NCBI GenBank assembly: GCA_017960605.1
Contig: JAGCYV010000019.1
Coordinates: forward strand, 1-56,889
Direction: 5' to 3'
Source: Bacteroidales bacterium
Lineage (GTDB): Bacteria; Bacteroidota; Bacteroidia; Bacteroidales; P3
Length of the DNA: 56,889 nt
Below, one piece after another: positions 1 through 56,889 of the stretch. Position 1 is the stretch's first letter. The number at the start of each line of letters is the position of its first letter. The notes under the pieces were generated by a model, which saw only the letters and a list, made by a program, of their open reading frames with translations, did not search any database and was not told the origin of the DNA. Both the position numbers and the translations under genes were made by a program.

Positions 1-135
1 GCCATCATTGTCTTTAAGCATCACGGTGTCAAAAGACACTTCGCTACCCTCGTCGTTGTGGAGACGATTGACGAAAATCTTCTGATCTTGGGCGACCTTG
101 AATTGCTTGCCTGCGATTTCTACGATTGCGTACAT
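1..135 (-). CDS. rplU: 50S ribosomal protein L21 (partial, N-terminal 45 residues)
   Basis: This is the start of ribosomal protein L21, a large-subunit protein that binds 23S rRNA. The ATG is at 133-135 on the minus strand and the gene runs off the left edge, so only 45 of roughly 105 residues are present. The visible N-terminus begins MYAIVEIAGKQFKVAQDQK and continues through the GSEVSFDTVMLKDNDG strand, the usual Bacteroidota L21 form. The leader is A-rich with no Shine-Dalgarno sequence, and a strong promoter lies about 70-100 bp upstream. rpmA (L27) normally follows but would lie outside the window. Confidence 0.95.
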   Translation of the reverse strand, partial: MYAIVEIAGKQFKVAQDQKIFVNRLHNDEGSEVSFDTVMLKDNDG

Positions 136-205
136 TTTGTTATTTGTTTGTTTTTTAACTACTTTCATTCATTTACAGGGCATTTCTACCCCACAAATTG
201 GACTG

Positions 206-236
206 CAAAGATACGACTTTTTCTTAAACTGGCAAA
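206..236 (-). promoter_or_regulatory. Promoter of rplU
   Basis: Read on the minus strand, TTTG (233-236) and TATCTTTG (206-213) are separated by 19 bp. This fits the Bacteroidota primary sigma factor pattern TTTG / TAnnTTTG. Transcription would start close to position 200, leaving a leader of roughly 65 nt before the rplU ATG. Confidence 0.8.
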
Positions 237-318
237 ATGTTTTCATTTTTTAACATTTCTTTGATTACACAGTGATTGTTCTTTGCCGCCATCGTTCCTC
301 CCTATGACACCATAGGTT

Positions 319-373
319 TTATATAGTCATTATATAGTCACTATAAAGGATCTAAATAGTCACAAGATACTCA
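319..373. repeat. 11-bp periodic array, five degenerate units
   Basis: Five consecutive 11-mers start at 319, 330, 341, 352 and 363. Two are TTATATAGTCA and the others are CTATAAAGGAT, CTAAATAGTCA and CAAGATACTCA. The array sits between the rplU promoter and the stop codon of the DUF4249 gene and overlaps that stop. The TAGT core at unit positions 6-9 is shared with the array at 15228-15374. Confidence 0.6.
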
Positions 374-1378
374 TTGCTTAGTATCAGACAGATAGCCACA
401 CATCTGTTTAGCCGCCTGTTCCACCTCGGGCGGCGGGGCTGAGGCAGGGAAGCCCGGAACGGTCGCAAGATCAAACTGATAGCGTCGCTTGGCGCTGCCA
501 GCAAAGATACCTAATGCTCCATTCACATTGGAGAACACCCTACCCTGCTCGGCAAAGAAGCTGGTCATGCTGTTCTGAGACGAGGCCGAGAGGATGTAGT
601 TCCAACGGGCAGGCGTAATGCTTTCTACATCAACCGTGTAATAATGCTTGAAGGGAGCCACCTCGGTGGTGTCTTTCAGCAAGATGATCCAGAGCGGGAC
701 CTGGTAGTGCTGACCGTCGATGCGACGGTCGAGGAACATCAGACGTCCGCCAAGGGGTGAATAGACCGCTACGTCGCCGTCGGTGATGTCGGGACTGTTG
801 GGGACGGTGAACATGGCCGTATGCACAGTATCGACGGTGTCGAGCCGTCCCAGCCATTCGTTGAAACGGGCGCCGCTGTCTCGCACGGTGACGGTGATGT
901 TGTAGTACTCGTCACGTCCGGCGTGGTCGTCGAGATAGAAGTTGGTGGCCACGAAGTTGAAAGTCTCGCTGGCGAAATAGAAGGGGGTAAAACTGCTGAC
1001 AGCGGGATAGAGCGGCACATAGGTCTCGGCATGCACCGAACGGCCGTCGGCCTGGATGTCGATGCGGAGGCGGTCGTCGGGCCGCAGGGTGTCGGCGAAG
1101 TAAAAAAGGCTGTTCACCATGCCGACCAACGGCCGCACGGTGTCATTGACATACAGGGTAAGCTGTGCGCCGGGCACGGGCTGGTCGTTGTTGTCATCGA
1201 GGAAGAAGCGGGTATAGGCGAAGTGCACGAAAGGCTGGCGACCGGCGGCCGGCACGGCGTTGAGCACCAACTCGCGGTCGGCAGGTTCATCAATGTCGAG
1301 GGTCTTCTCGCAGGAAGAGACGAGAAATGGAACCAGACAGACGAAACCCACCAAGATGATATGTGCTATCCTTTTCAT
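371..1378 (-). CDS. DUF4249 domain-containing lipoprotein
   Basis: This is a predicted outer-membrane-associated lipoprotein of 335 residues. It has a type II signal peptide, and the lipobox VSSC places the acylated cysteine at residue 23. The body resembles the Bacteroidota DUF4249 family: an Ig-like N-terminal part (ELVLNAVPAAGRQPFVHFAYTR) followed by a beta-rich domain. Members are usually encoded next to a TonB-dependent receptor, as here, where the receptor gene lies 13 bp upstream in the same transcript. The biochemical function of the family is unknown. A role as surface partner of the receptor is an inference from the constant pairing. Confidence 0.85.
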   Translation of the reverse strand: MKRIAHIILVGFVCLVPFLVSSCEKTLDIDEPADRELVLNAVPAAGRQPFVHFAYTRFFLDDNNDQPVPGAQLTLYVNDTVRPLVGMVNSLFYFADTLRPDDRLRIDIQADGRSVHAETYVPLYPAVSSFTPFYFASETFNFVATNFYLDDHAGRDEYYNITVTVRDSGARFNEWLGRLDTVDTVHTAMFTVPNSPDITDGDVAVYSPLGGRLMFLDRRIDGQHYQVPLWIILLKDTTEVAPFKHYYTVDVESITPARWNYILSASSQNSMTSFFAEQGRVFSNVNGALGIFAGSAKRRYQFDLATVPGFPASAPPPEVEQAAKQMCGYLSDTKQ

Positions 1379-1391
1379 ACTCCTCTATTAC

Positions 1392-3857
1392 TTAAAAATA
1401 CAACGTATAGGCCACCGAAGGAAGGATGGGGAAGATAGAGAGCTGACGGAAGGAGGAGGGGTAGTTTTTGTAACCCACCTGCGAGCTCTGATAGACCATG
1501 TAGGGGTTCTGGCGGTTATAGACGTTATAGATACTGACATTGATGGTGCGGCGGGGCCGGAAGCCGTGGCGCGTGGGCTTGAACTCGCGGTGGAAGTTGG
1601 CCGCCAGGTCGAGCCGGTGGTAATCGGGCAGGCGATAGTTGTTGCGCCCCTCATAGTGTGTGAGCGTGCCAAGGGCCGATTGTCCGCCATGGGCACCGCC
1701 GTAGTCCTCGGGGTCTTCCGAGGCGATGGTGTAGGTCTGCTTGGCCAAGGTTGCGGTATTGCCGGTGGAATAGACCCACGTGGCACTCACGTCGCAGCGG
1801 TCGCTGAACTTGTAGTTGAGCACGATGCTGATGTCGTGCCGCCGGTCGTACTTGGCCGGGAAGGACTTACCGTCGTTGATGACCTGATTCTCACGGTCGA
1901 AGAGGCGCATGGTGCGGCTCCAAGTGTAGCCCACCCAGCCGGTAAGACGGCCGATGTCGCGCTGTGCCAGCAGCTCAAGGCCATAGCTCCACCCGCGACC
2001 GGCATAAACCAGGCGCTCCCAGTTCTCGCTCGAGCCGAAGTAGGTGGCGCCGTCCTTGTACTCGATGAGGTTCTCCATGGCCTTGTAGTAGGCCTCCACC
2101 GAGAAGTCGGCAATGCCGGCGAGGCTGTAGAAGATGCCGCCGGCCACCTGATGGCTCTCCATGGGCTTCACGTTCTCGGTGACGGGCACCCACAGGTCGG
2201 TGGGCAGCGTGATGCTAGTGGTGCTGAGCAGATGCACATACTGGCGCATCCAGGCATAGCCCACCTTGACCGAGAGGTCGGGGGTAATCATCACACGGCC
2301 CGAGATGCGGGGCTGCAACGAGGGATAGAGCGAGTCGCCGGTCTTGAAGGCCGAGAAATGGAGGCCGTAGTTGAGCTTGATGCTTTCGGTGATGGACCAG
2401 TCGTCCTCAGCGAAGGCCACTATCTCGTTGGCCAGCACCACCCCGTTGCTGATATCAATGGTGGTATCGATGCCGCCGTTCATCTGCACGGGGTCGTAGT
2501 AGCTTATGCTGCCGCTGGCCACCTCGGGGGTGAAGATATGGCGCACGAAGTAGGTGCCGAACTTGGCGTTGTGGTCGGGGTCGGGCACATAGTCGAGGTC
2601 GGCACGCACGGTGATGTCCTGAATGCCCGACTTGTAGTCGCCCGTAATCTTCGAGGTGTTGGTGTCGCCGCTGAGCATCAGTTTCTCGATGTTGCCCACC
2701 AGGTCGTTGTCATACTGTGTGTAGGCCGCCGAAAGATTGAGGAATAGCTTGGGCGTGAGCTCATAGTTCCAACGCAGCTGACCCACCATGTTTCCCCAGC
2801 GGTTCTTGAAGCCCAGACGGATGTCCTCACCCATGGTATTGACGGTGTTGATGGTGCCATACACCTGGTCCTCGCCCATATAGAAGCTGCCATATAGACG
2901 GCTCTTGTCGCTGAACTTGTGCGTCAGCTTGGCGTTGAGGTCATAGAACCAGTAGCCCGCCTCGAACTTGGCGTTCTTCGCCGTGGCCGACTTCATCTGT
3001 GCCGCCGTCAGCTCGTCGATCTTCAGGATGATGGGGATGAGGAAGAGTTCGGCATAGGTGCGGCGGGCCGAAACGCTGAAAGTGGTGCGACCCTTGTTGA
3101 TGGGGCCTTCGAGGTTCAGCTTGGCCGAGATGAGGCCGACGGAGACATTGCCCTGCAAGTGCTGGTCGTTGCCGTTGTTCTGCGTCACGTCGAGCACCGA
3201 GCTCAGCCTTCCGCCGAAGCGGGCGGGAAAACTGCCCTTGTAGAGGGTTACGTTCTTGATGGCGTCGGTGTTGAACGCAGAGAAGAAGCCGCCGAGATGC
3301 GAGACATTGTAGAGCGACACGCCGTCGAGCAGGAAGAGGTTCTCGTCGGGACCGCCGCCACGCACGTAGAGGCCGCTGTTGCCCTCGCTGCCGCTCTGCA
3401 CACCCGGCATCAGCTGCAATGCCTTGATGATGTCGGCCTCGCCAAAGAGCACAGGCACCGCCTTAATTTTCTCCACAGGCATGTCCATCGCGCTCATCTG
3501 CGACGACCGCACGTCGCCCGTACGCTCGGCGGTGACGGTCACCTCGTTGAGGGTCACGCTCCGTCGCATCTGGACATTGAGTTCGGTATTGCGGTTGAGC
3601 CCCAAGTCAAACATCTGAGGTTCGTAGCCCACATAGGTAATCCTCAAGCTTACGCTGTCGCTCTTCAGCGTCAGCGAGTAATGGCCATAGAGGTTCGTCA
3701 CCGCCCCCTTGCCGCTGCGGGTGTCGAGCACCGTGGCACCGATAAGGGTCTCGCCATTGCGCTGATCCGTCACCGTGCCGCTGACGGTGTAGCTCCGTTG
3801 AGCCAGCACCGTCAAGGGCAGGAACAGCAGCAACAGCAAGAACGGTTTAAACTTCAT
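1392..3857 (-). CDS. TonB-dependent receptor with N-terminal carboxypeptidase-D-like domain
   Basis: This is an outer membrane receptor of 821 residues for energy-dependent import of an unknown ligand. Residues 1-20 are a signal peptide ending LAQ. Residues about 21-110 form a carboxypeptidase-regulatory-like domain (VSGTVTDQRNGETLIGATV). Residues about 110-230 form the plug, with the typical EADIIKALQLMPGVQ and LYVRGGGPDENLFLLDGV stretches. The rest is a beta-barrel ending in the aromatic C-terminus TLYF. It is somewhat shorter than SusC-type receptors (about 1,000 residues) and there is no SusD gene, so this is not a classical polysaccharide-utilization pair. Its start overlaps the folK stop by 11 bp, suggesting coupling, and the DUF4249 partner follows. 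Confidence 0.93.
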   Translation of the reverse strand: MKFKPFLLLLLFLPLTVLAQRSYTVSGTVTDQRNGETLIGATVLDTRSGKGAVTNLYGHYSLTLKSDSVSLRITYVGYEPQMFDLGLNRNTELNVQMRRSVTLNEVTVTAERTGDVRSSQMSAMDMPVEKIKAVPVLFGEADIIKALQLMPGVQSGSEGNSGLYVRGGGPDENLFLLDGVSLYNVSHLGGFFSAFNTDAIKNVTLYKGSFPARFGGRLSSVLDVTQNNGNDQHLQGNVSVGLISAKLNLEGPINKGRTTFSVSARRTYAELFLIPIILKIDELTAAQMKSATAKNAKFEAGYWFYDLNAKLTHKFSDKSRLYGSFYMGEDQVYGTINTVNTMGEDIRLGFKNRWGNMVGQLRWNYELTPKLFLNLSAAYTQYDNDLVGNIEKLMLSGDTNTSKITGDYKSGIQDITVRADLDYVPDPDHNAKFGTYFVRHIFTPEVASGSISYYDPVQMNGGIDTTIDISNGVVLANEIVAFAEDDWSITESIKLNYGLHFSAFKTGDSLYPSLQPRISGRVMITPDLSVKVGYAWMRQYVHLLSTTSITLPTDLWVPVTENVKPMESHQVAGGIFYSLAGIADFSVEAYYKAMENLIEYKDGATYFGSSENWERLVYAGRGWSYGLELLAQRDIGRLTGWVGYTWSRTMRLFDRENQVINDGKSFPAKYDRRHDISIVLNYKFSDRCDVSATWVYSTGNTATLAKQTYTIASEDPEDYGGAHGGQSALGTLTHYEGRNNYRLPDYHRLDLAANFHREFKPTRHGFRPRRTINVSIYNVYNRQNPYMVYQSSQVGYKNYPSSFRQLSIFPILPSVAYTLYF

Positions 3858-4353
3858 AAAGCAGTTCTTTCACGGTTTTCTGCAACACAGGATGGCGGTA
3901 GTCGGGAATAATCTCCGCAAGGGGCTCCAGCACGAAACGCCGCTGGTGCATGCACGGATGCGGGACGGTGAGGCCGGGGGTGTTGATGACCTCGTCATTG
4001 TAGAAGATAATGTCGATGTCCATGGGGCGCGACTGATAGACCCTCTTGGGCAACTCGGCCACCGCATGGATGGCCACCCCGGGGGTCTGCGGACGCAAGC
4101 GACCCAGAATGGCCTCGATGAGCAGCGCCTCTTCCAGCACCTGATGGGCCGTGAGTTCCGTCTCCACCAGCAGTGCCTGGTTGAGAAAGTTCTGCGGGGT
4201 CACTTCGCCGAAGTGGCCCCACGGCTTGCTCTCATAGACACGGGAAGCGAGGACGACCGAGCCGATATCCTGACGTATCATCTCTGCCGCCTGCCGTATC
4301 AGTGCCCGGCGGTCTCCCTGATTACCACCGATAAGAAGTGCTACTTTATTCAT
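3847..4353 (-). CDS. folK: 2-amino-4-hydroxy-6-hydroxymethyldihydropteridine diphosphokinase
   Basis: FolK transfers pyrophosphate from ATP to 6-hydroxymethyl-dihydropterin, a step in folate synthesis in the cytoplasm. The 168-residue length is normal. Recognisable segments are the N-terminal LIGGNQGDR, the ESKPWG loop, QNFLNQALLVET and the catalytic RPMDIDIIFYND signature, followed by VPHPCMHQRRFVLEPLAEI. The gene overlaps the TonB receptor start by 11 bp. Upstream, between it and the four-helix-bundle gene, lies one arm of a short-repeat array (4365-4391). Confidence 0.95.
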   Translation of the reverse strand: MNKVALLIGGNQGDRRALIRQAAEMIRQDIGSVVLASRVYESKPWGHFGEVTPQNFLNQALLVETELTAHQVLEEALLIEAILGRLRPQTPGVAIHAVAELPKRVYQSRPMDIDIIFYNDEVINTPGLTVPHPCMHQRRFVLEPLAEIIPDYRHPVLQKTVKELLYEV

Positions 4354-4364
4354 CTTTTTTGGGT

Positions 4365-4391
4365 AGTTAAGGAGATAAGGAGATAAGACAA
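4365..4391. repeat. Short-repeat array, 3'-side arm of four-helix-bundle copy 1
   Basis: This arm has two copies of the 8-mer GGAGATAA followed by GACAA. The 21 bp at 4371-4391 are an exact reverse complement of 4806-4826 on the other side of the four-helix-bundle gene, so the gene is enclosed by an inverted repeat made of array units. Read in the gene's direction, the sequence just before this array is GCATTTGTCTT, a motif that recurs at the other array borders. Confidence 0.75.
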
Positions 4392-4407
4392 ATGCATTTG
4401 CCTCAAC

Positions 4408-4782
4408 TCAATCTTCCCAACTCTTTCTTTTAGAAATGGAGAACATGTACCCATTCAACAACTTGCTTGTCTCTTCTATTTCATTAATCATATTGTCGGC
4501 CTCGGCAAAGGAGATGTAGTTAAAGTCACACGACAAATAGATATAGCACCGACATTCTTCAAGGCTACCCTGAGAATAGTTCAAAAAGCGGAGCTTGTCA
4601 TCTTTCCCAAGACGATTGTACCCTTCAGCGATATTGGCCGCAATTGACACGGCGGCACGTTGAAACTGAGAAGTCAATCCAAATCTTTCCTCTGCGGGAA
4701 ATCCCTTTGTAATGCGATATACGTGGTTGATAAACACCCGTGCTTTCTGCCACGCAATCACATCCTCGAACCGTGTCGTCAT
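4408..4782 (-). CDS. Four-helix-bundle protein (23S rRNA intervening-sequence / Avd-like family), copy 1
   Basis: This 124-residue protein belongs to the small helical family first named from an open reading frame in 23S rRNA intervening sequences (TIGR02436) and related in fold to Avd of diversity-generating retroelements. The family signatures are FEDVIAWQKAR at the start, FGLTSQFQRAAVSIAANIAEG in the middle and LEECRCYIYL in the third helix. The cellular function is not known. About 83 of 124 residues match the copy at 17011-17385. The gene sits between glnA and folK but is separated from both by short-repeat arrays that are inverted relative to each other. No rRNA or reverse transcriptase is nearby. 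This suggests a small insertion unit rather than an operon member. Confidence 0.85.
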   Translation of the reverse strand: MTTRFEDVIAWQKARVFINHVYRITKGFPAEERFGLTSQFQRAAVSIAANIAEGYNRLGKDDKLRFLNYSQGSLEECRCYIYLSCDFNYISFAEADNMINEIEETSKLLNGYMFSISKRKSWED

Positions 4783-4805
4783 ATATTCTTTTGTATAATG
4801 GACTA

Positions 4806-4945
4806 TTGTCTTATCTCCTTATCTCCTTATCTCCTGTCTCCTTATCTCCTTATCTCCTTATCTCCTGTCTCCTTATCTCCTGTCTCCTTATCTCCTGTCT
4901 CCTTATCTCCTTATCTCCTTACCTCCTGTCTCCTTATCTCCTTTA
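4806..4945. repeat. Short-repeat array, 5'-side arm of four-helix-bundle copy 1
   Basis: About 140 bp are built of 8-mers CTTATCTC and 7-mers CTGTCTC (plus-strand reading), about 17 units in all. In the direction of the flanking minus-strand genes it reads GGAGATAAGGAGACAGG, so the transcript would contain many AAGGAGA segments. It begins directly after the glnA stop codon and ends shortly before the four-helix-bundle start. Its inner end is the exact inverted copy of 4371-4391. Confidence 0.85.
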
Positions 4946-4946
4946 A

Positions 4947-6452
4947 TTATCCACAATGCAGGAATCTCTCCACAAGGTCGAGGGTCTTCTCACTGTCCTT
5001 GCCTATCTCGGCACGGAGGGTGCGGTCGTCGAAAGCGCGCAGCTCCTTGATGATGCCGTCGATGAGGGCGGGGGCGAAGATGCCGTCCTGCTCATACACC
5101 GCACGGTCGCGCTCCAGCAGGTCGGCGCTGGCGGCGCAACTGTCGGGCAGCACGTCCAGCTTGGCCAGCACATCCTCGTGCTCGAAGATGTTCACGCTCA
5201 CATAGCGGTCTTTGGCATACTGCACGGCGTTCTCCATCTCGAAGCCGTGACGGGCCGCCACCGTCATGCCGGCCAGCAAGAGGTAGATGTTGGCCGAGCC
5301 GTCGGGCGTACGCAGCTCGATGGTCTGCTTGCGGCTGAAATCCACTTCCTCGTTCTCCTCGAGGGGGTTGCAATGGGCCATCATGTTGCCACAACCCTTG
5401 TTCCAGCCCAGCGGCACACGCACCATGGCGCTGCGGTTGCGGTCGCCCCAGCAGATATTCGTCGGAGCCTCCTGATGGGGTACCAGACGGAAGTAGCTCG
5501 TGGGGTTGGTGTTGCCGAACGCGGTCAGCGAACCGGCCAACGAAAGGATGCCGGCCATCGTCTTCATCGCCACGTCACTCAGGCCATTCTCGCCCACATA
5601 CATATTTTTGCCATCGAGGCTCACGCGGGTATGGACGTGCATGCCGCTGCCGGCCTTGCCGACGGTAATCTTCGGGGCGAAAGTGACGGTGACGCCATAC
5701 TCATAAGCCAGCTCGCGCATCATCCACTTGGCGATGACCAGCTGGTCGGCGGCATCCTCCAGACGCGTGGGCAGGAACTCTATCTCGTTCTGCTCGTACA
5801 TCAGGTCGCCGTGGGTGAAGTTACCCACCTCGCTGTGGCCGTACTTGATTTCACCGCCCGCGGCGGCAATCATGCGCATAGCCTCGGTGCGGAAGGCACC
5901 AAACTTGCAGAAGGGCTTGCTCTCATGGTAGCCGCGCTGGTCGGCAGGCAGATAGTTCTCCTCCTTGGGGGCGACGACATAATACTCCAACTCGCCCATC
6001 ACCTCGAACTCCATGCCGCCGGTAGCCTCGCGGAAGGCGCGACCGGCCTTCTGCAGCGTGTATTCGGGGGCCATAGCGAAGGGCTCACCGTCCTTGGTGT
6101 AGAACGAGCAGAGCAGGTCGAGCGTCGGCACCTTAGTGAAGGGGTCGAGAAACGCCGTGCGGAAACGCGGGATAACGTAAAGATCCGAGTTGCCGGCCTC
6201 CAGGTAGGGGAACAGCGAGCTTCCATCCACGCGCTCACCGCTGGTCAGCACCTCGTCGGCATGTTCCAGACTCTGGATGACGAAGTTGAGCGTCTTCAGA
6301 CGTCCGTCGTCCGCCAGATAGCGGAAGTTGATCATCTCAATTTGGAATTCCTCGATGACCTTGAGGATATCTTTCTTGGTGAATTCACTCTTGGGTTTCT
6401 CCAGGAAGGTCACCAAGGGGTTGGGGTTGAACTGAATCTGTTCGTGTGTCAT
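4947..6452 (-). CDS. glnA: Glutamine synthetase
   Basis: This enzyme makes glutamine from glutamate, ammonia and ATP. The protein has 501 residues with an N-terminal beta-grasp domain (about residues 25-110) and a catalytic domain. Visible signatures are the metal-binding GELEYYVV, the glycine-rich GKAGSGMHVHTRV near residue 265, and the NRSAMVRVP and DGSANIYLLLAG segments that form the ATP and glutamate sites. The length fits the medium-sized Bacteroidota enzyme, not the roughly 730-residue GSIII. The stop codon directly abuts the repeat array at 4806-4945. A clear TAnnTTTG promoter was not found in the 90 bp upstream. Confidence 0.93.
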   Translation of the reverse strand: MTHEQIQFNPNPLVTFLEKPKSEFTKKDILKVIEEFQIEMINFRYLADDGRLKTLNFVIQSLEHADEVLTSGERVDGSSLFPYLEAGNSDLYVIPRFRTAFLDPFTKVPTLDLLCSFYTKDGEPFAMAPEYTLQKAGRAFREATGGMEFEVMGELEYYVVAPKEENYLPADQRGYHESKPFCKFGAFRTEAMRMIAAAGGEIKYGHSEVGNFTHGDLMYEQNEIEFLPTRLEDAADQLVIAKWMMRELAYEYGVTVTFAPKITVGKAGSGMHVHTRVSLDGKNMYVGENGLSDVAMKTMAGILSLAGSLTAFGNTNPTSYFRLVPHQEAPTNICWGDRNRSAMVRVPLGWNKGCGNMMAHCNPLEENEEVDFSRKQTIELRTPDGSANIYLLLAGMTVAARHGFEMENAVQYAKDRYVSVNIFEHEDVLAKLDVLPDSCAASADLLERDRAVYEQDGIFAPALIDGIIKELRAFDDRTLRAEIGKDSEKTLDLVERFLHCG

Positions 6453-6534
6453 GATATATATAGGGGTTTAAACAATTGGTTCGGGTATAACGTAAAAGCA
6501 ATAGTTTTATTGTGTTTAACAATAGAATAATTAG

Positions 6535-6668
6535 GGAGTAAAGGGAGACAGGAGATAAGGAGACAGGAGAAAAGACAATACCAATTGCCCTTCATAATTG
6601 ACGCAACAAAAGCAATCGTCTTACCTCCTTATCTCCTACCCTCCTTATCTCCCCAACTCTTTACCTCC
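6535..6668. repeat. Inverted short-repeat arrays with no gene between them (empty element)
   Basis: The left arm (6535-6580) is built of GGAGACA and GGAGATAA units. The right arm (6616-6668) has CTCC-ending units such as CTTATCTC. Only about 35 bp lie between them. The left arm ends AAAAGACAATACCAATT, closely matching AAAGGCAATACCCAATT just before the ATG of the second four-helix-bundle gene. The right arm begins AAGCAATCGTCTTACCTCC, resembling the 3' border GCATTTGTCTTATCTCC of copy 1. It therefore looks like the same element without its gene. The rest of the 6453-6744 gap holds the glnA leader and a terminator. Confidence 0.65.
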
Positions 6669-6692
6669 TCAACCCTTTACCTCTTAAACGCA

Positions 6693-6721
6693 GGAGGGGC
6701 GCCCCGACGGGGCGCCCCTCC
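6693..6721 (-). terminator. Hairpin downstream of the giant T9SS protein gene
   Basis: This is a perfect GC-rich inverted repeat, with arms GGAGGGGCGCCCC and GGGGCGCCCCTCC around a 3-nt loop. It lies 24 bp beyond the stop of the minus-strand gene at 6745. No long U-run follows, so it may act as a terminator or as an mRNA-stabilising hairpin. Confidence 0.7.
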
Positions 6722-6744
6722 GCATTGCGGTGTTACACGCGCGC

Positions 6745-9700
6745 TTAGCGGGTCACAACGACACGCTTGGCGGCGGCGGTGCCGACCTTCACGAGATAGA
6801 CACCGGTATTGTTCATACGGAACTCGACGCGGTCACCGGCCTTCGGGGCAGCGTTCATCACGCGGCCGTTCAGGTCATAGACATACACGTTCTGGCCTTC
6901 GGCACCGAGCACGTAGATCACGCTCTCGTTGCTATAGACCTTCACGTTGTCCATAGTGACATCCTCGATGCCGACCTTCACGTCGAAGATGGCAAACAGG
7001 TACACATCCTCAGAGATAGAATCGATGATGTAGATCGACTCCTTGCTGAGGGTGTCGCGGTTGCGATCCAGCCAGGCGACGAACTTGTAGCCTTCGAGGG
7101 CGTTGGCCATGAGGGTCACGGGGCTGCCGGCAGCCACGGGCTCGGCCGGAATACCGGTCACATTACCCATGTTGTCGTCATACACGACCTGCACAGTGTA
7201 GGTGTTCTCGGGATTGGCGGCGAAGTTGGCCACGAGGGTGATGTCGCTGATCACGGTGATGGTGATGGTCGGAGTGGTCTCGCCAGTGCTCCAGTCCACG
7301 AAGTGGTAGCCGGGGTTAGCCACAGCGGTCAGGCTCACCGGGGTACCGGCTTCCACCGGTGCGGTGGGAACACCCAACACATAACCCATCGCGCTGTCGT
7401 TCACGGTCACCGTCACAGTGTAGCCCTGGGGCTGCGGAGCGTTGGTGTCCTGAGCGAAGATCGGGGAGACGTTGAAGATGTAACCATCCAGCAGCGCACC
7501 CACAGCGGGCAGGTCGCCGAAGGCATCGAAGAATTCAGCGTAAGCACTGTCGAGGTTCTCATTCTCATAGACAGTGTCGCCATCGCCGTTGATCATGGTG
7601 AACACCCAGTCGGCGAGCACATAGCCCTGAGCGGGCTGAGCCGTCAGCGAGAGAATATCGCCAGTGGTGAAGTAGTGGGTGCCGGGAGCGGGAGTGGTGG
7701 TACCTCTCGTCGGGTCGGGCACGTTGACAATCAAGGTCACAGTGTCGGGCTCGGCGGCACCGGCAGCGAAGTTAGCCGTCACAAAGAATTCATAAACGTG
7801 GTCGCCAGCCTCCACCGTGTCATAGCCAATCAGAGTGAACACATCGACCTCGGCAATATTGAGGGTGGTGTCAATTATAGCAACTACGGTATCGTAACCA
7901 TAGGACGAGTAATCCATCGTAACACGGATGGTCCAACCCTCGAGGTGGTAGCCGGCTGCGGGCTGAGCCACAACGCTGGCCACATCACCCTCATAGAAGT
8001 AGTGTACGCCGGGGGCGGGCACAGTGGTACCCATCGTCGGGTCGTTCACGGCCACGGTCACCTTCACGCTGTCAGGTGCAGGCATCGGAGCGGCACCAAC
8101 AGTCAGGCTGATGTCGTCGATGAGCAGGTAGTTCTGGTCGTAGCTGTCGTGGTGGTGGAAAGCGATATAGACGCTCTGACCGGCATAAGCCGAGAGATCA
8201 ACCACCTTGTTCACCCAGTCGTTGGTGCTGTCGGGATTGACGGCAAGCAGCGTGGTGGTGAAGGCCGCGGTGTCGGCGGTGGTAGTGGAGAGCATCACAT
8301 CGTAGAGCTCGGTGGGATAGTTGGCCGAAACCTTGTGCCACCAGGCGAGGTTCAGGGTGTCACCGGCAGCAATGGTCGGCAGGACGAACTTCGGCGAGAT
8401 CATCCAAGCGTTGGCATGGACGGCGCCAGAGTAGTACGACACCGAGACAGCCATAGCGTTGCCGCTGTGGGCAGTGATGTTGCTGTTGGAAGTCGTTGTG
8501 AACCAAGGATAGCCGTCGGCGCTTCCGTTCACGGTGCTCCAGCAGCCGAGACCGTTCTCAAAGCCTTCCATGTAAGGCAGCGTGGTAACATCGGCGCAAG
8601 CAGTCATGGCGTTGATGGTCATCATCGCAGCACTGTCGGTAGCCGAGCAGATGGCCTGCACGCCGAAGGTGTAACCCGTGCCGGCGGTCAAGCCGGTGAA
8701 GGTGTAGTTGGTGGTGGTCACGTTGGCCACGAAGGTGCTGCCGTTATAGACATCGTAGCTGGCGGCGGTACCGGTCCAGCTGATGCTCACGCTGGTGGTG
8801 CTGACGCTATCGACCGTCAGGCCGCTGACAGCCATGCAGCTCGGGCAGGGATCGGTCATCGTGTAGAAGGTGCCAGAGAGGTTGGTGGCATCGCTGATGG
8901 TGTAAAGCGGGGCGCCGCCACCATCGACAAGTGCGAAGGTAATCTCGTCAGGATAGCTGTAAGAGCCACCGCTGGTCCAGCTGAAGGTCACAGGAACACC
9001 GCTGCACACGCTCACCGAGAAGGTGTCGTAGATGGTAACGTTAGACTGATCCTGGTCAGCCATGCTGTAGGTAGCCACAGTGGCACCGTTCTGGCTGATG
9101 GTGATAGTGTTGCCATTCCAGCCGTCGCCCCAAGCATCCTGAGCATAAATCTTGATGGTGCAGCTGCCGCCGGCGCAGTCGGTCGTGGCGCTGACGGTGG
9201 CAGCGTTCGAGGTCTCGGTAGCGGAGCAGTTGGCCACCACACCGAAGATGTAGGTCGTGCTGGCGGTCAGTCCGGTCACCTCGTAGTTGGTGGTGGTGAT
9301 GCCGGTAGCCACAACGGAACCGTTGTCGCTGATGATAGAGTAGGTGGCGCCGGTGTTGTCAGCGTCGGTCCAGCTCAGGAAGACGCTGGTGGCGGTCACG
9401 CTATCGACCGTCAGATTGCTGACGGGCATACAGGCAGGAGCCACACCAGGCGTGTAGGCGAAGGTGGTCTTCGGCAGGAAGTCGCGCTGAGTGGCGCTGC
9501 CGGAACCGTAGCTGCTCATCGAAGCGCCGGTGGCGGCGACACCGTACCAGGTGCTGGTAACCCACTGGCCAGTAGCCGTCTGGCTGAAGGCCACCTGCAG
9601 GTTGCCGCCCATGTACTGGTAAGGAGTGGTGAAGGTGACTTCCATCTTGTTGTCAACAATGGAGAGGCTGCCAGCATAGACCTGGGTCATGGTGGTGAGG

Positions 9701-12700
9701 TCGGCATAAGCCGACAGGGTGGTCTCGTTGGTCTCGGTCAGATAGACGTTGAACGTGGCCACACCCCAGTCCACACTGGCCTGGGTGGCATAGAAGGTCA
9801 TCTTGTTGATGTTGCCGTAAGCCATAGCGCTCAGGCTGGCAGCGGGGATGATGAACTGGCTCTTCGTCAATTCGTCAACATACAGGCCATACACAGGCAC
9901 AAAGCCGTTGGTGGCGGTGCCATCGTTCACGGTGATGGTGTAGGCGTTGGTCGGAGTGAAGACCAGCGTGGTCCAGGCACTCTTGTCATCGACGTCACAG
10001 ACGGCGCGCACCTTCACGGTGTCGGCCACCTCGGGAGTGAGGCCGGTGAAGCTATAGGTGGAGTCGGTGACGCTGATCAGGTTGGTCATGTCGCCGTTGA
10101 GGCAAATCTCCCAAGCAGTCTCTTCGTCGCCGGCGTGCCAGTTGATGGTGGCCACAGTGCCGTCACCGGGGGTGAGGGTGGCTGCCAGACCGGTGGGAGC
10201 CGGGCAGGAAATCAGCGTGGTGAAGGTCACCGTGACGGTGTCGCTCTCCTCGGTGCCGCAGTCAGAGGCCACACCGAAGGTGTAGGTCGTCTGGCCGCTG
10301 AGGCCGGTGAGGGTCACTGTGTTGTCGGCAACAGACTGCACCAAGGTGCTGTCGGCCATATTATAGACATTGTAGCCGGTGGCAGTGCCCGTCCAGGTCA
10401 GCGTGGCGCCGTGGGCCTCGATGTTCGTGGCGGTCAGGCCGGTCACATGCACACAGGCGGGAATGGCTCCGACGGTCACATCGTCAAGGTAGATGTAGGC
10501 GTCGCCGTTGCCCCAGTTACTGGTGCCCTGGAAATAGACAACCACATTTTCATCCACCAACTCGGCGGGCAGGATGTATTCGGCCAAGGTCCAGTCGCTG
10601 GCACCGGTAAGGTTGGTGGCGAGGGTGGTACGGGTTGCGGAACCCTCAACACCCACCATCACGGTGAAGTCGCCGCCGGTGGGGTTCTTGTACCAGAAGC
10701 TCAGCTGGGCTGCTTCGTCGATGGCAATCACCGGGGTGGCCAGCACGTTGGTGTTGCCGTTGCTGTTGCTATAGGAGTTGAAGCGCAGGCCGACACCGTC
10801 GTGGCCGGTGGCATAGTAGTTCCACTTGTAAGAGGCGCTGGTGGTGGTACCCTCGCTGTTGTCCCAGCAGCTGGGGATGCCGCTGGTGAGCGTGTTGAAG
10901 TTCTCAGCGAAGGGCATTGCAAAGGCGGCGCAAGCGGTGCGGAAGGTCACAAAGACCGTGTCGCTCTCATCGGTGCCGCAGTCGGCGGTCACACCATAGG
11001 TGTACTCGGTGTTGGCGGTCAGGTTGGTGAGGTCAATGGTAGCGGTGGTGACATTCTGCACGAGGGTGCCGTTGTCATAGACATTGTAGCTGGTGGCATC
11101 GCCTGTCCAGGTCAGCGTGGCACCATCGGCGGTGATATTGCTGGCGGCCAGAGCGGTCACAGCCGGGCAGGCGGGAATGGTGTAACCCGTGACAGCCATG
11201 GTGCTCACATAAGCCTTATAGTTGCAACCCGTCGAGGTGTAGTTGATAGCCAAACGGTTAGCGGTCAGAGGCACATTGAAGGTCAGGGTCTGCCAATCAC
11301 TGTATCCAGTGGTGCTATATTCGGCGGTCCAGGTATAGTCGCTGGGCGTGGTGCTGCCAGTGGTGGCATAACCGAAACGCAGCGGGTCGGCAGTGCCGTG
11401 CGTAGCATAGATCACAGTCACTTGGATGGAGTCGGCGTCGGTCAGTGCGCTGGCATCCAGCATCGGCGAATAAGCATACTGGAAGTAGTCGCTAGCGGTG
11501 CTCCACGAGTTGAACACAATTACCGTGCTGTCACTGTATGTGGTGAAGCCAAAGTAGTTGCTGCTCGTCGTAGAAGTGGAGGCATTGGCGGTGTTGTTGC
11601 TGACGAGGGTCCAGCAACCGGCATTGGCAGCCGCGAAAGTCTCGGTCCAAGGCAGAAGTTCAGCTTCGCAAGCGGTATGGCCGCTGACGGTGACAACGGG
11701 AGAAGACTCGGTAGCCGAGCAGTTGGCCACCACGCCGAAGGTATAAGCCGTGTTGGCGGTCAGGCCGGTGGCGGTGTATGTGGTGCCTGTGATGCCGGTG
11801 GCCACAACCGAGCTGTCGCTCATGTCGTACACCGTATAGGTGGCGCTGGGGTTGACAGCGTCAGTCCAGTTCAGCGTGATGCTGTTGGCGGTGATATTGC
11901 CGGCAGTCAGGTCGCTGATCTCGACGCAGCTGGGCATCTCCTCGAGGAGGATGTCGTCGACGTATACATACCAGGTCGAAGCGGGACGGTTGGCGCGGAT
12001 GGCTACGAAGGTGCCGTTGCCGTTGTAGCCGTTCAGGTTGACGGTGTATTCGGCCCAAGTGGTACCCTCAATGATGACGCTGTCGACAGCCACGAAGGTG
12101 TTGATGTCGTGAGCGTCGGTCAGCACGCCAACAATGAACACCGGCTCATATGAAGCGTTGGATTCTTTGGCCCAGAACTTCAGACGGCAGTCGCTGACGC
12201 TGTAGCTACCGCCGAGGCTGGGAAGCACTATGCACTGGTAGTCGCCATAATAGGTGCCTGCACTGTTGGAGTTGGTCCAATAGAGACCCTTGGTGCCGCC
12301 CTCGGTATGGTTGTAGGTAGTAGAACTGCTAATATAAGGCTGACCGAAATACTGCGTGCCGTTGTTCAAGCGGTTCCAGCACTCTGCAAAGGCGGCACTG
12401 GTGCTGCTGCCGGTGGCCTCAGCCTCGAAGTTCTGGAGGTAGGGCAGCGTGGTCATGGCGTCGCAGTCGGTGTGGACGTTGACGGTAGTCGCGGTCGAAG
12501 CCTCGGTGGCCGAGCAGTTGGTCACAACGCTGAAGGTGTAGTCGGTGTTGCCGGTGAGGCCAGTAGCGGTGTAGGTCATAGCGCTGATGCCGGTGGCGAT
12601 GACGCCGTCGGCGTCAGACACCGTGTAGGTGGCGCCAGTGTTGATGGTGTCAACCCAGTTCAGGGTCACGCTGTTGTTGGTGATGCCGCTGACGGTCAGG

Positions 12701-14220
12701 TTGACGACGCGGGCGCAGCTCGGCAGGTTCTCGACGACGATGTTGTCGATACCGCAGGCCACATTGGTGTAGCTGGAGGTGGAGGTGCCGTTGTGCACAC
12801 CCGAGAACTTGAAGGCCAGACGGGCGCCGGCGGGAGCGGCGGCGGCCAGGCCGGAGAGGTTCAGGTCGACAACATGCTGTGTGGCGGTGACGGCATTGGC
12901 CGACCACATGCTCACAAAGGTAGTCACGTCATCATTGGTGACATAGCCAAGTTCGAGCACTGCGGCGGCGCCGGTGGCGCTGTAGGCGGAGCTCATCTTG
13001 TAGTCAAAGCCTATCTGCAAGCCGTTAATCGGCGTGGCAAAGGCGGGCATGACAGCATAACGGACGTCACCGCGAGCGGTGGCATAGCCAAGATAACTGC
13101 TGCTGGTGACAGCGGAACCTGTCAGCTGGATAGGCATGTAGAGGTAGGGGTTGCCGGACACCATGGAGCCGTAGCTGGTACTCGTAATCTGAGCCACGCC
13201 GCCGTAGTAGGCAGAAGAGCCGCTGGTCTCAGCGGTGTTGGTACCGTTGGAATAGTATATCCAACAAGCCGGCAAAACGGAAGGACCATAATAAGGACTA
13301 GATGTGCTGGCGAAACCGGTGTAGCCATTGAACTCCTCAACATAGGGTAAGGCTTGCGTGACAGCGCAGCCAGTACGGCCCATGGCAAACGACTTTACGG
13401 CTTCGTCGCCGGCGCCGCAGTTGGCGGCAACAGCAAAGGTGTATACCGTATTGGCATCAAGGCCTGTTGCAGTGTAAGTTGTAGCGGAAACGTTGCCGAG
13501 GAGGTTGGTGTCAGTCGCGGTAACAGTGTAGATGTTATAGGTGGCGCCGGTGTTATTGGCGTCAGTCCAAGTCAGTGTCAAGCTATTAGCGGTGGTCTGC
13601 GCACCGTCGATGGCCAAATTGGTCACAGGGAAGCAGGAAGGAACCTCGGTGAAGGTGGTCTTCGGGAGGAAGGCGGTGTGGTTGGGTGAAGACATGGTCG
13701 AGTAGGTCGAGCCAATGTTGTCCACACCATAGCAGCCTTGGTTGCTGGAGCCGAAATAGTTGCCAGAGGCACCGGAGGTTTGGATCTCAACAATGAGGTT
13801 GCCTCCATTGTAGGTGTAGGGCGTGGAGAACTCGAACGAGAACACGCCGTTGACAACAACCAGATTGCCGGCATAGACGGTGGTCAGCGTCTGGCTGCTT
13901 AAACCCGCGGAGAGGTCGGTCTCCGTGGTCTCGGCCATACGGATGTACCACGTCGAAGCGGTAAGGGTTTTGTTTGCGGTGGTGTTCTGGTGGTAGAATG
14001 TGATTGCACCAATGGTGCTACCATTCATACTCGTAAGCAGCGATGCCGGATAGAGCATCTGGGCCTGCCTATTACCAGAACCATCACAGTTGTAGAAATC
14101 CAGTGGTACCTTGGCGTGGGTGGTAGTACCATCAGCCACGGTCCAGGAATTCTGCGCTTGCATCGCGAAGGGCAGCAGCATGGCCGCCACAATCGCTAAA
14201 GTTCGTAGAAACTTTTGCAT
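6745..14220 (-). CDS. Giant multidomain surface protein with T9SS type A sorting domain
   Basis: This predicted secreted, cell-surface-attached protein has about 2,491 residues. I start it at the ATG at 14220, giving MQKFLRTLAIVAAMLLPFAMQAQ, a good signal peptide; an upstream ATG at 14262 would add 14 residues before it. Eight fibronectin-III-like modules are seen, most beginning with C-P/M-x-V-x-x-L and containing LTWTD or LTWTG. Jelly-roll modules with LPYxExF starts alternate with them. A roughly 130-residue N-terminal module (ending FLPKTTF) is repeated in mid-protein. One GWGDGWNG-type module is present. Four divergent InlB-type B-repeats (TMGTTVPAPGVHYF, GYHFVDWSTGE) precede the C-terminal sorting domain NVYVYDLNGRVMNAAP...VVVTR. 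The last is recognised by the T9SS and removed on attachment. The ligand is unknown; adhesion is plausible. Confidence 0.9.
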   Translation of the reverse strand: MQKFLRTLAIVAAMLLPFAMQAQNSWTVADGTTTHAKVPLDFYNCDGSGNRQAQMLYPASLLTSMNGSTIGAITFYHQNTTANKTLTASTWYIRMAETTETDLSAGLSSQTLTTVYAGNLVVVNGVFSFEFSTPYTYNGGNLIVEIQTSGASGNYFGSSNQGCYGVDNIGSTYSTMSSPNHTAFLPKTTFTEVPSCFPVTNLAIDGAQTTANSLTLTWTDANNTGATYNIYTVTATDTNLLGNVSATTYTATGLDANTVYTFAVAANCGAGDEAVKSFAMGRTGCAVTQALPYVEEFNGYTGFASTSSPYYGPSVLPACWIYYSNGTNTAETSGSSAYYGGVAQITSTSYGSMVSGNPYLYMPIQLTGSAVTSSSYLGYATARGDVRYAVMPAFATPINGLQIGFDYKMSSAYSATGAAAVLELGYVTNDDVTTFVSMWSANAVTATQHVVDLNLSGLAAAAPAGARLAFKFSGVHNGTSTSSYTNVACGIDNIVVENLPSCARVVNLTVSGITNNSVTLNWVDTINTGATYTVSDADGVIATGISAMTYTATGLTGNTDYTFSVVTNCSATEASTATTVNVHTDCDAMTTLPYLQNFEAEATGSSTSAAFAECWNRLNNGTQYFGQPYISSSTTYNHTEGGTKGLYWTNSNSAGTYYGDYQCIVLPSLGGSYSVSDCRLKFWAKESNASYEPVFIVGVLTDAHDINTFVAVDSVIIEGTTWAEYTVNLNGYNGNGTFVAIRANRPASTWYVYVDDILLEEMPSCVEISDLTAGNITANSITLNWTDAVNPSATYTVYDMSDSSVVATGITGTTYTATGLTANTAYTFGVVANCSATESSPVVTVSGHTACEAELLPWTETFAAANAGCWTLVSNNTANASTSTTSSNYFGFTTYSDSTVIVFNSWSTASDYFQYAYSPMLDASALTDADSIQVTVIYATHGTADPLRFGYATTGSTTPSDYTWTAEYSTTGYSDWQTLTFNVPLTANRLAINYTSTGCNYKAYVSTMAVTGYTIPACPAVTALAASNITADGATLTWTGDATSYNVYDNGTLVQNVTTATIDLTNLTANTEYTYGVTADCGTDESDTVFVTFRTACAAFAMPFAENFNTLTSGIPSCWDNSEGTTTSASYKWNYYATGHDGVGLRFNSYSNSNGNTNVLATPVIAIDEAAQLSFWYKNPTGGDFTVMVGVEGSATRTTLATNLTGASDWTLAEYILPAELVDENVVVYFQGTSNWGNGDAYIYLDDVTVGAIPACVHVTGLTATNIEAHGATLTWTGTATGYNVYNMADSTLVQSVADNTVTLTGLSGQTTYTFGVASDCGTEESDTVTVTFTTLISCPAPTGLAATLTPGDGTVATINWHAGDEETAWEICLNGDMTNLISVTDSTYSFTGLTPEVADTVKVRAVCDVDDKSAWTTLVFTPTNAYTITVNDGTATNGFVPVYGLYVDELTKSQFIIPAASLSAMAYGNINKMTFYATQASVDWGVATFNVYLTETNETTLSAYADLTTMTQVYAGSLSIVDNKMEVTFTTPYQYMGGNLQVAFSQTATGQWVTSTWYGVAATGASMSSYGSGSATQRDFLPKTTFAYTPGVAPACMPVSNLTVDSVTATSVFLSWTDADNTGATYSIISDNGSVVATGITTTNYEVTGLTASTTYIFGVVANCSATETSNAATVSATTDCAGGSCTIKIYAQDAWGDGWNGNTITISQNGATVATYSMADQDQSNVTIYDTFSVSVCSGVPVTFSWTSGGSYSYPDEITFALVDGGGAPLYTISDATNLSGTFYTMTDPCPSCMAVSGLTVDSVSTTSVSISWTGTAASYDVYNGSTFVANVTTTNYTFTGLTAGTGYTFGVQAICSATDSAAMMTINAMTACADVTTLPYMEGFENGLGCWSTVNGSADGYPWFTTTSNSNITAHSGNAMAVSVSYYSGAVHANAWMISPKFVLPTIAAGDTLNLAWWHKVSANYPTELYDVMLSTTTADTAAFTTTLLAVNPDSTNDWVNKVVDLSAYAGQSVYIAFHHHDSYDQNYLLIDDISLTVGAAPMPAPDSVKVTVAVNDPTMGTTVPAPGVHYFYEGDVASVVAQPAAGYHLEGWTIRVTMDYSSYGYDTVVAIIDTTLNIAEVDVFTLIGYDTVEAGDHVYEFFVTANFAAGAAEPDTVTLIVNVPDPTRGTTTPAPGTHYFTTGDILSLTAQPAQGYVLADWVFTMINGDGDTVYENENLDSAYAEFFDAFGDLPAVGALLDGYIFNVSPIFAQDTNAPQPQGYTVTVTVNDSAMGYVLGVPTAPVEAGTPVSLTAVANPGYHFVDWSTGETTPTITITVISDITLVANFAANPENTYTVQVVYDDNMGNVTGIPAEPVAAGSPVTLMANALEGYKFVAWLDRNRDTLSKESIYIIDSISEDVYLFAIFDVKVGIEDVTMDNVKVYSNESVIYVLGAEGQNVYVYDLNGRVMNAAPKAGDRVEFRMNNTGVYLVKVGTAAAKRVVVTR

Positions 14221-14361
14221 GATGTTTTGATTTTTGGTTAATAAATAAGGTTTGTTATACATTTGATTTTCTTTCAGTCAAACTCATTTCAGAACAATCT
14301 TGTCTTCTTCCACATAGGTATCACTTGCGACTTTTCCATTTTCATTCTATCCATATGTCTC

Positions 14362-14718
14362 TTATTCTGTTTCAGGAAGTTCCTCAATGAAAGACATTAC
14401 TTGTTTCCTCAGCGGCGGAAGTTCTTCGTGGATAATAATCCACAACTCAGGGAAGTCTATTTTATAGTAGTCGTGCACCAAGACATGACGCAAACCAATG
14501 ACGTCTTTCCACAACACCTCGGGATGGGAGGCACAGAACTCTTTGGTCAGTTTGTATGCCGCCTCGCCAATAATCTGTAAATTGTGTGCAACGGCATGGC
14601 GAAGCATCTTATTGTCAACAAGTTCTTCGAGAGTTACCCCCTGCGTAAACTCGTTCACATTGTCGATGGCTTCCAACATGTGTTGCAAACGTCCTCTATC
14701 TCTAATTGCCTCTCTCAT
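14362..14718 (-). CDS. hepT: HepT-like toxin (DUF86, HEPN family)
   Basis: This small HEPN protein of 118 residues has the catalytic RX4HXY motif as R77, H82, Y84 (RHVLVHDYY). HepT proteins act as RNases or as targets of AMP-adding antitoxins. The gene overlaps the upstream nucleotidyltransferase gene by 17 bp, the normal MntA/HepT arrangement with antitoxin first. The conserved LVHDYYKID segment is intact, so the toxin is probably functional. The pair lies between the T9SS cargo gene and the M24 peptidase, unrelated to either. It may serve in genome maintenance or phage defence; the sequence alone does not tell. Confidence 0.9.
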   Translation of the reverse strand: MREAIRDRGRLQHMLEAIDNVNEFTQGVTLEELVDNKMLRHAVAHNLQIIGEAAYKLTKEFCASHPEVLWKDVIGLRHVLVHDYYKIDFPELWIIIHEELPPLRKQVMSFIEELPETE

Positions 14719-14992
14719 AGATTATCTTCTTGTCACGGTTGGCGGTTTTCTCGGCGAAAGGGAGCAGTGTGCCGTTGGTCACGAGGTCAACCTGCTTGCT
14801 CAGAAGTTCTTGCAGCTCGTTCTTGATGTGCACATGTTGCAGCAATCCCACGTGGTCGTCGAAGTCAACGAGGATATCCACATCGCTGTCTTCACGCTCC
14901 TCCCCACGGGCATAAGAGCCAAAGAGCCAGGCTCTCTGCACCGGTTGGGTCGCGAAATAATCGCGGATTGTCTGTAGCATCTGTTCGCTCAT
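14702..14992 (-). CDS. mntA: MntA-like minimal nucleotidyltransferase antitoxin
   Basis: This minimal nucleotidyltransferase has 96 residues, with the pol-beta signature GSYARG at 25-30 and catalytic aspartates in SDVDILVDFD (D37, D39). In characterised MntA/HepT systems the antitoxin neutralises HepT by adding AMP residues to the tyrosine of the HEPN motif. Here the helix carrying GSYARGEEREDSDVDI is complete. Promoter boxes lie 60-90 bp upstream, and hepT follows with a 17-bp overlap, so the two are co-transcribed and probably translationally coupled. Confidence 0.9.
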   Translation of the reverse strand: MSEQMLQTIRDYFATQPVQRAWLFGSYARGEEREDSDVDILVDFDDHVGLLQHVHIKNELQELLSKQVDLVTNGTLLPFAEKTANRDKKIIYERGN

Positions 14993-15051
14993 TTGTTTAC
15001 CTGACTGTTTCTGTTGGCGTTGCTTTTCTGGGGATGGTATAATCCAATGTG

Positions 15052-15083
15052 CAAAGGTACGAAATCTTTTTCATTCGGCCAAA
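15052..15083 (-). promoter_or_regulatory. Promoter of the mntA-hepT pair
   Basis: On the minus strand, TTTG (15080-15083) and TACCTTTG (15052-15059) are 20 bp apart, matching TTTG / TAnnTTTG. Transcription would begin around 15045, about 50 nt before the mntA start. Confidence 0.8.
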
Positions 15084-15227
15084 GAAAAAAAGCATCGAGG
15101 GCGACTTATTAACATTGCCAGTATTGATTCCCAGCAACTTAACAGAAAAACTTTAACTTTTCCACCAAGCTCTCCCCGACCCTCTCTTCGCTGCCGACTT
15201 GCCCCCACCTCAGGCTTGCCCCAGGGG

Positions 15228-15374
15228 TACCCTAGTGATACCCTAGTGTTACCTTAGTGATACCCTAGTGATACCTTAGTAGTACCCTAGTGTTACCTTA
15301 GGGGTACCTCCGTACATCGTACCTGGGCATTACTAGGGCAATACTAGGTCAATACTAGGTCAATACTAGGTCAT
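15228..15374. repeat. 11-bp periodic array with TAC-CTAGT core, about 12 units
   Basis: Units such as TACCCTAGTGA, TACCTTAGTGA and TACCCTAGTGT repeat every 11 bp from 15228 to about 15315. After a 4-bp phase shift a second block (15320-15374) continues with TACTAGGGCAA and TACTAGGTCAA. It is the main content of the 538-bp gap between mntA and the M24 peptidase gene. I see no ORF in that gap; the remainder holds the mntA promoter and a candidate promoter for the peptidase. The units contain CTAG or TTAG in every copy. Confidence 0.8.
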
Positions 15375-15464
15375 AAGGGTTGCAGAGCTGATTGTCAGCC
15401 GGTTGCAAAACACCTTTTCCAGAGGGATAAAAATATACCTGCGCGGGACAATAAAACGGCCCCG

Positions 15465-15493
15465 TTTGCGTTAACAAGCATGCTGTAATTTTA
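15465..15493 (+). promoter_or_regulatory. Candidate promoter of the M24 aminopeptidase gene
   Basis: TTTG at 15465-15468 and TAATTTTA at 15486-15493 are 17 bp apart. The second box differs by one base from TAnnTTTG and the spacing is slightly short, so this is weaker than the other promoters. It would give a leader of about 35 nt ending in an A-tract before the ATG at 15531. Confidence 0.4.
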
Positions 15494-15530
15494 CTCGGAA
15501 AAGAATCAAACAAAAAAAAACGACATAAAT

Positions 15531-16928
15531 ATGTTCAGTAAAGAGACTTACATCGCGCGGCGCGAGCAGCTGCGCAAGGACGTGGGGCACGGCCTCATCA
15601 TCATGCCGGGCAACCACGAGGCCCCGTGCAACTACAAGGACAACACGTACTGGTTCCGTCAGGACAGCACGTTCCTGTATTTCTTCGGCCTCCAGCGCGA
15701 AGACCTCATCGGCGTGCTCGATTGCGAGACGGGCAAGGACTATATCTTCGCCAACGACTACGACATAGACGACATTATCTGGACGGGTCCGCTGCCGAGC
15801 GTGAAGGAGCTGGCGGCCAGCGTGGGTGTGGAGAACACGGGCACCCCGAAGATGCTGCGCGACATCATCGCCACGATGAAGTCGCCCGTGAACGGCAAGC
15901 CGATGCCGCACTACCTACCCCCCTATCGCGCCGACATCCGCGCCGACCTGACGGATCTGCTGGGTGTGCCCTACCCGCAGGTGAACCGCCACGCCTCGAT
16001 GGAGCTCATCCTGGCTTGCGTGAAGCAGCGCATGATCAAGAGTCCCGAGGAGATCGCCGAAATCGAGAAAGCCATCGCGACGGCTTACAATATGCACGTG
16101 GGAGCCATGAAACTGGCCATGCCCGGCCGCTACGAGTACGAGCTGGCGGGCTTCATGGAGGGCGAAGCCTGGAAGGGCAACGGCCCCGTGAGCTTCCCCG
16201 TCATCATGACGGTGCACGGCGAGACCCTCCACAACCACGGACACAACAACCGCCTCGAGGTAGGCCGCATGCTGGTGATGGACGCCGGCTGCGAGACGCC
16301 GATGAACTACTGCTCCGACATCACCCGCACGGTGCCCGTGGGAGGCCGCTTCGACGAGCGTCAGAAGACAATTTACGAAATCGTGCTCAGCGCCCAGCTG
16401 GAGGCCGCCGCCGTGACGCGCCCGGGCATCACCTACAAGGAGGTGCACCAGGCCGCGAGCCGCAAACTGGCCGAAGGCTACCGCGCCCTTGGCATCCTCA
16501 AGGGCAGCGTGGATGACATCGTGGAAGCCGGCGCCCACAGCCTCCTCATGCCCCACGGCCTGGGCCACATGATGGGCCTCGACGTGCACGACATGGAGAA
16601 CTACGGCCAGATCAACGTGGGATACGACGAGGAGACGCGTCCGAGCGAGCAGTTCGGCTTGGGCAGCCTGCGCTGCGGCCGCCGTCTGCAGCCGGGCTTC
16701 GTCATCACCGACGAGCCGGGATGCTACTTCATCCCCGCCCTGATCGACAAATGGCGCGCCGAGGGCACCTGCAAGGACTTCGTGAACTTTGACGAGCTGG
16801 AGAAATGGAAGGACTTCGGCGGCATCCGTATCGAGGACGACGTGCTGGTGACCGAGACGGGCAGCCGCATCCTCGGCAAACCGATACCCAAGACGGTGAA
16901 GGAGATCGAGGAGGTGATGGCGCAGTGA
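15531..16928 (+). CDS. pepP: Xaa-Pro aminopeptidase (M24B family, AMP_N domain)
   Basis: This cytoplasmic metallo-aminopeptidase of 465 residues removes N-terminal residues preceding proline. Residues about 1-140 are the AMP_N domain (SKETYIARREQLRKDV...DSTFLYFFGL). The rest is a creatinase-fold domain carrying the dinuclear metal ligands: aspartates in MDAGCETPMNYCSDITRTV, histidine in HGLGHMMGLDVHD, and glutamates in TDEPGCYF and GIRIEDDVLVTE. All expected ligands are present. Length fits the PepP group. The ATG follows an A-rich leader (AAAAAAAAACGACATAAAT). Codon GC content is high compared with the AT-rich repeats that follow. Confidence 0.92.
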   Translation: MFSKETYIARREQLRKDVGHGLIIMPGNHEAPCNYKDNTYWFRQDSTFLYFFGLQREDLIGVLDCETGKDYIFANDYDIDDIIWTGPLPSVKELAASVGVENTGTPKMLRDIIATMKSPVNGKPMPHYLPPYRADIRADLTDLLGVPYPQVNRHASMELILACVKQRMIKSPEEIAEIEKAIATAYNMHVGAMKLAMPGRYEYELAGFMEGEAWKGNGPVSFPVIMTVHGETLHNHGHNNRLEVGRMLVMDAGCETPMNYCSDITRTVPVGGRFDERQKTIYEIVLSAQLEAAAVTRPGITYKEVHQAASRKLAEGYRALGILKGSVDDIVEAGAHSLLMPHGLGHMMGLDVHDMENYGQINVGYDEETRPSEQFGLGSLRCGRRLQPGFVITDEPGCYFIPALIDKWRAEGTCKDFVNFDELEKWKDFGGIRIEDDVLVTETGSRILGKPIPKTVKEIEEVMAQ

Positions 16929-16948
16929 ATATGCCTCGTGAATATGGG

Positions 16949-17001
16949 AAGTTATAGAAGTTAAAGAAGTTATCGCGCTACGCGCTAGAAGTTAAAGGCA
17001 A
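16949..17001. repeat. Short-repeat array, 5'-side arm of four-helix-bundle copy 2
   Basis: Units of GAAGTTAAA/GAAGTTAT are interrupted by the palindromic CGCGCTACGCGC. The inner end GAAGTTAAAGGCAA is a near-exact inverted copy (one base gap) of TTGCTTTAACTTC at 17391-17403, after the gene. The layout is the same as around copy 1 but with a different unit sequence. Confidence 0.75.
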
Positions 17002-17010
17002 TACCCAATT

Positions 17011-17385
17011 ATGACAAATACGTTTGAGGATCTTGTCGCATGGCAAAAGGCCAGAGTATTTATCAAACACACCTATCAACTGACAAGCCGGTTCCCCCAT
17101 ACGGAGCAATTCGGGCTCACATCACAGTTCAGGCGTGCCGCCGTATCTATCGCTGCCAACATCGCTGAGGGATATAAACGTATGGGAAAAGACGACAAAC
17201 TCCGATTCTTTAACTATTCCCAGGGAAGCCTTGAAGAATGTAGATGCTATATCATCTTGTCGCAAGACCTCCAATATATTACAGAAGAAGAAAGCGCATC
17301 GCTCCTTCAAGAAATCGAAGACACAAGCCGACTGCTTAACTCCTACTGCAGCGCCATAACAACAAGAAAGACCTGGGACGCCTGA
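17011..17385 (+). CDS. Four-helix-bundle protein (23S rRNA intervening-sequence / Avd-like family), copy 2
   Basis: This 124-residue paralogue of the protein at 4408-4782 has the same length and is collinear. The central block LTSQF-RAAVSIAANIAEGY and the LRF-NYSQGSLEECRCYI block are nearly unchanged, while the C-terminal helix (from about residue 90) is the most diverged. The function of the family is unknown. The gene lies between an M24 peptidase and a nucleoside kinase on the same strand, but repeat arrays separate it from both. The spacing from the 5' array to the ATG is only about 10 bp (CAATACCCAATT), with no Shine-Dalgarno sequence. Being enclosed by inverted arrays at both loci argues for spread as a unit. 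Confidence 0.85.
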   Translation: MTNTFEDLVAWQKARVFIKHTYQLTSRFPHTEQFGLTSQFRRAAVSIAANIAEGYKRMGKDDKLRFFNYSQGSLEECRCYIILSQDLQYITEEESASLLQEIEDTSRLLNSYCSAITTRKTWDA

Positions 17386-17390
17386 TGCTT

Positions 17391-17682
17391 TTGCTTTAAC
17401 TTCTTTAATTCTTTAACACCCAAGAAAAAAACAGCAGAATAGATTAAAGTCGCCAAAAGCATTTGTCTTTAACTTCTTTAACTTCTTTAATTCTTTAACT
17501 CCCAAGAAGAAAAACAGCAGAATAGAATAAAGTCGCCAAAAGCATTTGTCTTTAACTTCTTTAACTTCTTTAATTCTTTAACTCCCAAGAAGAAAAACAA
17601 CAGAATAGAATAAAGTCGCCAAAAGCATTTGTCTTTAACTTCTTTAACTTCTTTAATTCTTTAACTCCCAAGAAGAAAAAAA
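17391..17682. repeat. 83-bp tandem repeat built on a CTTTAACTT array
   Basis: This fills the interval between the four-helix-bundle gene and the nucleoside kinase. Units beginning CTTTAACTT start at 17394, 17467, 17550 and 17633; the last three are spaced exactly 83 bp, and the first is shorter by one 9-mer. Each unit has a short array (CTTTAACTT, CTTTAATT), then CCCAAGAAGAAAAACAG, AGAATAAAGTCGCC and AAAAGCATTTGT, which leads into the next array. The final partial unit ends in the A-rich leader of the kinase. The copies differ at only a few bases, so amplification was recent. Confidence 0.9.
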
Positions 17683-19383
17683 ATGAACAAAGTCGAGATT
17701 GTGCTCGCGAATACGGGCGAGCGGATGATGGTCGAGCCGGGGACTCAGGTCGCCCAGCTGGCAGAAGAGTATGTGAAACAAAAGACCGCGGCCGACGGGA
17801 AAGCCCCGTGGCCCATCCTCGGAGCCCTGGTGAACAACGAGGTGGAGCCGCTGCATTTCCGGATTTACACCCCCAAGGTAGTGAAACTGCTGGACATCCG
17901 CGACCGCCAAGGGTTCCGCATGTACCGCAACGCGCTGTGCCTCATGCTCTACAAGGCCGTACACGACTGCTACCCAACGGCACATCTCTCGATTGACCAC
18001 TCGCTGCAGAACGGCTTCTACTGCCGCATCGAACCTACGGAGGAAGCTGATAGCAATGAGTCTCTAGCAGATAAAATGGAGGTGTGCCGCACGGTGCGGG
18101 AACGCATGATAGCGCTGCAGGAGCAGGACCTGCCCTTCACCAGCGAGACCCTGCTGATGAACGACGCCATCGACCTCATCCGCCCGCGGGAAATAGACCG
18201 CACGCTCTATATCCTGGAGCACCTGCGACAGCTGTATATCGAGATGAACTTTCTCGACGACACGGTACACAAAGTCAACGGCAAGCTGGCTCCGAGCACG
18301 GGATGCATCACCACATGGGACTTCCGCACCTACGAGGACGGCTACCTGCTGCTGTGCGCCGACCCCGAACATCCCGACAAGCTGTCGATGTTCAGCGACA
18401 CCCCGAAGCTCTTCGCCATCTTCCGCGAGCACCACAAATGGGTCGATCTGCTGCACACGCCGACGGTGAGCGACTACAACCGCATCGTGCACGAGGGCGG
18501 CGGACAGCAGCTGATACTGCTGGCCGAAGCGCTGCACGAGAAGAAATATGCCGAAATCGCCGAACAGGTGCGTCAGAGCGGCACCCGGATGGTGCTGCTG
18601 GCCGGTCCGAGCAGTAGCGGAAAGACCACCTCGTGCCGCCGCCTGAGCGTGCAGCTCTCGGTGCTGGGCTACGACGTGAACCAGCTCTCGCTCGACGACT
18701 ACTTCCTCGGTCGCGACCGCACCCCCAAGTTGCCCAATGGGGAATATGACTTCGAGAGCGTCGATGCCCTCGACATACCGCTGCTGAACGAACACCTCAA
18801 CGCCCTCTTCCGCGGCGAGGAGGTGCAGATACCGACCTACGACTTCATCAAGGGCGAGCCGTTCTACAGCGGCAAGACGCTGAAACTGGGCCCCCAAAGC
18901 ATCCTCGTGGTGGAGGGCATCCACGCCCTGAACCCCAAGCTCACGGCCGAGATCGACGAAGGACTGAAATACAAGGTCTATGTCAGCGCCCTCACCCAGC
19001 TGGCCATCGACGACCTGAACATCATCCACGGCACCGACAACCGGCTGGTGCGCCGCATCGTGAGGGACAACAACTTCCGCGGCTGGAACGCCTATCAGAC
19101 GATACACCGGTGGCCCGAGGTGGTGCGTGGCGAAAGGATCCACATCTTCCCCTATCAGGAGAACGCCAACGTGATGTTCAACAGCGCGCTGCTGTATGAA
19201 CTAGGCGTACTGAAACGCTATGCAGAGCCGCTACTGAAACAGGTGCCGGAAGATTGCGAGGAGTATTCGATTGCGAAGCAGCTGCTGACCTTCTCGGAGC
19301 TGCTGCTGCCCATCGACGACAAGTTCATCCCGTACAACAGCATCATGCGCGAGTTCCTGGGCGGGAGCACGTTCGAATACTAA
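17683..19383 (+). CDS. Nucleoside (uridine) kinase with N-terminal TGS-like domain
   Basis: This 566-residue protein is typical of Bacteroidota 'nucleoside kinases'. Residues about 1-60 resemble a TGS domain. Residues about 60-280 resemble the editing or second additional domain of threonyl-tRNA synthetase. The last 270 residues are a uridine kinase/phosphoribulokinase domain with the P-loop GPSSSGKTT near residue 308 and an SLDDYFLGRDRTP segment. It probably phosphorylates uridine or cytidine in pyrimidine salvage; the job of the N-terminal part is unknown. The 3' end overlaps the convergent shikimate kinase gene by 4 bp. The leader is the last unit of the 83-bp repeat, so expression could depend on that array. 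Confidence 0.87.
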   Translation: MNKVEIVLANTGERMMVEPGTQVAQLAEEYVKQKTAADGKAPWPILGALVNNEVEPLHFRIYTPKVVKLLDIRDRQGFRMYRNALCLMLYKAVHDCYPTAHLSIDHSLQNGFYCRIEPTEEADSNESLADKMEVCRTVRERMIALQEQDLPFTSETLLMNDAIDLIRPREIDRTLYILEHLRQLYIEMNFLDDTVHKVNGKLAPSTGCITTWDFRTYEDGYLLLCADPEHPDKLSMFSDTPKLFAIFREHHKWVDLLHTPTVSDYNRIVHEGGGQQLILLAEALHEKKYAEIAEQVRQSGTRMVLLAGPSSSGKTTSCRRLSVQLSVLGYDVNQLSLDDYFLGRDRTPKLPNGEYDFESVDALDIPLLNEHLNALFRGEEVQIPTYDFIKGEPFYSGKTLKLGPQSILVVEGIHALNPKLTAEIDEGLKYKVYVSALTQLAIDDLNIIHGTDNRLVRRIVRDNNFRGWNAYQTIHRWPEVVRGERIHIFPYQENANVMFNSALLYELGVLKRYAEPLLKQVPEDCEEYSIAKQLLTFSELLLPIDDKFIPYNSIMREFLGGSTFEY

Positions 19384-19853
19384 AAAACTGGATGGGTTCC
19401 GTCAAGAATAACGGGGGCTCGTAGATAGACGGGCTCCCGTTCTTTGAGTTGGCGCTCGATGGTGGCGCGCATCTCGGGTTCGGGGAGGCCGTGCATCAAA
19501 GGACGCGGGTTGCGGCTGCGGAGGGCCCGCTCGACGAGGGCATCAACAGGCATACGCAGATAGATGGCGGTACCGTGGGCGAGGATGAAGTCCATATTGC
19601 CACTGTGACAGGGAGTGCCGCCGCCGGTGGCGATGACGTAGTTGTCGAGGTCGGCGGTGGAGAGCAGCAACTGAGTCTCCAGCTTGCGGAAAGCCTCCTC
19701 GCCGAAGCGCGAGAAGAACATGGGGACGGTGTAGTGATAGCGGGCCTCGAAGGCGCGGTCGATATCGAGGAATGTCATGCCTCGCTCATCCGCCAGCTTC
19801 CGCCCGAAGGTGGATTTGCCACAATACATGTATCCCACAAGGTAATAGTTCAT
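19380..19853 (-). CDS. aroK: Shikimate kinase
   Basis: This enzyme phosphorylates shikimate with ATP in the chorismate pathway. The protein has 157 residues, slightly short but complete. The P-loop is GYMYCGKST (K13, S14), the shikimate-binding DIDRAFE and R residues follow, and the ATGGG motif lies near residue 77. The LID region RSRNPRPL is present. It is the last gene of the minus-strand run starting at 35.3 kb and is separated from recN by a repeat array. aroQ, another step of the same pathway, is far away at 54.2 kb. Confidence 0.92.
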   Translation of the reverse strand: MNYYLVGYMYCGKSTFGRKLADERGMTFLDIDRAFEARYHYTVPMFFSRFGEEAFRKLETQLLLSTADLDNYVIATGGGTPCHSGNMDFILAHGTAIYLRMPVDALVERALRSRNPRPLMHGLPEPEMRATIERQLKEREPVYLRAPVILDGTHPVF

Positions 19854-19858
19854 AATTC

Positions 19859-19899
19859 AGGAGTTAAGGAGACAGGAGATAAGGAGATAAGGAGTTAGG
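19859..19899. repeat. Solo short-repeat array between recN and aroK
   Basis: About five units of GGAGATAA/GGAGACA/GGAGTTA are on the plus strand, with no partner arm and no four-helix-bundle gene. The recN stop codon TAA (19895-19897) lies inside the first unit, and the array ends about 8 bp before the aroK ATG. In the mRNA it would read as pyrimidine-rich CUCC repeats. Confidence 0.75.
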
Positions 19900-21550
19900 A
19901 CATCAGTTCTTTGGCAGTTTGGAGGGCGGCAGCGGTCGGGGGGTCGCTGCTGAGCATGGTGGCCACCTCGGTGACGCGGTCGGAGGCATCGAGTTCGCGG
20001 ATGAGCGATACGGTGCGGTCACCGTCGGTCTCCTTATAGACTTTCAGGTGCTGTGCCGCCCGGGCGGCAATCTGGGGCAGGTGTGTGATGGCGATAACCT
20101 GCATCTTCTCCGCCATACGGCTCATGATGCGGCCCACAGCCACCGAGATGTCGCCGCTGACGCCGGTGTCTATCTCATCGAAGATGATGGTGGGCAGCAG
20201 GGTACGGGAGGTGAGCATGCTCTTGACGGCCAGCATCAGACGCGACAACTCGCCGCCGCTGGCCACCTTGGAGAGGTCGCGCAGTTCGCCACCGCGGTTG
20301 GCGTTGAAGAGGAACTGCACAGCATCATGTCCCATGGGACCGTAATCAGGCAGATCGGTGAGTGAGACACTGAATCGGGCTTCGGGCATGCCAAGTTCGT
20401 GCAACGTAGGCAGGATGCCCTTCGAGAGTGTGTCGCCAGCCTGACGACGGGCCTTGGTGAGGCTGTCGGCGGCGGATTGAACACGTGAGAAAGCCTTATC
20501 GACCTGCCCTTGGAGGTCGCGAATGCGGTCGTCGAGGGTGGCGATGCTTTGCAGGCGACGGTCGAGGTCGTCGCGGAGGACGATGAGGGATTCCACGGAA
20601 TCCACGCCATGTTTCTTCTGGAGGCGGTAAAGCAGCGCCAGACGGTCGTCAATCTGCTGCTGACGCTCGGGGCTATAGCTGACGGATTCGGCGGTATGCT
20701 GCAACTCGCGGTTGATGTCGTCGAGTTCTATCAGGGTGGAGTCGAGCCGCGAGAGCAACGCCTCGGCATCGGGATGATAGGCGGCGATATGATCCAACGC
20801 CGCCTTTGCCTGCCGTAGGCCCGAGAGTACCGCCTGAGTTCCATCGCCGTCGAGCAAGGTGGCGGCAGTGGCCAGTCCTTCGCGGACCGACTCGGCGTGA
20901 GCCATCAGACGAGACTCCTGCTCGAGGGGCTCCTGCTCACCCTCAACGAGGGCGGCAGCGGAGAGTTCGTCGTACTGGAACTGAAGATAGTCCTGCTCAC
21001 GGCGGTTCTGAGCCTCGGTAGAGGTCAGTTCTTCGAGGTCTCGCTTGAGGCGAGAGTACTCAACGTAAGCAGATTGGTAAGTATTCAGCGTTGAAGGGTT
21101 AGTGGATAGTGTGTCGAGAAGCGAGATTCGGAAGCGGCTGTCGGCGAGGGTGAGCGTCTGGTGCTGGGAGTGGATGTCGATGATGGCAGCACCGAGGCTG
21201 CGGAGGAATGGCAGCTGGACGGGGGTGTCGCCGGCGAAAGCACGACTGCGTCCCGTAGGCAAGATTTCACGGCGCAGGATGAGCTGATCGTCGTAATCGA
21301 CATCGGCCTCAGCGAAGATGGGTTCCAGCCCCAAGCCGGAGATGTCGAACTGGGCTTCGACAATGCACTTACGCTCTTTGTCGGCCAAAACGGCGGTGTC
21401 GGCCCGCTGACCGAGCAGCAGCCCGAGGGCGCCAAGCATGATACTCTTACCCGCACCCGTCTCGCCGGTGATGGCCACGAAACCCGGCCCGAACGAGATA
21501 TCGGTCTTACGGATGAGGGCGTAGTTTTCTATATGGAGTGTTGTAAGCAT
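19895..21550 (-). CDS. recN: DNA repair protein RecN
   Basis: RecN is an SMC-like ATPase acting early in double-strand break repair. The protein has 551 residues, the usual length. The Walker A GETGAGKS is at 29-36. The central region (about 160-370) is charged and helical, fitting the short coiled coil. The ABC signature SGGELSRLML is near residue 431, followed by Walker B TIIFDEIDTGVSG and the ITHLPQIAARA motif. The last codon and stop are formed by a repeat array, so the C-terminus may vary between strains. The gene lies 3 bp downstream of sufS. Confidence 0.94.
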   Translation of the reverse strand: MLTTLHIENYALIRKTDISFGPGFVAITGETGAGKSIMLGALGLLLGQRADTAVLADKERKCIVEAQFDISGLGLEPIFAEADVDYDDQLILRREILPTGRSRAFAGDTPVQLPFLRSLGAAIIDIHSQHQTLTLADSRFRISLLDTLSTNPSTLNTYQSAYVEYSRLKRDLEELTSTEAQNRREQDYLQFQYDELSAAALVEGEQEPLEQESRLMAHAESVREGLATAATLLDGDGTQAVLSGLRQAKAALDHIAAYHPDAEALLSRLDSTLIELDDINRELQHTAESVSYSPERQQQIDDRLALLYRLQKKHGVDSVESLIVLRDDLDRRLQSIATLDDRIRDLQGQVDKAFSRVQSAADSLTKARRQAGDTLSKGILPTLHELGMPEARFSVSLTDLPDYGPMGHDAVQFLFNANRGGELRDLSKVASGGELSRLMLAVKSMLTSRTLLPTIIFDEIDTGVSGDISVAVGRIMSRMAEKMQVIAITHLPQIAARAAQHLKVYKETDGDRTVSLIRELDASDRVTEVATMLSSDPPTAAALQTAKELMS

Positions 21551-21553
21551 GGC

Positions 21554-22756
21554 TTATTGCAACATGGGAAGGATTCGTGTCAAAGCATTAAAAAGGGCAT
21601 CGACCTCTTCTCTCGTGTTGTATGCGGCGAAGGAGGCGCGGACGGTGCCGGGGATATGGTAGCGGTCCATGACGGGCTGGGTGCAATGGTGGCCGGTACG
21701 GACGGCGATGCCAAGCTGATCGAGCAGCGTACCCACGTCGTAAGGATGCGCGTCACCCACGAGGAACGAGAGTACGGCGGCCTTGTGCGGCGCGGTGCCA
21801 AAGAAACGGATGCCCGGCAAAGCAGAAAGACGCTCGGTGGCATACACTAGCAAATCTGCTTCAATGGCGGCGATATTGGCGATGCCCACTTCCTGCATGA
21901 AGTCAATGGCGCGGCCCAATCCCAGCACATCGCCCACCGACGGGGTGCCGGCCTCGAACTTGAAAGGCATCTGATTGTAGGTGGTGCGCTCGAAGGTAAC
22001 TGTCTCAATCATCTCTCCCCCACCCTGATATGGCGGCAATTCGTTGAGCATTTCCTCGCGGCCGTACATCACGCCAACCCCCATGGGGGCGTACATCTTG
22101 TGACCCGAGAAGCAATAGAAGTCGCATCCAATGGCCTGCACATCGACCGACAGATGCGACACCGCCTGAGCTCCGTCGATAAGCACCGGCACGCCGTGGG
22201 CGTGGGCGATGGCTACGATACGCTCCACAGGGTTCACGGTGCCAAGTGTGTTGCTCACATGGCATACCGCCACGATACGGGTCTTGGGAGAGAACAGTCG
22301 CTCGTAGGCATCGAGGTCGAGGACTCCTTCGTCGCTGAAAGGGATGGGGCGCAGGGTAGCTCCTGCCAACTGCCATGGGACGATGTCGCTGTGGTGCTCC
22401 ATGCCGGAGACAATCACTTCGTCGTCGCCTTGGAAGAAACGCTTGGCGAAGGAACTGGCCACCAAGTTGATGCTCTCCGTGGTGCCGCGGGTGAAGACCA
22501 CCTCGTGGCTGTGGCGGGCGTTGATGAAAGACTGCACCTGACGACGGACCGCCTCATAACGGTCGGTGGCTTCGGCTGCCAGGTGGTGGGCTCCACGGTG
22601 GATATTGGCGTTGAGATGCAGATAATAGTCGGCCAACGTGTCGATGACCGTCTGCGGCTTCTGCGTGGTGGCGGCATTATCGAGATAGACCAACCGATGG
22701 CCGTGCACCTCGGTATCAAGTATCGGGAACTGATTTCTTATGTTGTCGGTGTTCAT
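21554..22756 (-). CDS. sufS: Cysteine desulfurase, SufS family
   Basis: This PLP enzyme takes sulfur from cysteine for iron-sulfur cluster assembly. The protein has 400 residues. The PLP lysine is in CFSGHKMYAPMGVG (near residue 215) and the catalytic cysteine in RTGHHCTQPVM (near residue 355), the group II (SufS/CsdA) form. The N-terminal FPILDTEVHGHRLVYLDNAATTQKP is the normal start. No sufBCD genes are next to it. The neighbours are a DedA protein gene 18 bp upstream and recN 3 bp downstream, so it seems to be in a housekeeping transcript. Confidence 0.93.
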   Translation of the reverse strand: MNTDNIRNQFPILDTEVHGHRLVYLDNAATTQKPQTVIDTLADYYLHLNANIHRGAHHLAAEATDRYEAVRRQVQSFINARHSHEVVFTRGTTESINLVASSFAKRFFQGDDEVIVSGMEHHSDIVPWQLAGATLRPIPFSDEGVLDLDAYERLFSPKTRIVAVCHVSNTLGTVNPVERIVAIAHAHGVPVLIDGAQAVSHLSVDVQAIGCDFYCFSGHKMYAPMGVGVMYGREEMLNELPPYQGGGEMIETVTFERTTYNQMPFKFEAGTPSVGDVLGLGRAIDFMQEVGIANIAAIEADLLVYATERLSALPGIRFFGTAPHKAAVLSFLVGDAHPYDVGTLLDQLGIAVRTGHHCTQPVMDRYHIPGTVRASFAAYNTREEVDALFNALTRILPMLQ

Positions 22757-22774
22757 TGTTTAGTCATTACGAAG

Positions 22775-23542
22775 TTAAGACAAATGTTCTTGCGATGCCT
22801 TCCTTTTCTTCTTGATGAAGTAGCGGATGACGAAGAAAAGCACAACGAGCAGAACAAGGCCGATAATAGCGTAACTGATTTCGTTGCTGTAACGCTCGAC
22901 GACAGAGATATCGCCTGCCAGATGGGCCAGATAGCCCAACAGTGCAAGGACGAAGTTCCAGGCAGCGGCACCGAGGGTGGTGTAGAACACAAAAGCGCCG
23001 ATATTCATCTTGGCCAAGCCTGCGGGGATGGAGATAAGCTGCCGGATGACCGGTATGAAACGTCCCACCAGCGTAGATACCACGCCATGGTCGTTGAAAT
23101 AGGACTCTGCCTTCTCTATCTTCTCGCTCGAAAGCTGAAGCATATGGCCCAGCTTACTGTTGGCAAAGGCATAGATGATGGGTCGTCCGAGCCAACGTGA
23201 GAGAAAATAGTTGATGAGTGCGCCCAGCAAGGCTCCCAAGGTACCGAACAGCACCACCAGCCACCAGTTCATGCCGCTTTGACTATTTTCGTCGAGAGCC
23301 ACATAGACGGCTGGGGGGATGACCACCTCGGACGGGAAAGGTATGAACGAGCTCTCGAGCGTCATCAATCCGCCCACCGCCAGGTAGTTCATATGAGCGT
23401 CGTACCAATGCAGCACCGAGGCTACCCAGCCACTCTTGGTGGTATCGACCGATTCGGCCACGTGGGTCGTCTGGGCCTGAACCACAGGTGCCAGGACCAT
23501 CATAGCCGCCAACAAAATCAAAGCAAGTCTATTTTTCTTCAT
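22775..23542 (-). CDS. DedA family membrane protein
   Basis: This inner membrane protein of 255 residues belongs to the DedA/VTT family, members of which act in lipid scrambling, including undecaprenyl phosphate recycling. Recognisable are the N-terminal reentrant region with SSFIPFPSEVVIPPA, the glycine-rich membrane segment LVVLFGTLGALLGALINYFLSRWLGRP, and the conserved GRFIPVIRQLISIPAGLAKM. A C-terminal transmembrane helix ends in a basic tail. It carries an extra N-terminal hydrophobic segment resembling a cleavable signal peptide (ending VQAQT), which makes it longer than typical members. Confidence 0.88.
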   Translation of the reverse strand: MKKNRLALILLAAMMVLAPVVQAQTTHVAESVDTTKSGWVASVLHWYDAHMNYLAVGGLMTLESSFIPFPSEVVIPPAVYVALDENSQSGMNWWLVVLFGTLGALLGALINYFLSRWLGRPIIYAFANSKLGHMLQLSSEKIEKAESYFNDHGVVSTLVGRFIPVIRQLISIPAGLAKMNIGAFVFYTTLGAAAWNFVLALLGYLAHLAGDISVVERYSNEISYAIIGLVLLVVLFFVIRYFIKKKRKASQEHLS

Positions 23543-23545
23543 ATA

Positions 23546-24943
23546 TCACGCTGTTGGATGATTATCAGGAATTAGGGGACTGAGACGAGGATGCTCGAAT
23601 ATCTCAGGGCAAAGTTCGTGCAACAATGCGGGATCGGCATTCGGCAACGCGTGGCTGGCGCGGTTGTAGCGGTTGGAATAGAACGCGGCGGCCGCCAGAT
23701 AGGTAGAATAGAACGGATGTCCAGGATAGAGATCGAGGGACTCGAGGGCGAAATCGACCACCATGTCATACAGCTGGTGGTTGAAAAGGAACTGCGTGTA
23801 ATGCTGACACTGAATCTCCGTGCAATTATCGGTGGCAAGCATCCGCTCGAAATAATCTGAGGCGGCATCAAAGTTGCCCCTGATATCATAGACAATACCT
23901 GCCGAGCAGAGCACCTCGGGGCTTTCGGGAGCCAGATGCAGGGCTTTCTTGATGAGCGGGATGGCACTCCCCTGGTCTCCGCTGACAGCGTATCCCAACG
24001 CCAATGCGGCATAGGCTTCGGCATCCTCGGGATTCTCCTCAATGGCCTTGCGGAAATAGAGAATGGCCATCTCGTTGTTGTCGGCACGGGCATAGACATA
24101 GGCTACGGTGCGATAGAGTGCGGCGCGGTCATTGACAAAATCGCGTCCACGAAGGAGAGTGGTCACCGCATCACCGGGACGCGACATATACTCCTGGGTA
24201 GTGGCAAGGTCGGCATAGAACGCCACATTGGTCTTGTCGATGGCGATGGCGTATTCGTAAGCATCCACCGACTGTTCGAAGAGACCAAGCTCACGGTAGG
24301 CGGTTCCCAGACAATGCCAGGCTTCGCTGCTGTAAGGATGCTCTCCCACAAAAGACTTGAGATAGGTCACCGCATCGTCGGTACGACCGGCCTGGATACA
24401 AGTGTCGAGATAGTTGTAGAGTGTCGAGTCATCATAGGTATCGGTATCGAGGGACAGAAGATAGTAGCGGATGGCCTCATCGAAATTGTGCAGATGGTAG
24501 TATTCTTCTGCAATATTGGCATAGACACGACCCAACAGCCATCCGTCCTCGGCGGCCTCGTGATAGAGTTCTATGGCCTTCTCCCTCTCTCCCACTGCCC
24601 CGTAGGCCACGCCGAGAGAATAGGCCACGTCGGTATTGTGCGGCTCCTGACGGCGCAGTTTCTGAATCATCTCCAGAGCGGGTTCATACTGCTGCTGCGC
24701 AATCAGCAGATGGGCGCGGCGCAAGCGTATGGTGGTGCTGTCGGGATAGAGCTGTTCGGCATACTCCACGGCCCGTTGCAGAGACTCCTGGTCATTCACC
24801 TCGAAATAGTAGTCGATGATGACCTCGAGCTCATCGACATCAAAGAACTGCGTGCCGCCTCGCAGCACGGTGTTCTCGAAGTCGAGCACCAACTGGCGTT
24901 CCTCGTCATCAAAGTCGTTGTTTTTCTTTTTATTGTTGTTCAT
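23546..24943 (-). CDS. Tetratricopeptide-repeat protein
   Basis: This 465-residue protein is composed almost entirely of TPR-like helical pairs with no signal peptide. Units with the pattern A..LG.AY...G....A...Y..A are seen between about residues 60 and 430, for example AWHCLGTAYRELGLFEQSVD and AYAALALGYAVSGDQGSAIP. The N-terminus is highly charged (NNNKKKNNDFDDEERQ). It probably scaffolds a protein complex in the cytoplasm. It is 18 bp downstream of sprA and 3 bp upstream of the DedA gene. A link to T9SS assembly is possible from position only. Confidence 0.85.
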   Translation of the reverse strand: MNNNKKKNNDFDDEERQLVLDFENTVLRGGTQFFDVDELEVIIDYYFEVNDQESLQRAVEYAEQLYPDSTTIRLRRAHLLIAQQQYEPALEMIQKLRRQEPHNTDVAYSLGVAYGAVGEREKAIELYHEAAEDGWLLGRVYANIAEEYYHLHNFDEAIRYYLLSLDTDTYDDSTLYNYLDTCIQAGRTDDAVTYLKSFVGEHPYSSEAWHCLGTAYRELGLFEQSVDAYEYAIAIDKTNVAFYADLATTQEYMSRPGDAVTTLLRGRDFVNDRAALYRTVAYVYARADNNEMAILYFRKAIEENPEDAEAYAALALGYAVSGDQGSAIPLIKKALHLAPESPEVLCSAGIVYDIRGNFDAASDYFERMLATDNCTEIQCQHYTQFLFNHQLYDMVVDFALESLDLYPGHPFYSTYLAAAAFYSNRYNRASHALPNADPALLHELCPEIFEHPRLSPLIPDNHPTA

Positions 24944-24961
24944 CGTGTTTCATTAAATGGG

Positions 24962-27900
24962 TTAGAAGGACATGCGCAACATCAGGCCGCCCTTGGTGGT
25001 TGAGTTGGGATAGGCGTTGGAGATATACGGAGTGTTGATATTCGTCTGGAAGAAAGCCCTGACCGTGAGGTGCGAAGAGATGGCATATTCGCCGCTGAGT
25101 TCCGCCATCCACACCCGGCTGCCTGAACTGACCTGACTCAGGTTCTGGTTAATCTTGCGGATGTTGGTCATGTTGTTGTTATAGGTCAGGTTGAGTTGCA
25201 ACACAATGTCGCTCTTGATGTCGTGAGTCTTGCCGGCAAACTGCACCTTGAAGGCGATATCCTTGAATCGATAGCCGGTGCCGAAAGTGACACCGTCGCG
25301 GGTGGTCTCCGTGAGCTGGTTGTTCGAGAAGGAGAGTTGCAGCATGCGAGTCTTTTGCACAGACACATTGAATTGCAGGCTGTTCACCATATTAACCGCC
25401 ACCCTCAACAAGGGGCTGAACTGTTCGTTGAGTTGGATACCCTCCATACTGACCGGCGGGATGTAGTCGCCCGTACTGTTGAGGATGTACTCCGAACCGT
25501 AGTCATAGTTCGTAGCCGACGAAAGCGAGGCGTCGGTATAGTAATTGCCGATGCTGTAGGTGGCGTTGTATTTGTGCGAGAGCGTGATATTGTTGAACCA
25601 CTTCTTCAGGAACTTCACCTTGTTGAGGCCGTTGTAGTTGATGCTCCAGTTGGGTAACGGGAACGGCAGGAAGGCCGAGAACGACTGGCGAGCCGGGTCG
25701 TTGCCCAGATAGGTGGCCAAGAAGGAAGTGAGCAGCACCGTCTGCGAGTTGGCGCTGTAACCTGCCGGATAGTAATTTCCGTTCATAGAGTCGAGCACCA
25801 TCTGATCCGTGTAGGGATCTCTGTTCATCGCCGCCAGACGTCCGGCCACCACCGAACGGTTGTCGAGGAACTGAGCAAAGAGTTCGTCGCTGTTGGCAAA
25901 CGCCGTCGAAAGCGCCCATACCGTGGTGGTATAATTGCCGTTCAGCATATATGACATCGGTCCTCGCACCGCATCGTATGCCGACAGGTATTTGTAGTAG
26001 TATTCTTCTCGGGAAGTATAGTTTTGGGTGGCAGAGATGTCGATACGGAAATCGCGGATGGGTTCCACCTGTGCCTGTAGTGACAGGGTGCGGTTCTCCG
26101 TCATTTCGTGGGGCGTGTTGAACAATGTGTCGCGACTGAGCAGGTCGTTGCGTAGCAGGTCATTGACCACATCCTGCTGATAGCCCAATATGTACCCCGC
26201 ACCAGGAGTCCAGTAGTTGCGGGGATCCAAGCCCACGAACATCGGCTCGCCCATATAGCCCGGGAGACGGGAACCCGTGGTGACGCTGTACTGCAAATTG
26301 ACGTTCTTCACACTGGATACCAACCGCAGCGCGAAGTAGCCAGCTTCCATCAGCGACTGTTTCATCTTTTCCTTCTTCAGGCTGTCGGCCACCGCCAGCG
26401 AATCTTTGGCATTCATCGGCTTGGTCTCCGGCTGGCGCTTACCCTTCTGCTGGTTTTGACGTCCTCGGTCGTTGTTATTGTTGTTGGCCCACGCCTTCTT
26501 CAGCAGCGGAATCTTGTTGTACAGGCTCTGCAAGTTAGCCTGCGCTCCCGCCTGCATCGTGGTGGAACTTTGCAGTGTGGCGCCCATCGAAGCCAGTGCC
26601 TGCGTGGTACCCAGATAGGTAAAGTTGGTACGGTAGCTCAACGGCACCCTCAAGAAGTCCATATACGGCAGTTTGTTGACCGGCACATCGTACGAAGCCG
26701 TGATTGCCTGTTGGAAATTCTGCATCGTGCCGCCCGAGGCAATCGAGTGCATGATGGAATCTGTAGCCGTTCGCGTCTCTATGCGGCCTATTGGCTCATC
26801 CACTCGTGCATTCGCATTGGCCGAGTACTGAATGTGGAATGATTGCGAAAGGTCATACTGCAACCCGTAGTTGCGCTGCCATGTAAACTGCTTGTAGTAG
26901 GTCGGCTTAATGATTACCATCGCCGCACTCTTATTTCTCAACAGCGTCTCCTCGAAATCACGATAAATCTCGGTCGAGAATGTCAGGTTCTTGGGCAGGT
27001 AGTAGAAATTGAAATCGCTGAGCAGTCTCCAGTTCTTGTTGTTTTTAAAGAGCGGCACTTTCTCGAACGGCTTCACCGGCTGCGTCTGGATGGCGTAGTT
27101 GTAGGTAAATCCGCCTCGATGCTGGTCTTTGTTGTATTTCTCCGTCTCGTCGTCCGAACTGCGTTCGTTGCTGTAGGCGTATGAGAACGAGAAATTCTCG
27201 ATGTCATAGAAATGCTGTTTCAATCCCCCTTTGCCCGTACGGTTCTTGCGCACATTAGTCAGCGTCAGGTTGGTGGCCGACTTGCGGTGCTGTGTCATCT
27301 GCGCCACGCTGTCGCGGTCGGCCGCCTGGTAGGTTCGCAGATCCTCATACAGCAACACGTCGGGATTGTAGGGGTTGTATTCCGGGCTGCCTATCTCTCG
27401 ACTGTGATCCAAATAGAGGGGAATGTGCAGTCCCCAGTCCTCGGGCAGGAAACGGCCCAGTTCCATATCCAGCGTCCCTTGGAAGTTAAAGGTGTTCACC
27501 AGCTCCTCCTTGATGAGTGGGTCTTCCAGATTGCCGAAATTAGCCGTCGTATAGCTTCCGTAAAGCGACAGGTTACCTACATCCGCCAGATTCGTCCGCG
27601 CCAACGCCATCGCCGCCCAGCCGCCTTTGTTGATATAGTCACTCAACCGCAACTCGTTTATCCACACAATCGCCGACTTGGGCAACATGTCGTTCCCGTC
27701 ACCGAGGTTCTCCTTACGCGGGTTCCTCACACCAATCATGATGACCTTAATCTTCCCAAGGTTCGGGCTGCCCAGCACCGTGTATTTCTTTCCCTCCACC
27801 ATTTCCGAGTAGAGCAGCGTGGGAGCATAACCCGTCTCCCCACGCCGGATGCGAGTGTTGCGGTTTGTCTTGATCTGGGTCATCTTCTGCAAGTCGATAT

Positions 27901-30900
27901 CCACATTATTCTCCGTCGGCCATATCGTGTAGGCATCCTCCGCTCCCGTCCCCCACGGAGTGAGCTTCAACGGAAGCTCATATTCGTAGTAGTTGTTCGT
28001 ATAGTCGCTTCCCAGTCGGACAAACAGCACCAAGTCGTTGTCCTCTATCGGTTCCGTGACGTACTTCTGCTCCGCGTGGGCAAACATCTTCATGTGACCA
28101 TAGAACCTCAAGTCGTAGCTCGTCGAACGATAGATGGCCCTCGCGTCGCCGCACGACAACTGATCCACATCCAGCTCTACAGCTTGCTCGTTCAACTGTG
28201 TGTAGCTACTGCCGCTTGTGTACCACGTCTCGCGCTCGATGCCCGGAGGCAGCACATAGGGCACCGGCTGGCGGCTCCCGTTCTCCTCGATATTCACCGT
28301 CGAGATATTGAACGCCGTCTCCTCCGTCGTTCCCGACACATAGTCGCCCGGCTGCAACAGGTCCTCAGAATACTTTCTCCATGTGGAATAAACCAACTCC
28401 AGTGTGGCAAAACGTAGGATGACAGGCTCCTCAAACTGGTTCAGGAACATACGCATGAAGCGCACCGACTGATATCCGTTGATATTGCCCACCTTCGCGT
28501 CCGGCTCACGTATCGGGATGCGGAACTGGTACCACTTACAGCTCGTCACCTCCCCGTTTGCCAGCTGCACATTCCGCGCCTCCTGGATATCCACGATGTG
28601 GTTCTCGCCTATCACCATCCGAGCCGGATTCAGGTCAATCACATACTGGTAGTAGTTCTCCGCCTCGCTCAGCGTGTTATCGCGGTTGATGTCCTCCACA
28701 TTGGGATAGGCCGACCCCGTCGTGTTGTACGACTCTGTGTTGTCGCTCTCCACCGGCGAGTTGCCCTCCGCATTGTTGTAGAACTTGTAGCGGTCGTTGA
28801 TCTTCACGTCATTCTCGTCCCAGTATGTACTGCGGAAATAGCGGTAGTCGTCACCCGACGGGTCTGCCGCCGCTTGCTGATAGGCTCCACTCGAGGTACC
28901 GAAGCGTGTCGCTATGTCTTCCAAATAGGCGCTGAAGAAACTCTGCTCGTCCTGCAAGCCGTGCGTCGAGCTCAATCCGTCGTATCCCACATCCTGATAC
29001 ATACGCGCCGACTCGTCATTGTCGAACGCGTTCACAATCGGCTGCGTCGTCGGCACCCGACCCCATATCGTCGTATCCACATTCACCACCGTCAGGCTCG
29101 TCGGCAGCCCGTTCTCGAAACCCTTCCGCCCGTCGCGCAAGATATCCTCGCTGATGTCACCCAGGTTGATATACAGCTTGCCGCCGCTGTGCGTCGGATT
29201 CTCGATGAACGGGTCCATCAGCCAAAACTCCAGTGTCTCGATATTCTGCGTCTCGAAATCGGTATATTCCAGTTTGCGCATGATGCCGCCCCAGCGACTC
29301 GCCGGATTCTGCAATCGTCCGTCGGCATCGATACCCGCGCTGTAGGCTGTCGGAGCCACATCGTAGTTGTACGGTCCCTTTTCTTCCGGATAGAACGCCA
29401 AGTTCAACTCATAGATGGAGGTCGGCTGGCCCGCCGTCAAGTCCTTGTTCGGGAACACTTCCTGCTCGGCGATGCTGCGGGCGTAAGGCTTCGATTTGTC
29501 ATCCAACGTGATATTCGGCGGGCAGTTGTTGTCATAAAAATCACGACTGATACGATACCACGCCAGTTTTGCCCGATTGAAGCCGTAGGCCAGCCCCGTG
29601 CCGGGCGCTGTCTCGGGGAACATCGCCAACGGCCGGTTATAATCTTGGGGCGTGCTCGCCAGGAACCAACTCGTCGGACTCGTCAGGCTAATGCTGCTCT
29701 CCGCTCCCTCGAAATCATCCACATAACTCACACTCCCCTCGCTGCTTCCCGTGCTGCTCAATCCCGGGATGAAATGCGCGAACTCCGCCTGCAGGCTCAG
29801 TGTACTGGGTGCCTTCGTTTCGATGCCCGGAAGCAAATCCACCAATTTCGTAATCAGCGGCACCTCGTGGCTATAGTTCACATCCAGGCCCCAGATCGTA
29901 TTGCTCGTAGGCTCGTCGCCGAAATTGTTCTTCTGCGTCAGCGGCTTCTCGTGCAGGTTCATCACCGTGCCCCCGATATTGAAATTCGGCTCTATCTCAT
30001 AGTTCAAGTGCAGGCCCAGCATACGCTTCGTCGTCATGCTGAACGAGTTGTTCTCCGAACTTACACTGATAGGCGTGTTCGAACTCAGGATGCTCTCATT
30101 GATAATCCTCACCGTACCCATCGTGTAATCCACCGTGAAGTCCACATTCTCAATCAGCGGCATTCCGCCCGCCGTCACCGTCACGCTCCCAGGCGTCACA
30201 CTGTAACCCAACGAGATTTCGCCGCTCACGGTGCTCGTATAGTAACCCTCCAGATAGAACCGGTTCCGGTCCGCATACTGCTGCGCCAGCGTCTGTGTCA
30301 TCGTGTAGAGCGAGTCGAAGCAATACTCGTTCGCCAACGCATCGTCGCCTAACAACTCCCGCAGGTCCTTGCCGAACGGCTCCACATATGGGAAAAACAC
30401 CCTACCCGTCGAAGCCTGGATTGTGCCGCCCTTGAAGGCAGCCGAGTCAAACCAGTCAAACACACCATCCGCATAATAATAGCTCTGACTCGCATCCATC
30501 CGGTCCAATCCGAACACCTCAATCAGCGGCTTACCCTGATGCTGTCCCTCCGTGAAAAAGCCAATTCCCACGCCACCCTCGCGACTCTCATACAGCACAT
30601 TCAACCTGAAATGCTCCTTGCTCAGCTGGCTGCTCTTCAGGAAATAGACATTCTTCATCATCAGTTTCCACAGCGGACCGCGGGTATTCGTCGAGGTACC
30701 CTTCAGCAATTTCACTATCAGCGTATTGGGGTCGTTCACTCCGTCCGTCGTCAGTTCACCCACCTGATACACATTCGTGTCGCCCACCACCTGGTACTGG
30801 AATGCCACAGCCAGCACCTGGTCGTTGCTCAACGGCTGGTTCAACGTGATGAAACCCAACTCGCGGTTGAACGTATATTCGTTCTGATTCAGCAGTCGTG

Positions 30901-32089
30901 CACTCTCCACTTTCTCATAGTCGGTGCCGCCCGTCAAACCCAAGCCCTGCATATATCCCGTCACCGAGTTGATGCTTCGTACCGCCGCAGGGTTCATCAG
31001 CGTCAGCAAGTTGTTCGCCCCGTTCGACGGCAACTCGTTCCCGCTCGTTCGCACCAACCGATCACTGCTCGGATGCGCCTCGCCCAGGTCGGTCAATGCC
31101 AAGATATTGCGGTTCTGGGTCACCGCCGCACCCACATTCGTACGCCACACCTCGATGCGCAATATCCTGATATTCGTGTTCACCGTCGGCAAGGTCTTCA
31201 TCGCCTCGTTGTAGTGGTCGTAGAAATACTGCGCGATAAAGTAATGCCGGTTCTCCTCATACTCGTCAGCCCTAATCTCAAACTCGTGGCTGCTTGCACC
31301 TCCCTTCACCTGCATATTCTCCGTGCTCGTCTGCTTCTCGCTCAGCACAGCGTCAATCGTCAGCTTGCCGAACTTCAGCTTCGTGTGGAAGCCGAACAGT
31401 TGCTGGCTGCCCTGAATCAGCGTCGTGTTCAATGGGAACGAGATATCCGCCGCCTCGAACAGTTGCAAGATATCGTCCTCCTTACCCTCATACTTCAGCT
31501 TAATCTTGTTTTCGAAGTCGAACGTTGCCTTCGTGTTCTCGTTGATATCGAAGTCAATCAGGTCTCCAATCTTCGCGTTCAGGTTGATTTGGATATTCTC
31601 GTCAAAGTCGAACGTCGTCACGCTCCGCTCGTGCGCATCCCGCTGCGGGTCGTTGCGGTAGTTGTTCACCAACTGGAATGTCAGTTCGGCGCTTCCGCTC
31701 GGTGTGATACTAATCAACGGCTTCCCGTTCAACAAGTCCAACTTCTGCGCTATCTGGTTAAAACCCGGTATCTTGCTCAGCAAGCCGCCCGACGCATTAT
31801 CCAACACCGTACCTTCCGTTTTTTCCTTCCAGTACTGATCCATCAACTGGTCCATCTTCCAGTCTTGGTACTCGTCAAACGTCATGTACTCACGCCCGAT
31901 TACCATATCACCCACTCGCGTCACACGCTCATAGTCGCCCGTCGCTGCATTGTACTCTACGGTGGTATGAATCACTCCCGGCGTGTAGCCGCTCCCCATC
32001 GGAGTGAACTCCACGCTGTCCGTCTGTCCCCATGCCGCTCCGCAGCACAGGAACACCGTCACCATCAATATGATACACCGTAACTTCAA
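24962..32089 (-). CDS. sprA: SprA, outer-membrane translocon of the type IX secretion system
   Basis: SprA (Sov in Porphyromonas) forms the giant 36-strand outer membrane pore through which T9SS cargo leaves the cell. The protein has 2,375 residues, within the known size range. The signal peptide is KLRCIILMVTVFLCCGAAWGQ. Family segments seen include SVSYVDDFEGAESSISLTSP, long FxFxY barrel strands, and a C-terminal barrel end GGLMLRMSF. The start chosen is TTG at 32089 because it gives a basic N-terminus to the signal peptide. The alternative ATG at 32065 would remove those basic residues. ruvA upstream is a common neighbour in Bacteroidota. It would serve the cargo at 6745-14220. Confidence 0.95.
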   Translation of the reverse strand: MKLRCIILMVTVFLCCGAAWGQTDSVEFTPMGSGYTPGVIHTTVEYNAATGDYERVTRVGDMVIGREYMTFDEYQDWKMDQLMDQYWKEKTEGTVLDNASGGLLSKIPGFNQIAQKLDLLNGKPLISITPSGSAELTFQLVNNYRNDPQRDAHERSVTTFDFDENIQINLNAKIGDLIDFDINENTKATFDFENKIKLKYEGKEDDILQLFEAADISFPLNTTLIQGSQQLFGFHTKLKFGKLTIDAVLSEKQTSTENMQVKGGASSHEFEIRADEYEENRHYFIAQYFYDHYNEAMKTLPTVNTNIRILRIEVWRTNVGAAVTQNRNILALTDLGEAHPSSDRLVRTSGNELPSNGANNLLTLMNPAAVRSINSVTGYMQGLGLTGGTDYEKVESARLLNQNEYTFNRELGFITLNQPLSNDQVLAVAFQYQVVGDTNVYQVGELTTDGVNDPNTLIVKLLKGTSTNTRGPLWKLMMKNVYFLKSSQLSKEHFRLNVLYESREGGVGIGFFTEGQHQGKPLIEVFGLDRMDASQSYYYADGVFDWFDSAAFKGGTIQASTGRVFFPYVEPFGKDLRELLGDDALANEYCFDSLYTMTQTLAQQYADRNRFYLEGYYTSTVSGEISLGYSVTPGSVTVTAGGMPLIENVDFTVDYTMGTVRIINESILSSNTPISVSSENNSFSMTTKRMLGLHLNYEIEPNFNIGGTVMNLHEKPLTQKNNFGDEPTSNTIWGLDVNYSHEVPLITKLVDLLPGIETKAPSTLSLQAEFAHFIPGLSSTGSSEGSVSYVDDFEGAESSISLTSPTSWFLASTPQDYNRPLAMFPETAPGTGLAYGFNRAKLAWYRISRDFYDNNCPPNITLDDKSKPYARSIAEQEVFPNKDLTAGQPTSIYELNLAFYPEEKGPYNYDVAPTAYSAGIDADGRLQNPASRWGGIMRKLEYTDFETQNIETLEFWLMDPFIENPTHSGGKLYINLGDISEDILRDGRKGFENGLPTSLTVVNVDTTIWGRVPTTQPIVNAFDNDESARMYQDVGYDGLSSTHGLQDEQSFFSAYLEDIATRFGTSSGAYQQAAADPSGDDYRYFRSTYWDENDVKINDRYKFYNNAEGNSPVESDNTESYNTTGSAYPNVEDINRDNTLSEAENYYQYVIDLNPARMVIGENHIVDIQEARNVQLANGEVTSCKWYQFRIPIREPDAKVGNINGYQSVRFMRMFLNQFEEPVILRFATLELVYSTWRKYSEDLLQPGDYVSGTTEETAFNISTVNIEENGSRQPVPYVLPPGIERETWYTSGSSYTQLNEQAVELDVDQLSCGDARAIYRSTSYDLRFYGHMKMFAHAEQKYVTEPIEDNDLVLFVRLGSDYTNNYYEYELPLKLTPWGTGAEDAYTIWPTENNVDIDLQKMTQIKTNRNTRIRRGETGYAPTLLYSEMVEGKKYTVLGSPNLGKIKVIMIGVRNPRKENLGDGNDMLPKSAIVWINELRLSDYINKGGWAAMALARTNLADVGNLSLYGSYTTANFGNLEDPLIKEELVNTFNFQGTLDMELGRFLPEDWGLHIPLYLDHSREIGSPEYNPYNPDVLLYEDLRTYQAADRDSVAQMTQHRKSATNLTLTNVRKNRTGKGGLKQHFYDIENFSFSYAYSNERSSDDETEKYNKDQHRGGFTYNYAIQTQPVKPFEKVPLFKNNKNWRLLSDFNFYYLPKNLTFSTEIYRDFEETLLRNKSAAMVIIKPTYYKQFTWQRNYGLQYDLSQSFHIQYSANANARVDEPIGRIETRTATDSIMHSIASGGTMQNFQQAITASYDVPVNKLPYMDFLRVPLSYRTNFTYLGTTQALASMGATLQSSTTMQAGAQANLQSLYNKIPLLKKAWANNNNNDRGRQNQQKGKRQPETKPMNAKDSLAVADSLKKEKMKQSLMEAGYFALRLVSSVKNVNLQYSVTTGSRLPGYMGEPMFVGLDPRNYWTPGAGYILGYQQDVVNDLLRNDLLSRDTLFNTPHEMTENRTLSLQAQVEPIRDFRIDISATQNYTSREEYYYKYLSAYDAVRGPMSYMLNGNYTTTVWALSTAFANSDELFAQFLDNRSVVAGRLAAMNRDPYTDQMVLDSMNGNYYPAGYSANSQTVLLTSFLATYLGNDPARQSFSAFLPFPLPNWSINYNGLNKVKFLKKWFNNITLSHKYNATYSIGNYYTDASLSSATNYDYGSEYILNSTGDYIPPVSMEGIQLNEQFSPLLRVAVNMVNSLQFNVSVQKTRMLQLSFSNNQLTETTRDGVTFGTGYRFKDIAFKVQFAGKTHDIKSDIVLQLNLTYNNNMTNIRKINQNLSQVSSGSRVWMAELSGEYAISSHLTVRAFFQTNINTPYISNAYPNSTTKGGLMLRMSF

Positions 32090-32122
32090 GGCGTTTTTAT
32101 AGATTAACCTATAAAAAACGCC
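32090..32122 (-). terminator. Palindrome between ruvA and sprA
   Basis: Arms GGCGTTTTTATAG and CTATAAAAAACGCC enclose a loop of about 6 nt. It abuts the sprA TTG start codon directly, so it forms part of the sprA 5' leader as well as a possible attenuator or terminator after ruvA. The AT-rich stem ends are symmetrical, so it could act in either direction. Confidence 0.6.
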
Positions 32123-32174
32123 ATCTGCTACGTTTTATTGCACCGTAACAAAAAAAATGAAAGACTTTTTCCCG

Positions 32175-32771
32175 TCAGAGGCGGCGGAGTGCCTCCTTGA
32201 TGATTTCCTCGACGGTCATGGGGCTACCGTCATCGCGACGCCACAGAGAGCTGCTGAGCAACTTCTCCACTGCAGGCTTCGCGAAACCGAGCATCACAAG
32301 AGCCGTCTGCGCTTCGTCGCGCGCCTGATTCTGCTGACCACCAGCCACCGCCGTCTGACCGCCTACCACGCCTATCTTGTCGGCCAGTTCGAGAACGATA
32401 CGCTGAGCCGTCTTGGCCCCTATTCCCTTGACACGCTGCACGGTACGCACATCTTGTGTCTGGATGGCGGTGCGCAGGTCATTGACCGTGAGCGAAGAAA
32501 GCATCACGCGGGCGGTTTGGTTGCCCACCCCATTGACACCGACGAGGAGACGGAACATCTCGCGCTCAGCGAGGTCATAAAATCCGAAGAGCTGCTGAGC
32601 ATCCTCGCGCACCACATGATGGGCGTAGAGTTTCACTTGGGCGGTATCGGCACGCCGCAAAGCCTCGTAGGTGTTGAGGCTGATTTCAAGCAGATAGCCC
32701 ACCCCACCGCAGTCGATGACGGCCTGTGTGGGTTCCAAACTGGCCAGTTGGCCTTTGATATACTCGTACAT
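32175..32771 (-). CDS. ruvA: Holliday junction branch migration protein RuvA
   Basis: RuvA binds four-way DNA junctions and loads RuvB. The protein has 198 residues. The N-terminal OB fold (MYEYIKGQLASLEPTQAVIDCGGVGYLLEIS) is followed by two helix-hairpin-helix motifs (VNGVGNQTARVMLSSL and VKGIGAKTAQRIVLEL). A C-terminal UBA-like domain (TALVMLGFAKPAVEKLLSS) binds RuvB. A heptamer-type repeat fills the 19 bp before its start. sprA follows after an 85-bp gap with a palindrome. Confidence 0.95.
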   Translation of the reverse strand: MYEYIKGQLASLEPTQAVIDCGGVGYLLEISLNTYEALRRADTAQVKLYAHHVVREDAQQLFGFYDLAEREMFRLLVGVNGVGNQTARVMLSSLTVNDLRTAIQTQDVRTVQRVKGIGAKTAQRIVLELADKIGVVGGQTAVAGGQQNQARDEAQTALVMLGFAKPAVEKLLSSSLWRRDDGSPMTVEEIIKEALRRL

Positions 32772-32793
32772 AGCGTTTTGTGTTCAGTGTTTA
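32772..32793. repeat. Heptamer array remnant at the lipoprotein/ruvA junction
   Basis: Read on the minus strand this is TAAACAC TGAACAC AAAACGC, three heptamers of the same family as the coding array at 34782-34868. The TAA of the first heptamer is the stop codon of the lipoprotein gene, and the last ends 1 bp before the ruvA ATG. Confidence 0.6.
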
Positions 32794-34068
32794 GTTGTCA
32801 AACTGATAGCCTTTGCCGGCGGCGGGGGAGCCTTCTTGGAGGCGATAGTCGTCGGCCGAGGGATCGACAAACTGCGGGTCGGTGCTATCGACCCCTTTCA
32901 CCCAACAGCGGGTGAGGGTGACCGAATCGAGGTGCTCGCCGTCGGAGGCGATAAGCATCTCGCTCTCGCGCGAACCCCAGACGATACAGTCGGTGAAGTC
33001 GGCCTGAAGATGGTCGGCCACAAGATTGCCGTTACGGTCGGCCAGGTAGTTGGCCAGGATGACGCTTTCCTGCTGACGAGAAGAGTAGTTCCAGTAGTCG
33101 GCGAAAGTGCAATGGGAGAAGCTGTAGGTGCCGCCCTGAAGGACGGTGATACTGCCCAAACAGTCATACACCAGCACGTTGTCGGCGGTGATGCTGCCCC
33201 CTTGCCCAATCAAGGCACAGTCGCTCATATTGCGGATGACGGTGTTGGTCACCGTGAAGCCGGCTCCCGGATAGGCGCGGAGGCCGCCGGTGCCGTTCTC
33301 CACCACAGCGTGATTAATCACGTTGCCCGTACTGCCGCCTGTGAACCAGAGACATTGCCACTGGCCGGGAAGGAACGAGTACCACCCGTCGTGCCGCAGG
33401 GATGTGAAGAGGACAGGCTGATCGGCGGAGCCGTTGGCCACAAGGCGGGCGTTGGTATCGAACACCAGCATAGCGTCGTTGGCAAAATAAAGTTCTTCAC
33501 CTGCATTGAGGGTAAGGGTGCTGCCATCGAGGACAGCGGCGGCTCCGATGATGACATGCGGACGCGTGTGATCCCAGTTGGCACAGTCGATGACGCTGTA
33601 CCACGTGGTGTCGGTGGGTTTCAGGCGATGAAAGACGGCGTTTCGTCCATAGGCCGATACCGGCAAACGCTGACCATTGGAAAAGACGATGGCATCCTCG
33701 ACGATAAACGGGACATGCACAGTGTCGGCACGCAGATTGGCCTGGATGAAGATGAAGATGCTGTCGCCAGACAGAATCTCCACATTCCGAGCCACCAGCG
33801 AGGTGTCGCCATCGACATTGAGACGGAAGCAGCTGCCCGTACCGCCTGCGAGGGTGATGCTGCTGATTACCACATCCTTGCCGCTTCGGTTATAGACCTT
33901 CACATAGCGGGTAGTGCTGCCGATGGTGGTAAAAAGGGTGTCGAAGGCCACGGTGTCGGCCGAGAACTGGAGTTTTACTTCACTCTCGGCGACATAGTTC
34001 TCCTTCTCGCATGAAATCGAGAACCACGGAACCATCGCCAACAACAATATATACCACAATCTTCTCAT
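32791..34068 (-). CDS. Beta-helix lipoprotein of unknown function
   Basis: This predicted lipoprotein has 425 residues, with lipobox SISC placing the acylated cysteine at residue 20. The N-terminal part (about 30-130) looks like an Ig-like or abnormal-spindle type beta domain (FDTLFTTIGSTTRYVKVYNRS). The region from about 140 to 400 looks like a right-handed parallel beta-helix (NAGEELYFANDAMLVFDTNA, NTVIRNMSDCALIGQGG, HCTFADYWNYSS). No catalytic residues of a lyase can be identified. It probably sits at the cell surface. It lies 13 bp downstream of the M64 peptidase gene. Its stop codon comes from a heptamer repeat. Confidence 0.82.
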   Translation of the reverse strand: MRRLWYILLLAMVPWFSISCEKENYVAESEVKLQFSADTVAFDTLFTTIGSTTRYVKVYNRSGKDVVISSITLAGGTGSCFRLNVDGDTSLVARNVEILSGDSIFIFIQANLRADTVHVPFIVEDAIVFSNGQRLPVSAYGRNAVFHRLKPTDTTWYSVIDCANWDHTRPHVIIGAAAVLDGSTLTLNAGEELYFANDAMLVFDTNARLVANGSADQPVLFTSLRHDGWYSFLPGQWQCLWFTGGSTGNVINHAVVENGTGGLRAYPGAGFTVTNTVIRNMSDCALIGQGGSITADNVLVYDCLGSITVLQGGTYSFSHCTFADYWNYSSRQQESVILANYLADRNGNLVADHLQADFTDCIVWGSRESEMLIASDGEHLDSVTLTRCWVKGVDSTDPQFVDPSADDYRLQEGSPAAGKGYQFDN

Positions 34069-34081
34069 TTGTTCTAACTTC

Positions 34082-35329
34082 TCACTTTATATAAAGTCCG
34101 ATTACCGCCTCCAGCCGCTCACGGCAGACGGGGCAGAAAGGAGCATAGTCGCGCATCATGCAGCGCATCGCCGGCCGATAGACCCCTTTGGAGGAATAGC
34201 CGGCACCCTCATACACCCCCAAAGGCCCGTTCTCGCCCCTCGGCACCTTCACATCGGGCGTAGGGACAGGCGTTCCCGCCGGCAGTAGATGCTGCCACTT
34301 GCTCTGGAAATCAACCAGATTGGTAATATTCGGCTCCAACGGTTCGTATTGGGTGCGATGGAGGTCGGCATAGCTGAGGTCCTCATCGACATACTCGTCG
34401 GCCAAGCCTCCGATACCATGCCCCAACTCATGAGGCAACACGCTCTCGGCCATCTTATGCAACGAGCTGACGGAATAAAAATTATAGATAGCTCCGCCGC
34501 CGTACTTCTCATTGTTCAGCACGATGATGATATGGTCGCAGGGAGTGGTGCCAAGCAAATCATGCAACTGCCACAGACGGAAGGTCATTGCATAGCGGTC
34601 GGCACCGAAGGTGTTGTACTCCACCCCCGCGTCGCCCTTCACAAAATAGAGATTGAAATCCTCGCGATGACTCTTGAACGGTTCCTTGCCGAAAAGCACC
34701 TCGGTCATACGGCCACACACCTGCTGATACTCACTGTCGCTCACACCCTCGAACCCTTGCATCACAAAGGCCACATCGAATTTAGTGTTTAGTGGTAAGT
34801 GTTTAATGTTTCGTTTTAAGCGTTTAGTGTTAAGTGTTAAGTGTTCAGTGTTAAGTGTTAAACGTTTTGCGTTTATTTGTCCATTGTATTCGATGACCGC
34901 CTGGTCTTTAAGTCGCAGGTCTTTGTCGCGTTTCTGCAAGGCAATCAGTACCTTGCCTTTCGGCATCGGCACCAGCAGTGTTTCCTCGAAACGCTTGCTC
35001 TCGGTGCGCCCTTCGGGGGTGTCCTTGTATTCACGAAAGAGGTTGCTGTAGCCCCGAGAATAGAGCTCACGACCTGTTCTCGCATCGCGTACCACCACAC
35101 GGTAGTCGCCATTGTCGAAGGGGTCGAGCAGTTGGGTACGGGAACCGTGCCACGGAGCCTGACGGTCGATGAACCTCTCCACCCAGACGGTATCCTTCAA
35201 GGCGGAACCTTCACGCAGGCAGTCGAGACGCAGCGTGCCGCCGGTGAACCAGCGGTCGAATTCCGTCTCCTGCCCGCACAAAAACAGGGGCAACAACAGC
35301 CACAGCAAGAAGAGCGTCTTCGTTCTCAT
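34082..35329 (-). CDS. M64 family (IgA peptidase-like) metallopeptidase
   Basis: This exported zinc peptidase has 415 residues from the ATG at 35329, which begins a signal peptide (MRTKTLFLLWLLLPLFLCGQ). An in-frame start 16 codons upstream would spoil the signal. An N-terminal M64 domain covers about 20-150. The catalytic domain holds the zinc motif HELGHGIGGLADEY with the first histidine at residue 300. Four cysteines in the C-terminal CMM...CPVC region may form disulfides. Residues about 154-183 are encoded by a heptamer repeat and form a K/E-R/H-LTLNT peptide repeated about four times, probably an exposed linker between the two domains. The substrate is unknown. Confidence 0.88.
   Translation of the reverse strand: MRTKTLFLLWLLLPLFLCGQETEFDRWFTGGTLRLDCLREGSALKDTVWVERFIDRQAPWHGSRTQLLDPFDNGDYRVVVRDARTGRELYSRGYSNLFREYKDTPEGRTESKRFEETLLVPMPKGKVLIALQKRDKDLRLKDQAVIEYNGQINAKRLTLNTEHLTLNTKRLKRNIKHLPLNTKFDVAFVMQGFEGVSDSEYQQVCGRMTEVLFGKEPFKSHREDFNLYFVKGDAGVEYNTFGADRYAMTFRLWQLHDLLGTTPCDHIIIVLNNEKYGGGAIYNFYSVSSLHKMAESVLPHELGHGIGGLADEYVDEDLSYADLHRTQYEPLEPNITNLVDFQSKWQHLLPAGTPVPTPDVKVPRGENGPLGVYEGAGYSSKGVYRPAMRCMMRDYAPFCPVCRERLEAVIGLYIK
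34782..34868. repeat. Coding heptamer array inside the M64 peptidase gene
   Basis: On the minus strand, 12 heptamers of TAACACT type run in tandem. Three heptamers equal seven codons, giving the heptapeptide repeat KRLTLNT / EHLTLNT / KRLKRNI / KHLPLNT. Every third heptamer, the one read in codon phase, starts AAA or GAA in place of TAA, so no stop occurs. Confidence 0.85.
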
Positions 35330-35394
35330 ACCGCTACTATAACGCCAAAAAGAAGCTGTTATTGTGTCCTCCTCCACACATTAGGAAGTTGTTT

Positions 35395-35427
35395 TTTGTG
35401 TCGGTATTCATTTTTTTCGTACTTTTG
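35395..35427 (+). promoter_or_regulatory. Promoter of the Wzz-Wzy-Wzx cassette
   Basis: TTTG at 35395-35398 and TACTTTTG at 35420-35427 are 21 bp apart, matching TTTG / TAnnTTTG. Transcription would start near 35434, giving a leader of about 30 nt before the ATG at 35465. Confidence 0.8.
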
Positions 35428-35464
35428 CAAAATCATTGCCACGATACAAGAACCATTCCGACAG

Positions 35465-36166
35465 ATGTTAAACCACAAGAAAAAAAACAGTTGCAACCCT
35501 TTGACTTGCCCCAAAAAGCGCATTATATGGATTGTCGCAAGCACCCTTGCGATGCTCATCATCAGCCTCATCGTCACCCAAGACCTGTCTTGGAAACCCC
35601 AGTATGAAGCCCGATATGAGTTCAGAGTAAGAAACTATTACAAGAACGTGGAAGAGCCTGAACTTGTCCTATCCGGGCTTTCCATCCACGACAGTTATTG
35701 GCTTTACGAGTACTTGTCGGAACAACCTGCCATCGCCGATGTTGAACGAAAACTAAAGTATGACAACACGGAGAAAATCACCCTGCTTGCGACAGGTGCC
35801 GACAGCGCAATGGTAGCCTCCTACGCCGCCGACCTTTACAACCAAGCCTGCGACACCATGGAACACTATGGCGATGAGTTGAGCGAACGTCTGGCAGAAG
35901 TATTACGGAAACAGATTGATTCACTTTCCCAACCGACCACCGAAGGAATGGACACCCTCATGGAAACCTTATACAAACGGTTGGTCTTTGTAGAGACCTC
36001 CCAAGCCAGCGGACTCAAATACATTTCCCTATTGAACGGTGCCGAACTTCCACAAGCCCATAAAACCCCGAAAAGAGGATGGATTATCCTTCTTTCCACA
36101 GCGGTTGCATTTCTGTTCAGTCTCATCGTGTGCTTCCTGAAAAAAGAGGACCATGAAAGCCGTTGA
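35465..36166 (+). CDS. Wzz-like chain-length determinant / inner membrane protein
   Basis: This 233-residue inner membrane protein has two transmembrane helices, at about residues 21-38 (IVASTLAMLIISLIV) and 205-226 (GWIILLSTAVAFLFSLIVCFL). The periplasmic region between them is rich in helix, in the Wzz/PCP order TM-periplasm-TM. The PKRGW segment before the second helix resembles the P-x-x-P region of Wzz proteins. It would set the length of a polymerised glycan made with the next gene. The start codon is chosen by the promoter 40 bp upstream and the basic N-terminus. It overlaps the next gene by 14 bp. Assignment rests on topology and context; sequence similarity is weak. Confidence 0.6.
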   Translation: MLNHKKKNSCNPLTCPKKRIIWIVASTLAMLIISLIVTQDLSWKPQYEARYEFRVRNYYKNVEEPELVLSGLSIHDSYWLYEYLSEQPAIADVERKLKYDNTEKITLLATGADSAMVASYAADLYNQACDTMEHYGDELSERLAEVLRKQIDSLSQPTTEGMDTLMETLYKRLVFVETSQASGLKYISLLNGAELPQAHKTPKRGWIILLSTAVAFLFSLIVCFLKKEDHESR

Positions 36167-37442
36167 ACAAGGATATAAAATGCTCACCTCAAAGGCAGGC
36201 CATCTGGCGGTCTTTCTGGCCATGTATGTACTGATGGCGGTAGAATACTACCGCTTTGTATATTCCTACTATTACTACTTGATGGGCTTCGATTTCAGGC
36301 CCGATCCGATGCCTATCATCGCCGGCTTCCTGATGTTGGCCGCCACGATGGCGGTGATGTTCTTTGCAAAAGGCGAAGACAGAAGTTCGTATGCACTATC
36401 TATGCTGGTGGCGCTGTTACTGTGCCTGCCGTCGATGGTGATGTACCAGTTCGGCGGGGTATCGGTGTATGTGCCTCTCTACTCCCTGCTGTTCCTGTTG
36501 CTGCTGCGCCTTCCGCTGCTTGACATCAGACAGTGGCGTCTGCCGCGTCTGCCGGTGAAATACCAACGCTATTTGCTTCCCGCACTATGCCTGCTATGCC
36601 TGTTGCCCTTCCCCTTAGCCTACGGGTTGGACGGTATAGACCTGTCGCTCTTCACTATGGGAGAGGAGACATACGAGGTGCGCGCCGCAGTGTCGGAAAG
36701 GGAGACGTTGCTGACGTCCTACCTCTTGGGACCTTTACGCATGGTGCTGTTGCCGATGCTGATCGTGTATGGCTTGACGGACTTCAAGCGCAACTGGTGG
36801 ATGACGCTGCTGGGAGTGAGCGGGCTGCTGTTCCTCTTCCTGCTCAACCCCCAGAAGAGCATTTTCTTCGGCATTGCCGTAGTGTTAGTCATGTATCTGT
36901 TCAAGAGCTACCGCGCGAAAGCCGGCATGATACTCTATGGATTGACGGCGGCCTGCATTGTAGCGGTGCTGCTCAATGTGACCACAGGACACCTGATGGC
37001 CGAGTCAATCGTGCTGCGGAGATTGTTCTTCATACCGGTGATTGTGAGCGACAACTACTTCACCTTCTTTGACGGCCACCCGATGATGCTGTCGCATAGC
37101 GTGCTGGGTCACTGGCTGGATTATCCCTACCCATTAGAGCCGTCGCGCATGATAGGCGAGATGATGTACAACCGTGCGGAGACCAACTGCAATACCGGAA
37201 TCGTGGCTGACGGATTCATGAACTTCGGGCACGTGGGTGCCATCCTGTTCGTAGCCGCCGCCGCACTATTCGTGAGGTGCACCGATGGACAGATGCAGAA
37301 CCCCCGTTTCTTCGGCTTACTGGCACTGCTGGTTTACACCTTCCTCAACAGCGCATTCCTCACCACCCTGATGACCCACGGAGGCCTCGTCCTGCTTGTG
37401 GCGGTATGCTTCCTCATCCCCACCCAAAAGACCGAGTCATGA
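36153..37442 (+). CDS. Wzy-like O-antigen polymerase
   Basis: This 429-residue inner membrane protein has roughly 11-12 hydrophobic segments and a large periplasmic loop (FDGHPMMLSHSVLGHWLDYPYP...NCNTGIVADGFMNFGHVGAI). The GFMNFGHVG part resembles the conserved G-x-x-x-NFG-x-x-G element of O-antigen polymerases. It is placed between a Wzz-like and a Wzx-like gene with overlaps at both ends (14 bp and ATGA), the normal assembly cassette. It would polymerise lipid-linked repeat units in the periplasm. Members diverge strongly, so a related hypothetical membrane protein cannot be excluded. Confidence 0.7.
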   Translation: MKAVEQGYKMLTSKAGHLAVFLAMYVLMAVEYYRFVYSYYYYLMGFDFRPDPMPIIAGFLMLAATMAVMFFAKGEDRSSYALSMLVALLLCLPSMVMYQFGGVSVYVPLYSLLFLLLLRLPLLDIRQWRLPRLPVKYQRYLLPALCLLCLLPFPLAYGLDGIDLSLFTMGEETYEVRAAVSERETLLTSYLLGPLRMVLLPMLIVYGLTDFKRNWWMTLLGVSGLLFLFLLNPQKSIFFGIAVVLVMYLFKSYRAKAGMILYGLTAACIVAVLLNVTTGHLMAESIVLRRLFFIPVIVSDNYFTFFDGHPMMLSHSVLGHWLDYPYPLEPSRMIGEMMYNRAETNCNTGIVADGFMNFGHVGAILFVAAAALFVRCTDGQMQNPRFFGLLALLVYTFLNSAFLTTLMTHGGLVLLVAVCFLIPTQKTES

Positions 37443-38713
37443 TTAAGCAGTTGCGGACAAAACTCGCCTCGAGCGACTTCATCAAGAACAGCCTCACCCT
37501 CTCCAGCGGTGTAGCCATCGCCCAGGTGCTGCCGTTCCTGTTCTACCCGGTACTGGGGCGCATCTACACGCCCGCCCAGTTCGGCCTGCTGGCCGTCATC
37601 ACTTCCATCGTGTCCATATTGGCGGTCGTGGGGTCGGGAAAATACGAAAGCGGCATCCTGGTGGCCAAAGACAAACTGGAAGCCGCCCATCTGGCCGCGC
37701 TCTCCGTCATCGTAGGATTCGTCATCATGGCCGTCATCTGGCCCATCGTACAGATACTTTTCGCCGGTAAACTGGCCGAATGGATGAACGAACCCGACCT
37801 GCCCCGTTGGCTCTACGTCTGCCCCATCTCCGCATTCTCCATTATCGTCTTCAGCGTCTATAACGAATGGTGCGTCCGGGAGAAATACTTCAAGGCGCTG
37901 TCGGTCAACAAGATGGTCAACGCCGGTGCCATCACGCTGGGCAAAGTCTTCTTCGGTTTCGTGCACTTGGTCAGTCAGGGACTTGTCATAGGCGACATGA
38001 TCGGGCGCATTATCTCCGCCCTCGGCTGCGCCTTCCGGGCCTTCCGCTCCGACGGAAAGACCTTCCGTCAAGTGCGGTTCTCCGGCATCCTGCAGAGTGC
38101 CGTCAAATACAAAGAATTCCCGCTCTACACTATGCCGGGACGCCTGCTCAACACCTTGGGACAGAGCATGCCTGTGCTGCTGCTGACGGCATTCTTCAAC
38201 GCCGACCAAGCCGGCTACTTCTCTATGGCCACGATGGTATTCGTACTGCCCATCACCGTGATAGGCAACACCCTCGGAGACGTCTATCGCCAGCGGGCCA
38301 ACGCGGAATTCCAGCAAACCGGCCAATGCCTGAAGAGCTTCGACAAAATCCTCAAACTAACCGTCTTGATGGGATTCGGCGCATTAGTGGTTCTCGTGTG
38401 GTTCCTCCCTTGGCTCATGAAGGTGATTCTGGGGTCGGAATGGTACATTGCCGGCCAATATGCCCAGATTCTGGCGCCGATGATGGTGCTGTCGTTCATC
38501 GCCAACCCCCTCAGCGGCCTCTTCATCGTCGCCGACAAACTCAAGCACTTCTTCGTCTGGCAGGTGCTGTACGTCATCGCTTCCATCGTTCCCATCTGGT
38601 TAGGAAATGCTTTCTTCGGGACAATAGAGGCCACCCTCATCCTCTACGCCGTGATGATGGGCGCCGTCTATCTGACGAGCATCCTTATGACCCGCCACTT
38701 CGCCAAAGGGTGA
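37439..38713 (+). CDS. wzx: Wzx-like oligosaccharide flippase
   Basis: This 424-residue polytopic membrane protein of the MOP superfamily moves undecaprenyl-linked oligosaccharides across the inner membrane. It starts at the ATG that overlaps the Wzy stop (ATGA). The N-terminal LTLSSGVAIAQVLPFLFYPVLGRIYTPAQFG is typical of the polysaccharide-synthase family, and about 12 hydrophobic helices are spaced along the length, with the GRLLNTLGQSMPVLLLTAFF motif in the middle. It is the last gene of the plus-strand cassette; immediately after its stop begins a nested inverted repeat. In Porphyromonas a Wzx-type protein (PorS) is needed for the T9SS-linked glycolipid. Confidence 0.87.
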   Translation: MIKQLRTKLASSDFIKNSLTLSSGVAIAQVLPFLFYPVLGRIYTPAQFGLLAVITSIVSILAVVGSGKYESGILVAKDKLEAAHLAALSVIVGFVIMAVIWPIVQILFAGKLAEWMNEPDLPRWLYVCPISAFSIIVFSVYNEWCVREKYFKALSVNKMVNAGAITLGKVFFGFVHLVSQGLVIGDMIGRIISALGCAFRAFRSDGKTFRQVRFSGILQSAVKYKEFPLYTMPGRLLNTLGQSMPVLLLTAFFNADQAGYFSMATMVFVLPITVIGNTLGDVYRQRANAEFQQTGQCLKSFDKILKLTVLMGFGALVVLVWFLPWLMKVILGSEWYIAGQYAQILAPMMVLSFIANPLSGLFIVADKLKHFFVWQVLYVIASIVPIWLGNAFFGTIEATLILYAVMMGAVYLTSILMTRHFAKG

Positions 38714-38871
38714 GGTTACCGTTACAGCGTAACAGCGTAACAGTTTATATTTTGGTTATCCACCTACCCTAAAATAAGTCCTTATATCTATATATTTATT
38801 AAATATATAGATATAAGAATTTAATTTTGACTTTTGGAATACCAGTTTTTAAACTGTTACGGTGTTACGCT
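38711..38871. repeat. Nested inverted repeat after the flippase gene
   Basis: The outer arms AGCGTAACAGCGTAACAG (from 38726) and its inverted partner at 38851-38871 match over 21 bp with one mismatch and are made of the 8-mer GCGTAACA. Inside lies a perfect 18-bp AT-rich palindrome (38781-38817). There is no ORF. The interval 38714-39094 contains this structure, then an rRNA-like promoter/leader and an 11-bp array. Confidence 0.8.
38781..38817. terminator. AT-rich palindrome, possible bidirectional terminator
   Basis: Arms CTTATATCTATATATTTA and its exact reverse complement are separated by a single base. The stem is all A/T except for four G/C pairs. It follows the flippase stop by about 70 bp and faces the 3' end of the convergent glycan operon, a fitting place for a terminator, although no typical U-run follows. 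Confidence 0.4.
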
Positions 38872-38902
38872 CGAAAATTTTTTTGATTTTTTTTCGCCGA
38901 GA

Positions 38903-38935
38903 TTCGTAAACCGCAATGCGGCGGTTGTATCTTTG
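38903..38935 (+). promoter_or_regulatory. Orphan rRNA-like promoter and leader with no gene behind it
   Basis: TTCG (38903-38906) and TATCTTTG (38928-38935) are 21 bp apart, the second an exact -7 match followed by CACGC. About 60 bp downstream, GAGCACTTTGACATACTGAG resembles the boxA-type leader (CTTTGACATA) that precedes Bacteroidota rRNA operons. No rRNA or convincing gene follows; transcription would enter the convergent O-antigen ligase gene antisense. Confidence 0.5.
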
Positions 38936-39028
38936 CACGCGGAAAGGGACGCGAACTGGCCAGCGCAAACCAATCCAAAACTCTCAAAGAGAGCACTTTG
39001 ACATACTGAGAAACTATTCAAATATGAG

Positions 39029-39116
39029 CCTTGGGCAGGCAAGTCCCATGTTAGGCACTTGTTACTCCTTAGTCAAGCCTTGGGTAAACCTTTGTCAGAC
39101 ACTTGACAACCTTTTC
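39029..39116. repeat. Degenerate 11-bp array downstream of the orphan leader
   Basis: Seven or eight 11-mers run from 39029. Aligned from 39040, seven successive units keep A at position 3 and C at position 6, and most keep T at 9 and G at 11 (CAAGTCCCATG, TTAGGCACTTG, TTACTCCTTAG, TCAAGCCTTGG, GTAAACCTTTG, TCAGACACTTG). The last units overlap the 3' end of the O-antigen ligase gene. Confidence 0.6.
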
Positions 39117-40357
39117 GGCATGCGGCTGCCGACACCAAGAATCAGGAGGCAATAGACGAGGGCTATAAACTGCACGCCCATCTGCCGGTTGAGCATCACC
39201 TCGAATATATTCATGACGACAACCACCATCACAACCATTACGGCTACGAAGCTGCGGGTGCCCTTAGACAAAGCGATCACCAACGGTGCGAGTAACATGA
39301 ACAGCAACACTACCAGCCCTGCAATCCCCGTCTCAAGGACAGTCTCAATGTACTGATTGTGGCTGTTGTAGCCGACATCAACTGCTTTCCGGTAGCCTCT
39401 CTCCTCGAACTTCTCCCGTAGTTGGGCGCTGCAATCTCCCACTCCATAGCCGAACATCAAATGCCCCTCGGTAGCTTTGACGCCACATTCCCACGCAATC
39501 ACACGGTCATCAGGCACATGGTTCTCATCCCAATGCGCAAGGGCTTCAAACCGGGAAAACGCCGAAGGTTCGACAAAGTATAATCCCGCAGAAAAAACCA
39601 GAGAAACCAGTGCAATGACCATTGCCACCTTGTACTTCTTCCGGAAGAAGGTAAGATGCACCAGGGCAAGAGCGAAAAACAGGATCAAGGTAACAATGCC
39701 CGAGCGGGAAGAGGACATGAAAAGATACACCGCAAGAACGACAAGAGCCCCAAAGAGTAGCGGCCAATCTCTCCGGCGTTTTTCCTTAGGAGTGTATATA
39801 ATGCAGCCATACAAGAAAACAACAGCAGCATCAATATAGAGCGCAAGGTAGTTATGGTGCATCCCCAGCGGGTCGTCCTGCCAGTCTCTCACCTCTACCG
39901 CCGGTACTCCTTGAACCAATTGGAATCCGCTGATCACAAGGCAAACCGCGAAGCGGACGAGCAACGTGGCCGTGAACACCTGAAACAAGGCCTTGATGCG
40001 GGTTCGTGTAAGGTAGGACGTGTCGGCCAGCAGACACAGCAGCGGGATAATTAGGAAATACAATTTGACAACCGTCCGGAACCACCCTTCGGTATGGTTT
40101 GAACTGACAAGGGCAGACAGCGCATACAGGAGCCAGTATGCCACCATCGCCCATAGACAAACCCTCTGAGACAAAGTCAGCGAACGGTTCCCGAAGGTTT
40201 GAGTGTAGAACATTTTAATCACAGACAGTCCCGCAAGGACACAAACAGCCACGATACCCAGTCGCCACCACAGAGTGATAGAAACAACCGTGAACGCCAA
40301 CGCCACAAACACAACCCGCTCCGGCCAGGACAAATCTTTAAACAAATGGTGCGACAT
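39095..40357 (-). CDS. O-antigen ligase-like membrane protein (Wzy_C family)
   Basis: This 420-residue inner membrane protein has about 11 hydrophobic segments and a large periplasmic loop with SHNQYIETVLETGIAGL, the conserved H-N-x-Y-x-x-x-x-x-E-x-G motif of the WaaL/Wzy_C family. It either joins glycan to a lipid A or other acceptor or polymerises it; the two roles cannot be told apart by sequence. Since a separate Wzy-like gene exists at 36153, ligation is favoured. It is the last gene of the minus-strand glycan operon, 3 bp downstream of the FAD/Fe-S gene. Its 3' end is embedded in an 11-bp repeat array. Confidence 0.82.
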   Translation of the reverse strand: MSHHLFKDLSWPERVVFVALAFTVVSITLWWRLGIVAVCVLAGLSVIKMFYTQTFGNRSLTLSQRVCLWAMVAYWLLYALSALVSSNHTEGWFRTVVKLYFLIIPLLCLLADTSYLTRTRIKALFQVFTATLLVRFAVCLVISGFQLVQGVPAVEVRDWQDDPLGMHHNYLALYIDAAVVFLYGCIIYTPKEKRRRDWPLLFGALVVLAVYLFMSSSRSGIVTLILFFALALVHLTFFRKKYKVAMVIALVSLVFSAGLYFVEPSAFSRFEALAHWDENHVPDDRVIAWECGVKATEGHLMFGYGVGDCSAQLREKFEERGYRKAVDVGYNSHNQYIETVLETGIAGLVVLLFMLLAPLVIALSKGTRSFVAVMVVMVVVVMNIFEVMLNRQMGVQFIALVYCLLILGVGSRMPKRLSSV

Positions 40358-40360
40358 CGG

Positions 40361-43192
40361 TTAGTGGCTTAAATACTGATACATGATCTCAATGGGGTGG
40401 AGTGCATGGTGACCCGTGCCGTCAAGTATCTGCTGGCGGCAGGAGGTGCCGGGAGCCGCGATATAGGCCGGAATGCCGTGTGGGACGCTCTCCAAAGCCT
40501 TGCGGATGGTGGGGAAGAGCAACATCTCGCCGATGGCGAGCGAGGTCTGATAGTGTTCCTTCTCGTAGCCGAAGGAGCCCGCCATACCGCAGCAGGAAGA
40601 GGGTATGACGTGGAGATGGCAGCCGGGAAGAAGCCGCAGCATGGCGGCGGTCTTGTCGATGCCCACCAGCGATTTCTGGTGGCAATGGCCGTGCAGCCAC
40701 ACTTCCAACGTATCGGAGCGGAACTGGTCGGGGGTGATATTGCCTTTGGCGACTTCACGCATGATGAACTCGTCGAAGAGCAGGCAGTTGCGTCCCAGAC
40801 GCTCGGCATCGGCACGAAGGTTGTCGGGCACCAGATTGGGGTATTCGTCGCGGAAGGAGAGGATGCAAGAAGGCTCGATGCCCACAAGCGGGGTTTCCTC
40901 GGTCACCAAATCTTTCAGACAGCGCACATTCCTCTCGGCATAGTCTGACGCCAGATGCAGGCAGCCTTTGGATATGGCAGCACGTCCGCTCTCGACATGT
41001 TTGGGCACCTGCACCCGATAACCAAGCGAGGTCAGCAGGCGGGCAAACGTAAGACCCAGTTCGGCTTCCTGGAGGTCGGTGAACTCGTCGGCAAAGAGAA
41101 GGACGGCGCCCTTGTTTGGTGTTGAGGGTTTAGTGTTTTGTGTTAGGTTCTTTACGAGTTGGCGCATGGTGCGCGGGGAGAGGGCCGGGATGGATCGTTC
41201 GGGAGTGAAGGAGACCATCTTCTTGATGAGGGCCGCACTCCAAGGCATACGGGCAAAGAGGTTGTAGAACGGCCAGACGATATGTCCCAGCCGTTCGATG
41301 CCGGCCATTCGTGCCACCATCCAGCTGCGGAAGGGTGTTCCGTGCCGGTCGTAGAGCATCTGCAAGACTCGTGCACGGATGTTGGTCATATCGACGTTCG
41401 ACGGACACTCTCCGCGACAGCCCTTGCAAGCCAGGCAGCTGTAGAGCATCTCCTCGAGGGCATGGACTTCGGTGGTGTCGGCATCGGGAGGCAATCCGCG
41501 TGTCAGCACCTCGCGCAGCACATTGGCCCGAGCGCGGGTGGAGTGGAGTTCGTCGTGGGTGAGCTTGAAGGTGGGGCACATGGTTCCGCCGATGAGATTG
41601 CTCTTGCGGCAGTCGCCGGCCCCGTTACATTGCTCGATGGTGCACATCAGGTCACGGTCGTTGCAGACATACTGCTGGTTGACCTCATAGCGCAGATACT
41701 GATCCATCGGCGGGGTATCGACAATCTTGTGCATGTTGAACACCCCGTCGGGGTCCCAACACTGCTTCACCTGACGCATCAGTTCATAAACCTCCTGCCC
41801 ATAGACAAGCGGGATGAACTCGCCGCGGAGCCGTCCGTCGCCGTGCTCTCCGCTGAGGCTGCCCCTGTATTTCCGTACCAACAAAGCCGTCTCTTCCGCC
41901 ACCTGACGGAAAAGCCGTCGGTCGGCCGGTTGTTTCACATTCAGGATGGGCCGCAAGTGCAACTCGCCGGTACTGATATGGCCGTAATAGACGCAACTAA
42001 GCCCAAGGCGCTGCATCATCTGCTCGAACTCGTCGAGGTAGGCGGGCAAGCGTTCGGGGGCCACTGCGGTGTCCTCGATGACACCGATGGGCTTGTCGTC
42101 CCTCTTGCCGCTGGTGAGCACACCCAAACCGGCCTTCCGCACAGCCCACACGCGGTTGATGTCGCTACCATAGACGCGGCTGCAAGCGTAAGTCAATCCG
42201 CCGTCGAGCAAAGCCTTCTCCAACGCATCTGCCTGAGCCTCCATTCCGTCGCCGTTGAACTCGACAATCAACAAAGCCTGAGGCTCTCCCTGGACGAAGA
42301 AGAGGTTCTGCTGCTGGGAACGGTTGTTGCGGCAGAGGGTGATGAGTTTGCCGTCCATCAACTCGACTGCCACAGGATGATGCTCCAGCGCCACAAGGTT
42401 GGCTCGGTAGCTGTCCTGCAACGAATGGCAATGGACGCAAAGGACCATATTGTTCTGAGGAGGAAGCGGGTCGAGGGAGAGCTGTATCGCGGTGATGAAA
42501 GCCAGCGTGCCTTCACTGCCGCAGAGAAGTTTGCAGAGATCTATTTCATCCTCGATGGCTTCGTCAATAGCATAACCGCAGCTGCGGCGTCGCAGCGAAG
42601 GGTCGGGGAAGTTGTCGGCAATCAGCTGTCTGACGTGCGAATCGTCCGCCCACGCTCTCAGTTGGGCGTATATCTTGGAAAACAAGGCGTTGTCCGGGTC
42701 AATCTTGGTGGTATCGAAGGGTGTGCCGTCGCTCAAGATGCCTCTCAGTGCAAGCACATGATGGCGGGTACTGCCGTAGATGAGCGAGTGGGTGCCGCAG
42801 GAGTTGTTGCCCACCATACCTCCAATGCAACAGCGGTTGCTGGTGGAGGTCTCGGGGCTGAAGAAAAGGCCGTGGGGTTCGAGTGCTTTGTTCAGTTCGT
42901 CGCGCACCACACCCGGCTCGACCCAAACCCAACGCTCGGTCAGATTGACTTCCAAGATTCGGGTGAAATGGCGGCTGATATCGACCACGATGCCGTCGCC
43001 CACCACCTGACCGGCGATGCTGGTGCCGCCGGCGCGGGGAATCAGATGGGTATGCCTCCGACGGGCTTCGGCAATCAACTCCACAATATCCTTCTCGTTC
43101 TCAGGATAGGCGACGCCGAGGGGCATCTCCCGATAGGCAGAAGCATCGGTAGCGTAAACGATGCGGTGTAAACTATCGGTAAGAATTTTCAT
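40361..43192 (-). CDS. FAD-linked oxidase / iron-sulfur oxidoreductase fusion (GlcD-GlcF or Dld-like)
   Basis: This 943-residue fusion carries a FAD-binding oxidase domain of the GlcD/D-lactate dehydrogenase type (about 1-470; LIPRAGGTSIAGQVVGDGIVVD, ETSTSNRCCIGGMVGNNSCGT) and a GlcF-type part. The latter has two cysteine sets, CNGAGDCRKSNLIGGTMCP near 522 and CLACKGCRGECP near 585, followed by a cysteine-rich domain ending GHCHQKSLVG and SSCCGMAGSFGYE. It would oxidise a 2-hydroxy acid such as D-lactate or glycolate and pass electrons to quinone or another carrier. It is an unusual member of a glycan operon; it overlaps the wbpI-like gene by 20 bp. Residues about 681-692 come from a heptamer repeat. 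Confidence 0.88.
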   Translation of the reverse strand: MKILTDSLHRIVYATDASAYREMPLGVAYPENEKDIVELIAEARRRHTHLIPRAGGTSIAGQVVGDGIVVDISRHFTRILEVNLTERWVWVEPGVVRDELNKALEPHGLFFSPETSTSNRCCIGGMVGNNSCGTHSLIYGSTRHHVLALRGILSDGTPFDTTKIDPDNALFSKIYAQLRAWADDSHVRQLIADNFPDPSLRRRSCGYAIDEAIEDEIDLCKLLCGSEGTLAFITAIQLSLDPLPPQNNMVLCVHCHSLQDSYRANLVALEHHPVAVELMDGKLITLCRNNRSQQQNLFFVQGEPQALLIVEFNGDGMEAQADALEKALLDGGLTYACSRVYGSDINRVWAVRKAGLGVLTSGKRDDKPIGVIEDTAVAPERLPAYLDEFEQMMQRLGLSCVYYGHISTGELHLRPILNVKQPADRRLFRQVAEETALLVRKYRGSLSGEHGDGRLRGEFIPLVYGQEVYELMRQVKQCWDPDGVFNMHKIVDTPPMDQYLRYEVNQQYVCNDRDLMCTIEQCNGAGDCRKSNLIGGTMCPTFKLTHDELHSTRARANVLREVLTRGLPPDADTTEVHALEEMLYSCLACKGCRGECPSNVDMTNIRARVLQMLYDRHGTPFRSWMVARMAGIERLGHIVWPFYNLFARMPWSAALIKKMVSFTPERSIPALSPRTMRQLVKNLTQNTKPSTPNKGAVLLFADEFTDLQEAELGLTFARLLTSLGYRVQVPKHVESGRAAISKGCLHLASDYAERNVRCLKDLVTEETPLVGIEPSCILSFRDEYPNLVPDNLRADAERLGRNCLLFDEFIMREVAKGNITPDQFRSDTLEVWLHGHCHQKSLVGIDKTAAMLRLLPGCHLHVIPSSCCGMAGSFGYEKEHYQTSLAIGEMLLFPTIRKALESVPHGIPAYIAAPGTSCRQQILDGTGHHALHPIEIMYQYLSH
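41118..41152. repeat. Coding heptamer array remnant in the FAD/Fe-S gene
   Basis: On the minus strand, five heptamers (TAACACA AAACACT AAACCCT CAACACC AAACAAG) encode LTQNTKPSTPNKG. The segment falls between the iron-sulfur region and the C-terminal cysteine-rich domain, a natural linker position. The heptamer in codon phase begins AAA, avoiding a stop. Confidence 0.6.
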
Positions 43193-44297
43193 GTAAAATG
43201 GTCTGAATTATTTTTTCAGCAGCATGACCGTCACCGAAGAGCGGGGGGAATGAGACGTGGCAATGTGTCAACTGGGCGTAAGCATCGACAATGCGCTGAT
43301 AATCGGCATCCGTAATGATACCCGCCTTGTGCTGTACGATTTCCACCCACTCGGTCTCAGAACGCATAATAATGCAAGGGCGTTCAAAAAAGAATGCCTC
43401 TTTCTGCACTCCGCCGCTGTCAGTCATCACAAGTTTGGCATTCTGCTCCATGAGGGTCATCTCCAAATAAGAGAACGGCTCTAGAATCATTACCAGCGGC
43501 TCGTTGTCGAGGAGACGGAGATGCTGTGCAGTGAGTTTGTTGCGGGTGCGAGGATGCAGCGGTAAAACGACAGGGATATTGTCCTTGCGAGCGATAGACA
43601 CAAGTGCACTGAGAATCTGCTCCAAACGCTGAGGATCATCGGTGTTGTTATCGCGATGAATGGTGGCAAGGATGTACCCCTCCGGCTGTAGAGAAAGACG
43701 GTTCATGATGTCACAACGTTGAGCCGCCACAGATGCAAAGTGGATGCTATTGTCGTACATCACATCCCCACAGTTGACGACTTTGCGGTGCAACGTATCA
43801 TGCTCGGCGAAAAATCCTTCTTCGCGCAGATTATCTACAGCTGTCTGTGTAGGGGCGAAAAGCAGGGTGGACAGTTGGTCACAGACGATGCGGTTAATCT
43901 CTTCCGGCATGTTACGGTTGTATGAGCGTAGCCCTGCTTCGATATGGAATATCGGTACATGCAACTTCGACGCGGCAACAGCACCTGCCAACGTGCTATT
44001 GGTATCACCATAAAGAATTATGCCATCAAATGGACGGCTCATCAGAACCTCCTCGATGCCCGATATCATCTTGGCCGTTTGCTCGCCATGAAGCCCCGAA
44101 CCCACTCCCAGATTATATTCCGGTTGCGGAATGCCCAACTCATCAAAGAACACCTGCGACATATCGGTGTCGTAGTGCTGACCCGTGTGAAGAATATGCT
44201 CTGTTATTCTATCAACGTACCCATTACGGATGGCACGATTAAGGGCCGCAGCCTTGATGATTTGGGGCCGAGCCCCTATGACTGTGAGCAAATGCAT
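43173..44297 (-). CDS. wbpI: UDP-GlcNAc 2-epimerase-type enzyme (WecB/WbpI family)
   Basis: This non-hydrolysing UDP-sugar 2-epimerase has 374 residues from the ATG at 44297 (MHLLTVIGARPQIIKAAAL); an upstream ATG would add 10 residues not conserved in the family. Visible motifs are GARPQ, HIEAGLRSYNRNMPEEINR and DSGGVQKEAFFFERP. Family members convert UDP-GlcNAc to UDP-ManNAc or, as WbpI, UDP-GlcNAc3NAcA to UDP-ManNAc3NAcA. The other Wbp genes in the operon make the second substrate more likely. It is 11 bp downstream of a glycosyltransferase gene and overlaps the FAD/Fe-S gene. Confidence 0.88.
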   Translation of the reverse strand: MHLLTVIGARPQIIKAAALNRAIRNGYVDRITEHILHTGQHYDTDMSQVFFDELGIPQPEYNLGVGSGLHGEQTAKMISGIEEVLMSRPFDGIILYGDTNSTLAGAVAASKLHVPIFHIEAGLRSYNRNMPEEINRIVCDQLSTLLFAPTQTAVDNLREEGFFAEHDTLHRKVVNCGDVMYDNSIHFASVAAQRCDIMNRLSLQPEGYILATIHRDNNTDDPQRLEQILSALVSIARKDNIPVVLPLHPRTRNKLTAQHLRLLDNEPLVMILEPFSYLEMTLMEQNAKLVMTDSGGVQKEAFFFERPCIIMRSETEWVEIVQHKAGIITDADYQRIVDAYAQLTHCHVSFPPLFGDGHAAEKIIQTILHENSYR

Positions 44298-44308
44298 GAG
44301 GCCTTTCT

Positions 44309-45532
44309 TTATGTATGCATTACACAATCAATAAACTTCTGCGAGAGCGTCTGATATTCCAGATTTTCAAGAGCATACTTGCGTCCTTTGGCACCCATCT
44401 CAGCACGCTCCTCTGCGGTCATGTCGGCAATCTTCTTTATTGCATCGGTGACTTGTGGGATATTTTCCGCTTCTACCTGTATGCCGCAACCCACACGCTC
44501 CACTTCGCTGCCAGGTTCATCCACTGACTTGACAATGGGGCGGCCTGCAAGCATATAATCTATCATTTTGTTGGCCGAGGTCCCATACTGGTGGAGACAA
44601 CTATGTACTCCACCCTCATAACATATGTCAAATTGTTGTACTATCTTAGGAATGCTGTTTTTCTCCACCGGCGGAAGGAAATAGAAGTTGTCCAATCCAT
44701 ATTTTCGGGCGAGCTCGATCAGTTCTTCCTTTTGAGGTCCTTTACCGACCATAACGTAGGCCAAATCGGAGCGGTCGCCGAGTTGCTTGGCCGCCTCAAT
44801 CAGGATATTCATGGCGGTCGATTGGGTGTGTCCTCCGGCAAATCCGACAATCGTTTTTCCTTCCGCTCTCAACTTCGAGAATAACGCTTGATGTTCTTCC
44901 GGCAATTGGATGCTGTCTATATCGCTCCATTCATCCTTGAGGAAACCGTTGGGAACGCAGCAGAAACGATCTTCCGTCAAACCATGACGCTGCATGTGGG
45001 GGAAAGATTTGTCAAGCATGGACACCACCATATCGCAATGACGATACGCGTAGTTCTCGCAGTGCTGCAGCATCATAATGAACGGATGCCACTTCTTGTA
45101 GCCACCAATGACCATCACCGAGAGAGGCCAGAGATCATGCACCTCATACACCAACTTGGCTCCAGAGCGACGTGCGATATAATGACACGGGTAGATGTCA
45201 AAAGTATAAACCGAAGAGGCAATCACGATGTCGGGCTTGAAAGCAATCAGTTCCTTGCTGTGCTTATACACCTGACGGCAGAACTGGAACATGGTGAGGA
45301 CGCGCTTCAAACCGTTTCCTTCGTATTGCGATGTAGGGAACCAGCGATAATCTATTCCCTCCAAAGTCTCGCTTTCAACAGCCGGCTGTTCTTTGCGCAG
45401 ATGCGAAAACGAAGCGCCCACAACCATCACATGATGCCCCATCCGTACCCATTCGCGAGCCATATAGTAGGAACGGAACTCCATGCCGTACTGAGGAGTA
45501 CCGGCATAGTGGCTAATCATCAAAATATTCAT
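44309..45532 (-). CDS. Glycosyltransferase family 4
   Basis: This retaining GT-B glycosyltransferase has 407 residues. The N-terminal donor-side fold starts MNILMISHYAGTPQYGMEFRSYYMAREWVRMGHHV, similar to WbuB/WlbH-type enzymes acting on 2-acetamido sugars. The C-terminal nucleotide-binding half includes IVGFAGGHTQS and YMLAGRPIVKSVDEPGSEVE. It would act at the cytoplasmic face of the inner membrane on an undecaprenyl-linked intermediate. The 4-bp overlap with the PIG-L deacetylase gene suggests the two act in succession, as VimE and VimF are thought to. Sugar specificity cannot be read from the sequence. Confidence 0.88.
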   Translation of the reverse strand: MNILMISHYAGTPQYGMEFRSYYMAREWVRMGHHVMVVGASFSHLRKEQPAVESETLEGIDYRWFPTSQYEGNGLKRVLTMFQFCRQVYKHSKELIAFKPDIVIASSVYTFDIYPCHYIARRSGAKLVYEVHDLWPLSVMVIGGYKKWHPFIMMLQHCENYAYRHCDMVVSMLDKSFPHMQRHGLTEDRFCCVPNGFLKDEWSDIDSIQLPEEHQALFSKLRAEGKTIVGFAGGHTQSTAMNILIEAAKQLGDRSDLAYVMVGKGPQKEELIELARKYGLDNFYFLPPVEKNSIPKIVQQFDICYEGGVHSCLHQYGTSANKMIDYMLAGRPIVKSVDEPGSEVERVGCGIQVEAENIPQVTDAIKKIADMTAEERAEMGAKGRKYALENLEYQTLSQKFIDCVMHT

Positions 45533-46158
45533 AGGTACAACCTTATTACTTCAAAAGCTTCCGCATACTGACATCCCGCCTGGACGCCACGAGAACGGGC
45601 CAACGCTCTGACAAATTCGGAAGAGGTGTAATCCCGGAAGCCCTGACTCTTGTACTCCCTAAGTGCCTGACATTTCGCCTCAACATGACGTTCTTCCAGT
45701 TTGACAAAACAATCGGTGTCGAATGTCAGGTTATTCCAAATCAGTTCATAGCCCAGCAATGTCGTCTTCTTGAATGCACGGATAGCCTCCTGAGCCACTG
45801 TGGTGTGATCCTGGTGGATGTCGTGGGACGAGGGCATGAAAACCAGGTCATAGTGGCGTTCGTTGCGCAGCTTGACAAGATCCTCCAGCAATTCCTGCCG
45901 CACATAATTCAGTTTTCGCACCTCATAGTGATAGACATAGAGGTTTTCCGAAGGGATACCCAACCTGTGGGTTGCATTGCGTACCTCGGTGGCGAGGATG
46001 TCCTTGGGGAATCCCTCGGGGACAGATTGGTCGGCCGTTGAGAAAGCAGCATAATAGACGTTCTTCCCCTCCTCGATATATCGGCTTATCGTGCCGCCCA
46101 AGCCCAACTCTCCATCATCGGTATGCGGAGCAAGTACAAGTATGTTCTCAATATTCAT
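45529..46158 (-). CDS. PIG-L family N-acetyl sugar deacetylase
   Basis: This zinc-dependent deacetylase has 209 residues. The metal-binding motifs are APHTDDGELG (H12, D14, D15) and SHDIHQDHT (H112, H115), with threonine replacing the usual proline of PHPDD. Family members remove the acetyl group from N-acetylglucosamine linked to nucleotide, lipid or inositol. Here, placed between the acyltransferase gene (7 bp away) and a glycosyltransferase, it probably acts on the diamino uronic acid made by the operon. A similar step is attributed to VimE in the Porphyromonas linking-sugar pathway. The catalytic residues are intact. Confidence 0.85.
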   Translation of the reverse strand: MNIENILVLAPHTDDGELGLGGTISRYIEEGKNVYYAAFSTADQSVPEGFPKDILATEVRNATHRLGIPSENLYVYHYEVRKLNYVRQELLEDLVKLRNERHYDLVFMPSSHDIHQDHTTVAQEAIRAFKKTTLLGYELIWNNLTFDTDCFVKLEERHVEAKCQALREYKSQGFRDYTSSEFVRALARSRGVQAGCQYAEAFEVIRLYL

Positions 46159-46165
46159 GGTATCG

Positions 46166-47053
46166 TTATTTATTTCTGTTTATCTCCTTGGCGGGGACAC
46201 CTGCCACAACGGCCTCGTCCGGGACATCCTTCAACACGACAGCACCCAAGCCGACAAATCCCCCTCGTCCAACCGTCACTTTCTCCTTCACGCTTACATT
46301 TGGCGCTAAATAGCTCTGCGGCTGAAGCACCGCACCGCCACACACGATGGCACCCACAGTGACCATGCTTCCTTTTCCGATACGGGTGTTGTGCCCAATC
46401 TGCACCAAGTCGTCAATCTTCACATCATCTTCAATGACGGTGCTGCCCAACGTGGCACGTTCCACCGTAGTATTGCTGCCAATAAAGACATTATTACCCA
46501 CAACCACATCGCCAAAATGGGGGAAATGCACAGGATTTCCGTCACTATCGCGTTCGAATCCGAATCCTTCTTGCCCCAATACGGCGCCCGATTTAATCTC
46601 GCAGTTCTTGCCTAACGACACGGTATTGTCCAGCACCACACGGGGATGCAGCACACAGCCGTCACCCACACGACTCTGTGACGACACATAGCAACCCGCA
46701 CCAATAAACACGTCCTTCCCTATCACAGCTCCTTCTTCGATTACGGCAGAAGGATGAATAAACCCTTTGGGCTTCTGGGGAGCGAAAAAGCGGGACAAAA
46801 GCCGGATATAATCCAAACGAGGATTCGATGAGACAATATAATTGCATTTCAGTTTGCCCGCATAATCGGGAGTCACAATAGCCAAAATACGGTCGCAACC
46901 ATTCAACCTATCCGCATACTCATCACTATACTTCTTGGCAAAAACGACGCTGTTCGGTTTGGGATCGGACAACTGAGCATAGCATTCGATGAGTATATCC
47001 TCCCCTGTGAGGGGCAGCTGAAGGTGGCCTGCTATATCCTTTGCTGTAATCAT
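46166..47053 (-). CDS. LpxD-like left-handed beta-helix acyltransferase
   Basis: This 295-residue hexapeptide-repeat acyltransferase resembles LpxD in its arrangement. An N-terminal uridine-binding domain (about 1-95) is followed by a left-handed beta-helix with segments GQEGFGF, GDVVVGNNVFIGSNTTVERATLG and DDLVQIGHNTRIG; the last holds the likely catalytic histidine near residue 217. True LpxD has about 340 residues and is normally encoded with lpxA or lpxC, which are absent. In this operon it occupies the place of WbpD (3-N-acetylation of UDP-GlcNAc3NA), though WbpD is smaller (about 190 residues) and lacks the N-terminal domain. The acyl donor is unknown. Confidence 0.8.
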   Translation of the reverse strand: MITAKDIAGHLQLPLTGEDILIECYAQLSDPKPNSVVFAKKYSDEYADRLNGCDRILAIVTPDYAGKLKCNYIVSSNPRLDYIRLLSRFFAPQKPKGFIHPSAVIEEGAVIGKDVFIGAGCYVSSQSRVGDGCVLHPRVVLDNTVSLGKNCEIKSGAVLGQEGFGFERDSDGNPVHFPHFGDVVVGNNVFIGSNTTVERATLGSTVIEDDVKIDDLVQIGHNTRIGKGSMVTVGAIVCGGAVLQPQSYLAPNVSVKEKVTVGRGGFVGLGAVVLKDVPDEAVVAGVPAKEINRNK

Positions 47054-47059
47054 CGGCTC

Positions 47060-48190
47060 TTATTTGAATTTAAACAAGCACTCCACCACCCTTGCGATTT
47101 CTTCGTCGGTGAGATACGGATGCATGGGTAGCGACAACACACACTGCGACAGGTGTCTTGCATTGGGCGTGTCCACATATGCGTGCAACCCTTTGAAGGC
47201 CGTCTGCATACTCATTGGCGTTGGGTAGTAAACCATCGTGGGGACTCCGGCCTCCTTCATACGAGCCTGAAGTTCCGTCCTATGGCTGGCATCTGCCAAT
47301 TGTAGCGTATATTGCGCCCAACTACTCATATATCCATCAGGAATATATGGCGTAATGACGTATGATGAGTGATTGGTGATGAGTTGTGTATAATGTTCTG
47401 CGACATGGTTTACAGCATCAAACTCATACTCCTTGAAGGCTTTCAGTTTTACCTTCAAAATGGCTGCCTGCATGGTGTCCAAGCGCGAGTTCATACCGAT
47501 GCGGACGTTATCGTATTTGTTGCTACCCTTTCCGTGTACACGAAACGAGCGCACCAAATCGGCCCATTCATCGTTGTCGGTGAACACTGCGCCGCCGTCG
47601 CCATAGCAACCCATCGGCTTGGCGGGGAAGAACGATGTGGTGCTTATGTCTCCAAGCCCACAAGCTATGCCCTGCGGGGCGCGTCCGCCAAACCCTTGTG
47701 CGCCGTCTTCTATGATGTATAATCCATGTTGTTTGGCAATCTTCTTTACGGCGGCAAAGTCGGCAGGCAAACCAAAGAGATCCACAGCAATCACGGCCTT
47801 CATCCTCAGCGCACCCTCTTTTTCCACAGTGTTGATGGCCGCTTGCAGACTTGTGGTGTCAATATTGAATGTCCGTGGGTCAACATCGACGAACACCGGC
47901 GTAGCGCCTTCGAGAGCAACCACTTCGGCACTGGCGAAAAAGGTAAAGTCAGGAACAATCACAGCATCTCCCTTCCCAATGCCCAGCGCTTTCAAAGCTA
48001 AGGTTAGAGCATCTGTGCCATTGGCGCAAGTCATGCAATGTTTCACACCAACATATTCTGCCAGCTGCTGTTCCAGTTCCGCCACATCACCGCCCATAAT
48101 ATAGTTGCCTGCAGCCGCGACCTGCTGCATCGCATTGTCAATATCCTGTTTCAGTACTTGGTACTGCTTCTTTAAATCCCTAAACTCCAT
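47060..48190 (-). CDS. wbpE: DegT/DnrJ/EryC1 aminotransferase (WbpE-like)
   Basis: This PLP-dependent sugar aminotransferase has 376 residues. The PLP lysine is in SFFPAKPMGCYGDGGAVFT near residue 189, and GTDALTLALKALGIGKGD forms the cofactor phosphate site. WbpE/WlbC enzymes put an amino group from glutamate on C3 of UDP-3-keto-GlcNAcA. The aminotransferase in Porphyromonas needed for the T9SS-linked glycolipid (PorR) is of the same family. It is followed by the acyltransferase gene after 6 bp and preceded by a glycosyltransferase gene. Confidence 0.9.
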   Translation of the reverse strand: MEFRDLKKQYQVLKQDIDNAMQQVAAAGNYIMGGDVAELEQQLAEYVGVKHCMTCANGTDALTLALKALGIGKGDAVIVPDFTFFASAEVVALEGATPVFVDVDPRTFNIDTTSLQAAINTVEKEGALRMKAVIAVDLFGLPADFAAVKKIAKQHGLYIIEDGAQGFGGRAPQGIACGLGDISTTSFFPAKPMGCYGDGGAVFTDNDEWADLVRSFRVHGKGSNKYDNVRIGMNSRLDTMQAAILKVKLKAFKEYEFDAVNHVAEHYTQLITNHSSYVITPYIPDGYMSSWAQYTLQLADASHRTELQARMKEAGVPTMVYYPTPMSMQTAFKGLHAYVDTPNARHLSQCVLSLPMHPYLTDEEIARVVECLFKFK

Positions 48191-48199
48191 ATTAACTGT

Positions 48200-49312
48200 T
48201 TATTGTAACAAGTTGTTGTATAAATTCAGGAGGATTTCTTTCTGGGTCCCCCAGTTGTATTTTTCTTTTACCGCTTTGCGGCCGTTCTCACCCATTCTTC
48301 GGGCTTTCTCGGGGTCGTTAATCATTTGGTTAATCGCATCAGCAATTGCCTGAATGTCGTGAGGGTTTACGCAAATGCCACAATTGTGACCTTCAATTAT
48401 CTCTTTCCACAGCTCCAAGTCTGTAGCTATCACAGGAATACCGGCCATCATGTATTCAAACATCTTCAGAACGCCAAGAGTTCCTCTGTGGTACCCGACA
48501 TTGGGCAGATAATCCAGAAGCACTATTCCAACGTCGGACTTCAAATACAAGTCCATCACACGTTCTGGCGGCAGATTCCCTTGGTAATCCACGCGATTCC
48601 AGCAAGGAAGTGATTGTAATTTGGCAAAATAGGAAGGAATAAAGCATTCCCCAGCAAGCAAGTATCGGGTATTGGTATATTGTAGGCTTTCAATCACATT
48701 CTCGTGCAGGTATCTCTCATCGACACCTCCAGCAAAACATATATAGTGTGTTCCGTCCTGATTCGGCTCATGTGGTGGCAGTTCCTTGTATTCGGGGTAG
48801 TTCGTCACCATAACACTATTTTTGTTGATGAGTGTGAGTCTGTCTAGAATACTGGGGGTAACCGTTACGAGTGCATCGTATTGCTTCAGATAATGCCGCT
48901 CATACAAGGCATACACATCTGATAATGGTTTTCTGCACCAGTTAGGCAGATACTCCTTTGTGAGAATCTGCATCGGCACATCTTCATGAGAATCAAAGAT
49001 TACCTTCTTGCCTTTCTTCTTTAACTTTACACCAATCGGCAGTAGTTCCGGGTCGTGCAGGTGATAGATGCTGGCATTAATCTCAATGGCTTTGCGTAGC
49101 ACTCTACTCAAATACAACTGCCGTTTAAGGCGTCCTTGTGGCAGAACGACACCTACTCGATGAACTCCATGAAACACGTCATCGTCAATATTCGGAGCTA
49201 TCAGATACACCTCGTATTTGCTTGCCAGCGACACGCATTCTTTGTAGAAAACACGTACATCATTGGCCGGGTGTACACTTGTCACATGACAGATTCGTGT
49301 ATGTATTGCCAT
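48200..49312 (-). CDS. Glycosyltransferase (GT-B, family 4-like)
   Basis: This 370-residue GT-B enzyme begins with RICHVTSVHPANDVRVFYKECVSLA, typical of a group of capsule and O-antigen transferases. The C-terminal half has a nucleotide-binding site with ISFAGG-like YICFAGGVDERYL and FEYMMAGIPVIATDLELWKEII. It acts on a lipid-linked glycan at the inner membrane. It sits between the WbpB-like (5 bp) and WbpE-like (9 bp) genes. The donor is not predictable; a uronic acid or amino-sugar derivative made by the operon is likely. Confidence 0.88.
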   Translation of the reverse strand: MAIHTRICHVTSVHPANDVRVFYKECVSLASKYEVYLIAPNIDDDVFHGVHRVGVVLPQGRLKRQLYLSRVLRKAIEINASIYHLHDPELLPIGVKLKKKGKKVIFDSHEDVPMQILTKEYLPNWCRKPLSDVYALYERHYLKQYDALVTVTPSILDRLTLINKNSVMVTNYPEYKELPPHEPNQDGTHYICFAGGVDERYLHENVIESLQYTNTRYLLAGECFIPSYFAKLQSLPCWNRVDYQGNLPPERVMDLYLKSDVGIVLLDYLPNVGYHRGTLGVLKMFEYMMAGIPVIATDLELWKEIIEGHNCGICVNPHDIQAIADAINQMINDPEKARRMGENGRKAVKEKYNWGTQKEILLNLYNNLLQ

Positions 49313-49317
49313 CTTTT

Positions 49318-50298
49318 TTAGTATTTCATATCATCCCAACCGAAGGGGTGCGGTGCAAGGGGCATCTTGGCCAGCGGATGATAATCGCCTTTAAGTCCAA
49401 TCGGCGTGGAGTGGCGGATATCGCTGACAATCTGGATACAGTTGCGGGCCTCGCTGATACGGAACCCACGGCCGGCAAGAATCTCCTGATAGCTCTTGGT
49501 GTGCAACTCGGTGAAGCCCTGACTGAATTCGAACTCGTCACCGTCAATCATGATGGTCCGATAGGTCCGTTTCTCACCTTGAACAGCATTCGGAGGGAGG
49601 CAGGCGGCGTTGATGCTGAGGAAATAACGCACACGTGCTTTCTCCAAACGCAGGAAGCCCGCCACGCGGTCGTGACTCATCACATGCACAATATTCTCCT
49701 GCACAGAACCGAATATCCATTGCAGCATATCATAGAAATGCACTCCGATATTGGTGGCCACACCACCGCTCTTGTGCACATCGCCTTTCCAGGAAGAATA
49801 GTACCACTTGCCGCGCGAAGTGATGTAGGTCAAATCCACATCATAGACCTTATCTTGCGGGCCTTCATCCACTTTTTTCTTCAGTGCCACAATCGAATCG
49901 TGCAGGCGCAACTGGAGGATGGTGTAAGCCTGATGCCCCGTCTCCTTCTCCAACTCGACAAGGTTGTCGATATTGTAGGGATTCAGCACCAAAGGCTTCT
50001 CACAGATCACATTGCATCCCAAGCGCAAACCATAGCGGATGAACGCATCGTGGGTATAGTTGGGCGTACAGATAGACAGCCACTGTAACGGGTTGTCGCT
50101 GCGCTGCTGCTTCGAACAGTAGCGGTCAAACTGTTCCTGCTCGGTAAAGAAAGAGCAATCGGGGAACGAACTGTCCAGACGGCCCACGCTGTCGAACTTG
50201 TCGTATGCTGCCAACAAGTCGTTACCTGTGTCAGCGATAGCTTTCAAATGTCGCGGAGCAATGTATCCAGCCGCACCTATCAATGCAAAATTTGCCAT
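49318..50298 (-). CDS. wbpB: WlbA/WbpB-type UDP-GlcNAcA 3-dehydrogenase (Gfo/Idh/MocA family)
   Basis: This 326-residue NAD-dependent sugar-nucleotide oxidoreductase oxidises C3 of UDP-N-acetyl-glucosaminuronate. The N-terminal Rossmann fold (FALIGAAGYIAPRHLKAI) is very close to WlbA/WbpB. The catalytic EKPL sequence (VICEKPLVLN) and the substrate-side GGVATNIGVHFYDMLQWIFG are both present. It follows wbpA by 15 bp, the expected order of the pathway. It supplies the 3-keto sugar used by the WbpE-like aminotransferase. Confidence 0.93.
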   Translation of the reverse strand: MANFALIGAAGYIAPRHLKAIADTGNDLLAAYDKFDSVGRLDSSFPDCSFFTEQEQFDRYCSKQQRSDNPLQWLSICTPNYTHDAFIRYGLRLGCNVICEKPLVLNPYNIDNLVELEKETGHQAYTILQLRLHDSIVALKKKVDEGPQDKVYDVDLTYITSRGKWYYSSWKGDVHKSGGVATNIGVHFYDMLQWIFGSVQENIVHVMSHDRVAGFLRLEKARVRYFLSINAACLPPNAVQGEKRTYRTIMIDGDEFEFSQGFTELHTKSYQEILAGRGFRISEARNCIQIVSDIRHSTPIGLKGDYHPLAKMPLAPHPFGWDDMKY

Positions 50299-50313
50299 AT
50301 GCTAAAGTTTTAT

Positions 50314-51594
50314 TTAGAGCCTGCCATCCACCAATTCTCTCGGCATGATGGCTTTAACATCAAAGATAACATGGTTCTTTTCGAGCAACTTGTCGAAGTC
50401 TATCTCCATCTCACGGAACTGGCGATGGGCCACCGCCACGATTGCTGCACTATACTTATCGTTAGGCAGCTCATTGACGATGTCGATGCCGTACTCATGT
50501 TTCACCCTCTCGGGCGAGGCCCACGGGTCAAATACCGTAATGTCGGCGCTGTATTCCTGCAACGCATGGTAGATGTCGATTACACGGGTATTGCGTACAT
50601 CGGGGCAGTTCTCCTTGAAGGTGAAGCCCATGATGATAATCTTGGAGCCGAGTACCTGGATGCCTTTCTTCAGCATCAACTTGATGGTTTGGTCGGCCAC
50701 ATAGGCACCCATACCGTCGTTCATACGACGGCCGGCAAGGATAATCTCGGGGTTGTATCCCAGGCGCTGGGCACACTGGGCCAGATAATAGGGATCTACC
50801 GAGATGCAGTGCCCGCCCACCAAACCAGGATTCATCTTGATGAAATTCCACTTGGTTCCGGCCGCTTCCAGCACATCGTATGTGTCGATGCCCATAAGGG
50901 TGAATATCTTCGACAACTCATTGACAAAGGCGATGTTGATGTCGCGCTGGCTGTTCTCAATCACTTTGGCCGCCTCAGCCACCTTGATGCTCGGAGCTTT
51001 GTGCGTACCGTTGACCAGCACTGCGTTATACACACTATCTATCAATTCCGCCACCTCGGGAGTCGAGCCGGAGGTAATCTTCAGAATTTTCTCCACCGTA
51101 TGCACCTTGTCGCCGGGATTGATGCGCTCGGGGCTGTATCCGGCAAAGAAGTCGGTGTTGTATTTCAAGCCCGACACTTTCTCCACCACCGGCAGGCACT
51201 CGTCCTCGGTCACGCCGGGATACACCGTCGATTCATACACCACGATGTCGCCTTTGCCAATGACCTTGCCCACCACTTCGCTGGCACCGTATAACGGGGT
51301 CAGATCAGGATTGTTGTTACGATCGACAGGTGTCGGAACTGCCACCACATAGAAATTGCAGTCCTTGATTTCATCCATGTTCGCCGTGCAACGGAATCCA
51401 TGTTTCGAAATAGCTTCCTGAAGCAACTCGTCATTCACCTCCAGCGTGGCATCATGTCCTGCCATCAGCGCATCGACGCGTGCCTTGTTCATGTCATACC
51501 CCACAGTAGGGAATTTTGTGGAAAACAATCTCGCCAGCGGCAGGCCCACATAACCCAAACCGATGACGGCAATACGTATGTCTTTCATCTCCAT
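50314..51594 (-). CDS. wbpA: UDP-N-acetylglucosamine 6-dehydrogenase (WbpA/WbpO/TviB family)
   Basis: This enzyme oxidises C6 of UDP-GlcNAc twice to give UDP-GlcNAcA. The protein has 426 residues. Motifs are AVIGLGYVGLPLARLFS (NAD-binding), VAVPTPVDRNNNPDL, YSPERINPGD and the active-site cysteine in VGGHCISVDPYYL near residue 261. It opens the glycan operon. A perfect promoter lies about 85-115 bp upstream, divergent from the initiating transferase gene. The TviB/WbpO subgroup is favoured over UDP-glucose dehydrogenase by these motifs. Confidence 0.93.
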   Translation of the reverse strand: MEMKDIRIAVIGLGYVGLPLARLFSTKFPTVGYDMNKARVDALMAGHDATLEVNDELLQEAISKHGFRCTANMDEIKDCNFYVVAVPTPVDRNNNPDLTPLYGASEVVGKVIGKGDIVVYESTVYPGVTEDECLPVVEKVSGLKYNTDFFAGYSPERINPGDKVHTVEKILKITSGSTPEVAELIDSVYNAVLVNGTHKAPSIKVAEAAKVIENSQRDINIAFVNELSKIFTLMGIDTYDVLEAAGTKWNFIKMNPGLVGGHCISVDPYYLAQCAQRLGYNPEIILAGRRMNDGMGAYVADQTIKLMLKKGIQVLGSKIIIMGFTFKENCPDVRNTRVIDIYHALQEYSADITVFDPWASPERVKHEYGIDIVNELPNDKYSAAIVAVAHRQFREMEIDFDKLLEKNHVIFDVKAIMPRELVDGRL

Positions 51595-51677
51595 ATTATA
51601 GATTTTTTCAATTTACCATACAGCACATCAAGCAATTGCCCATGATACTGCATTTCTTTTTATTATAATAAACAATG

Positions 51678-51707
51678 CAAAAATACGAAAAAAATCGTGT
51701 ATGCAAA
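51678..51707 (-). promoter_or_regulatory. Promoter of the wbpA glycan operon
   Basis: On the minus strand, TTTG (51704-51707) and TATTTTTG (51678-51685) are 18 bp apart, matching TTTG / TAnnTTTG. A start near 51671 gives a leader of about 75 nt. It overlaps a plus-strand -7 box at 51718-51725, so the two divergent units may compete for RNA polymerase. Confidence 0.8.
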
Positions 51708-51717
51708 AAAAAAGTTG

Positions 51718-51725
51718 TAATTTTG
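51718..51725 (+). promoter_or_regulatory. -7 box of the initiating transferase promoter
   Basis: TAATTTTG followed by CA is an exact TAnnTTTG match 23 bp before the ATG at 51749. No clear TTTG is seen at the -33 position, so this promoter would be weaker than, or depend on factors unlike, the opposing wbpA promoter. Confidence 0.5.
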
Positions 51726-51748
51726 CAATTCGTAAATACTTTGGCACC

Positions 51749-52714
51749 ATGTATTATATCATCGCAACCATCACGGTCATTGCCCTTGAATTGGCGTACT
51801 TCCTTATCGCCAAAAAGTTTAACATCGTCGATCGTCCCAACGAGCGTAGTTCGCACCACAAACCGGTTCTCTTGGGTGCCGGCATCATCTTTTATCTTGC
51901 CATGCTTTTCTACTCGCTTACCCACGGCATGGCCTTCCCCTACTTCCTCATCGGTTTGTCTGCACTAGCCATCGTCAGCTATGTCGATGATCTCCATCCC
52001 CTACCTTCATGGTTACGTCTTTTCGCTCAATTGGCGGCCGTGTTCGTCTGTTTCTGGGCCGACATCAATGCCATTGAGATATGGCAATTGATTCTCTTTG
52101 TGATTGTCTTCGCTGGCATCCTCAACATTTACAATTTCATGGACGGCATCAACGGTATGCTGGCTGCATATTCCCTTGTCCTCGTGGGCACTTTCGGTTA
52201 CATAGCCCTCTTCATGCAAAGGTTTATCGACCTCGAATTCCTTGTCACACTTCTGATTGCCATCCTCGTCTTCGGCTTCTTCAACTTCCGTACCAAAGCC
52301 CGTTGTTTCTCCGGCGACGTGGGAAGCATCTGCATGGGACTCATCACACTCTTCCTGCTGGTACGCTATACCAATGCCGACTCAGAGCCTGGTATGAACG
52401 TCAGCCGTCTCTGCTTCATCATCGTATTCCTTGCCGACGGCCTCCTCACCATTGCCAAGCGTTTCCTCTCTGGACGCAACATCCTGGCAGCCCACAGAGA
52501 ACATGCCTACGAAACTATGGTCAACGAACTGCACATACCCCACCTTCTCGTCTCCGGTGGCTACGCCCTCCTGCAACTCATTATCAACATCGGCTACCTG
52601 ACTGTCACCGACAAGAACCTCTATACCCTGATAGTGGCAGTCCTCCTCGTCATGGCCTACGGATTGTTCTTCTTCTATTGCAACCGTAAAGGCAAGTTAC
52701 CCACACAGCAATGA
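51749..52714 (+). CDS. Undecaprenyl-phosphate glycosyl-1-phosphate transferase (WecA/WbpL family)
   Basis: This polytopic inner membrane enzyme of 321 residues starts glycan synthesis by moving a sugar-1-phosphate from its UDP form to undecaprenyl phosphate. The start at 51749 is preferred because it begins with a membrane helix (YYIIATITVIALELAYFLIA). Family motifs are DRPNERSSHHKPVLLGAGI, NFMDGINGM and GDVGSICMGL, with the HREHAYE segment near the C-terminus. These resemble WbpL/WbcO enzymes, which use amino sugars such as FucNAc or QuiNAc. It is transcribed away from the wbpA operon and overlaps the next gene by ATGA. Confidence 0.9.
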   Translation: MYYIIATITVIALELAYFLIAKKFNIVDRPNERSSHHKPVLLGAGIIFYLAMLFYSLTHGMAFPYFLIGLSALAIVSYVDDLHPLPSWLRLFAQLAAVFVCFWADINAIEIWQLILFVIVFAGILNIYNFMDGINGMLAAYSLVLVGTFGYIALFMQRFIDLEFLVTLLIAILVFGFFNFRTKARCFSGDVGSICMGLITLFLLVRYTNADSEPGMNVSRLCFIIVFLADGLLTIAKRFLSGRNILAAHREHAYETMVNELHIPHLLVSGGYALLQLIINIGYLTVTDKNLYTLIVAVLLVMAYGLFFFYCNRKGKLPTQQ

Positions 52715-53331
52715 TTATCAAACTTTACAACGAGAACCCCAACGTGCGCGACGTGCGGCGTGTAGCCGACGCGTTGCGTGACGGCGAGGTGGTCATCCTG
52801 CCCACCGACACCCTCTACGCCTTCGCCTGCTCGATGGACCACAAGCGGGCCGTCGAGGAGATTGCCCAACTGAAAAGCTTCAAGGTCAAGCAAGCCAAAT
52901 ATTCGATGCTCTGCTCCGACCTCAGCATGGCCAGTGAGTATGTCCGCGCCATGGACCGCGACACCTTTGCGTTGCTCAAACGGTCACTCCCGGGTCCCTT
53001 CACTTTCATCATGGAGGCTGCCGGTTCCGTGCCCCGCAACTATCAGAACCAGAATCACACTATCGGCATCCGTATCCCTGACTGCGGCATCACGCGTGCC
53101 ATCATCGAAGAGTTGGGCACGCCACTCATCAGCACATCGGTGAGACCCTTGGACGAGGCGGACGGCGATGTGGAAAACTATACCGACCCCGAACTCATCC
53201 ACGACCGCTTCGGTAACCGTGTCTGGGCCGTCATCGACGGCGGTGTCGCCGATGCCGAACCCTCCACCGTGGTCGATTGCAGCGACGGCATCGAACTGGT
53301 CCGTCAAGGTAAAGGAGAAATTGAATTATAA
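52711..53331 (+). CDS. tsaC: L-threonylcarbamoyladenylate synthase (TsaC/Sua5/YwlC family)
   Basis: This cytoplasmic enzyme makes threonylcarbamoyl-AMP from threonine, bicarbonate and ATP for the t6A37 tRNA modification. The protein has 206 residues, close to TsaC; the Sua5 C-terminal domain is absent. Typical segments are VVILPTDTLYAFACSMDHKRAVE, YSMLCSDLSMASEYV and LLKRSLPGPFTFIMEA, with TIGIRIPDC and STSVRP. It overlaps the upstream transferase gene by 4 bp and precedes panC by 4 bp. This looks like plain co-transcription, without a functional link to the glycan operon. Confidence 0.92.
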   Translation: MIIKLYNENPNVRDVRRVADALRDGEVVILPTDTLYAFACSMDHKRAVEEIAQLKSFKVKQAKYSMLCSDLSMASEYVRAMDRDTFALLKRSLPGPFTFIMEAAGSVPRNYQNQNHTIGIRIPDCGITRAIIEELGTPLISTSVRPLDEADGDVENYTDPELIHDRFGNRVWAVIDGGVADAEPSTVVDCSDGIELVRQGKGEIEL

Positions 53332-53335
53332 CACG

Positions 53336-54232
53336 ATGAAACAGATATTAAAAGCCGCCGAACTTACCTCGGCTGTCAGCACCGCCCGCCAGGAGGGCAA
53401 GCAGATAGGCCTCGTGCCCACCATGGGTGCCCTGCACGAGGGGCACCTCTCGCTCATCGAGCGGGCTTTAAAAGAGAACGACCTCGTGGTCGTCTCTCTC
53501 TTCGTCAACCCCATCCAGTTCAACAACAAGGAAGACCTCGAGAAATATCCCCGCACCATCGACAACGATCTCCGTCTTATAGCCAACCTGGTCGCCCAAG
53601 GCGGTTTCCGTGCCTCGGAGTTGCTGGCCTTCACTCCGACCGTGGAGGAGATGTATCCCGACGGAGAGCCCAAGGAAGTCTATCACTTCGGCCCCATCGA
53701 GGAGGTGATGGAAGGTCCGCGCCGTCCCGGCCACTTCTCGGGTGTCGCCGTGGTGGTTCGCCGTCTGTTCGACCTTGCGCAGCCCACCCGTGCCTACTTT
53801 GGCGAGAAGGACTACCAGCAGATTGCCGTCATCCGCAACCTTCTGGAACAAATCAAATATCCCATCGAACTCATCCCCTGCCCCATCGTGCGTGCCGATG
53901 ACGGCCTGGCCCTCAGTAGCCGCAACATGCGTCTCTCGCCCGAGGCCCGTGCCATGGCCCCCGCCATCAACGCCACCCTCGAGCAGGCCGCCGAGATGGC
54001 CGAATACGAGGATGTAGATGATGTCAAGGAGTGGGTGCTCGACACCCTCGCCTCCTACCACGAGGTGAACGACTCGCCCAACGGCCTCCGCTTCGAGCCC
54101 GAATACTTCGAGATTGTCGATGCCATCACCCTTCAGCCCATCGAGAACTGGGACTCCACCGACAATGGAGCCGTAGGTTGCATCGCCGTCTGGCTCGACG
54201 GCGTGCGCCTGATAGACATCGTAAAATTCTGA
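53336..54232 (+). CDS. panC: Pantothenate synthetase
   Basis: PanC joins pantoate and beta-alanine using ATP, the last step of vitamin B5 synthesis. The protein has 298 residues from the ATG at 53336. The nucleotide-binding PTMGALHEGHLSLI is near residue 30, NPIQFNNKEDLEKYPR follows, and the RPGHFSGVAVVVRRLFD and YFGEKDYQQ motifs are present, as is the KMSKS-like ALSSRNMRL. It is the last gene of the plus-strand unit, convergent with aroQ, whose stop is 1 bp away. No panB or panD is visible. Confidence 0.96.
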   Translation: MKQILKAAELTSAVSTARQEGKQIGLVPTMGALHEGHLSLIERALKENDLVVVSLFVNPIQFNNKEDLEKYPRTIDNDLRLIANLVAQGGFRASELLAFTPTVEEMYPDGEPKEVYHFGPIEEVMEGPRRPGHFSGVAVVVRRLFDLAQPTRAYFGEKDYQQIAVIRNLLEQIKYPIELIPCPIVRADDGLALSSRNMRLSPEARAMAPAINATLEQAAEMAEYEDVDDVKEWVLDTLASYHEVNDSPNGLRFEPEYFEIVDAITLQPIENWDSTDNGAVGCIAVWLDGVRLIDIVKF

Positions 54233-54233
54233 T

Positions 54234-54650
54234 TTATAGCAACGCTCTCAGTGCCAATTCGTAGCCTTGCAGGCCGAGGCCGCAGACCATCCCTCGGCAG
54301 GCCGAGGTGAGGAGGTTCTGGTGCCGGTATTCCTCGCGGGCGAAGATATTGCTGATGTGCACCTCCACCGTGGGAGCGGTGACGGCTTTCACCGCGTCGA
54401 GGATGGCCACGCTGGTGTGGCTGTAGCCGCCCGCATTGAGGATGATTCCGTCGGCCGTGAAGCCCACCTCCTGGATGCGGCTCACCATCTCTCCCTCTAT
54501 ATTACTCTGGAAATAACCGATTTCCACCTCCGGAAAACGGCTGCGCAGGCTGCCGATATACTCCTCCATGGTGGTGGTGCCATAGACCTCCTGCTCGCGG
54601 CGACCCGTGAGGTTGAGGTTCGGTCCGTTGATGATTTCTATACGTTTCAT
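54234..54650 (-). CDS. aroQ: 3-dehydroquinate dehydratase, type II
   Basis: AroQ removes water from 3-dehydroquinate in the chorismate pathway. The protein has 138 residues from the ATG at 54650; a longer reading would add 27 unrelated residues that belong to the end of the upstream gene. The signature IEIINGPNLNLTGRREQEVYG contains the catalytic arginine and tyrosine, and the catalytic histidine is in VEVHISNIFAREEYRHQN. The gene follows the pentapeptide-repeat gene by 1 bp. It forms a pair with the shikimate kinase at 19.4 kb in pathway only. Confidence 0.95.
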   Translation of the reverse strand: MKRIEIINGPNLNLTGRREQEVYGTTTMEEYIGSLRSRFPEVEIGYFQSNIEGEMVSRIQEVGFTADGIILNAGGYSHTSVAILDAVKAVTAPTVEVHISNIFAREEYRHQNLLTSACRGMVCGLGLQGYELALRALL

Positions 54651-54651
54651 A

Positions 54652-55728
54652 TTATTGGTTTCGGATTTTGTTGCCGAGAATGAAGCCGAAGATACCGGTA
54701 ATGAGGATGCCGAGGGTGGTTTGTAGCACATTGAGCATATCTACGAAGGGCGAAACCCCGGAGAGCACATCGGAATCAACACCGGCCATGTTTTTCAGGC
54801 TCACGCCGAGGGCATCGATATAGGCCAACGGCGACACCTCTTCGCTGAATAGGAAAGCGAAGATGAAAACAAGGATGACATAGGTCAGAATCATCTTCAA
54901 CATGCTCTCACCGAAGCCGAACATCAAGTCTGACAGGCTGTTGGTGAAGATGCGCCACCCATTGCCCACCTTCTCCCAGAAAGGAATTTTGGGATTGCTC
55001 AGGTCAGCCATCATGCGGCGGCGCTCCATGCGGCGCCCCTGCACGTAAGCCCAGTTGGCATCGGCGATGTAGCCCTTGCCCGCCCAGAGTCCGTTGAGGG
55101 TCTTATAGATATCCTCGGCATCGGCCCAACGGGCTTTGATGGCCTCGGTGGGACTCCAATCCGATACGCGGCGGCTGTCGTTGCTGCGCACACCGGTACC
55201 GTAGTCGTGCCAATCGACAAGGAACTTGGTGTAGAGTTTCTTGTCCTGCTGCACGATGCGGCCGTCGCGCAGGTTCTCGCGACGGATGTTGGCGGCATCG
55301 CCGAAGTAGGTGTTGTAGAGACTGGAATTGCTGAACTTGGAGTGTTTGAAGATAATCACCCCTTCCATGAAGCAACGGTAGAAGTCGCAGAAATCGACCA
55401 CCGCGTCTTCGAAAGTGCCTTGGTTGATACGGGCGTAGCGGAAATCGCTCCACACGATATATGCGTAGCGGAAGCGGCAATTGTTCATCTCCGCCTTGCG
55501 GAAGGAAACGCTCTGTAGTGTAGGCTCGTCGGCGGTTCCGCCATGGTCGAAGTCGCAGCTGTCCATCACGGCCTCGTCAAATTTGCAGTGCCGCAGATGA
55601 GCATTCTTGAAATTGACATTGGTGAGCGTGCAGCCCGAGAAGTCAAGCCCCTCAAGGGTCATACCGTCCAAATCCACTTCGGCGATATTCCTTGTCTCTA
55701 TCAGCGATTTCAGTTCTTCTATGGTCAT
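54652..55728 (-). CDS. Pentapeptide-repeat protein with C-terminal two-helix ion-channel-like domain
   Basis: This 358-residue membrane protein has pentapeptide repeats (A/C-D/N-L/F-x-x) from about residue 10 to 150, for example LEGLDFSGCTLTNVNFKNAHL. A hydrophilic helical region follows, then two transmembrane helices at about 285-303 (MILTYVILVFIFAFLF) and 337-355 (LGILITGIFGFILG). The loop between them resembles the TM-P-TM layout of two-helix ion channels; a selectivity filter of TVGYG type is not seen. It may sense a ligand or scaffold with the repeat part. The gene lies 1 bp upstream of aroQ. Confidence 0.82.
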   Translation of the reverse strand: MTIEELKSLIETRNIAEVDLDGMTLEGLDFSGCTLTNVNFKNAHLRHCKFDEAVMDSCDFDHGGTADEPTLQSVSFRKAEMNNCRFRYAYIVWSDFRYARINQGTFEDAVVDFCDFYRCFMEGVIIFKHSKFSNSSLYNTYFGDAANIRRENLRDGRIVQQDKKLYTKFLVDWHDYGTGVRSNDSRRVSDWSPTEAIKARWADAEDIYKTLNGLWAGKGYIADANWAYVQGRRMERRRMMADLSNPKIPFWEKVGNGWRIFTNSLSDLMFGFGESMLKMILTYVILVFIFAFLFSEEVSPLAYIDALGVSLKNMAGVDSDVLSGVSPFVDMLNVLQTTLGILITGIFGFILGNKIRNQ

Positions 55729-55756
55729 GGGATTATCTGTTTATTCGTTTTCCAGG

Positions 55757-55794
55757 TAAAAAAGAAAGGCCGTCCCGCTTGGGGCGGCCTTTCT
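55757..55794 (-). terminator. Rho-independent terminator of gdhA
   Basis: On the minus strand a hairpin with arms GAAAGGCCGCCCC and GGGACGGCCTTTC (one G-U pair) is followed by TTTTTT. It lies about 30 bp beyond the gdhA stop and before the pentapeptide-repeat gene, so gdhA is transcribed separately. Confidence 0.9.
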
Positions 55795-55822
55795 GGAGTT
55801 TGGATAGCCTCTAATCCATCGA

Positions 55823-56889
55823 TTAGATGATACCCTGAGCAACCATGGCATTGGCGACGCGCATGAAGCCGGCGATGTTGGCACCCTTCACATAGTTGAT
55901 GGTACCGTCTTTCTCCTTGCCGTGTGCAACGCACATGTCATAGATGTTGTTCATAATGGTGTGGAGGTTCTTATCGACCTCTTCGGCAGTCCAGTTGCGG
56001 TGCTCAGCGTTCTGGCAGATTTCGAGGCCAGAGGTGGCAACACCACCGGCGTTGACAGCCTTACCAGGACCAAAGGGCACTTTGGCCTTCTGGATGGCGG
56101 CGATAGCGGCGGGCTGGCAACCCATGTTCGAAACCTCGGCAACATACTTCACGCCGTTCTTGAGAAGCATCTTGGCATCCTTCTCGTCGAGCTCGTTCTG
56201 GAAGGCGCAGGGCATGGCGATGTCGCACTTCACGCTCCAGCTCTTCTTGCCAGCGGTGAATTTGCAGAGTTTCGGGAACTTCTTGGCCATATCCTCAACT
56301 TTGTTGCGGTTCGAAGCGCGCATGTCGAGCATATAGTCAATCATCTTCTTGTTGATACCGTCGGGAATCTCGCAGACACCGTCGGGACCGCTGATGGCGA
56401 CAACCTTGGCGCCCAGCTCAACAGCCTTGGTGGCGGCACCCCAAGCCACGTTACCGAAGCCCGAGAGAGCAATCTTCTTGCCCTTCATGGTGTCTTTCTG
56501 CTGCTTCACCATGCGCTCCACATAGTAGATGGCGCCGAAGCCGGTAGCCTCGGGACGGATGAGGGAACCACCCCAGCCGTAGCTCTTGCCGGTCAGAGCA
56601 CCAGTGCTGTGCTCGCGGGCCAGTTTCTTGTACATGCCGTACATGTAGCCAATTTCACGGCCGCCGACACCCACGTCACCGGCAGGGCTGTCCTGATCGG
56701 GACCGATGTTGCGCCACAGCTCATACATGAAGGCCTGGCAGAAACGCATGATTTCGGCGTCGCTCTTTCCAACGGGGTCGAAATCGGAACCACCCTTACC
56801 ACCGCCGAGAGGCAGCATGGTGAGGCTGTTCTTGAAGATCTGCTCGAAGCCGAGGAATTTCAGCATGGAGACGTTCACAGCCTTATGGA
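55823..56889 (-). CDS. gdhA: NADP-type glutamate dehydrogenase (partial, C-terminal about 355 residues)
   Basis: This hexameric enzyme makes glutamate from 2-oxoglutarate and ammonia. The frame is open to the right edge (HKAVNVSMLKFLGFEQ at the window end), so the N-terminal roughly 90 residues and the start codon are outside. The GTG-initiated reading at 56878 is not a start. Motifs are LGGGKGGSDFDP with the catalytic lysine, PAGDVGVGGREIGYMYG, and the cofactor-binding GFGNVAWGAA. Together with glnA at 4.9 kb it covers ammonia assimilation. A strong terminator follows its stop. Confidence 0.96.
   Translation of the reverse strand, partial: HKAVNVSMLKFLGFEQIFKNSLTMLPLGGGKGGSDFDPVGKSDAEIMRFCQAFMYELWRNIGPDQDSPAGDVGVGGREIGYMYGMYKKLAREHSTGALTGKSYGWGGSLIRPEATGFGAIYYVERMVKQQKDTMKGKKIALSGFGNVAWGAATKAVELGAKVVAISGPDGVCEIPDGINKKMIDYMLDMRASNRNKVEDMAKKFPKLCKFTAGKKSWSVKCDIAMPCAFQNELDEKDAKMLLKNGVKYVAEVSNMGCQPAAIAAIQKAKVPFGPGKAVNAGGVATSGLEICQNAEHRNWTAEEVDKNLHTIMNNIYDMCVAHGKEKDGTINYVKGANIAGFMRVANAMVAQGII

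Follow-up and report, generated by a model that had tools for sequence, protein, structure and literature searches.

An IVP gene between complementary repeat arrays in a Bacteroidales genome: a probable intervening-sequence-type hairpin element

Two IVP genes and their arms

The window, that is, the whole stretch of 56,889 nt analyzed here (contig JAGCYV010000019.1 of a Bacteroidales bacterium), contains an open reading frame at positions 17011 to 17385 of the plus strand, the 124-residue product of which belongs to the "23S rRNA intervening sequence protein" (IVP) family (PF05635, E = 4.8e-37; TIGR02436, four helix bundle protein, E = 3e-34) and is related to the solved structures 2gsc (E = 3.2e-17) and 2rld (E = 0.0011). 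In the ORF list it is flanked by a gene that we take to be PepP, aminopeptidase-like (15531 to 16928), and by one that is presumably UK, uridine kinase-like (17683 to 19383); the three genes lie on one strand. GAAGTTAAAG-type arrays and their complement enclose the IVP gene, as the earlier note had described. The 5' arm (16948 to 16998, plus strand) starts about 20 nt past the stop codon of the upstream host gene and is built of GAAGTTA(AAG) units with few C residues and a small TCGCGCTACGCGCTA insert; it takes part in inverted repeats I9 to I11 and I13 to I15. On the 3' side, CTTTAACTTC arrays complementary to the 5' array extend from 17390 to 17668, and the arm is found in four tandem copies with a period of 83 bp (3.5 copies according to Tandem Repeats Finder): the first (CTTTAACTTCTTTAATTCTTTAAC) at 17390 to 17418, the second, with a TTTGTC lead-in, at 17463 to 17502 (I9), the third at 17546 to 17585 (I10), and the fourth at 17629 to 17668 (I11). 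The arms are 20 to 21 nt long and 95% complementary. In the predicted RNA fold, which scores better than 20 of 20 shuffled sequences (z = -3.66), the 5' arm is paired with the fourth 3' arm, the one farthest from the gene. This unit, element 2, spans approximately 16948 to 17668; the IVP gene is the sole gene between its arms, with no transposase gene there. The window gave no Rfam match, indicating that element 2 does not lie inside an rRNA gene.

Element 1, on the minus strand, has the same organization. Its IVP gene (4408 to 4782, PF05635) encodes a protein 67% identical to that of element 2, the "about two-thirds" of the earlier note, and is enclosed by a 5' arm at 4806 to 4943 (GGAGATAAGGAGACAG units on the gene strand) and a 3' arm at 4365 to 4391 (inverted repeat I3, 27 nt, 96% complementary), both built of GGAGATAA units. 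The transcript of this element also folds better than all 20 of its shuffles (z = -2.99). The element 1 unit recurs in a gene-less hairpin at 6526 to 6661, whose arms (6526 to 6562 and 6625 to 6661; I2, 37 nt, 76% complementary) enclose a 62-nt loop, and a solo array of the GGAGATAA type is located at 19857 to 19906, a junction that carries a full element in a relative (L016). The earlier note held that the array units of the two genes differ fully; this was too strong, because mixed arrays, for example GGAGATAAAGAAGTTAGAG (L010), are found in relatives, and by their sequence the units of the two window elements look linked by drift. Nor do the two genes represent an independent recurrence, as they are members of one homologous element family. 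The units found in this genome (GGAGATAA, GAAGTTAAA, GTTGATA, and TTTCTAA) have no terminal sequence in common.

Several other repeats are present in the window. A gene-less inverted array of an 11-bp unit (TACCCTAGTGA / TACTAGGTCAA) is located at 15228 to 15370, upstream of the aminopeptidase gene; L096, L101, L076, L092, and L102 likewise have inverted arrays of 11-bp period, and these arrays possibly form a separate hairpin family. A 7-bp AGTGTTA array (34781 to 34861) lies within a minus-strand ORF (34082 to 35377) and is translated as an LNTKRLT-like repeat, and two nested inverted repeats (37 nt, 81%; 28 nt, 89%) are found at 38726 to 38871, the outer one having a GCGTAACA tandem unit. 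A HepT-like/nucleotidyltransferase gene pair at 14362 to 14992 (PF01934, PF01909) is likely a toxin-antitoxin module. Two contigs of the same genome carry IVP homologues without arms (L005 and L006, arm scores of 10 and 9.5), which are perhaps domesticated copies.

Matched arms, selection, and co-inheritance across the family

PF05635 proteins are present in 172 of 247 sampled Bacteroidota genomes. We gathered 154 distinct IVP genes, almost all of them from a single Bacteroidales family and mainly the best-scoring family-search matches, weaker ones being left out; four were dropped because of short flanks or open frames, and 150 were tested. The arm score was obtained by local alignment of the upstream flank with the reverse complement of the gene's own downstream flank (threshold, at least 15), and as a control, the arms of each element were exchanged with those of 40 other elements, including relatives that share the unit. 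Own arms had a median score of 21 versus 9.5 for swapped arms (95th percentile of swaps, 13.5; 99th percentile, 22). Complementary arms were found for 120 of the 150 genes, and 84 exceed all 40 swaps. In the wider Bacteroidota, 14 of the 30 best loci reach the arm score versus 2.6% of swaps, the last 48 nt of each ORF being included in the arm search for this sample and excluded for the 150-gene set. Among plasmid loci, scored without a swap control, 11 of 18 reach at least 15 (cyanobacteria, Gemmatirosa, Riemerella, and Azospirillum). The loci below the score number 30 of 150, 16 of 30, and 7 of 18 in the three sets; four of the seven plasmid loci (L150 and L152 to L154, scores of 9.5 to 11.5) have a 3' arm that overlaps the end of the ORF, L151 scores 14.5, and L155 and L162 have no arms.

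The repeat units vary widely, including GGAGATAA, GTAGTTAA, TTAGTGG, GTTGATA, AACGAAA, GTTTAAAG, TTGAGAA, and TTTCGGA, with a period of 7 being the commonest (41 of 120 elements), followed by 8 (23 of 120). GACAA/TTGTC is not a conserved inner motif, being found in both arms of only 24 of the 120 elements. A purine-rich strand on the 5' side of the gene had been proposed as a rule; it holds for both window elements, but across the family, only 76 of 120 5' arms contain more than 60% purine and 5 contain less than 40%, so that the rule is rejected as a general law; it is a weaker form of an excess of G over C, which holds better. The 5' arms of the 120 elements average 5.9% C versus 30.8% G, G exceeds C in 112 of 120 elements and at 53 of 60 sites, and 68 of 120 arms have at most one C. 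In one cluster (L073; genome G002, contig 7, positions 1 to 19900), seven IVP genes crowd into about 11 kb, and arms of the AACGAAA type flank two of the seven.

The type of unit is not random with respect to the protein. In 186 pairs of elements at different sites with 65 to 97% protein identity, the mean unit similarity was 0.408 versus 0.23 after shuffling (maximum of 300 shuffles, 0.274), which supports the suggested co-evolution of protein and array in the sense of co-transmission. In pairs at the same site, the element's own arms fit each other better than those of its relative in 139 of 173 comparisons, but when only the nearest same-site relative was considered, own arms won by no more than 44 versus 25 (of 75); these pair counts are non-independent. 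A clear case is L078 and L091, which occupy the same site and encode proteins 85% identical but have different units: their own scores were 20 and 24, whereas the crossed combinations gave 14.5 and 12.5. The arm of L091, paired with an arm of its relative L041, which shares its unit, gave a fit of 28.5. Units therefore follow the protein clade and yet drift, and the arms within one element mostly stay matched. The suggestion that the arrangement rather than the sequence matters is thus supported by both the 120 of 150 genes that have complementary arms of differing units and the better fit of own arms in same-site pairs.

The IVP is under purifying selection, because the median dN/dS was 0.05 (26 unsaturated pairs) and pN was lower than pS in all 60 pairs with at least 80% protein identity. 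Neighboring genes, taken as the longest ORF on each side (a crude gene call), are both in the sense orientation at 37 of 60 sites and both antisense at 3 (P = 2e-8); the other 20 sites are mixed. A rule of constant co-direction with both neighbors was rejected, since only 68 of 120 elements and 37 of 60 sites follow it. In these 68 elements, the 5' arm starts a median of 5.5 nt past the upstream stop codon. Selection on an RNA stem would be expected to leave an excess of G-U wobbles among the arm mismatches, but none was seen: 85 G-U versus 127 A-C mismatches were counted, and per element the comparison was 29 versus 40, with 51 ties (P = 0.23).

Insertion between host genes

Arms and gene form one insertable unit (arm, gene, arm), often located directly between a stop codon and the next start codon. 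At the aminopeptidase-kinase junction, 89 genomes of the genus were searched and 78 had a match; the best 30 of the 78, window included, were examined and classified by a combination of script and visual inspection. Twelve of these loci, again including the window, carry full elements, one with a truncated ORF; six are exact empty sites, with overlapping stop and start codons of the two host genes, three carry gene-less inverted arrays (L186, L193, and L197), two carry short scars (L179 and L184), and the remaining seven are of other kinds. Two further junctions are tight in the window, between genes that we take to be SufS and RecN and between presumed SprA and TPR-protein genes, and elements are found there in relatives (L013/L014 and L012).

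Comparisons of occupied and empty sites revealed one clean target duplication: the same insertion in Trichormus and Scytonema (L150 and L154), compared with the empty site in Nostoc linckia (L201), is bordered by the 5-bp duplication GTAAT, with flanks 98 to 99% identical. The other full/empty pairs are blurred. L161 overlaps by ATG when compared with L152 and by 7 and -3 when compared with two other relatives, and no clear target duplication was seen in L153/L208, L160/L207, L157/L200, and L151/L198. In the L156/L206 pair, the comparison failed because the relative carries another hairpin at the site. This hairpin in Dolichospermum (L206; TAGGTTGGGTTGACGC...AACCCAACCTA) is located at the cas6-cas4 junction; at this junction, Anabaena sp. 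90 carries an IVP element instead. Three IVP genes lie between cas genes (L151, L156, and L158; cas10-cmr3 and cas6-cas4), and Picosynechococcus PCC 7003 carries an element at the cas10-cmr3 junction, which is empty in PCC 7002 (L198).

The same element can also be found at unrelated sites. Three Nostocales plasmid elements are alike along the arms and the gene (one pair, 83% over 416 bp) and have unrelated surroundings. An IVP element is present on plasmid C of Trichormus variabilis ATCC 29413. Besides the gene-less arm pairs and scars observed where relatives have full elements, a search for gene-less inverted arrays away from IVP genes yielded 27 matches in 720 kb of loci versus none in a 2-mer-block shuffle; after removal of two masked N runs and four repeats of a same-contig locus, 21 are left, which were partly inspected. 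The earlier note overlooked the insertable nature of the unit and the architecture that it shares with rRNA intervening sequences (IVSs).

Proposed mechanism, alternatives, and relation to known systems

Building on the insertion, the pairing capacity, the drift of units with matched arms, the sense bias, and the selection on the protein observed for these elements, we consider it probable that element 2 is an IVS-type hairpin element, a mobile unit whose arms act by pairing. Such an element would be a mobile unit of about 400 to 700 bp in which inverted arrays of a mostly 7- to 9-nt repeat surround a single Avd-related IVP (S23p) gene. Upon transcription of the operon, the arms would form a long paired stem and thereby keep the insert apart from the host messages; this isolation, as we propose, is why insertion would be nearly harmless, in likeness to rRNA, where RNase III cuts the insert out. 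RNA would then be the acting form, possibly also cut by RNase III, and IVP may bind either its own RNA or the stem. If pairing is what identifies the arms, their sequence would be free to change provided that both arms change together. The long RNA stem suggested earlier is plausible in light of the fold z-scores, the sense orientation, and the relationship with rRNA IVSs, but the missing G-U excess does not favor it. The 20 of 60 sites with one flanking gene not in the sense orientation and the three with both antisense also count against the preferred reading, as do the genes that fall short of the arm score, the narrower margin of own arms over those of the nearest same-site relative, the single clean target duplication, and the probable lack of S23p expression in Coxiella.

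Because the arm mismatches lack a G-U excess, a DNA-level account keeps some weight, although we regard it as rather doubtful. It would treat the arms as terminal inverted repeats of a small transposon that is moved as DNA by enzymes acting in trans, in a form such as a cruciform or a single-strand hairpin and with no role for RNA, the arms being matched by template switching in quasi-palindromes together with slippage. The 5-bp GTAAT duplication, the MITE-like gene-less arm pairs, and an irregular unit present in both arms of L008 are consistent with this, whereas the sense bias (37 versus 3 sites) would be unexpected unless it reflects nothing more than dependence of the gene on a host promoter, the occurrence in rRNA does not fit, and there is no shared terminal sequence that an enzyme could read in trans, GACAA/TTGTC being as rare as described above. 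A partner enzyme was sought as RVT_1 and Y1_Tnp matches in 22 chosen genomes (the window's own, 10 element-rich, and 11 element-poor). RVT_1 was found in 11 of 22 and does not track element number, occurring in 5 of the 10 rich genomes and in 6 of the 11 poor ones; the window's own genome (78% complete) gave no RVT_1 match. Y1_Tnp was found in 10 of 22 genomes (the own genome, with one match; 6 of 10 rich; 3 of 11 poor), a gap that leans toward the DNA-level account but is too small to judge. It was absent from 12 of 22, among them G057, G131, G100, and G107 with 7 to 12 IVP genes each, and the element-rich G131, G100, and G107 (83 to 94% complete) matched neither model.

Avd-like proteins are generally regarded as nucleic acid binders. 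It is conceivable, if unlikely, that IVP binds its own unit in DNA or RNA, that the array is an operator or packaging site, and that the two co-evolve by contact; the homology of PF05635 with Avd described in PMC10053308, with Avd model matches here below the cut-off, and the tracking of protein identity by unit similarity at different sites would agree with such a partnership, but simple co-inheritance of arms and gene yields the same correlation, and L078 and L091 differ in their units at one site despite 85% identical proteins. The two readings without a mobile element fare far worse. Short tandem arrays are prone to slippage, and the 83-bp block of the 3' arm is itself repeated, yet the idea of non-functional slippage arrays around an immobile resident host gene is contradicted by the empty sites, the same element at unrelated sites, and the inverted matching with private units, which makes it very improbable. 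A function tied to the neighbors, such as an accessory Cas protein encoded between cas genes, is suggested by the 18 IVP genes reported in cas loci (PMC3936711) and by L151, L156, and L158; it is least credible of all, since armed IVP genes also occur between many other genes and the same cas junction lacks IVP in PCC 7002.

With IVS-type elements as the preferred reading, 120 of 150 IVP genes with matched arms and several demonstrable inserts imply that the orphan PF05635 protein is likely the sole protein of a mobile element. No established function is given for PF05635 proteins in the available parts of PMC4990558, PMC3936711, and PMC11270868. More broadly, and only tentatively, we suggest a structure-recognized element class in which private complementary arrays drift freely as long as the arms agree and the sole protein is an Avd-like hairpin chaperone (RNA or single-stranded DNA); in many phyla, the class might spread by settling between the genes of operons, and it might have given rise to rRNA IVSs, to cas-locus IVP genes, and to many orphan heptamer arrays. 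Already under the preferred reading, the rRNA IVSs would gain a large family of relatives in protein operons, at least some cas-locus IVP genes would be explained as insertions, and short tandem arrays would have a route into intergenic sites. A mobile element with ends free to change their sequence would be unusual. Our literature search, with subscription papers and most preprints outside it, found no account of inverted arrays around IVP genes other than those in rRNA.

Among known systems, the Avd proteins of diversity-generating retroelements are remote homologues of IVP (NF033474, E = 3.8e-9, below the cut-off), but the own genome, at its 78% completeness, is without an RVT_1 match, as is half of the 22 genomes. 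MITEs and insertion sequences share with the elements inverted ends, gene-less derivatives, and, in one case, a short target duplication; they differ in that no transposase is encoded between the element arms and the ends vary between copies of one genome. REP/RAYT systems also place hairpins between genes, but the element encodes IVP rather than a Y1 transposase, and only 10 of 22 genomes have Y1 matches. The cyanobacterial STRRs are heptamer arrays. According to PMC4679880, tandem heptamers in Beggiatoaceae (TAACTGA), cyanobacteria, and some Bacteroidetes adjoin start codons in many cases, with no evident transfer mechanism. These tandem 7-mers resemble the arms; unlike them, the Beggiatoaceae and cyanobacterial arrays are, as described, direct and lack a carrier gene, and we infer that heptamer arrays may be linked to IVP elements.

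The closest likeness is with the IVSs of 23S rRNA, the origin of which was still called unclear in 2016 (PMC4990558). The same source reports IVSs with an S23p ORF in Coxiella and Leptospira; in that of Coxiella, the stem measures 28 bp, GACAGAT heptamers stand in tandem ahead of S23p, and RNase III excises the insert, and its S23p was judged probably not expressed, whereas the IVPs analyzed here are clearly selected. IVP genes are also reported in rRNA inserts of CPR bacteria (PMC11270868). Both kinds have the same protein family, a long terminal stem with the ORF in its loop, and tandem heptamers in the 5' arm, known on the rRNA side from Coxiella and Azospirillum; the elements of the window differ in lying between protein genes and in having units that vary from element to element. 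They are built like rRNA IVSs yet lack the defining location in rRNA. Because an Azospirillum IVP gene (L167) lies inside 23S rRNA (RF02541, 2529.5 bits; the Rfam test covered this locus and the window) and has similar heptamer arms of the GAGGACG/GGACAGA type, the elements of the window and the classical rRNA IVSs appear to be of one kind.
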